DNA from: a virus
Virus record (IMG/VR): IMGVR_UViG_3300037963_001944
Location: 1-25,388 of that record
Length of the DNA: 25,388 nucleotides
Reading direction: 5' to 3' (one strand)
The notes below the pieces were generated by a model. That model was not told the DNA's origin, did no database searches, and saw nothing but the letters and a program-made list of their open reading frames with translations. Shown one piece after another: positions 1 through 25,388 of the stretch. The number at the start of each line of letters is the position of its first letter. Positions within the stretch are counted from its first letter, which is position 1. The position numbers and the translations under genes are program-made.

Positions 1-174
1 TATAGTCCACTGATTAAGACCTCTGTTAGCCCAATCAGCCAAAAGAATGTTTAAAGAACGACGAGCTGTTTTTAAATCGTAACCCGTGCGAAGTTCCAAG
101 CCACAACGCTCAAACGCTTCCTCTATGTAGTCAGCAACATCGAGTTCAAAATTTCTGCTTCCGCTTGTAGCCAT
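1..174 (-). CDS. Conserved phage protein, probable tail/neck adaptor (partial, N-terminus only)
   Basis: The window edge cuts this gene; the first 58 residues are visible, starting MATSGSRNFELDVADYIEEA. The segment around residues 25-57 (RCGLELRTGYDLKTARRSLN followed by LLADWANRGLNQWTI) is an amphipathic helical pattern. I associate it with small phage neck or tail-adaptor proteins, which often begin with a helix bundle containing a W-(A/S)-x-R-G-(L/I) motif. The ATG overlaps the stop of the upstream gene as TAATG, which suggests translational coupling. The function is by resemblance only; it could be another virion protein. Confidence 0.7.
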   Translation of the reverse strand, partial: MATSGSRNFELDVADYIEEAFERCGLELRTGYDLKTARRSLNILLADWANRGLNQWTI

Positions 175-884
175 TACTTTTTCTTCCTGCGACGGCGAGG
201 TTTGCGAACAGGTTTTTCAGGAGAGTAAAGGTTATCAAAAACCTTATTAACGTCCAATGTGTAATCTAATTCACTTTTAGAGTAGTGAATATGTTGTGAA
301 GGCTTAAAGTCCGGGGCACCTTCTCCCGTAGAAAACCACGCAGGATGCGTTACGCGAACCCTATTGTTTGGCAACGCTACAATATTACCTGTCCATTTAC
401 CTGCATCTAACAACTCTAAGACATGAGATTGTTTATGTTGAGCCGGATCATCTGCTATTTCGTTTTCCGCATAGTCTACGGTAAAATAATACTTTGCTGG
501 GTAAAACTCGCCATCTATTTTAGCAAGCCACGGACAAGGAGTTGCTCGATCCAACACATAAACAGAATGATTGTGAGACGAACAATCCCACGGTTGAGCT
601 GCCCAAACCGGCATAGGTTCAGGCCACCCTTCATAATCTGAATCGGCAATCAAACCAGTAATGGGCATTCTAGCCCACATTGCTCCGCCGTGTACGTTTT
701 CATCGTCTGTGTCAACCTCCGCCCCTGTGAATATAATTTGAAAAGACAAACAACGAGTGGGCATCGTTGTAACGGCTACTGCCATGGCGTGAATAAACTC
801 GCCATGGTATTTTTCGTGGTTGTGCGTATATTCACGCCGCACCCAACACTTAAAGTACGGAATGTTTGACTGTAAATACGCCAT
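174..884 (-). CDS. Conserved phage protein of unknown function (236 aa)
   Basis: The protein begins MAYLQSNIPYFKCWVRREYT and has many aromatic, His and Cys residues in its first two thirds (for example AQPWDCSSHNHSVYVLDR near residue 95-112 and DDPAQHKQSHVLELLDAGKW near 145-165). It ends in a very basic tail (RKPRRRRKKK). I recognise it as a type of protein repeatedly found beside structural genes in marine phage genomes, but know no assigned function. No signal peptide or membrane segment is visible. It follows the lysine-rich gene cluster by 6 bases and overlaps the next gene by one base, so it is co-transcribed with the structural block. The upstream Shine-Dalgarno is weak. Confidence 0.75.
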   Translation of the reverse strand: MAYLQSNIPYFKCWVRREYTHNHEKYHGEFIHAMAVAVTTMPTRCLSFQIIFTGAEVDTDDENVHGGAMWARMPITGLIADSDYEGWPEPMPVWAAQPWDCSSHNHSVYVLDRATPCPWLAKIDGEFYPAKYYFTVDYAENEIADDPAQHKQSHVLELLDAGKWTGNIVALPNNRVRVTHPAWFSTGEGAPDFKPSQHIHYSKSELDYTLDVNKVFDNLYSPEKPVRKPRRRRKKK

Positions 885-890
885 TTATTG

Positions 891-1148
891 TTATGGCGTT
901 ATTTTCTTAACCGCACCGCCTTTATTCATCATGCGTTTTTTCTTGGTGCCATTTTTACTCATCATTTGATTTTTCTTAACCGCACCGCCTTTATTCATCA
1001 TGCGTTTCTTTTTCGCACCGCCTTTATTCATCATCTGGTCTTTTTTAACCGCGCCGCCTTTATTCATCATGCGTTTCTTTTTCGCACCACTTTTGTTTTT
1101 TTGCCTTTTTGGCGCACCATTTCCTAATTTTACTCTTGAACCCGGCAT
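891..1148 (-). CDS. Lysine-rich internal-repeat protein (85 aa)
   Basis: Start chosen at the ATG at 1148 (MPGSRVKLG) because GAGGTG lies 3 bases upstream; a GTG two codons earlier is less likely. From about residue 23 the protein consists of a tandem 23-residue unit, KKKRMMNKGGAVKK plus a variable half (DQMMNKGGA or NQMMSKNGT), present two and a half times. It is strongly basic and almost free of acidic residues, so nucleic-acid binding or internal virion packing is plausible but unproven. It is the last of four consecutive small basic proteins. The repeat is also visible in the DNA with a 69-base period. Confidence 0.7.
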   Translation of the reverse strand: MPGSRVKLGNGAPKRQKNKSGAKKKRMMNKGGAVKKDQMMNKGGAKKKRMMNKGGAVKKNQMMSKNGTKKKRMMNKGGAVKKITP

Positions 1149-1155
1149 AAACACC

Positions 1156-1482
1156 TCACATATGTTTAGTAATTTTACGGCGGTTATTTAAAACAGCACC
1201 GCATCCTTTTGCAATCTCTTGTCGTACTCCGCCGCCACGAGACATGTTTTTCACCGTTGCTCTTTTAGTATTTTTAACAACAGTTTTACCTTTCTTACCT
1301 TCTCGTTTTTTCTTTCTAGCAGTAGCTGCGCGTTCTGATTTACTTAACGAACGGGCTTTAGCTAACGGCAAGCAACGATCTGGATTTTTCTTGTCTTTAG
1401 ACGTTCCGCATTCTCCAACAATGTTACCGCTGCTATCAATACGGACCCATTTTTGATCACGCCATTTTTTTAACGCACCCAT
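1156..1482 (-). CDS. Basic conserved phage protein, DUF5872-like (108 aa)
   Basis: The N-terminal half has the pattern WVRIDSSGNIVGECGTSKDK followed by KNPDRCLPLAKARSLSKSER. This resembles a small conserved family (DUF5872-like, from memory) with two cysteines in a G-x-C-G and D-R-C-L context. The C-terminal half is lysine/arginine-rich (residues ~52-108). The start overlaps the upstream stop as TGATG. The function is unknown; position in the structural block and high basic charge would fit a virion or DNA-associated protein. Confidence 0.7.
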   Translation of the reverse strand: MGALKKWRDQKWVRIDSSGNIVGECGTSKDKKNPDRCLPLAKARSLSKSERAATARKKKREGKKGKTVVKNTKRATVKNMSRGGGVRQEIAKGCGAVLNNRRKITKHM

Positions 1483-1694
1483 CAGGCTTTTTTCCTTTTG
1501 GATTTTTTTGCGTAATTAGGATCTTTACAGTATTTAGACGCTGCCATATTTGCGTAAGCAGACGGATAGGTATCAAAAGTGCGCTTTGCCCAAGCCTTTC
1601 CAGCAGGACAAATCTTGCTACCTTTGCTTTTTTTTGAAACCCCTCCGCCTTTACGGTAATAAGTCAAGCCTCTTGGCATAGACGCTCTGTTCAT
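1482..1694 (-). CDS. Small basic conserved phage protein (70 aa)
   Basis: The protein reads MNRASMPRGLTYYRKGGGVS, then a conserved-looking core ICPAGKAWAKRTFDTYPSAY ending YCKDPNYAKKSKRKKA. The C-P-x-G-K-A-W-A...Y-C-K-D-P pattern recurs in small lysine-rich phage proteins I have seen but cannot name. Two cysteines (ICP and YCKD) are the only candidate metal ligands, too few for a classic zinc finger. The ATG directly follows the upstream stop (TAAATG). An internal ATG at codon 6 is a possible alternative start. Confidence 0.65.
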   Translation of the reverse strand: MNRASMPRGLTYYRKGGGVSKKSKGSKICPAGKAWAKRTFDTYPSAYANMAASKYCKDPNYAKKSKRKKA

Positions 1695-1979
1695 TTACCA
1701 CGCCTCGCAAGACCAATAACGGGCACTAAACTTATCCTTGGCTGTATCGCAATTATGTCGCGCTCTAAAACTTTTTCGTCGCGCCGGTTGGTTCTTTTTA
1801 ATTGTCATGTCGGGATCGCCAAAACGAACCATTTTAACTTGGTCGCCTTTTTTGGCTAATACAACAGACTTTTTAGAACCACCTTTTGAACGTTTTGGCT
1901 GGTTATACCCAGAAAAAGTTTCGCCACGGTACTCTAAACGACCTGAAGGTAATCTTTTTACGTTTTTTACAGTAGCCAC
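1695..1979 (-). CDS. Basic conserved phage protein (94 aa)
   Basis: The first of four consecutive small basic genes. Its core KKGDQVKMVRFGDPDMTIKK followed by NQPARRKSFRARHNCD and the end ARYWSCEAW form a recognisable pattern (K-x-V-R-F-G-D-P-x-M, R-R-K-S-F-R-A-R-H, Y-W-S-C) shared by small phage proteins of unknown role. The two cysteines and a histidine (RARHNCD...YWSC) could bind metal, but this is speculative. It starts six bases after the stop of the upstream structural gene. Confidence 0.7.
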   Translation of the reverse strand: MATVKNVKRLPSGRLEYRGETFSGYNQPKRSKGGSKKSVVLAKKGDQVKMVRFGDPDMTIKKNQPARRKSFRARHNCDTAKDKFSARYWSCEAW

Positions 1980-1985
1980 GTGCTT

Positions 1986-2600
1986 TTACGCATGAAATGC
2001 AGTCATGGTGGTAAACGTAGACTGCGTATATTGTATGTAAGCACCTGCCGTAAACAAGACGCCTTCCTCTGGAATAGCTACGTCTCTAGTTACAGTTGCA
2101 CTAGCTACCGTACCAATTTTCATCGTGCTTGTTCCCGTAGGAGAAGTAATCAAAAAATCAATGGTCCCCGCCGTAGCGGAGTTAACGATGTACGCACCTT
2201 TAAGCCTTGTTCTTCCCGCAAATATAACGTCTGCAGCAGAGTTGTTAATCCCTGCTGAAACATCACCCGCTGGATCGCCTACGGCTGCAATAGCTGTAAC
2301 GGTTTTAAAATATTTTGATCCCGTTGCAGTTCCCGCGTTTGCACCAGTGATTGACTCTGTTTGGGAATCCCCATTTACATCAGTTCCTGTGACTGTAAAA
2401 GAAATCCCAGAATCATCACCAGCAGACAAAATAGTAACTATTCGTCCTGAACTAAACGTGCAACTGCCACTATCAGCAAGCGCACCGCCAATCGTTAAAT
2501 TAGCGTTGTTACCCACAGCAGCAGCAGTTGAAATCCCATCGGCATCTAAGGCTTGCGTGTCAGCCGTAATAAAAACAGCTTTAACATCTGATCCTGCCAT
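1986..2600 (-). CDS. Putative virion structural protein, beta-rich (204 aa)
   Basis: The sequence is rich in Ala, Thr, Gly, Ser and Val with alternating hydrophobic/polar residues and almost no charged clusters, as in beta-sandwich decoration or fibre-like virion proteins (for example SFTVTGTDVNGDSQTESIT at residues ~83-101). A strong Shine-Dalgarno (AAGGAGGT) lies 5 bases upstream of the ATG, consistent with high expression. It follows another structural-type gene. The exact role (head decoration, tail, or adaptor) cannot be told from sequence alone. Confidence 0.7.
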   Translation of the reverse strand: MAGSDVKAVFITADTQALDADGISTAAAVGNNANLTIGGALADSGSCTFSSGRIVTILSAGDDSGISFTVTGTDVNGDSQTESITGANAGTATGSKYFKTVTAIAAVGDPAGDVSAGINNSAADVIFAGRTRLKGAYIVNSATAGTIDFLITSPTGTSTMKIGTVASATVTRDVAIPEEGVLFTAGAYIQYTQSTFTTMTAFHA

Positions 2601-2612
2601 AAATTACCTCCT

Positions 2613-3119
2613 TTATGCGTCAGCAAATGGAGTGACAACCGTGCCGGAAGCAAGAACAGTTCCTGAAACAACGTATTTAGCACTGGCCGCTGCATACGCT
2701 GTGACCACGGTTCCAGCAATTCCACCTTTAGTGCTGCCGTTCATTGTAATAACGTCGTTGGATGACCCAGAAAAGAAAGTCTTTCCTGCTGCATCGCTTT
2801 TGCCTAAATAAAGGCCGCCGACAAATTTGTCTGTGCCGTCAGTTAAAATATCCATATCTGTAGCTGCAGTAATTACCAAAAAAGTAAAAGTTGCACCCAA
2901 GTTATTGGTTTGATTGGGATCTGTAGAATCTCCCGGTGTAGTAGTAACAATAGAAGGCAGGGTAAATTTGCCATCTGCGTCGTTACATAACAATAGTTTT
3001 CCTGCGTGAGCTGCTACGGTTAAAGAAGTGTCAGCGGTTAAACTAACTACGCTGGATGAACCAGCACTAATGAAACCTGCAAGAGATCGGACTGGGCCAG
3101 AAAAGGTTGACTGTGCCAC
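2613..3119 (-). CDS. Putative virion structural/decoration protein (168 aa, GTG start)
   Basis: Starts with GTG at 3119; the start is supported by a strong AGGAGG eight bases upstream. The N-terminus (MAQSTFSGPVRSLAGFISAG) followed by LTADTSLTVAAHAGKLLLCN and a Ser/Thr/Gly/Ala-rich beta pattern resembles small structural proteins lying downstream of capsid genes in marine phages. It begins a new transcriptional segment: between it and the major capsid gene lie a terminator, an inverted repeat and a hairpin touching the Shine-Dalgarno. No enzymatic motif is visible. Confidence 0.7.
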   Translation of the reverse strand: MAQSTFSGPVRSLAGFISAGSSSVVSLTADTSLTVAAHAGKLLLCNDADGKFTLPSIVTTTPGDSTDPNQTNNLGATFTFLVITAATDMDILTDGTDKFVGGLYLGKSDAAGKTFFSGSSNDVITMNGSTKGGIAGTVVTAYAAASAKYVVSGTVLASGTVVTPFADA

Positions 3120-3130
3120 TTTAGTACCTC

Positions 3131-3164
3131 CTTACGAAAGGGTTTGCTCTAGCGTCTTCGTAAG
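3131..3164 (-). promoter_or_regulatory. Leader hairpin abutting the Shine-Dalgarno
   Basis: CTTACGAA and TTCGTAAG form a perfect 8-bp stem with an 18-base loop in the leader of the GTG-started structural gene. The 3' arm ends in AAG, which is also the first part of the AAGGAGG Shine-Dalgarno, so folding would partly mask ribosome access or stabilise the 5' end of the transcript. The role is inferred from geometry only. Confidence 0.45.
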
Positions 3165-3191
3165 TGTCTGCTGGGACAGTCGCCAGAACTA

Positions 3192-3208
3192 TTTATTCCC
3201 AGAATAAA
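3192..3208. repeat. Perfect inverted repeat TTTATTC-CCA-GAATAAA
   Basis: A 7-3-7 perfect inverted repeat lies in the gap between the capsid-gene terminator and the downstream structural gene. It could be an operator, a processing site, or a small hairpin. Nothing else in the gap clearly resembles a strong promoter. Confidence 0.4.
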
Positions 3209-3222
3209 GTCTAACTATACCT

Positions 3223-3251
3223 AAAAAACAAAGGGGCAACAACGTTGCCCC
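3223..3251 (-). terminator. Rho-independent terminator after major capsid gene
   Basis: On the minus strand GGGGCAAC-GTT-GTTGCCCC forms a perfect 8-bp stem followed by TTTGTTTTTT, 11 bases after the capsid gene stop. It would separate the highly expressed capsid segment from the downstream genes, perhaps with partial read-through. Confidence 0.85.
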
Positions 3252-3262
3252 CTATGCTTTCG

Positions 3263-4171
3263 CTACGCTCCGGGTGTACCGAACACTCCACGCCAGTCAG
3301 AAACCCCGAAAGAATATCTTTCGCGGGCTTTAAACCGCATGTTGCCGGTATCAAAGTCCCCTTCCATCGCAGTGCGAATGGGGGTTCTTTGGAACATTTT
3401 GAAGCCGTTAGGCGCATCAGTTTTAATGAAATACGCATCGGTATCTGTCAAGAAGTGGTTAACCACCGCTCCATCAGGCAGCATACCCATAGACTTCACT
3501 GCGTTAATATCATTATCCGCAGTTCCGGGTCGTAAGTTTGAGTTTAAAACTCGCTCAGCAATAAACTGAAGTTCTTTAGGAATGATTAGTTTCATTCCAC
3601 GAACAGCAATTTTTAAGCCGCGCTCATCAGTAAACCCAGCAATGTCAATGAGCATTTGCTCTAAAGACGTCTCGTTCAAGTCTGCCGCAGTAGACAGCAA
3701 GTTACGCTGGTTACCAGACAGAGAAGGGTGAGACGAAGAGCATAATGCAACGCCATCACCAATAGCTGAAGCACCTGCTGTAAAAGCATTGTTCAGAATG
3801 GTAGCAGCTTTGATTTGCTTAGTTTGAGACATCGATCTAGCCAGCGCACGGGTATAACGTGCAGCTAGTCGGTCATAAAGGTTATCTTCGATAGCTTCTT
3901 CCGTAATCGAAAATGCCAACGCTATGGTCTCATGCGTATAACGAGCAGTATAAGTTTCCTGCGCGTCATCGAATGAAATGCCACTGCCTTCTGATTTAAC
4001 AGGGGCAGTTCCAAAGCCTGACAACATTACCTCTTCTTCAAAGGCTCGATCCGAAGACTCTTCTTCAAAGATTTCTCCGCTTTCGTTGTCATAACGATCA
4101 TATTCCAGCCCGAACAAAGCATTAAGGCCGGGTTCAAGCTCTTTCGCCAGTTGGGCGCGAGTAATAGGCAT
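3263..4171 (-). CDS. Major capsid protein, Mu gpT-like (302 aa)
   Basis: Forms the icosahedral head shell. The length of about 300 residues and the overall pattern match the Mu major head subunit (gpT) family. The N-terminal helix is MPITRAQLAKELEPGLNALF. A Tyr/Thr-rich segment leading into EEAIEDNLYDRLAARYTRAL lies at ~75-110. The typical S-S-S-H-P-x-L-S-G-N-Q-x-N central motif is at ~145-156, followed by LNETSLEQMLIDI. There is no obvious N-terminal prodomain; a separate scaffold-like gene lies three genes upstream. A GGAG Shine-Dalgarno precedes the ATG and a strong terminator follows. Family assignment is by recognised sequence pattern, not a search. Confidence 0.85.
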   Translation of the reverse strand: MPITRAQLAKELEPGLNALFGLEYDRYDNESGEIFEEESSDRAFEEEVMLSGFGTAPVKSEGSGISFDDAQETYTARYTHETIALAFSITEEAIEDNLYDRLAARYTRALARSMSQTKQIKAATILNNAFTAGASAIGDGVALCSSSHPSLSGNQRNLLSTAADLNETSLEQMLIDIAGFTDERGLKIAVRGMKLIIPKELQFIAERVLNSNLRPGTADNDINAVKSMGMLPDGAVVNHFLTDTDAYFIKTDAPNGFKMFQRTPIRTAMEGDFDTGNMRFKARERYSFGVSDWRGVFGTPGA

Positions 4172-4188
4172 GAATCTTCTCCTTTACC

Positions 4189-4839
4189 TTAGATGCCAGT
4201 TGTAGTGGCTGTTGTTTGAGAGTCGAATCGTGCATTCGGTGAGTTGTAATGTGCATTTATTCTCACAATCAACGGAATACCGGCAGCAGTAAAATCACTG
4301 TTAGCATCGTCATCGACAATACCCATGATTTTAAGCGGCAAAGTAGCCGTGGTTGCGATAGTAGATACACCCAACGCCGAATTAGATCGACCGGTGTCAG
4401 TTGAACCCGTTCGTGCAGAGGTTCCCAAGCTTGCGTTAGCAAAAACAGCAGCTAGTGCTGTAGAACGATCAGTCAAAGACGCATCGCTTGCAACTTGGAA
4501 AGTTTGCATCGGATTATCAGCAACAAGAGCTTTGACAGGATGATTCGTGTCAACACTCGCGTTGTTTGATCCGGGCCAGTAGTTTTTAAATACGGTTGCT
4601 TTAGTAGAAGAGTCTACATACTCAACGCCTACCAAAACACCTAGCGCGGCAGTTGTACCGCCAGCAGTGTCACCAGCTTGATCAATCACGCCAGCGGCGA
4701 GAGGGATCACTAAGCTGTATTGATAAATAGCGTTGGTGTTGTCAGAAGCAATTTCATACTTCGTAACACCAGTAGAGTTTGCAGCACTTCCTGTTAGTCC
4801 AATAGGACGCAGACCGTAAGCAGTTTCTTGATTTGCCAT
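4189..4839 (-). CDS. Putative head-associated structural protein (216 aa)
   Basis: Begins MANQETAYGLRPIGLTGSAA, the (T/A)-x-(F/Y)-G-L-(R/K)-P opening common to a family of phage head proteins encoded next to gpT-like capsid genes. The rest is beta-rich with many Thr, Ala, Ser and Val (for example IYQYSLVIPLAAGVIDQAGD at ~38-57). No catalytic motif or signal peptide is seen. Its position directly upstream of the capsid gene suggests a decoration or accessory capsid protein. The exact role is unproven. Confidence 0.75.
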   Translation of the reverse strand: MANQETAYGLRPIGLTGSAANSTGVTKYEIASDNTNAIYQYSLVIPLAAGVIDQAGDTAGGTTAALGVLVGVEYVDSSTKATVFKNYWPGSNNASVDTNHPVKALVADNPMQTFQVASDASLTDRSTALAAVFANASLGTSARTGSTDTGRSNSALGVSTIATTATLPLKIMGIVDDDANSDFTAAGIPLIVRINAHYNSPNARFDSQTTATTTGI

Positions 4840-4853
4840 AAAGTTACCTTACC

Positions 4854-5339
4854 TTACTTACGTGGACCACCAAAAGTTACACGTGATTGACGATCAGGTT
4901 TGTCAATCACCATTGTTGAGTGCGCGTTTTCTCGCATCATATCCGAATCAAGGGATTCCAGTTGATCAGCGTGACGATCTCTAAAATAATCAGTCCGCTC
5001 TTCAACCGTTTCTAGCGGTATTCTTGCAAGAAGCAGCCCGCCTACACCAAATACACCCTCGTATCTACCGGAGTCCATAACAGGAGCTTCAAAATCAGGG
5101 TATTCATCTTTGCGGACTAGTTCATAGCCCTCTCGGAGTCGGCCAGAAATGTTGGTTCTGTCATCAAAACCACGTACTTCTGCACGAATCCAACGATGTT
5201 TAAACCCTTCCGGTGCTTCAGGGGCATCTAATTTAGACGGTGGTTGCCACGGCTTACGCCTTTCCGTAGCTGACCTATTTGATTTTGCGCGAGAAGTCTT
5301 TTTAATCGCCGCCATTTCTTCATTTGAAACATCAGACAT
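4854..5339 (-). CDS. Conserved phage head-region protein of unknown function (161 aa)
   Basis: A basic, Ser/Arg-rich N-terminus (to ~residue 35) is followed by a conserved-looking core: APEGFKHRWIRAEVRGFDDR, LREGYELVRKDEYPDF, GVFGVGGLLLARIPLETVEE. The protein ends SRVTFGGPRK. I associate this pattern with proteins lying between scaffold and capsid genes in marine phages, but no function is known to me. It is translated from an ATG four bases after the scaffold-like gene's stop, in a tight operon. Confidence 0.75.
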   Translation of the reverse strand: MSDVSNEEMAAIKKTSRAKSNRSATERRKPWQPPSKLDAPEAPEGFKHRWIRAEVRGFDDRTNISGRLREGYELVRKDEYPDFEAPVMDSGRYEGVFGVGGLLLARIPLETVEERTDYFRDRHADQLESLDSDMMRENAHSTMVIDKPDRQSRVTFGGPRK

Positions 5340-5342
5340 ATA

Positions 5343-6275
5343 TTACTCCTTCACGTATCTAGCGTATTCTTCGAGTGGCACTCCCAATCGTTTGGCAATC
5401 GTAACTTGGCTCGGGGAGAGTCGAACCTTTTTGCCGCGCCCAGATGAGCTAGAACGAGAAACACTGGCGACTGTCTGAGCGGTACGGCGCGGTGTTGTTG
5501 TAGTAGTTTCCTCTTCATTAAATTTATGAGGAAATTCCTCTCTCATCCTTGAATCTAGTTCATCATAATATTCGTCGCTCTTCGGGTCAAACCCTTCTTC
5601 TTCGACCATTTTCTTGTGTAATCCAAAAGCAGCAAACGTCATAGTGTAGTCATCGCCAAACCAAGAATTATTTTCCGCCCAAGCTTCTGCTTTAGGGTCG
5701 GGTTCTTGTGGTGGAGCTGGCTGCATCGGCTGCGCTGATTGTTGTGGAACCTTAAACTCAGGAGCCTGCTGCGTTTCTGTTGTAGCTTGCTGTCGTTCGC
5801 GTTGCGCTTTTGCTTGTTGGTGACGATCTGCGGCCACCGCCAATTGCGATATTTTTGTCTGAGCAGCCACAGAAGCATCTGTGTCGCCCATTTCCAAAGC
5901 TTTTCTAAGCTCTTCTTGTGCTTGCTGTTGCTCTGCCATAACACGATTACCGTATTCATCGATATAGTTTTTATCGAGATTGTTCATACGGCTTTTAAGT
6001 TTTTCGCTTTCTTGCTGCACAGCTTGAGCATAACGGAAAGCTTCTTCGCGCTCCCTTTCCGCTTCTTTAGCTCGTTTAGTAAGCTGATTAATACGTTTTT
6101 GAACTTTTTTGCTTTGCTGAGAAACCTCGTCTTCTTCTGGTGCAGTTTCTACTACAGCTTCAGAAGTCTCTTGTTTTTCCGCAGTAACTTCTTCTTGAAG
6201 TACTACTTCTTGCGGTTCCTCATCAAAATCTAAATTTACTTGGCCGTCATCGGCCTCATGCGCGGTTTTTGCCAT
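5343..6275 (-). CDS. Putative capsid scaffolding protein (310 aa)
   Basis: Probably guides capsid assembly from inside the procapsid. Support comes from composition and position. It has an acidic N-terminal tail (residues 1-55, rich in Glu), then a long predicted coiled coil (~55-170, Glu/Gln/Lys/Arg/Ala-rich), a Pro/Gln-rich linker (~175-205), and a basic C-terminal section ending KKVRLSPSQVTIAKRLGVPL and a short helix (EEYARYVKE), as in scaffolds that dock to capsid through a basic C-terminal helix. It lies three genes upstream of the capsid gene. No protease motif is seen. The assignment rests on architecture rather than a recognised family. Confidence 0.7.
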   Translation of the reverse strand: MAKTAHEADDGQVNLDFDEEPQEVVLQEEVTAEKQETSEAVVETAPEEDEVSQQSKKVQKRINQLTKRAKEAEREREEAFRYAQAVQQESEKLKSRMNNLDKNYIDEYGNRVMAEQQQAQEELRKALEMGDTDASVAAQTKISQLAVAADRHQQAKAQRERQQATTETQQAPEFKVPQQSAQPMQPAPPQEPDPKAEAWAENNSWFGDDYTMTFAAFGLHKKMVEEEGFDPKSDEYYDELDSRMREEFPHKFNEEETTTTTPRRTAQTVASVSRSSSSGRGKKVRLSPSQVTIAKRLGVPLEEYARYVKE

Positions 6276-6286
6276 AGATCTTGTCC

Positions 6287-6739
6287 TTAGTTGTGGAAAA
6301 TATCGTTTGGATCTTGAATAACAGCTAACACTTCGTCATCGTTTAAAATCCGAACCTCACTACCAAAAGCGGCTTTAGTATCTTCGTTTAAACGAAAGCG
6401 AGAACCGGCGTAACGAGCAAAGATGATCCAATCTTTTTCAGCACACCAAGGTTCTCCCGGGAACTTTTCTTGATCTTTGTAGCAAAGAGGTCCCAGTCTT
6501 AAAACGTAACCTACGTTAGTTTGTATTGCCGAATCATCCACAGCTTTATCGGGAAGATAAATGCCACCCGTTGTTTTATTGGGTGGTCTAAAAGGTAAGA
6601 TTAGAAGACGCCAACCGGTAGGTTGGGGAAGTCTATCTATTGCAGATGAATCAATAAGGGAAGGGTCTAACACGCGGTCTTCTGGAGCAACATAACAGTC
6701 GTCTAAAATACCGGATTTTTCTTCTGAAGCTTCAGCCAT
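6287..6739 (-). CDS. GroES/Cpn10-like co-chaperonin (150 aa)
   Basis: Phage-encoded co-chaperonins (T4 gp31 is the classic case) cap the host GroEL ring to help fold capsid protein. Here PTGWRLLILPFRPPNKTTGG (residues ~40-59) leads into IYLPDKAVDD. NKTTGGIYLP occupies the place of the GroES mobile loop (KSAGGIVL in GroES). It is followed by the beta-barrel pattern NVGYVLRLGP, a basic segment FARYAGSRFRL and a closing VRILNDDEVLAVI. An N-terminal extension of ~38 residues and an insert around CYKDQEKFPGEPWCAEKD make it longer than bacterial GroES (~97 aa). No GroEL gene is in the window, so it should act with host GroEL. Its position among head genes fits capsid folding. Confidence 0.85.
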   Translation of the reverse strand: MAEASEEKSGILDDCYVAPEDRVLDPSLIDSSAIDRLPQPTGWRLLILPFRPPNKTTGGIYLPDKAVDDSAIQTNVGYVLRLGPLCYKDQEKFPGEPWCAEKDWIIFARYAGSRFRLNEDTKAAFGSEVRILNDDEVLAVIQDPNDIFHN

Positions 6740-6929
6740 CTATTAATTCCTGATTTTCTAACATTCTTGAGATTTCTCCCAGAACATATTCTAAGGCGCG
6801 TAGTTCACCCATGCATTCTCGGTATTGTTCCATATTTTTAACAGAGCCTCCGATCAACACGTCATTTATTTGCGATTGTCGCTCACGAATGACCTTTTGC
6901 GTGTACTGAACTACATCGATTTCACTCAT
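6732..6929 (-). CDS. Small helical phage protein (65 aa)
   Basis: MSEIDVVQYTQKVIRERQSQ opens an almost wholly helical, charged protein ending GEISRMLENQELIDG. A central segment (SVKNMEQYRECMGELRALEY) resembles short helical-hairpin proteins common in phage structural operons, which have no assigned role. It overlaps the GroES-like gene by 8 bases, so the two are probably translationally coupled. A 51-base gap upstream separates it from the lysozyme gene and could hold a weak promoter, but I cannot define one. Confidence 0.65.
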   Translation of the reverse strand: MSEIDVVQYTQKVIRERQSQINDVLIGGSVKNMEQYRECMGELRALEYVLGEISRMLENQELIDG

Positions 6930-6980
6930 GTAGCAAGATATTACATCATCGAATACAATCTTACCACATCTTATACATAA

Positions 6981-7403
6981 TTAAGCGTATTCTCCTGTTC
7001 GTATCATTTCAGTAACTTCTGGTGCGCGACCCTTAACTTGTTCCGCCCACCTACTGTCCATGAATTCATCGGCAGCTCTATCAAAGTCTTCAGTAGCCAT
7101 AGCATCAAGAGCTTTTTTAAATCCTCTTAATCTGGTCTGACCAAGATTAAAGGAAATGTCTATCATGGCGTGTTGCCTTGCTTCATTAAGCCCACCAAAC
7201 CAGTAATACTCATCGGAAAGTTCTTCTTTTACACGTTTAATATCGTTATCTAGCAGGTAATCAACTTCATCATCAGAAAGACCCAAGCCAGAGTCTGCGA
7301 TATTTCGGCCTACGCCTATTGTTTCGTAACCTTCACTACATAGATACACAAAGTTTTTAACCCCTTCGTGTCTTCTAAGCATTTCTCTTAGCTTTTCACT
7401 CAT
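6981..7403 (-). CDS. Endolysin: T4-type lysozyme (GH24 muramidase, 140 aa)
   Basis: Cleaves the glycan strands of peptidoglycan during lysis. Residues 8-34 (MLRRHEGVKNFVYLCSEGYE, TIGVGRN) show the GH24 pattern: catalytic Glu13, then Cys22 in place of the usual Asp, then Thr28, with the E-8-(D/C)-5-T spacing. A second conserved block (AMIDISFNLGQTRLRGFKKA) lies around 98-117. The start at 7403 (MSEK) overlaps the o-spanin stop by 8 bases; an upstream in-frame start seven codons earlier would lengthen the overlap. No N-terminal signal-anchor segment is visible, so release should depend on a holin. Confidence 0.9.
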   Translation of the reverse strand: MSEKLREMLRRHEGVKNFVYLCSEGYETIGVGRNIADSGLGLSDDEVDYLLDNDIKRVKEELSDEYYWFGGLNEARQHAMIDISFNLGQTRLRGFKKALDAMATEDFDRAADEFMDSRWAEQVKGRAPEVTEMIRTGEYA

Positions 7404-7776
7404 TAGTTTCAGGCTCCTTTTCATCCAGTTCTTTGTAATATTTTAAAATACTCAACACCTGCCTTAAATATCTTTTTACTTCAGCCATATTAGTAGAAAG
7501 ATTTTCGTAACCCTTGGTTGTAAGGGCGTACCAGACATTTGTAGGCGCGTTGCCTTCGTTTAAATCGTCAAGATACTCCTGCATTAATTCAGGATTTAAC
7601 ACGGTCCATTCTACGGGCACCGGGTCTATCTCATTAGGTAAAGGCGGGTGATAAACAGGGGCTTTCTTAACAACCGTTACTACTTCAACGGGTTTAACTT
7701 CAGGAATATCCCGACTTGGCCCGAACATAGAACATCCGCTAACCAGCAGAAGTATTAGTAATAGGCTTAGCTTCAT
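7396..7776 (-). CDS. o-spanin: outer-membrane lipoprotein (Rz1-like, 126 aa)
   Basis: The protein starts with a lipoprotein signal, MKLSLLLILLLVSGCSMFGP, with lipobox LVSGC and lipidated Cys at about residue 16. A proline-rich segment follows (KKAPVYHPPLPNEIDPVPVE), typical of Rz1-type outer-membrane spanins. The ATG at 7776 lies inside the end of the i-spanin gene in another frame, with 38 bases of overlap. It would join the inner-membrane spanin to span the periplasm and fuse the membranes at the last step of lysis. At 126 residues it is longer than most Rz1 proteins; the extra helical C-terminus (~90-126) is unexplained. Confidence 0.85.
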   Translation of the reverse strand: MKLSLLLILLLVSGCSMFGPSRDIPEVKPVEVVTVVKKAPVYHPPLPNEIDPVPVEWTVLNPELMQEYLDDLNEGNAPTNVWYALTTKGYENLSTNMAEVKRYLRQVLSILKYYKELDEKEPETNE

Positions 7777-8179
7777 CAAATTGGTACGGGTTGGTGATTG
7801 TTTTAAGATCATTTAGCACCTGCTTTGTGCCTTTGTTTATGATGTTTTCAATAAGTTTAGGCTTCCTGACTGACAGCACATCGAGTGAGTGCCGAGAAAA
7901 CTTTTTTCTGATATCTGTGACCTCGTTTTGGGCTTCCATGTTTTCTTTTTGTAGTCTTTCTACTTGGGAAAGCAAAAGGTCATGGTTCGCAAGGGTTTGT
8001 TTCAAGTTGTCGTTTTGTTCTTCAATAGTGCTTTCAAGCAGCTTTTGGTTCTGAATAGACCGCTCTAACCTTATTTGAAACGCATCTAGTTCAGCTTGTG
8101 ACTTGTCATAATACATTTTAAAAGACCCGGCTAGAAGAACAAGGGCGATACCTAAACCAATACTCAATTTAAATCCCAT
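7739..8179 (-). CDS. i-spanin: inner-membrane coiled-coil spanin (Rz-like, 146 aa)
   Basis: One N-terminal membrane segment (MGFKLSIGLGIALVLLAGSF) is followed by a long charged coiled coil (~residues 25-100, Glu/Gln/Leu/Asn-rich) and a C-terminal tail with basic residues, the layout of inner-membrane spanins. The downstream gene, overlapping in another frame, is a lipoprotein, which strongly supports a spanin pair. The ATG at 8179 is taken from a TGATG junction with the upstream stop; a GTG one codon earlier is possible. Confidence 0.85.
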   Translation of the reverse strand: MGFKLSIGLGIALVLLAGSFKMYYDKSQAELDAFQIRLERSIQNQKLLESTIEEQNDNLKQTLANHDLLLSQVERLQKENMEAQNEVTDIRKKFSRHSLDVLSVRKPKLIENIINKGTKQVLNDLKTITNPYQFDEAKPITNTSAG

Positions 8180-8643
8180 CACTTAAAAATCAGTATGACC
8201 CCTCCGATTAAAATAAATGCACAAAGTAAACCTATAGCGGTCACCCCCATTATAAGCCAAATCTGCCTAATCATCTTTTTTCTAGCAGCGGCCCTAGCTT
8301 TGATAGCTTCCATCTGTCGTTTGTGGTTAGCTTTCTGCCTTGCCTTAGCGTCTTCCCACCGTTGTAACAAGGCTGGATCATGGATTACCAACATATCGTG
8401 AAGCGACTTTTCCCATTGATCTCTTCTATGTTTAATTGATTCCAATTTTAAAAGCTCCTGTGAGCTAAGGTTGTTAATAACCGAGTCTTTCTTCTCACGC
8501 TCAAAAGCATCAAGAGCGTCAGAAAACCCTTGCATGAGTTCAACTGCTTTCGCAGCTCCATCTCCAACTTCATTTAGTTTATTTATGGCGGTGGATATTG
8601 TAGACAGGATTGCCCCTGCCGCTGCCACTGATTCAATTATCAT
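8179..8643 (-). CDS. Coiled-coil membrane protein in the lysis region (154 aa)
   Basis: The N-terminal ~28 residues are Ala/Ile/Ser-rich (AAAGAILSTISTAINKLNEV), the middle is a long charged helix (~55-122), and the C-terminus is one strong membrane segment (IWLIMGVTAIGLLCAFILIG, to residue ~152) with a short cytoplasmic or periplasmic end. A single C-terminal anchor is unusual for a holin. Its place between the EF-hand membrane protein and the spanin pair suggests a lysis or envelope role, but this is positional. AGAGG precedes the ATG and overlaps the upstream stop. Confidence 0.65.
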   Translation of the reverse strand: MIIESVAAAGAILSTISTAINKLNEVGDGAAKAVELMQGFSDALDAFEREKKDSVINNLSSQELLKLESIKHRRDQWEKSLHDMLVIHDPALLQRWEDAKARQKANHKRQMEAIKARAAARKKMIRQIWLIMGVTAIGLLCAFILIGGVILIFK

Positions 8644-8652
8644 GGTAAACCT

Positions 8653-8973
8653 CTAGGGTTTACGCGACATATAGGCCGTTGCGCCGAAGTAAAGACCTAT
8701 TATGCTGGCTTGACTAAGGAAGAGCATATCACTCAGTGAAGACAAGGTTGATAGACGAGCTTCTGGGACAAAAGGTAACAGCGGTAATAGTGAATACAAA
8801 ACCATAGAAGACATAGCCACCCAAGCAATACGTCTTTGTGAATCTTGTTTTTCTTCTCGTAAATCAAGCTCAAGCATTTGAGTGGCGCGTTCAAGCTCCT
8901 CATCACTAACGGTGCCATCGTTGTCGATGTCATATTTAGCCCACACTGAATCGTGTTGTAACTTTTTAGCCAT
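8653..8973 (-). CDS. EF-hand protein with two membrane segments, candidate holin (106 aa)
   Basis: Residues 15-26 (DIDNDGTVSDEE) form a canonical 12-residue EF-hand calcium loop with ligands at D15, D17, D19, S23 and E26. It is followed by a basic/acidic helix and two hydrophobic segments (~49-70, AWVAMSSMVLYSLLPLLPFV; ~83-101, MLFLSQASIIGLYFGATAYM). Two membrane segments and a lysis-region position fit a class II holin. The single soluble EF-hand in front suggests calcium-responsive behaviour. Single EF-hands on small phage membrane proteins are rarely studied; the holin role is inference. Confidence 0.7.
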   Translation of the reverse strand: MAKKLQHDSVWAKYDIDNDGTVSDEELERATQMLELDLREEKQDSQRRIAWVAMSSMVLYSLLPLLPFVPEARLSTLSSLSDMLFLSQASIIGLYFGATAYMSRKP

Positions 8974-9073
8974 TATCTTTTAACCGTTGTTGTCGATAAA
9001 ACTCAATATATTCTTCCCATCGAGCAAATCGTTTTTCTTCGTGAATGTAAAATAATCCGCTGTATATGCTCAT
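8966..9073 (-). CDS. Small ORF (35 aa), plausible coupled gene
   Basis: MSIYSGLFYIHEEKRFARWE with an aromatic, charged tail (EYIEFYRQQRLKDNG). GGGAT lies about 5 bases upstream of the ATG. The ATG is 2 bases after the stop of the upstream gene, and the stop overlaps the next start by 8 bases, so the reading frame fills the gap exactly. That tight fit is the main support. No function can be suggested. Confidence 0.55.
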   Translation of the reverse strand: MSIYSGLFYIHEEKRFARWEEYIEFYRQQRLKDNG

Positions 9074-9075
9074 AA

Positions 9076-9303
9076 CTAATCCCAGAATTTTTGGTTAGAG
9101 GCTGTTATAACGGGTTTACAGTATGCTGTTATGTTGTGTTGCTTAATGCCGCCTCTACAACGAACATCTCGGCAATTATGTTCAATCCAATACGCAAACT
9201 GTTGGCAACGATGTATGTCCCGAAACAGCATTTGATCTGAACCCTGCGCTACATTGCCCTCTATAACCGTAATCAACATGAAAGCTAGTATTGTGCCTTT
9301 CAT
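9076..9303 (-). CDS. Small probably secreted Cys-containing protein (75 aa)
   Basis: The first ~20 residues (MKGTILAFMLITVIEGNVAQ) look like a weak signal peptide or signal anchor with a short hydrophobic core. The mature part contains four cysteines (HRCQQFAYWIEHNCRDVRCR and AYCKP) that could form disulfides in the periplasm. It has no match I recognise. It lies just upstream of the lysis-region genes, so an envelope role is possible but unproven. Confidence 0.6.
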   Translation of the reverse strand: MKGTILAFMLITVIEGNVAQGSDQMLFRDIHRCQQFAYWIEHNCRDVRCRGGIKQHNITAYCKPVITASNQKFWD

Positions 9304-9332
9304 TCATTTGATTCGATGCTAGAGGTTAAACA

Positions 9333-9536
9333 TTAGCAGCTTATGTAGCGACTACCTCTTTCCGCCGCACCCATTCCTCGTTTTTTACCACGAAAAATCT
9401 TGCCTTCGCTAACGTTAGGGGTTTTTTCTTCTTTAGGCGTAGGATAAGGAATACTGCCTTGTCCCTGTATAATAGCCTTAGCTACAGGTTTAGGTGGTTC
9501 CTTTATTGGTGCCCCGTGTATTTTAACTGCGCTCAT
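9333..9536 (-). CDS. Small basic phage protein next to portal (67 aa)
   Basis: A Pro/Lys-rich protein starting MSAVKIHGAPIKEPPKPVAK and ending SEGKIFRGKKRGMGAAERGS plus RYISC. The C-terminal G-K-x-F-R-G-x-x-R-G-M-G-A pattern is a glycine/arginine-rich tail like those of small proteins encoded after portals in related phages. The start overlaps the portal stop by 4 bases (ATGA), so it is translationally coupled. Function unknown. Confidence 0.65.
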   Translation of the reverse strand: MSAVKIHGAPIKEPPKPVAKAIIQGQGSIPYPTPKEEKTPNVSEGKIFRGKKRGMGAAERGSRYISC

Positions 9537-11968
9537 TGCTTACCTCTTTGTCGTAAAATTTCTCTTTCCCGTGCCGCATCAATCTTGGCATCAGTCATGC
9601 GTTCCTGACTAGCCAACCGCTGCTGGAACTCAGAAGCTTTATTCTGCATACGCTGTTGATCCATAGCAAGCTCTGCTTGATCCTTTTGAAGATCGCCTTG
9701 GACCTGTGCTTGCTTGATCTGAAGCTCTTGTTGTTTCAAAGCGATTAACGGATCAGGCTGTTGCTGTTCCCCTTGTTGTTGACCAGCTACCTGCATTCCC
9801 ATTTCACGCAACTGCTGCGTTCCTTGTGCTTCCATCTGGGCAACCAATGCTTGGAACTGCAAGTCTTGAGACAAATCCTGTTGACCAGCGTTGGGGTTCT
9901 GCTGGGCATACATTTGCTCCGCCTGTTCCTCCGCCTGCAACCGCACATGTTCTGTCAAATGCTTGGTTAGTTTCAATTGAATTTGCGGCATTTGAGCAGC
10001 CACCCCACCCGTCATAAACAACAAGTGAGTCATCATATGCGCTTGGTGATTTTGTCCTTTAAAAGCTCGAAGTGCGCCATTTTCCAAGACATCCATGTTT
10101 TCCATGGAAGGATCTTTTGGAAGAATATCGTCTGGCGTTTCCGAAATCAGGATCTTATCAATATCCCGTACCCCCATCGCATCGTACACACGACGGTAAA
10201 CTTCTGGCATGTTGTGCAGCTCGGGGGCCTGCATAGCAAGCTGGAGTTCTGTCTGAGCCAGTGTAATACGTTGGCTTTGAGAGAAAATGTTAGGATTGGA
10301 TACAGGTAAAACGTCTACGCGATCATCAAAGTCCTGCGCTTTTACCTGTTGATCTGCTCCCGCAACCGAATAAGGGTATACAGGAGGCAGGCTTTCGGCC
10401 ATTACCCGGGCTAAAATCTTAAATTCTACCCTCATGGCGTAGTGCATACGCTTATGAACCGCACTCATTACGCGAGTTCCCTGTTCAAGCATAGCTAAAG
10501 TAGTACCGACAGCAGCCTGCTGGTTGCCATCACCCACTTTCATGTCAGTTATAGTGGCAAAACGTCTTCCAGCGTCTACAACGAAGCCTAAAAGCTGAAA
10601 TAACGTGCTATCCGGCCCTTTGAAGGGTAAAGGCAGTAAACTGTCCCTGATAGCTCCTCCGGGGGCGTCTACGTCCCTGAATTCTCCGGGCTGTAGAGGG
10701 TCATCATCGTCCCTAATACGCAAACCACGGGCTTTAAAGCCCGCTGGAAGGTTAGAAAGGGTTCCAGCATCAATTAATTGCCTTAATGCAGCTGTTGCAG
10801 TCCTAGAAAGGCCACCAATGGTGTGAATTAAGCCCATTCCATAAAATCCGAAGCCCGGAAGGAACTTATAGTGGACAAAATACTGCGTTTTAGCCTTTAA
10901 CGGATCATCTTCACCGTAATTACGGCGGATAGACAGCACCTGACCGTTATCTTCACTGATTGTTACAATGTAGGGGACCTTAATTCCGGTCTCTTCATCG
11001 TTTTCGTCCTTGTCTTCGTACCCCGGAAGGTCTAAATCGACATGACACTCCAGTAAAGTGCAGTCATATTCAATGTTTGACGGCTGAATTCCGCTTAAAT
11101 AGTCCTCTTCATCGGTCAAACTGTCTGAATGAGCCTGTGAAGGAAGCACCGGTATGTCCCGATAGAACCCTGCTACCTGTTGTTTTCGCAAATCATTAAG
11201 TGACATACGCACAACGTTGGTAATATTCGGGCAGGTTTCCAGATCATTGGCGTCATACGGCACAACCAAGTTTTCAGCAGGCACAAATTTGCTTACTGGA
11301 CGCCCTAAAGCATCATCAAAGTACACTTTTTTGAAAGTAGAACCCGCCAAAGGTAAATAAAACAGCATTTGATCGAATTCTGGCGTGTATTCCTCCATCA
11401 CATTAGTGATGTAGTAGTTCATAAAGTCCCGAACCCGCTGCGCCTGCTCTTCTTTTGCGTGGGTTTGACTTCCCATAACCGTAGTTCTAACAGGGCCGTC
11501 TGCAGGCAGTAGCTCGTTGAAAGCTTGGGCTTGGAATTGAACCGCTGCTTCAGCTAAAAGAGGGTGTGTTACCCCGGTAGCTCCGCGAAAAGGCTGCGTT
11601 CTTTCTTCGTAACTGAAACCTAACAGCTCTAAACCCTTGGAATAAGCCTCTTCCCAGTCATGGCGGGAAGACTTATTAGCCTGATACTGTTCCATCAGGT
11701 CGTTGGCTACGCTGCCTAATTCACGATCATCCATGAATTCAGCCAAGTTAGCGTAAAAGTCGTCCTCCCTTTCCCGATTAACCATCGGGTCAAAGTCCAA
11801 CGTTACGCCGCCATCGTCTTCCGTAATAATCTCAATGCCTTCGGGCAGTTCTTCTGACGCTAAATTGTTAGAAAGCGACTCAACTTCAACGGCGTCTAAT
11901 TCTTCCTCGTTTAGTCCCATCGGACCACGGTCTATCAACGAAACCGGGGGTCTGTCACCATTTGCCAT
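9533..11968 (-). CDS. Portal protein (811 aa)
   Basis: Forms the dodecameric ring at the head vertex through which DNA is packaged and ejected. The region 100-220 shows a portal-type pattern: DWEEAYSKGLELLGFSYEER, then THPLLAEAAVQFQAQAFNEL, LPADGPVRTTVMG, and YLPLAGSTFKKVYFDDALGR. These are seen in long portals of marine phages with P22-like size. The C-terminal ~120 residues are a Gln-rich coiled coil (for example QQEQQQPDPLIALKQQELQI), suggesting an extended barrel as in P22. An acidic N-terminal tail (1-70) precedes the core. The start overlaps the upstream stop as TAATG. Confidence 0.85.
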   Translation of the reverse strand: MANGDRPPVSLIDRGPMGLNEEELDAVEVESLSNNLASEELPEGIEIITEDDGGVTLDFDPMVNREREDDFYANLAEFMDDRELGSVANDLMEQYQANKSSRHDWEEAYSKGLELLGFSYEERTQPFRGATGVTHPLLAEAAVQFQAQAFNELLPADGPVRTTVMGSQTHAKEEQAQRVRDFMNYYITNVMEEYTPEFDQMLFYLPLAGSTFKKVYFDDALGRPVSKFVPAENLVVPYDANDLETCPNITNVVRMSLNDLRKQQVAGFYRDIPVLPSQAHSDSLTDEEDYLSGIQPSNIEYDCTLLECHVDLDLPGYEDKDENDEETGIKVPYIVTISEDNGQVLSIRRNYGEDDPLKAKTQYFVHYKFLPGFGFYGMGLIHTIGGLSRTATAALRQLIDAGTLSNLPAGFKARGLRIRDDDDPLQPGEFRDVDAPGGAIRDSLLPLPFKGPDSTLFQLLGFVVDAGRRFATITDMKVGDGNQQAAVGTTLAMLEQGTRVMSAVHKRMHYAMRVEFKILARVMAESLPPVYPYSVAGADQQVKAQDFDDRVDVLPVSNPNIFSQSQRITLAQTELQLAMQAPELHNMPEVYRRVYDAMGVRDIDKILISETPDDILPKDPSMENMDVLENGALRAFKGQNHQAHMMTHLLFMTGGVAAQMPQIQLKLTKHLTEHVRLQAEEQAEQMYAQQNPNAGQQDLSQDLQFQALVAQMEAQGTQQLREMGMQVAGQQQGEQQQPDPLIALKQQELQIKQAQVQGDLQKDQAELAMDQQRMQNKASEFQQRLASQERMTDAKIDAAREREILRQRGKQ

Positions 11969-14900
11969 TAGCCTGTCCTCAAATTAAAGGAACCACGGGA
12001 TACGCGCTCAGTCACCGTACCTCCGGGGTATTCATATACTCTTTCTGTTTCATCTACTCTACCGGGACCCATCATGTTTTCAAACAACCCTGCAATGCCT
12101 TCAGCTTCTCCGACATTACGCACAACCGGGCCACCTTCGGCCATACCGCCTCCGGGTCCTGTACCACCGCCTCCTGTATTAGTGCTATCTACAGGGAAAG
12201 GACCGTACATAATATCACCGGTTTCTTTGTTAATCAGGTAACCGTTTCCTTGACCATCAGTTACCTGAACGAAAGGAAGATCCCGGTCTACCATGGCTTG
12301 TATTTCGTTTTGAATATTTTTACTGGGACCCATCGTATCCATTAAAAAATCAGCATACATCGGGTCTCCGGGCTGGGGAGTCTCAAAGAACGGGTTAAGT
12401 CCGCCCCAGCTTCCGCCAGCGGCGGGTAGTCGTCCGCTACCTGAAATACGATCCGGGAAGAAATCACCGCCGGGTCCTAAATAACGTCCACCCGTAGCTC
12501 CAGAAAACGTAGAGAACCCAGATCCCGGCGCATCTATGCTTCCTATTCTAGTTCCCAACTCGTCACGACCTCTTGCTCGGGCAACATCTCCTCTAACTTC
12601 AACGGCTCGTTCTAATTTGCCCAGCATATTAGCGGCCCATTCTTTAGTATACTGAGACCATTGTTCAACAGGAATTTCGTTTTCTATTAGTTCATCCAAA
12701 GCCCCAGAGGATTTTAATAACTGAAATTCTGGAGAACCTTCTAACTTACCTTCAATGTATCCCGGTAAGGTGTCCGTAACGTATTTTTGTCGTTCTTCGA
12801 TACTCATCTTTTGCCACGCAGAGTCATCCACCAACCCAACTATTTCCGCAACAGCCCGATCCATAGCATTATCGGCCTTATCTAACACATCTAAGTGTTG
12901 TTGGTATTTATCCGCATCAATCAAAACATCAGAGTAAGTGTAAATGGGAGTGCCATCAGCAAGCGTGTATGCCGGGGTTTGTTCAAACTCTTGATTTGTT
13001 TCTGGACTTCTAAACAAGTTTAACGGATTCATCATCTGTAAACCCGCAGTTAAACCGTCCATTAGCATGGTTCTAAAATTTCTTTGGCCGTCTTCTGTTT
13101 TATCAGAAACGTCCGTTCCTTCTTGTGTGCCCAATAATCTTTGTAACCAGTTCTCGCCTTCAAGCTGACCAGTTTCTTCATTATATTCCCTAAAGAACCT
13201 ATTGGAACGCCCGTCGTCAATCTTATCCAAGATCCTATTAATCAGCGTACCAAGGCCGTCCCGACGATAATATTCCCCGTTTTCATTCCGCAACAAATTA
13301 CCATCTTCGTCTCTAGCGTAAGTGGCTAAAATAAACGCGGGTCTGTTTGACCAGATTCGATCTGCAACTTGAATAGGTATATCAGACAAAGCCCGTAGCG
13401 GGTTGTTAACAAAATCAGCCAAACCTTCTCCGGCAGTCTTCCAGTTAACAGGCTGGCCTTGTGTCATTTCAGGACGTTTCATGTACAAGTTGTACGCATC
13501 CACGTCCATCGTTTCTGCAGACGTCATGCCTACTTCAGGCTTTTCATACAGCTCCGTTTCTACTTCTTCTTCCGTTCCAAAACCTATGTTTGAAAAATCA
13601 ACGCTAGGAAGCTCTGCGCCAGACCCTAGATCCGGCTTAATCACATCAATCATCTCACCTGCCGCAAGACGCTCGGCTGAATACTCCTGACCCGGGATCA
13701 ATGACTCTTTAATCTCCATGCCCTGAGTCGTGGGATATCCAGTCTGGTACGTGGTATCTAGATACTGGTTAACAGAAAGATCTGGAGAAACCCCGGTTAT
13801 CGGTACAAAAGGCTGCTCATCCGGTGCGTCCGGCTGGTCTTGAACTGTGAACATCGGTACATCTTCTGCTGTTGGAGAAGGCACCAAAGAAACAGGCTCT
13901 CCCTCCGTAGTGGTCGCTAATTCTTCCGAAGCCAACGGCTCAGTGACTACTAGTGGAGACGTGTCTACCACGGGTTCTGTCGTAGTTGTAATTACCGGCT
14001 CAGTTGTCGTTTCAATCACCGGCTCAGTCGTTGTTTCCGTAGTGGTTTCAAACGGAGTTAAAGACTCTGTAGTCGTTTCGATTACCGGTTCGGTCGTAGT
14101 CGTAGCAATCACCGGTTCTGTCGTAGTTGTAATCACCGGTTCTGTCGTTGTCTCAATTACTGGTTCGGTTGTCGTAGTGATTACCGGTTCTGTCGTAGTT
14201 TCCGTAGTGGTCTCAATTAAATCTTCTGCCGGGGTCGTAGTCTGGAACACAGAAGTAACCGTGGGGTCTGTACCCTTAACCGTGTTTTTTGGATAACCCA
14301 GATCTTCTAGCTGAAGATCGCCGGAGGCTACCAGTTTTTGTTGCAAGGGGTTAAGACCCGCAGGCATTGTTGTTTCTTGAACCGTGGCGGTTGTTGTAGG
14401 AACCACATCCTCTTCTTCGTCTTGGGCATACACTCGACCAGTAAAATTAGGCAAGCCCGCAAAACTTCCTATGCCACCTCCCATTTGAGCAAACGTGGGC
14501 ACAGTGATTTGCGTACCAATACTAGGCAGAAAAAAGTCCATCGAAGGAGGAGCCATTGTTTCACGTGAAAAAGGCTGACGGGCCAAGGGTCCTGTTTGAG
14601 GGAATCTGTTCATACTGTTTACCATACCACCATCAGCAAAATTATTATTGGTTTCTTCCTCTGGCTCTTCCATTGCACCGAGGGTCGCTGCGGTTAGACC
14701 CCCGTCACCGGAAATAGAAAACATCTCATCGCGGAATTGTTGCTTGGCATCAACCACGCTGGCGCGGGTACGTTCCTCGTCTCTGGGGTCAGCAGTTCTG
14801 TTGTATTTTACAACTTTTAAACCTTTTGCTTTTAACGCATCAATAAGCTCTTCGCTGGCATAAGTAGGCACAATAGCCCCCGCAAACTCGTCCATTCTTA

Positions 14901-16878
14901 CAACTCTTTGCGGTTTGGCCTCAAAATATTTTTTTGGAGTATATTGAGCTTGCCGTTCAAACTTTAAAATATCTTGAGTTGTTTTTTCTATTTGTTCTTC
15001 TAAGTTACTTTTATTTATAGGAGCGCGGCTTCCACCCAGTATAAAAGAGGTAAGACTAGAGCCTTCTGCCATGTCCGACAAACTGCTATAGCTACGGCGC
15101 ACATAGTCTCTTACAGCATCGACATCCGGTGCCAACTGTGCGGCTTTGTTAAGAAACTCAGTTCTAAGTGCTTTGGGAATCGGTAAATTTTCTAAAATCT
15201 CTTCTGTAGCTTCTTGAAAATGTGTCACTGAAGTTGATCGGAGTTGTTCTGGATAAACCGGGCTAACCCCGGCCCCGTAGTTTTTTTCTCTAAGTAAACG
15301 CGGCATACCTTCGGGGGTATCTGCATATTTTTTGGCCGCTACATTACTGGGCAACGATCTAGCCGTTCGTGCAAACATAGGTCCCGGGGCAGTGCTTTCA
15401 GTGCCACCTTCTCCTAATCGAAGGTCGTCTGCTCTCATAGCATTTACTAAGTTCTCTGGGGTTGCGTCAATTACTTTTGGCTTACCATCTTCGTAAATTT
15501 CTACATATTCTCGGGGTTGTCCTTTTTCATCTGTTTCGACATACCGACTCTTGAAGTTTTTTAGCCACTTCTTGTATTTTTCTTGTAACGCCGGGTTGCC
15601 TTCTAAAGGCTCGGATAAAAATCTAACAATCTCTGCTCTTGCATCGGAAGAACTATCTATATTGTCGTCTATAACTTTTAAGGCATTATTTGTTAACTCA
15701 GCGTCATACGTGTCTGATGCCAACCGGTCAGGAACCCTTAAAGATAAATTGTTTACTTCATCAAACCCCTCGTCTTTTAAAAACTTGTAAATAATAAGAG
15801 GGTTTTCTTTTTCATTTAAAAAATAACTGATAGGTCTTAAACCCGGGGCTTTGCCCGTGTAATGTTTCCCAACGTCTTCTATAAAGCCTGCTTGCGCGTA
15901 CCAAAGATTAGAATTTGTGTGGTCCGCAATAGACTGTAGGAAGCCAAAATCTTCGTTTAGGGTAGCTACTCGTTTTTCAGGATCTTCTAATAAACGAGTA
16001 AAAGTAGGCGGGTGCCTCGGGGTATAAGCGTCTGCACTAAAAATAACGTTTTGTGGATTAGTTGCCGGGTCAAAAGCTTCCTGCTTTCCAACCAGAATAA
16101 TGTCCCCAAAACCCGCTGCTTTTTCAGTTTCACGGGCTATAGCCAGACTAGGGGAGATTAATCCGTCTTTTTCTAACGCAGCGAACAACTCCTCTTCTTC
16201 TAACTCATGGGTAAACAATAAGTCTTTCTGGCTTCCTGACTCATCAAACCGGGGCGCAGGAGGATCTTTAAGATCAATTCGCATGTCCCCAAACCCCTCC
16301 AACACAATCCTGTTGGGTCCAGCTCCTAGTGCCACACCATCGTCAACACCTTTTAAAGCAATTGCTGTACCTAATGCAGGGGGCGCAGTAGAACCCAACA
16401 ACACATCGGAGGCGCGGTATTCTTCCCCGGTTTCCGGGTCCCGGGTTCCATAGACGCCGCGTGTGTACGCATCCATAGACCCTTTCATCTGACGCTCTAT
16501 GGCTTCTGGTAACTGTTTTACCATCTCAGCCGCTTCTGCTCTTTTTTCCGGATCTGTTAAAAGATCACTGGCATAATCGACCCCGGTCCGTAGGGCGCGG
16601 TACGCAGGCATGTATTCCAGACCAAACTCTGGGTCTCCATACTGCCCCGGCGTAAACTGCCGTTCCTGCTCTTGTTCCATTTGACCTGTTATAGGATTGA
16701 AAACAGGTCGGGGATCTCCGTAAGTAATTTTGGAGGGCTGTAAAATTTCTTGTCTTGTGGGACGGAAAAAACTTCCTACTTGTCCAAGTAGACCGTCATA
16801 CTCTGCGTCAGGTTTTCCGTAGGCGTATTCTCTTTCCGCCGCAAGTAACTCAGCAGGGCTAAGTTCTTGTTCAGCCAT
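11968..16878 (-). CDS. Giant polyvalent-like phage protein (1636 aa)
   Basis: The longest gene in the window, between terL and portal, overlapping terL by 8 bases. Residues ~241-290 (ISPSLAIARETEKAAGFGDI through IFSADAYTPRHPP) and ~655-722 (KPQRVVRMDEFAGAIVPTYA, then a FSI ending) resemble modules I know from large polyvalent proteins of phages and conjugative elements. At ~745-820 there is a low-complexity Gly-rich segment (FADGGMV). At ~888-972 lies a Thr/Glu tract with eight EPV(I/V) units. The rest is acidic and mostly disordered, ending in a Gly-rich tail (GGGGTGPGGGMAEGGP, ~1570-1590). Such proteins are often injected with DNA or packed in the head; that is inference. No catalytic motif is certain. 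Confidence 0.75.
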   Translation of the reverse strand: MAEQELSPAELLAAEREYAYGKPDAEYDGLLGQVGSFFRPTRQEILQPSKITYGDPRPVFNPITGQMEQEQERQFTPGQYGDPEFGLEYMPAYRALRTGVDYASDLLTDPEKRAEAAEMVKQLPEAIERQMKGSMDAYTRGVYGTRDPETGEEYRASDVLLGSTAPPALGTAIALKGVDDGVALGAGPNRIVLEGFGDMRIDLKDPPAPRFDESGSQKDLLFTHELEEEELFAALEKDGLISPSLAIARETEKAAGFGDIILVGKQEAFDPATNPQNVIFSADAYTPRHPPTFTRLLEDPEKRVATLNEDFGFLQSIADHTNSNLWYAQAGFIEDVGKHYTGKAPGLRPISYFLNEKENPLIIYKFLKDEGFDEVNNLSLRVPDRLASDTYDAELTNNALKVIDDNIDSSSDARAEIVRFLSEPLEGNPALQEKYKKWLKNFKSRYVETDEKGQPREYVEIYEDGKPKVIDATPENLVNAMRADDLRLGEGGTESTAPGPMFARTARSLPSNVAAKKYADTPEGMPRLLREKNYGAGVSPVYPEQLRSTSVTHFQEATEEILENLPIPKALRTEFLNKAAQLAPDVDAVRDYVRRSYSSLSDMAEGSSLTSFILGGSRAPINKSNLEEQIEKTTQDILKFERQAQYTPKKYFEAKPQRVVRMDEFAGAIVPTYASEELIDALKAKGLKVVKYNRTADPRDEERTRASVVDAKQQFRDEMFSISGDGGLTAATLGAMEEPEEETNNNFADGGMVNSMNRFPQTGPLARQPFSRETMAPPSMDFFLPSIGTQITVPTFAQMGGGIGSFAGLPNFTGRVYAQDEEEDVVPTTTATVQETTMPAGLNPLQQKLVASGDLQLEDLGYPKNTVKGTDPTVTSVFQTTTPAEDLIETTTETTTEPVITTTTEPVIETTTEPVITTTTEPVIATTTTEPVIETTTESLTPFETTTETTTEPVIETTTEPVITTTTEPVVDTSPLVVTEPLASEELATTTEGEPVSLVPSPTAEDVPMFTVQDQPDAPDEQPFVPITGVSPDLSVNQYLDTTYQTGYPTTQGMEIKESLIPGQEYSAERLAAGEMIDVIKPDLGSGAELPSVDFSNIGFGTEEEVETELYEKPEVGMTSAETMDVDAYNLYMKRPEMTQGQPVNWKTAGEGLADFVNNPLRALSDIPIQVADRIWSNRPAFILATYARDEDGNLLRNENGEYYRRDGLGTLINRILDKIDDGRSNRFFREYNEETGQLEGENWLQRLLGTQEGTDVSDKTEDGQRNFRTMLMDGLTAGLQMMNPLNLFRSPETNQEFEQTPAYTLADGTPIYTYSDVLIDADKYQQHLDVLDKADNAMDRAVAEIVGLVDDSAWQKMSIEERQKYVTDTLPGYIEGKLEGSPEFQLLKSSGALDELIENEIPVEQWSQYTKEWAANMLGKLERAVEVRGDVARARGRDELGTRIGSIDAPGSGFSTFSGATGGRYLGPGGDFFPDRISGSGRLPAAGGSWGGLNPFFETPQPGDPMYADFLMDTMGPSKNIQNEIQAMVDRDLPFVQVTDGQGNGYLINKETGDIMYGPFPVDSTNTGGGGTGPGGGMAEGGPVVRNVGEAEGIAGLFENMMGPGRVDETERVYEYPGGTVTERVSRGSFNLRTG
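13963..14217 (-). repeat. In-frame repeat: EPVI plus Thr-tract units
   Basis: Within the giant protein, units of the form TTTEPVI(T/E/A)TT occur eight times, interrupted once by SLTPFE. At the DNA level the copies are imperfect and use mixed codons, so the repeat is old or under amino-acid-level selection. It may act as a flexible, highly acidic/threonine-rich spacer between the N-terminal modules and the C-terminal part. Confidence 0.8.
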
Positions 16879-18343
16879 AGTACGCGCTTGCCGCTATGTT
16901 CATACTACCCTCGCCTTCTTCCCAGTCGTCCGTGGGAATTTGTACAAAATTACCCTGACGATAACGCATCAGGGCCTGTGTCAAGCTGTCTACCAAGTCG
17001 TCGTGGGTGCCGTTGGGAAAAGCTGCACATTCTTCAATGACATCTTCAGCCCACCGCTCCTCCGGTGCCCAGATCATACCCGCTTCAAATAGCGGAGAAA
17101 TCGAATGCACTCTTGACAGTTTATCGTTTCCTCTGCTAGGCGTAAAGTTTACCACAGGTATTCCCATGTTACGCAACTCATGCGTGAGCGGCATTCCAGA
17201 GGCTTTTGCCTCGATTATGACCGTTTCGGGGTCCCAGAACTTGTACTGGTCCATGGCAATTTCTTTTAGTTCAGGAAAATCCCACCGACCCTTCTGTGCA
17301 TCCAGCAATATCAGGTTAGGCTGACCCCCTATTTCCATGGGATAGAACACCCCCCACGTGGTAATAGCAGAAAAGTCGGCTGTTTCGCGCTTCGAGAACG
17401 CCGTATCGTAGCTCTGGATAACATATTGCAGGTTAGGAACCTCGGCTTTATCCCATACTTTCCACCATTCGCGCTTCAAAATAGACAGTTCTTCCGCTGT
17501 CGGGTCCTGTTGGTACTGGGCATTCCACTGGTACGCGGGCACTGATGCCTTAACCTGCTCTAATTCCTCCCTTTTCCAGAATTCAGGCCAAGTTGGCTCT
17601 CCAGACGGCAAAATAGCCGGTAATTCGACCACCTCCCACTGGTCTGCCATCGGGTCCTTGGTCATTTGCCGGATCAGATTTCCCGTCATATCCTTCTCTG
17701 ACCACCGGGTTTGTACCAAAACGATAGATCCCCCCGGCTGTAAACGCTGTCTGGGACCCGCTGTGTACCATTCCCACGCATTTTCAAAGCCACTGGCCGA
17801 CATGGCCGTCTGCTCCGAGTGCGGATCGTCAATGACAATCAAATCACCACCACGACCCGCTAGGTTTGAGCCTACACCCACCGCGTAGTACATCCCGCCA
17901 GACTTGGTGTCCCAGCGTCCGGACGCTTTACTGTCAACCGACAGCTCACAATCCTCGAAAATTTCCTGATATTCCTCGGTTTCCAGCAGATTTTTGACTT
18001 TTCGTCCGAAATTTACCGCAAGTTCCGTGGTGTGTGTCGCCTGAATGATTTTCATCGAAGGATTTCTCCCGATCATCCACGCCGGGAACAGATAACTAGC
18101 GAATTCGCTCTTCGTATGACGAGGCGGCATGTTGATAATCAGCCGTTTGATCTCGCCCCGCGCAATTTGTTCCAGCTTTTCTGCGATAATATAGTGGTGC
18201 CGCCCTGCAATGAACTCGGGCCACATGCTCTTAACAAAGGGTATAAATTCATCGTGACACGTCTCTACGCGCTCTAACTGCTTCAAACGCAGTTCAAGCT
18301 TCAATTTTTGTGTTTCGAGTTCCGTGCCGATAGGGAGGCTCAT
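16871..18343 (-). CDS. terL: Terminase large subunit (490 aa)
   Basis: ATPase plus nuclease that translocates genomic DNA into the procapsid and cuts it. The N-terminal ATPase domain has a Walker A-like motif (MPPRHTKSE, residues 72-80), Walker B (DLIVIDDPH, ~167-175), and a coupling-motif candidate (VLVQTRWSEKDMTGN, ~208-222). The C-terminal RNase H-like nuclease domain shows the acidic residues expected: D313 (SYDTAFSKRE), E378 (VIIEAKASG), and D448/D449 (NGTHDDLVDS). The length is normal for the family. It is followed by the giant polyvalent-like gene with an 8-base overlap. Confidence 0.95.
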   Translation of the reverse strand: MSLPIGTELETQKLKLELRLKQLERVETCHDEFIPFVKSMWPEFIAGRHHYIIAEKLEQIARGEIKRLIINMPPRHTKSEFASYLFPAWMIGRNPSMKIIQATHTTELAVNFGRKVKNLLETEEYQEIFEDCELSVDSKASGRWDTKSGGMYYAVGVGSNLAGRGGDLIVIDDPHSEQTAMSASGFENAWEWYTAGPRQRLQPGGSIVLVQTRWSEKDMTGNLIRQMTKDPMADQWEVVELPAILPSGEPTWPEFWKREELEQVKASVPAYQWNAQYQQDPTAEELSILKREWWKVWDKAEVPNLQYVIQSYDTAFSKRETADFSAITTWGVFYPMEIGGQPNLILLDAQKGRWDFPELKEIAMDQYKFWDPETVIIEAKASGMPLTHELRNMGIPVVNFTPSRGNDKLSRVHSISPLFEAGMIWAPEERWAEDVIEECAAFPNGTHDDLVDSLTQALMRYRQGNFVQIPTDDWEEGEGSMNIAASAYYG

Positions 18344-18351
18344 AGGGGACC

Positions 18352-18774
18352 CTAAACTAATGCCAAATACAAAGAATCATAGTCAATCGGCGCAGATAAA
18401 CTTAAAGAAGGTTCCGTTTTGTTTAGCCCAAATCGCACCAAATCAAAGATCTGGGGACCCTTGAACAAGAATACCGTGTAGTCCCGGGCCGTTTTGCCCA
18501 GCTTCTTGACCAGCACCCACACATTTGCTTCCGAATGCTTCACCGCAAACGCTACCTGATGCGGACTTAACTTGACCACATTGCCCTTGGATACCTTCAA
18601 TTCGATTAAATGAAAATTATTTTTTTCATCGCATAACAAAATATCCGGGATTCCCGGAGTACTGGCATTTTCAATGCGAGTCAAAATAACGTCGTTACGA
18701 GCTTTCAGGAGTCCCGACTTCAACTGACTCCAAAACTGGCTTTCCGGCTTCTGGCTCAAGCACCTCACCTTCAA
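18352..18774 (-). CDS. VRR-NUC-type nuclease (140 aa), non-ATG start
   Basis: A PD-(D/E)xK nuclease fold is indicated by LTRIENASTPGIPDILLCDE (the G-I-P-D motif, D44), then HLIELKVSKG (E58 and K60) and LSPHQVAFA (Q73): the D...ExK...Q pattern of VRR-NUC domains. Such phage nucleases probably act in recombination or packaging-related cleavage. The segment ESQFWSQLKSGL near the N-terminus fits the family. The first codon at 18774 is TTG; GTG at 18768 and TTG at 18759 are alternatives, all inside the terS coding region, so the start is uncertain. Up to 80 bases overlap terS in a different frame. Confidence 0.85.
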   Translation of the reverse strand: MKVRCLSQKPESQFWSQLKSGLLKARNDVILTRIENASTPGIPDILLCDEKNNFHLIELKVSKGNVVKLSPHQVAFAVKHSEANVWVLVKKLGKTARDYTVFLFKGPQIFDLVRFGLNKTEPSLSLSAPIDYDSLYLALV

Positions 18775-19264
18775 TAATCTTAGGCTCTTCCCCTAACTGA
18801 CGTTTGATATCCAAAATGGCTTTTTCTACATCGGCCTTGGACATGGAATCTATCGATCCGTGACGGATCTCGGAGCGTGACACGTACAAATCCGCAGCCT
18901 GACCACGACGGTACTCCGCTTGGACAGCAGCAGAGTAAGCTCCGTTCTCGATTGCTGCATCACGGATTCTCTGTAAATCTCTCACGTGCCGACCATAATC
19001 AACATTATACTTTTCGGCCAGCTCCTGACGCCGCTCTCTCACGGCTTTGACGACATGGGGGTTCAAACGGGGATTTAACAGCTCATAGGCTCTGGTGTGT
19101 GCAGACTTGGCCGCGTATCCCGCTTCAGCAGCTATTTCGCGGAGGGTCATTTCTCCCTCCTTTACGCAGACAAGGTTCACGAAATCCCATTGCTTCTTCG
19201 TTAGTCGCGTGTTCTCAGTCTTGCACGGGCGACCACGGGTCTCGACTACTGCATTTTCGGCCAT
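18695..19264 (-). CDS. terS: Terminase small subunit (189 aa)
   Basis: Recognises the packaging site on concatemeric DNA and hands it to TerL. Residues ~20-65 (LTKKQWDFVNLVCVKEGEMT, LREIAAEAGYAAKSAHTRAY) have the (L)T-x-K-Q-x-x-F-V plus helix-turn-helix pattern of phage small terminases. They are followed by a helical oligomerisation region (VVKAVRERRQELAEKYNVDY, ~75-95) and an acidic C-terminal tail. It starts the late block; the Shine-Dalgarno is weak. A probable promoter and a GC-rich repeat block, candidate packaging site, lie immediately upstream. Confidence 0.85.
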   Translation of the reverse strand: MAENAVVETRGRPCKTENTRLTKKQWDFVNLVCVKEGEMTLREIAAEAGYAAKSAHTRAYELLNPRLNPHVVKAVRERRQELAEKYNVDYGRHVRDLQRIRDAAIENGAYSAAVQAEYRRGQAADLYVSRSEIRHGSIDSMSKADVEKAILDIKRQLGEEPKIIEGEVLEPEAGKPVLESVEVGTPESS

Positions 19265-19296
19265 TTCTATACAAAAAATTACCTAAATTCGAGGCA

Positions 19297-19305
19297 AATA
19301 TAGCA
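19297..19305 (-). promoter_or_regulatory. Extended -10 promoter upstream of terS
   Basis: On the minus strand TGCTATATT gives an extended -10 (TGn plus TATATT, five of six consensus bases), placing a start site about 25 bases upstream of the terS ATG. The -35 is weak (GTTTCA at 17-base spacing), as is normal for extended -10 promoters. It is the best candidate for driving the packaging and head operon. Confidence 0.5.
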
Positions 19306-19755
19306 CATTTTTTTCAAAGTGAAACCTATATCGTTTTTTATGGGATTGTTTGCGTAAAACCTGCACCTTTACCCGAGTGGAGAAAAACACTCCGCGCTGG
19401 GAAATCCTCAAGAGCCCGCCTGCCCGATCCGGCGAAAATGACGCGCTCGGATCGAAGGGGTCCCAGCCGATCCGGGAGCTGCGGCCACGGCCCACGGCCC
19501 ATGGTGCGGGGCTTTCGGCGGTTTTTGTGTTCGCTGCGCTGTTGTTCCTGGGCATGGGATGATCTGCGATAAATCGCTGACCAGGCTAACTCGAAAAATT
19601 CGCGATCCGGGAGCTGGCCTCCTACCCGATCCGATCCGATCCGGGAGCTGCGGTCACCGATCCGGGAGCTGCGGCCCACGGTCCACGGTTCACGGGCCGG
19701 TAGGTTTTGGCTAGGGAGAGGGGGCCGCGGGGCGGCGTGTTTAACTGGGAAATCG
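19306..19755. other. GC-rich non-coding block between terS and the right arm
   Basis: About 450 bases without a convincing gene. Its open frames are short, low-complexity and lack ribosome sites. It is far richer in G+C than the flanking genes and contains direct repeats of GATCCGGGAGCTGCGG, runs of CCGATCC, and CACGG-type words (CACGGCCCACGG, CACGGTCCACGG). No hairpin terminator for the DUF6884-like gene is clear. The position beside terS suggests a packaging (pac or cos) region or a replication origin; neither can be decided here. Confidence 0.6.
19469..19674 (+). repeat. Direct repeats GATCCGGGAGCTGCGG (4 copies, one partial)
   Basis: Copies at 19469-19484, 19638-19653 and 19659-19674 are identical over 16 bases. 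One at 19604-19616 matches only the first 13 (GATCCGGGAGCTG). All face the same way, with spacings of about 135, 34 and 21 bases between starts. Copies 1 and 4 are followed by GGC-CACGG-type sequence. They form a directional array in the block next to terS. Confidence 0.9.
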
Positions 19756-20154
19756 TTAGGAATCGATCAGGGCAGCGAGTGCCCGGTAATGGTCGCCATT
19801 GCCGCGGTTCAATCCGATCAGCTCGTGCGGCTGCAGCTGCCCTAGTCGATCCGCCCAGCTCTTAACCACGTCCCGGTAAAGTTTGCCGCCGTAAACGTAA
19901 ACCGGCCCAGCTGGGAATGTCGCAGGCAATTGGTTTGCCAATTCTGCAGCCCGGGCACGATCCATTTTCTGGTCGTAGTCCGCGATTATTTCCGATCCGG
20001 AAATAAGCCCATGTTTTGCGCTTAGAACAAAAACCGACCAGCCGCGATCCTGCAGCTGCCGAGCAACCTTGAATTGTCGCGCTTGGTACAGGTCCAAAGC
20101 CCGGTGCGATCCGGTTAACTTGTTTGCGCTGCAGCTAATGATTAACGAGTTCAT
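19756..20154 (-). CDS. DUF6884-like protein (132 aa), probably leaderless
   Basis: MNSLIISCSANKLTGSHRAL, then VFVLSAKHGLISGSEIIADY, match the pattern of DUF6884/YaaA-like proteins: an N-terminal I-S-C-S-x-x-K-L, D-L-Y, and a central L-S-A-K-(H/Y)-G-L-(I/V). Their biochemical role is not established; a DNA- or nucleotide-related role has been suggested for related folds. The domain begins at residue 4, so the start at 20154 must be nearly right, yet no Shine-Dalgarno precedes it; a -10 and an operator do. The next upstream gene is separated by a terminator. Confidence 0.8.
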   Translation of the reverse strand: MNSLIISCSANKLTGSHRALDLYQARQFKVARQLQDRGWSVFVLSAKHGLISGSEIIADYDQKMDRARAAELANQLPATFPAGPVYVYGGKLYRDVVKSWADRLGQLQPHELIGLNRGNGDHYRALAALIDS

Positions 20155-20171
20155 ACGGGAATTATCGCATA
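20154..20171 (-). promoter_or_regulatory. Operator plus extended -10 at the start codon
   Basis: On the minus strand TATGCGA-TAAT-TCCCGTA matches the regulon operator (half-sites TATGSGA and TCSCATA, spacer 4). The same bases contain TGCGATAAT, an extended -10 with GATAAT at 20161-20166. A start site six or seven bases downstream would fall on the A of the ATG, giving a leaderless mRNA. A repressor bound here would block both transcription and the start codon region. Confidence 0.5.
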
Positions 20172-20210
20172 CTATTTCGGCGGCGGCTCGGGCAGCGACA
20201 AATAAAACCC

Positions 20211-20238
20211 AAAAAAAACCCGGGACATGCCCGGGCTT
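20211..20238 (-). terminator. Rho-independent terminator, CCCGGG stem
   Basis: On the minus strand AAGCCCGGG-CATGT-CCCGGG is followed by a run of eight Ts. It ends the two-gene unit 20256-20929 and isolates the DUF6884-like gene. Confidence 0.85.
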
Positions 20239-20255
20239 AATTGCGGCGGCTGCAG

Positions 20256-20735
20256 CTATTCGATCAACGCGGCATCGTTGAAACAAGTAACCGCCCGATC
20301 AACATCCAAACCGATCCATCCGCCACGGTCCGGGTCGACATATTGCAGCTTGCGCGGCTGCAGCTGAATGATCCGCCCATTGTGCGGCATAAAAACATCA
20401 ATCAAATCGACGCTCGGAATATCGCACAATCGCAGCCGGTGGCCGGCGGAATTTCTCGGCGTAAAAAACCGGTCGATAATTTCTTTGTAAGTTTTGGTAC
20501 TTTCGAGAACCGGGTAAATGTATAAAACTTCCCGCCCGGAGTTATCGCGCTGCAGGTCGCCAGTGGGATGACTCCATCGGGGATCGATTCCGGTTATTCG
20601 ATAGATCGGCAATGGCCATTCGACGTATTCAATCCGCCGGTCCTCGGTAGCAAAAATCAAAAGACAAAGATGCATCCGCGGACCTTTCACTTTCTCAGAT
20701 TTCATTGTCACGATATCGAGTTCTTTTTTGCTCAT
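20256..20735 (-). CDS. Hypothetical phage protein (159 aa)
   Basis: Start at 20735 (MSKKELDIVTMKSEKVKGPR) chosen because GGGGGA lies 3-4 bases upstream and the ATG overlaps the previous stop as ATGA. A start 11 codons earlier is possible. The protein has a beta-rich centre (YVEWPLPIYRITGIDPRWSH, VLYIYPVLESTKTYKEIIDR) and a C-terminal part with RIIQLQPRKLQYVDPDRGGW. No motif or family is recognised. It forms a two-gene unit with the upstream small zinc-binding-type protein. Confidence 0.65.
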   Translation of the reverse strand: MSKKELDIVTMKSEKVKGPRMHLCLLIFATEDRRIEYVEWPLPIYRITGIDPRWSHPTGDLQRDNSGREVLYIYPVLESTKTYKEIIDRFFTPRNSAGHRLRLCDIPSVDLIDVFMPHNGRIIQLQPRKLQYVDPDRGGWIGLDVDRAVTCFNDAALIE

Positions 20736-20929
20736 ATTTCCCCCCAGCCAGCTGATCTTAACCATGCATTGTCTGCGTCGGCGATAGCCTGCCGGCGTTC
20801 GCGCTGCGACTCGCAAGCTGGGCATAAAATCATGCCGCCATCAATTGAAGTAGAACCACACCGATACTCAACGATCCGATAATCCCAGCCGCTAGGAACG
20901 GCTATTTCGATTTTGTTTTTACACGTCAT
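20732..20929 (-). CDS. Small Cys-rich, putative zinc-ribbon protein (65 aa)
   Basis: Start at 20929 (MTCKNKIEIAVPSGWDYRIV) is set by the conserved leader CTAGTGAGGTT 7 bases upstream. Cysteines at YRCGS (residue ~24) and at ILCPACESQR (C-x2-C, ~37-40) with the N-terminal TCKN could bind one zinc. Small zinc-ribbon proteins are common early phage gene products that bind host proteins or DNA, but no target can be named. Confidence 0.65.
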   Translation of the reverse strand: MTCKNKIEIAVPSGWDYRIVEYRCGSTSIDGGMILCPACESQRERRQAIADADNAWLRSAGWGEI

Positions 20930-20936
20930 AAGTGCA

Positions 20937-20976
20937 AACCTCACTAGTTATTAAAAAGTATGCGATTTCTCGCATC
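20937..20976 (-). promoter_or_regulatory. Regulon operator and conserved leader
   Basis: The operator is at 20959-20976. On the minus strand it reads gATGCGA-GAAA-TCGCATA, half-sites with a four-base spacer and one mismatch. It runs directly into CTTTTTAATAACTAGTGAGG and TT, the shared leader ending in the Shine-Dalgarno. The promoter hexamers are not clear: TACTTT is the only -10 candidate in the position used at other sites and its -35 is poor. Confidence 0.5.
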
Positions 20977-21003
20977 CGGGAAGTATAGCCCTAAAGCGCA
21001 GGC

Positions 21004-21031
21004 AAAAAAAAGCCCGGGATTAACCGGGCTT
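21004..21031 (-). terminator. Rho-independent terminator after DUF932-like gene
   Basis: On the minus strand AGCCCGG-TTAATC-CCGGGCT forms a 7-bp stem followed by eight Ts. It ends the single-gene DUF932-like unit. Confidence 0.85.
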
Positions 21032-21050
21032 AGTCGCTGCAGCTGCGCGA

Positions 21051-22220
21051 TCAGGCTGCAATTTTCTCGCTTGCGTTAGGTGCCTTCGCGATCACTTCCC
21101 ACTGGCTGCGATTCAAGTCAAGAATAGTCGATCCGGCAAGCTGCCAGTCGTCCACTTTATCCGGCTCGGCATCATTAGCCACGGCGGTGACCGCGTTAAC
21201 AATGGTAGCTCGGCTAAGGGGCTTACCAACGTATCCTTCTTGCTGAATAGTTGACATTAAACCAGCCATGATCGATTCGGTGTTTTTCTTCGGAACATTT
21301 AAAACCTTAACCACGGCGTCCACCACTGCGCTGGGATTAGTCAACCCGCCCTCGATTCTATCTTCGTGCGCGTTCGCCATTTTTACGAGAATTTCATCAA
21401 AAGATTCACGGCTGGCATAACTTCCGACAATGTCCCTAATCTTTGCAGCCAGTGCCCGGTTGTCTAAATCTTTGGTTTCTTGCGTCAATAGATCCCAGTG
21501 ATCGGAACCGCGCCCGCCGGTTACATGCGTATTTCGAGACGTGTTAGCGGTTTGCATTCCGTTTAAACATTCCAACGTCCAATACATTTGTGAACAGGCA
21601 ACCGCGCCATGGCCAACTTCGCTATTTGACAAAAAAAGCCCGTTAGCCATTAGATCCCCAACGGCTGGCTGGCCAGTCTGAACCCGGGATTTTAAGCGAA
21701 TAGACATTTTTCGATCCGTAACACAGCCATTTATTACCTGCCAATCCGCCTCGGTCCCGATCAGCTGCGGCAACGCTGCCTGTATTAGATCAACGTTATC
21801 GAACGTCTTAAACTTGTCAGAAACAATCGCTCGCAATGTCGGCTGCTCACCATCTAAGTTTTCAAACGTGCGGAGCATATGGTTCTTAGGCTCATTCTGC
21901 AGGATTTCGTTAATCAGCCCATCAAAATGCGGCGCATATTTCTCATTATCACGAAAACGCCTCGCGCTGCGAACGTCAAAGCTGCATTTTTCCGCAAGTT
22001 GCGTAAACGCTACGTCGTTAGTTTTTAAAAACCGCGTTGGCTCGCCGCGCTCCGCTTCCAAAATTACGCTAGTTTCGCCGTCGGCGGACCTAACCTGCAT
22101 CTTAGAGCTTGGCGCGATGTAATCAGCTGCCCGGGCCGCCTGATCATTAACGGTTTTTAGGATCGACTCTAAAGAGCCATTTTCGTTTTCTAAAATTTTA
22201 AAGGGTGTACCTTCTAACAT
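21051..22220 (-). CDS. DUF932-like protein (389 aa)
   Basis: DUF932 proteins are widespread on phages and plasmids; their function is not established. Support: TLRAIVSDKFKTFDNVDLIQ (residues 128-147), the R-A-I-V-S-D-x-(Y/F)-x-x-x-D-N signature; then LKSRVQTGQPAVGDLMANGL; then an SEVGHGAVACSQMYW segment near 215. The length is typical. It is an autonomous unit with its own upstream half-sites, the conserved leader (CTAGTGAGGTT) 6 bases before the ATG, and its own terminator. Confidence 0.85.
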   Translation of the reverse strand: MLEGTPFKILENENGSLESILKTVNDQAARAADYIAPSSKMQVRSADGETSVILEAERGEPTRFLKTNDVAFTQLAEKCSFDVRSARRFRDNEKYAPHFDGLINEILQNEPKNHMLRTFENLDGEQPTLRAIVSDKFKTFDNVDLIQAALPQLIGTEADWQVINGCVTDRKMSIRLKSRVQTGQPAVGDLMANGLFLSNSEVGHGAVACSQMYWTLECLNGMQTANTSRNTHVTGGRGSDHWDLLTQETKDLDNRALAAKIRDIVGSYASRESFDEILVKMANAHEDRIEGGLTNPSAVVDAVVKVLNVPKKNTESIMAGLMSTIQQEGYVGKPLSRATIVNAVTAVANDAEPDKVDDWQLAGSTILDLNRSQWEVIAKAPNASEKIAA

Positions 22221-22224
22221 TTAA

Positions 22225-22283
22225 TTAACCTCACTAGTTATTTTTAAAAAATTGCCTTTCGGCCCGCATATCTTCGCATATCT
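22225..22283 (-). promoter_or_regulatory. Conserved leader and direct-repeat half-sites
   Basis: The leader AATAACTAGTGAGGTT lies just before the DUF932-like start. About 35 bases upstream are two tandem half-sites (minus strand AGATATGCGA and AGATATGCGG; 22264-22283), the same TATGCGA heptamer as the operators but in direct rather than inverted order. Promoter hexamers are not obvious. Confidence 0.5.
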
Positions 22284-22299
22284 AAACTTTAAAAAAAAG

Positions 22300-22330
22300 C
22301 AAAAAAAAGCCCGGGACAATGCCCGGGCTG
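22300..22330 (-). terminator. Rho-independent terminator, AGCCCGGG stem
   Basis: On the minus strand AGCCCGGG-CATTGT-CCCGGGCT forms a perfect 8-bp stem followed by seven Ts, then a further A/T-rich stretch. It ends the two-gene unit 22348-22815. Confidence 0.85.
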
Positions 22331-22347
22331 CTAGTGGGTTGGCTGCG

Positions 22348-22530
22348 CTACTCTTTAAAATTTTCTATCCATTCTAAAAAAATTTGGTTCGCGCATTTTC
22401 GAGAAACATCAAAGTTTTCCCGGAGATAAGTCGGAGCGGAAAACATGTTGATTTCGCCAGACTCCCGGACTAGGTCTAAATGATCAAAAAGCTCTTCTCT
22501 ATCTGCCTGCGTTAGTTCGTCGTAATTCAT
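22348..22530 (-). CDS. Small conserved phage protein (60 aa)
   Basis: MNYDELTQADREELFDHLDL, then RESGEINMFSAPTYLRENFD and CANQIFLEWIENF. The L-R-E-S-G-x-(I/T)-N-M-F-(S/G)-A...L...F-x-(V/L)-S-x-K-x-A...W pattern is familiar from short phage proteins of 50-65 residues that have no known role; I recall it rather than proved it. The start is preceded by AGGTTTAGGTT. It sits 9 bases after the upstream gene in the same unit. Confidence 0.75.
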   Translation of the reverse strand: MNYDELTQADREELFDHLDLVRESGEINMFSAPTYLRENFDVSRKCANQIFLEWIENFKE

Positions 22531-22539
22531 AACCTAAAC

Positions 22540-22815
22540 CTACTTAGCAAACCGGGGCAAAAAAGCATTTTCAAGCTTCCCGGTCTCGCGGTTTATATGA
22601 TTGTGAATACCAATTAAATCGTGCATAAAGTTGAAATCATCCGCCGCCAGCCATCTATCAATGTCGAGCGGCTGCGACTTGTGCGCTGCGCTTATATCCA
22701 TCATCGCTTGGAGTTTGGTTTGCCGAGAAACCCAGTTAGCATAATTCTTGTCTGCCTTTTCTGAAATCTCAACGCCGCGCTTAACAACCTGAAAACATTT
22801 TTCTAAATCTATCAT
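22540..22815 (-). CDS. Hypothetical phage protein (91 aa)
   Basis: MIDLEKCFQVVKRGVEISEK begins a helical, charged protein (KADKNYANWVSRQTKLQAMM, ~20-40; then WLAADDFNFMHDLIGIHNHI, ~54-73). No family is recognised and no signal or membrane segment is seen. It opens a two-gene unit under one operator (22842-22857), with the conserved leader TTAGCGAGGTT four bases before the ATG. Confidence 0.7.
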   Translation of the reverse strand: MIDLEKCFQVVKRGVEISEKADKNYANWVSRQTKLQAMMDISAAHKSQPLDIDRWLAADDFNFMHDLIGIHNHINRETGKLENAFLPRFAK

Positions 22816-22841
22816 TTGTAACCTCGCTAATTATTAAAAAG

Positions 22842-22857
22842 TATGGGATATCCCATA
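22842..22857 (-). promoter_or_regulatory. Perfect regulon operator TATGGGATATCCCATA
   Basis: A perfect 16-bp palindrome, the cleanest copy of the operator (half-sites TATGGGA/TCCCATA, 2-base spacer). It is followed on the minus strand by CTTTTTAATAATTAGCGAGG and TT, the common leader. A -10 at its downstream edge is only weak (TACTTT, with a poor -35). Confidence 0.65.
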
Positions 22858-22873
22858 ACCCGAATATGACAGT

Positions 22874-23620
22874 TTACGCTGCCACTTTCAAGGGGATTTG
22901 TTTAAAAAATCGATTCTCAAAAACTTCCCGATTTGTCTGATCGACCACGAAAAATTTATTAGTTTCGCTTGGAACCAAAGCCGGGCCTTTAGCTTTAAGC
23001 CCGATAATCTTCCCGGGCTGGCTAAGATTTAAAAGATCCGATTTATCCCCGTTGACGACCTCGCGCCCTAAAAAGGTTTCCGGCATTGGGCCACGAAAAA
23101 CCGCAGCAATAGGCACACCAGTTTCAAAAGCTTTCAAAACTTGGTTGTGATACTTAGCCGCGCCGCTATAACTAAACATCAAATGGTAGTTAGGCGGAGT
23201 TTTTAAAAGTCGAGCTGCTCGTTTTGTGTAGTCATATAGATTCAGTTCCGGGAATTCTTGCGGAATCCCGTATTTTTCGAATGCCACGTCTGAGAGAACA
23301 TTTAGCCGGACCCACGGAGTCAAGCCAAGCTTTGAACATAGTTTTGCAAAGTTGTGCAGTTCCCGGCGCAGCTGCTCCAGAAAACCGGATTGGTCAGTTT
23401 TAAAAAATTCAGTTTTTCTGGCCCGGGCTTCGTTTACGGAATCGTAAACCGCAGCCAAACCAGAATACAAAAGACAATCGTCTATGCATTGGGCTGCTTT
23501 GCTCCCGGGGCAAAGTTCGTTATCAGGATGCAAACTAAGCTGCGCTAATCGAATGCCCGCCGTTAAAGCTTGCGTTTTGGCGATCTTGGTGTTGCCGCCC
23601 GTCGTGTCTAATAGTTTCAT
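22874..23620 (-). CDS. GP88/DUF7227-like phage protein (248 aa)
   Basis: The N-terminal part reads GGNTKIAKTQALTAGIRLAQ, then NELCPGSKAAQCIDDC (C37, C45, C49; C-x7-C-x3-C), then LLYSGLAAVYD and ARARKTEFF. The middle has LGLTPWVRLNVLSDVAFEKY (~100-119). This is the pattern of a phage family (GP88 or DUF7227-like) with a clustered cysteine motif. Its function is unknown; a metal site is likely. It has its own promoter and a good leader, CTAGCGAGGTT, 5 bases before the ATG. No terminator follows. Confidence 0.8.
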   Translation of the reverse strand: MKLLDTTGGNTKIAKTQALTAGIRLAQLSLHPDNELCPGSKAAQCIDDCLLYSGLAAVYDSVNEARARKTEFFKTDQSGFLEQLRRELHNFAKLCSKLGLTPWVRLNVLSDVAFEKYGIPQEFPELNLYDYTKRAARLLKTPPNYHLMFSYSGAAKYHNQVLKAFETGVPIAAVFRGPMPETFLGREVVNGDKSDLLNLSQPGKIIGLKAKGPALVPSETNKFFVVDQTNREVFENRFFKQIPLKVAA

Positions 23621-23648
23621 TAAATAACCTCGCTAGATAGTTAAGCCC

Positions 23649-23677
23649 ATGCTATGGGATATCGCATACTCAATCAA
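23649..23677 (-). promoter_or_regulatory. Sigma70-type promoter with operator in the spacer
   Basis: On the minus strand TTGATT (23672-23677), a 17-base spacer, and TAGCAT (23649-23654). The spacer and the first bases of the -10 contain TATGCGA-TA-TCCCATA (23653-23668), a copy of the operator. The -35 overlaps the stop codon of the 43-aa gene upstream. Repression by occlusion is the simplest reading. Confidence 0.6.
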
Positions 23678-23805
23678 GCTTTTTTTTCTGCCTGCTTTTT
23701 TTGTTTCTCTAATTGCTCGACGCGGTTTTTAATTCGGTTATGTGCCGGTGTGGATTGGCTGGGATCGCTCCAATCAATAAGTTTTTTTAAAAAAAGTATA
23801 GGCAT
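23674..23805 (-). CDS. Small basic protein (43 aa)
   Basis: MPILFLKKLIDWSDPSQSTP begins with a hydrophobic patch; the C-terminus is a Lys/Gln/Glu-rich helix (RVEQLEKQKKQAEKKA). TTGGAG lies 6 bases before the ATG, and an operator-promoter sits at 23834-23862, so it is probably a real gene. No function can be given; small size and a basic helix suggest a binding protein. Confidence 0.6.
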   Translation of the reverse strand: MPILFLKKLIDWSDPSQSTPAHNRIKNRVEQLEKQKKQAEKKA

Positions 23806-23819
23806 TTATTGCTCCAAGT

Positions 23820-23873
23820 AAGTAAAAGTTCCGAGCATATGGGAGTTCCCATACCTCTGCAAGTAAAAGTTCC
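23820..23873. repeat. 13-base direct repeats AAGTAAAAGTTCC flanking an operator
   Basis: Identical copies at 23820-23832 and 23861-23873 flank the operator-promoter of the 43-aa gene. Their spacing is 41 bases between starts, about four helical turns, as for sites of a second cooperating regulator. Confidence 0.7.
23834..23862 (-). promoter_or_regulatory. Sigma70-type promoter with perfect operator
   Basis: On the minus strand TTGCAG (23857-23862), 17 bases, TATGCT (23834-23839). The spacer holds the perfect inverted repeat TATGGGA-AC-TCCCATA (23838-23853); its last TA is the start of the -10. It drives the 43-aa gene. Confidence 0.6.
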
Positions 23874-24124
23874 CTATATAAGTAACTTTTTCAGGAAATC
23901 AAAAAATATTTTTTTCGCTTTGCCTCAAAAACTCTAACTTCTAACGTGAATTAACGGCCACGTTTTGGTGTCCCGGCATTCTTGAAGACGGGATCTTGAC
24001 GGGATCTCTGAAACCCGCGTTTTTACTGGGGAATCCCGTCGATCCCCCCAATCCCGCCATTTTTCAAAAAAAAAAAAAAAAAAATACTTTGCTGGAAAAA
24101 ACTCTATATATAGGGCGTTTTAAT
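23863..24124. other. Non-coding region with inverted and direct GACGGGAT repeats and an A19 tract
   Basis: About 260 bases without a supported gene. It contains GACGGGAT at 23987-23994 and 23998-24005, its reverse complement ATCCCGTC at 24033-24040, and a related ATCCCGCC at 24051-24058. A run of 19 As at 24066-24084 and a CTATATATAG palindrome follow. The repeat cluster, an A/T tract and an easily melted segment recall replication-origin or iteron-like elements, but no initiator gene is recognised. Confidence 0.45.
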
Positions 24125-24146
24125 AAAAAAGGGGCCGAAGCCCCTT
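24125..24146 (-). terminator. Rho-independent terminator after zinc-finger gene
   Basis: On the minus strand AAGGGGC-TTCG-GCCCCTT is a 7-bp stem with a stable UUCG tetraloop, followed by TTTTATTA. It lies 5 bases after the stop of the 56-aa gene. Confidence 0.85.
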
Positions 24147-24151
24147 AATCC

Positions 24152-24322
24152 TTACCAATCTTGCCAAGAATCCCCGGACCATGATTTCAGTCGCGGTTTG
24201 TCTCGATGGTAATCAAAACACTCGTCGCATTCGATTCGTTCGCCACTTGGCCCGTGGTCCCCGCACCGATATTTAATTTTGACGCCCTTTCGGACGGTAA
24301 GCTCAAGTTTTGTATCACACAT
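24152..24322 (-). CDS. Small zinc-binding protein (56 aa)
   Basis: MCDTKLELTVRKGVKIKYRC, then GDHGPSGERIECDECFDYHR and a Trp-rich end (SWSGDSWQDW). Ligands C20, H23 and CDEC (C32, C35) form a C-x2-H...C-x2-C pattern suited to one zinc. It is too short for most automatic calls, but it has a CTAGCGAGG leader before its ATG and a terminator just after its stop. The role is unknown; it could bind DNA, RNA or a host protein. Confidence 0.75.
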   Translation of the reverse strand: MCDTKLELTVRKGVKIKYRCGDHGPSGERIECDECFDYHRDKPRLKSWSGDSWQDW

Positions 24323-24342
24323 AATTTTTTTCCTCGCTAGTT

Positions 24343-24378
24343 TTTAAAAGACCCGGGAGCCGTAGCCCCCGGTTCGTT
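24343..24378 (-). terminator. Probable terminator after the cysteine-peptidase-like gene
   Basis: On the minus strand an imperfect GC-rich stem (ACCGGGGGC with loop TACG and GCTCCCGGGT) is followed by CTTTTAAAAA. The stem has one bulge and one mismatch, so efficiency may be lower than the other terminators. The following A/T-rich stretch leads into the CTAGCGAGG leader of the next gene. Confidence 0.6.
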
Positions 24379-24384
24379 CCCGTT

Positions 24385-24840
24385 CTAGATTTGCCAGTAC
24401 CCGTACACGCACCGAGTCCCATTTCTGGAGCAGTCGTGGGTGTCGTGAACAACACCATCTATTACTGCCGCTAGGTGTCTGGATAAGTTACATACCAAAC
24501 GCCCGGATGGTAGCTCGTCGGCTTTAAGGTGAACTTGACACCCGCTGCCGATCTGCATGGTGGGGGTCCAGACAAACCCGAGTTCGACCATGTAGTCCTT
24601 GAACCATTTCCGCGTGGTATAGATACCGTCACGGGCTGATCTGGACTGTTTTCCCGCGTGTTTTGATTTACGCTGCTTGGCGTTCCCTTCGGCCAATCGG
24701 TCATAGACCTGTTGGTAAGGGAGTTGTGCTGCAATGGCTATGGCTCGACAAACGCAGTCGCCTGCGTCTCCTTTATAGCCTGCTGCCTTTCGGCCTCCGT
24801 CGTTGTAAACGAACGCAGGAATAGTTGTGGCTTCACTCAT
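24385..24840 (-). CDS. Putative papain-like cysteine peptidase (151 aa)
   Basis: Start at 24840 (MSEATTIPAF) is set by GAGGAGG just upstream; longer in-frame extensions lack a ribosome site. DAGDCVCRAIAIAAQLPYQQ (C29 in the G-D-C-x-x-R-A-I-A context) and a C-terminal block SRHLAAVIDGVVHDTHDCSR (H122, D133 or D136) fit a papain-type Cys...His...Asp order. The catalytic activity is a proposal from motif layout. It may act on host or phage proteins early in infection. It sits in the regulon with the shared leader. Confidence 0.6.
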   Translation of the reverse strand: MSEATTIPAFVYNDGGRKAAGYKGDAGDCVCRAIAIAAQLPYQQVYDRLAEGNAKQRKSKHAGKQSRSARDGIYTTRKWFKDYMVELGFVWTPTMQIGSGCQVHLKADELPSGRLVCNLSRHLAAVIDGVVHDTHDCSRNGTRCVYGYWQI

Positions 24841-25147
24841 GTGAACCTCCTCGCTAGTTTTAATTGTAGCCGCTGCTGCCAGAACCCCGGCTGCTGCAGC
24901 CTGTCTAAAGAACAATCGAGATGGTCAAACTCGACAGTGGTTTTATGACCATCCCATATTTTAACATATATACTTATAGAAATATACCTTGAATTTTTAA
25001 AAAGTCGGTCTCAACTATACCGTGTTTTCATAAGCTTATAACTTTTAGTTATAAAAACTCTTTTTTAAGAATTTTTAGACAAAACGCTTGACAGTTGTAT
25101 AAGACATCCCATATCTTCCCAAACCTACCAACACAGCGAGGTTAAAA
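24841..25147. other. Divergent regulatory region, about 300 bases, no supported gene
   Basis: A/T-rich spacer between a leftward gene and the rightward operon. It carries a lone half-site ATCCCATA at 24951-24958 with a degenerate partner (TATGACC), a perfect inverted repeat TTATAAC-TTTTA-GTTATAA at 25036-25054, and the plus-strand promoter at 25088-25117. A leftward promoter should exist but I cannot pin one down. The long 5' region of the leftward gene (more than 100 bases from the half-site) may be a leader. Confidence 0.55.
25088..25117 (+). promoter_or_regulatory. Sigma70-type plus-strand promoter with operator
   Basis: TTGACA (25088-25093, consensus), an 18-base spacer, TATCTT (25112-25117). 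The spacer contains TATAAGA-CA-TCCCATA (25098-25113), a variant operator with two mismatches in the left half-site. It drives the 72-aa gene and the following operon. The position of the operator relative to the -10 matches the minus-strand sites at 23653 and 23838. Confidence 0.75.
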
Positions 25148-25366
25148 ATGGAAACATACGAAGTTGAAGTTGAGGTGTCTTACACGGCCACGGTCATTGT
25201 AGACGCGGGATCTGAATCGGACGCTCGGCACTATGGCAGGCAAGACGTGCAGCGTCACATAACCAACGGTAATTTTGATCATTTAGAAAATTACCACGAA
25301 GACAGGAACGAAGTTTCTGTTACGAAGTTGGAAGGCGAAAGGCTCGACGATTATTTGGGGAACTAG
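25148..25366 (+). CDS. Small acidic protein, DpnD/PcfM-like in size (72 aa)
   Basis: METYEVEVEVSYTATVIVDA, then GSESDARHYGRQDVQRHITN. The start is preceded by AGCGAGGTTAAAA, the shared leader. The N-terminal beta-strand pattern with an A-x-S-E-x-x-A-type helix after it recalls small DpnD/PcfM-like proteins, but the match is loose. It is the only plus-strand gene cluster visible and begins a rightward operon with a gene starting two bases later. Confidence 0.7.
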   Translation: METYEVEVEVSYTATVIVDAGSESDARHYGRQDVQRHITNGNFDHLENYHEDRNEVSVTKLEGERLDDYLGN

Positions 25367-25368
25367 GT

Positions 25369-25388
25369 ATGAAAGTAGTCATCGAGTT
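25369..25388 (+). CDS. Start of next rightward gene (partial)
   Basis: ATGAAAGTAGTCATCGAG begins two bases after the stop of the 72-aa gene and runs off the window (MKVVIE...). Nothing can be said about its function. Confidence 0.5.

Follow-up and report, generated by a model that had tools for sequence, protein, structure and literature searches.

The window, that is, the whole stretch of 25,388 nt of viral DNA that was analyzed, carries in its right arm a series of genes preceded by copies of the heptamer TATGSGA (S, C or G). The putatively controlled genes and the first gene on the plus strand are as follows.

19756..20154, minus strand, putatively controlled gene for a phrog_5935-like protein (match made with the ORF from 20286; start codon at 20154 read off the sequence)
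21051..22220, minus strand, putatively controlled gene of the phrog_1362 family (389 aa)
22540..22815, minus strand, putatively controlled gene for a DUF6874 protein (91 aa)
22874..23620, minus strand, putatively controlled gene for a GP88 family protein (248 aa)
25148..25366, plus strand, first plus-strand gene after the triple operator (72 aa)

The candidate operators are inverted pairs with a 2- or 4-bp spacer (IR2, IR4), a direct pair with a 3-bp spacer (DR3), a triple site and two half-sites.

19339..19345, minus strand, half-site TCCCATA with a weak partner (TACGCAA-N4-TCCCATA), upstream of the terminase small subunit gene 18695-19264
20154..20171, minus strand, IR4 operator TATGCGATAATTCCCGTA (contains GATAAT), abutting the ATG of the phrog_5935-like gene
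20959..20976, minus strand, IR4 operator GATGCGAGAAATCGCATA, 30 bp upstream of the small ORF 20732-20929
22264..22280, minus strand, DR3 operator TATGCGA-AGA-TATGCGG (TATGCGAAGATATGCGG), 43 bp upstream of the phrog_1362 gene
22842..22857, minus strand, IR2 operator TATGGGATATCCCATA, 26 bp upstream of the DUF6874 gene
23653..23668, minus strand, IR2 operator TATGCGATATCCCATA, 32 bp upstream of the GP88 gene
23838..23853, minus strand, IR2 operator TATGGGAGTTCCCATA, 32 bp upstream of the small ORF 23674-23805
24952..24958, minus strand, lone half-site TATGGGA, weak, upstream of the gene 24385-24840
25098..25123, plus strand, triple site TATAAGA-2-TCCCATA-3-TCCCAAA in the promoter TTGACA-18-TATCTT, upstream of the gene 25148-25366

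TATGSGA occurred 15 times in the window, compared with 5.15 ± 2.28 expected from dinucleotide shuffles, none of 100 of which reached 15. Twelve copies lay outside genes (19339+, 20165-, 20959+, 22274-, 22842+/22851-, 23653+/23662-, 23838+/23847-, 24952- and 25107-), in the 9% of the sequence that is non-genic, and three lay within genes (11471-, 17451- and 18629-). With the curated gene list, the density was 5.12/kb in non-coding and 0.13/kb in coding DNA (p = 1.3e-10), whereas the backward control word AGSGTAT was found eight times in coding and never in non-coding DNA of the same window. An earlier note on this DNA had proposed the heptamer as a shared operator and had named equal density inside genes as an argument against it; the observed densities are far from equal. 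Its placement of the word upstream of the right-arm transcription units holds overall, except that the 24952 copy is a weak, lone half-site and the non-coding copy at 19339 was absent from its list. Of the two perfect 16-bp palindromes that it described, the one at 22842 is perfect, but the one at 23838 has perfect 7-bp halves around a non-palindromic 2-bp center. The pairing of one G-type and one C-type half at 23653 and the direct repeats at 22264 were read correctly. The 4-base spacer at 20154 and 20959 was confirmed, with one mismatch in each site (TACGGGA-N4-TCGCATA and TATGCGA-N4-TCGCATC).

Conservation in related phages, which the earlier note had suggested as a check, favored the sites. 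The 22842 operator was identical in L001, L002 and L003, where its flanks were 88-92% identical, and the 26-bp core of the 25098 triple site, which unites the inverted and direct arrangements, was identical in L002, with flanks at 93%. Equivalent IR2 sites stood at the place of the 23653 operator in L001 and G002, which also shared the 20959 site, and L001 retained the TCGCATA half of the 20154 operator. Relatives at the ~60% level had TATGCGA-N4-TCGCATG at the position equivalent to the 22264 operator. The stretch with the 19339 half-site was ~98% conserved in L001-L003; the 24952 half-site was not kept in the aligned relative L002 and was therefore graded weak. In G002, an unrelated protein replaced the product of 25148-25366, yet the operator region was 92% identical. 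We conclude that the repeated TATGSGA word before the genes of this marine phage is real and conserved.

Across the relatives, heptamer pairs were almost exclusively IR2 (25 distinct sites), IR4 (79) or DR3 (76), whereas permuted-heptamer controls gave means of ~0.1 to 0.3 for these arrangements. The distances between half-site centers were 9, 11 and 10 bp, respectively, about one helical turn. The recurrence of all three arrangements in many phage contigs favors a shared operator with one dedicated regulator, and a binder tolerating both inverted and direct pairs, as had been suggested. The family-wide half-site consensus was TATRSGA, and the two halves varied independently at the degenerate positions; thus they do not form an RNA stem, and such variation is expected if a protein reads each half separately. 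It is extremely improbable that the palindromes work at the RNA level, as small hairpins, terminators or attenuators in 5' leaders. T runs follow the 22842 and 20960 sites, and a scan flagged both as terminator-like, but mixed G/C halves, which break a stem, were about as frequent as independence predicts, hairpins are impossible for the direct-repeat sites, and the sites overlap promoter -10 elements.

This overlap follows from the promoter register. In all three arrangements, a -35-like TTG peaked precisely 23 bp before the putative start of the -10, that is, at 17-bp spacing (peak versus mean: DR3, 15 versus 2.2; IR2, 9 versus 0.9; IR4, 13 versus 4.3). In the window, promoter-like TTGATT-17-TAGCAT and TTGCAG-17-TATGCT surround the 23653 and 23838 operators. 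The heptamer could itself be a promoter element only, an extended -10 (TATGCGATAAT) for a sigma factor or a phage-altered polymerase. In the relatives at the ~60% level, the upstream half does give a good extended -10, TTGCAA-16/17-TATGCGATTAT, and a fusion of alpha-CTD with sigma region 4 is encoded by clade B phages. This explanation leaves unaccounted for the two-fold symmetry, the strict 2/4/3 spacers and the differing -10 register of IR2, DR3 and IR4, and we regard it as very improbable.

As to the regulator, relatives encode a ribbon-helix-helix (RHH) protein of 56-80 aa (MDTxKWKSVLVP...RTISGQLR) adjoining DNA polymerase A. In the near relative G002, its gene lies ~4.5 kb past the point matching the right end of the window. 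The earlier note saw no regulator because the window stops before this locus, and had advised a search for a helix-turn-helix or RHH gene elsewhere; from G002, we infer that this phage probably carries its own RHH gene. The protein was found in 12 of 18 related contigs tested and at 147 viral loci, and in contigs of all three clades. Residues M1, D2, W6, K7, S8, P12, Y16, E26, R28, S31, G32 and Q33 were invariant in 27 sequences, among them the WKS of the N-terminal strand, which is predicted to contact DNA as part of a two-stranded ribbon. Pfam RHH_5 matched with E ~2e-3 to 4e-7 at ~14-25 bits, under its curated threshold (26 bits). An AlphaFold (AF2) monomer model (pLDDT 81; helices 13-25 and 30-55; N-terminal strand at low confidence) showed the RHH layout of a strand region and two helices. 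Its PDB matches were nearly all RHH proteins (Arc, MatP, CopG, AmrZ, PutA and FitA), with Foldseek E-values of ~0.1, which are usual for 50-residue folds and not decisive. Two other candidate readers, the alpha-CTD/sigma4 fusion (clade B only) and a SutA-domain microprotein beside the RHH gene in clade A, were set aside, as neither was found across all clades. The RHH consensus matched nothing in the collection of named phages, nor did the right part of the window by megablast; Rfam and tRNA scans were empty, and NCBIfam gave no names.

Of 41 non-redundant copies of the RHH gene, 17 had a heptamer pair with no more than one mismatch in their own promoter (shuffles, 0.1%; control spacings, 0/41), and 25 had one with no more than two (shuffles, 0.9%). 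The clade A promoter had a weak half-site alone (TATGAGA), its best pair having five mismatches. The proposed regulon extends past the right arm, taking in, in relatives, divergent replication-arm promoters and the candidate regulator gene itself. More distant RHH-bearing contigs had 54 pairs in the three arrangements versus 3 at control spacings; one RHH-bearing group, D2, had few exact sites. Markov 7-mer enrichment in the distant RHH contigs was uninformative save in one group, which had TATGGGA at the top of its ranking. The named phages DSL-LC04, 023Pt_psg01 and HTVC027P, related through the terminase (60-66%) and polymerase (50-56%), encoded no RHH protein, and their 150 kb held no strict pairs; a relaxed half-site gave 2 DR3 pairs in these three control phages, two of which are AT-rich. 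G005, without RHH, was not taken as a counter-example, since its gene order compared with that of G008 indicates that the contig ends seem to omit the RHH stretch. The MAG locus L189 was excluded (partial RHH match only, no polymerase module and no sites). That a host regulator exploited by the phage reads the operator, the RHH gene being unrelated, is improbable. Phages often use host regulators, and our scan covered phage proteins. However, across divergent contigs the sites accompany the phage RHH gene, in whose own promoter they also lie, and the terminase/polymerase relatives without RHH also lack strict pairs.

These results suggest that TATGSGA is quite probably the operator half-site of a small RHH repressor, encoded by the phage and autoregulated, which acts by occluding the sigma70-type promoters in front of many phage genes. 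One RHH dimer would read one heptamer via its two-stranded beta-ribbon, and two or three dimers would bind next to each other at a distance of about one helical turn, which would let both inverted (9/11 bp) and direct (10 bp) pairs work. Occlusion of RNA polymerase is predicted because the sites overlap the -10 of sigma70-type promoters. The protein would repress its own gene together with many phage promoters, and its rise would switch expression from the early to the replication phase. Binding, repression, cooperativity and this timing are what we infer. Viral RHH regulators usually act by occluding promoters and by controlling their own genes (PMC5569661). The same protein might instead chiefly activate promoters, or act both ways, for instance as an early-to-middle activator. 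The -35 is poor at several sites (22842, 20959), and AmrZ can activate. AvtR activates as well as represses (PMC5569661). Overlap with the -10 is the typical position for occlusion, and many sites have a good TTG -35 at 17 bp, so we consider chiefly activation unlikely.

Extending the repressor reading, there is about an even chance that one RHH protein beside DNA polymerase A reads the heptamer in three geometries and silences scattered early promoters, with the fast-changing accessory genes behind them exchanged as promoter-operator-leader cassettes, as an undescribed system common to a large group of uncultured marine phages. Our literature search found no report of this operator or RHH protein. 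Almost nothing is known of gene timing in such phages. Here, sequence data from well over a hundred contigs are the sole basis for proposing both partners of a control circuit, the protein and its DNA site. The proposal specifies the DNA word exactly, with rules for its spacing and a protein of 56 residues, which opens the circuit to testing. Where phage contigs have no functional annotation, the operator can also serve to locate accessory genes and transcription units under regulation.

Among known systems, P22 Arc (PDB 1par, 1bdv) is likewise a small phage RHH repressor, with structures among the best fold matches of the candidate, and binds an inverted pair of sites as two dimers, roughly one turn from each other. 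The candidate's sequence similarity to Arc was non-significant (PDB profile search, single-chain pArc E = 0.48). Arc controls one immunity-region promoter set of a temperate phage, whereas the sites described here are scattered over many promoters, and Pfam phage integrase was absent from 13 contigs, several of 50-61 kb. The candidate thus shows neither the significant Arc similarity nor the temperate immunity region of the Arc/Mnt family. The omega repressor of pSM19035 reads heptads as direct or inverted repeats with RHH dimers; its heptads abut without a spacer in a 7-bp period, unlike the 9-11 bp here, and the word is another. Archaeal viruses likewise encode RHH regulators that control their own genes and have several sites in the genome (SvtR, AvtR and F55); of these, F55 represses early genes and has tandem repeats as its sites (PMC5569661). 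These regulators differ in their archaeal promoters and DNA words, AvtR being a tandem RHH monomer; AvtR alone of them matched the candidate by sequence, weakly (E = 0.25). CopG is a fold match of the candidate, and proteins of the RelB/CopG type are autoregulating RHH repressors; RelB binds several short repeats on one helix face (PMC2812701). Their context is that of an antitoxin or of plasmid copy number, and RelB needs fixed contiguous hexads, whereas three arrangements appear to be accepted by the candidate regulator.

The 25,388-bp IMG/VR virus record has a GC content of 46%; most genes of the window lie on the minus strand, and a divergent gene begins at 25148. Its terminase is nearest to those of phage 023Pt_psg01, pelagiphage HTVC027P, and phage DSL-LC04 (60-66%), which identifies the window as DNA of a tailed phage, probably of marine origin. 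Relatives were fetched via the 389-aa gene (phrog_1362 family) and consisted of clades A (93-99% identical), B (about 58-64%), and C (52%), with genes called by a simple purpose-written caller. A 1636-aa ORF with TTT/EPV-rich repeats (11968-16878, minus strand) lies downstream of the terminase; its counterparts have 1360 aa in the related contig G002 and 1521 aa in G005.

The heptamer TATG[C/G]GA, which the earlier note had proposed as an operator half-site, occurs 15 times in the window against 5.15 expected, and none of 100 shuffles reached 15. Per kilobase, the window has 5.12 copies outside genes (twelve in 2.3 kb) and 0.13 inside them (three in 23 kb); the corresponding values for nine related contigs or loci are 2.7 and 0.19. 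The heptamer is a genuine, mainly non-genic signal.

We counted paired half-sites in the three clades with one mismatch allowed and permuted heptamers as control. Inverted pairs had a spacer of 2 bp (IR2; 8, 3, and 0 in clades A, B, and C) or 4 bp (IR4; 5, 23, and 12), other inverted spacers being almost absent, and direct pairs chiefly had a spacer of 3 bp (DR3; 4, 13, and 8), whereas controls gave about 0.1 to 0.3 pairs per spacer. With the relaxed half-site TATRSGA, the pooled set contained 25 IR2, 79 IR4, and 76 DR3 distinct sites. Half-site centres are 9, 11, and 10 bp apart in IR2, IR4, and DR3, about one DNA turn, so bound units would share one DNA face. The direct-repeat site at 22264 retains its DR3 pair in two relatives, and its clade B counterpart is often TATGCGA-N4-TCGCATG; one promoter thus alternates between direct and inverted forms, in line with the earlier suggestion that the binder may tolerate both arrangements. 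Conservation varied among sites: three relatives with 88-92% identical flanks share the 22842 palindrome without change, as does the related locus L002 (flanks 93%) the 26-bp core of the triple site at 25098. Site 22264 is 76% identical in the two relatives, and the lone half-site at 24952 is not preserved.

The paired sites appear to sit on promoters. TTG, the start of the -35 box, has a sharp maximum 23 bp before the presumed beginning of the -10 (DR3, 15 vs a mean of 2.2; IR2, 9 vs 0.9; IR4, 13 vs 4.3), taken as the final TA of the TCSYATA half in DR3 and IR2 and as a GATAAT-like hexamer within the site in IR4. This agrees with the earlier note, in which the last TA of the operator begins the -10. 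One operator with a GATAAT hexamer (20142-20171) abuts the start codon of the gene at 19756-20154, so that its message would be leaderless or nearly so. An RNA stem would need matching halves, whereas inverted sites mixed their halves at the two degenerate positions about as often as independence predicts (IR4 position 5, 29 vs 34.5 expected), and DR3 sites cannot form a hairpin. These results indicate that the paired heptamer is read as DNA.

A candidate reader is a ribbon-helix-helix (RHH) protein. When the relatives' proteins were scanned with Pfam, some from clades A and C matched RHH_5, and a family search of 18 contigs was positive in 12, with all three clades represented; the gene was not in the window, and its place in this phage is inferred from relatives. 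RHH relatives are encoded at 147 loci in viral contigs, and five MAG contigs encode them together with the polymerase module. The proteins have 56-80 aa and an N-terminus of the form MDTxKWKSVLVP...VY..I..IA..EGRTISGQLR. The AlphaFold model has two helices following a poorly modelled N-terminus, and its closest solved folds (Arc, MatP, CopG, AmrZ, PutA, FitA) are nearly all RHH proteins. The 389-aa protein of G002 is 99% identical to that of the window, and the window operator at 25098 corresponds to G002 6863; measured from this common operator, the RHH gene would lie about 4.5 kb past the right end of the window, given conserved gene order.

G002, 2124-2294: RHH gene, adjoining DNA polymerase A (161-2074)
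G002 (locus L090), 2569-2757, plus strand: 62-aa protein with a SutA RNA polymerase-binding domain (E 1e-12), directly after the RHH gene

Upstream regions of RHH genes contained a paired heptamer with at most one mismatch in 17 of 41 non-redundant cases (0.1% of shuffles; none of 41 with control spacings) and with at most two in 25 of 41 (0.9% of shuffles). The clade A RHH promoter has a weak half-site only, and one RHH-bearing group has few exact heptamer sites. In 22 more distant RHH-bearing contigs, 54 pairs occurred in the three arrangements vs 3 in control spacings. Three named phages without RHH (terminase 60-66%, polymerase 50-56%) had no strict pairs in 150 kb and two DR3 pairs with the relaxed half-site. 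The distant contigs and clades A-C have the polymerase module in common, so the motif and the RHH gene could be co-inherited; the promoter register and the autoregulation data favour a functional connection over shared inheritance alone. The earlier observation is sound, and its reading as a shared operator with one dedicated regulator was largely right.

Upstream of six right-arm genes lies a common leader, A/T-rich and then with a YTAGYGAGG ribosome-binding region (6 exact matches vs 0.54 expected).

Window 20947, 22237, 22830, 23636, 24340, and 24857, minus strand: leader copies

Combined with the GC-rich terminator hairpins, this leader resembles part of a promoter-operator-leader cassette that can be reused. 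The divergent operator region (24847-25366) is 92% identical to G002 6609-7129, yet the gene that follows it specifies a different, unrelated protein in each, suggesting exchangeable genes behind a constant promoter. Clade B also encodes an unusual, predicted promoter-binding fusion of 292 aa: DUF6891, RNA polymerase alpha C-terminal domain (E 6e-18), and sigma70 region 4 (E 8e-6).

G005 (locus L081), 1319-2197, minus strand: DUF6891/alpha C-terminal domain/sigma70 region 4 entry
G008, 24465-24644, minus strand: the same entry

RHH dimers insert a two-stranded ribbon into the major groove, and their binding to adjacent sites is cooperative; the usual action of viral RHH proteins is to block promoters, among them that of their own gene (PMC5569661). 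In the simplest model we infer, host polymerase would fire the operator promoters first, the RHH protein would build up along with the replication genes, and it would then shut off its targets and its own gene. A lysogeny switch is unlikely, because no integrase was found in the 13 contigs searched. The system is predicted to be an autoregulated viral RHH repressor, a known kind; its three-way spacing rule is unusual, and it is widespread among uncultured phages.
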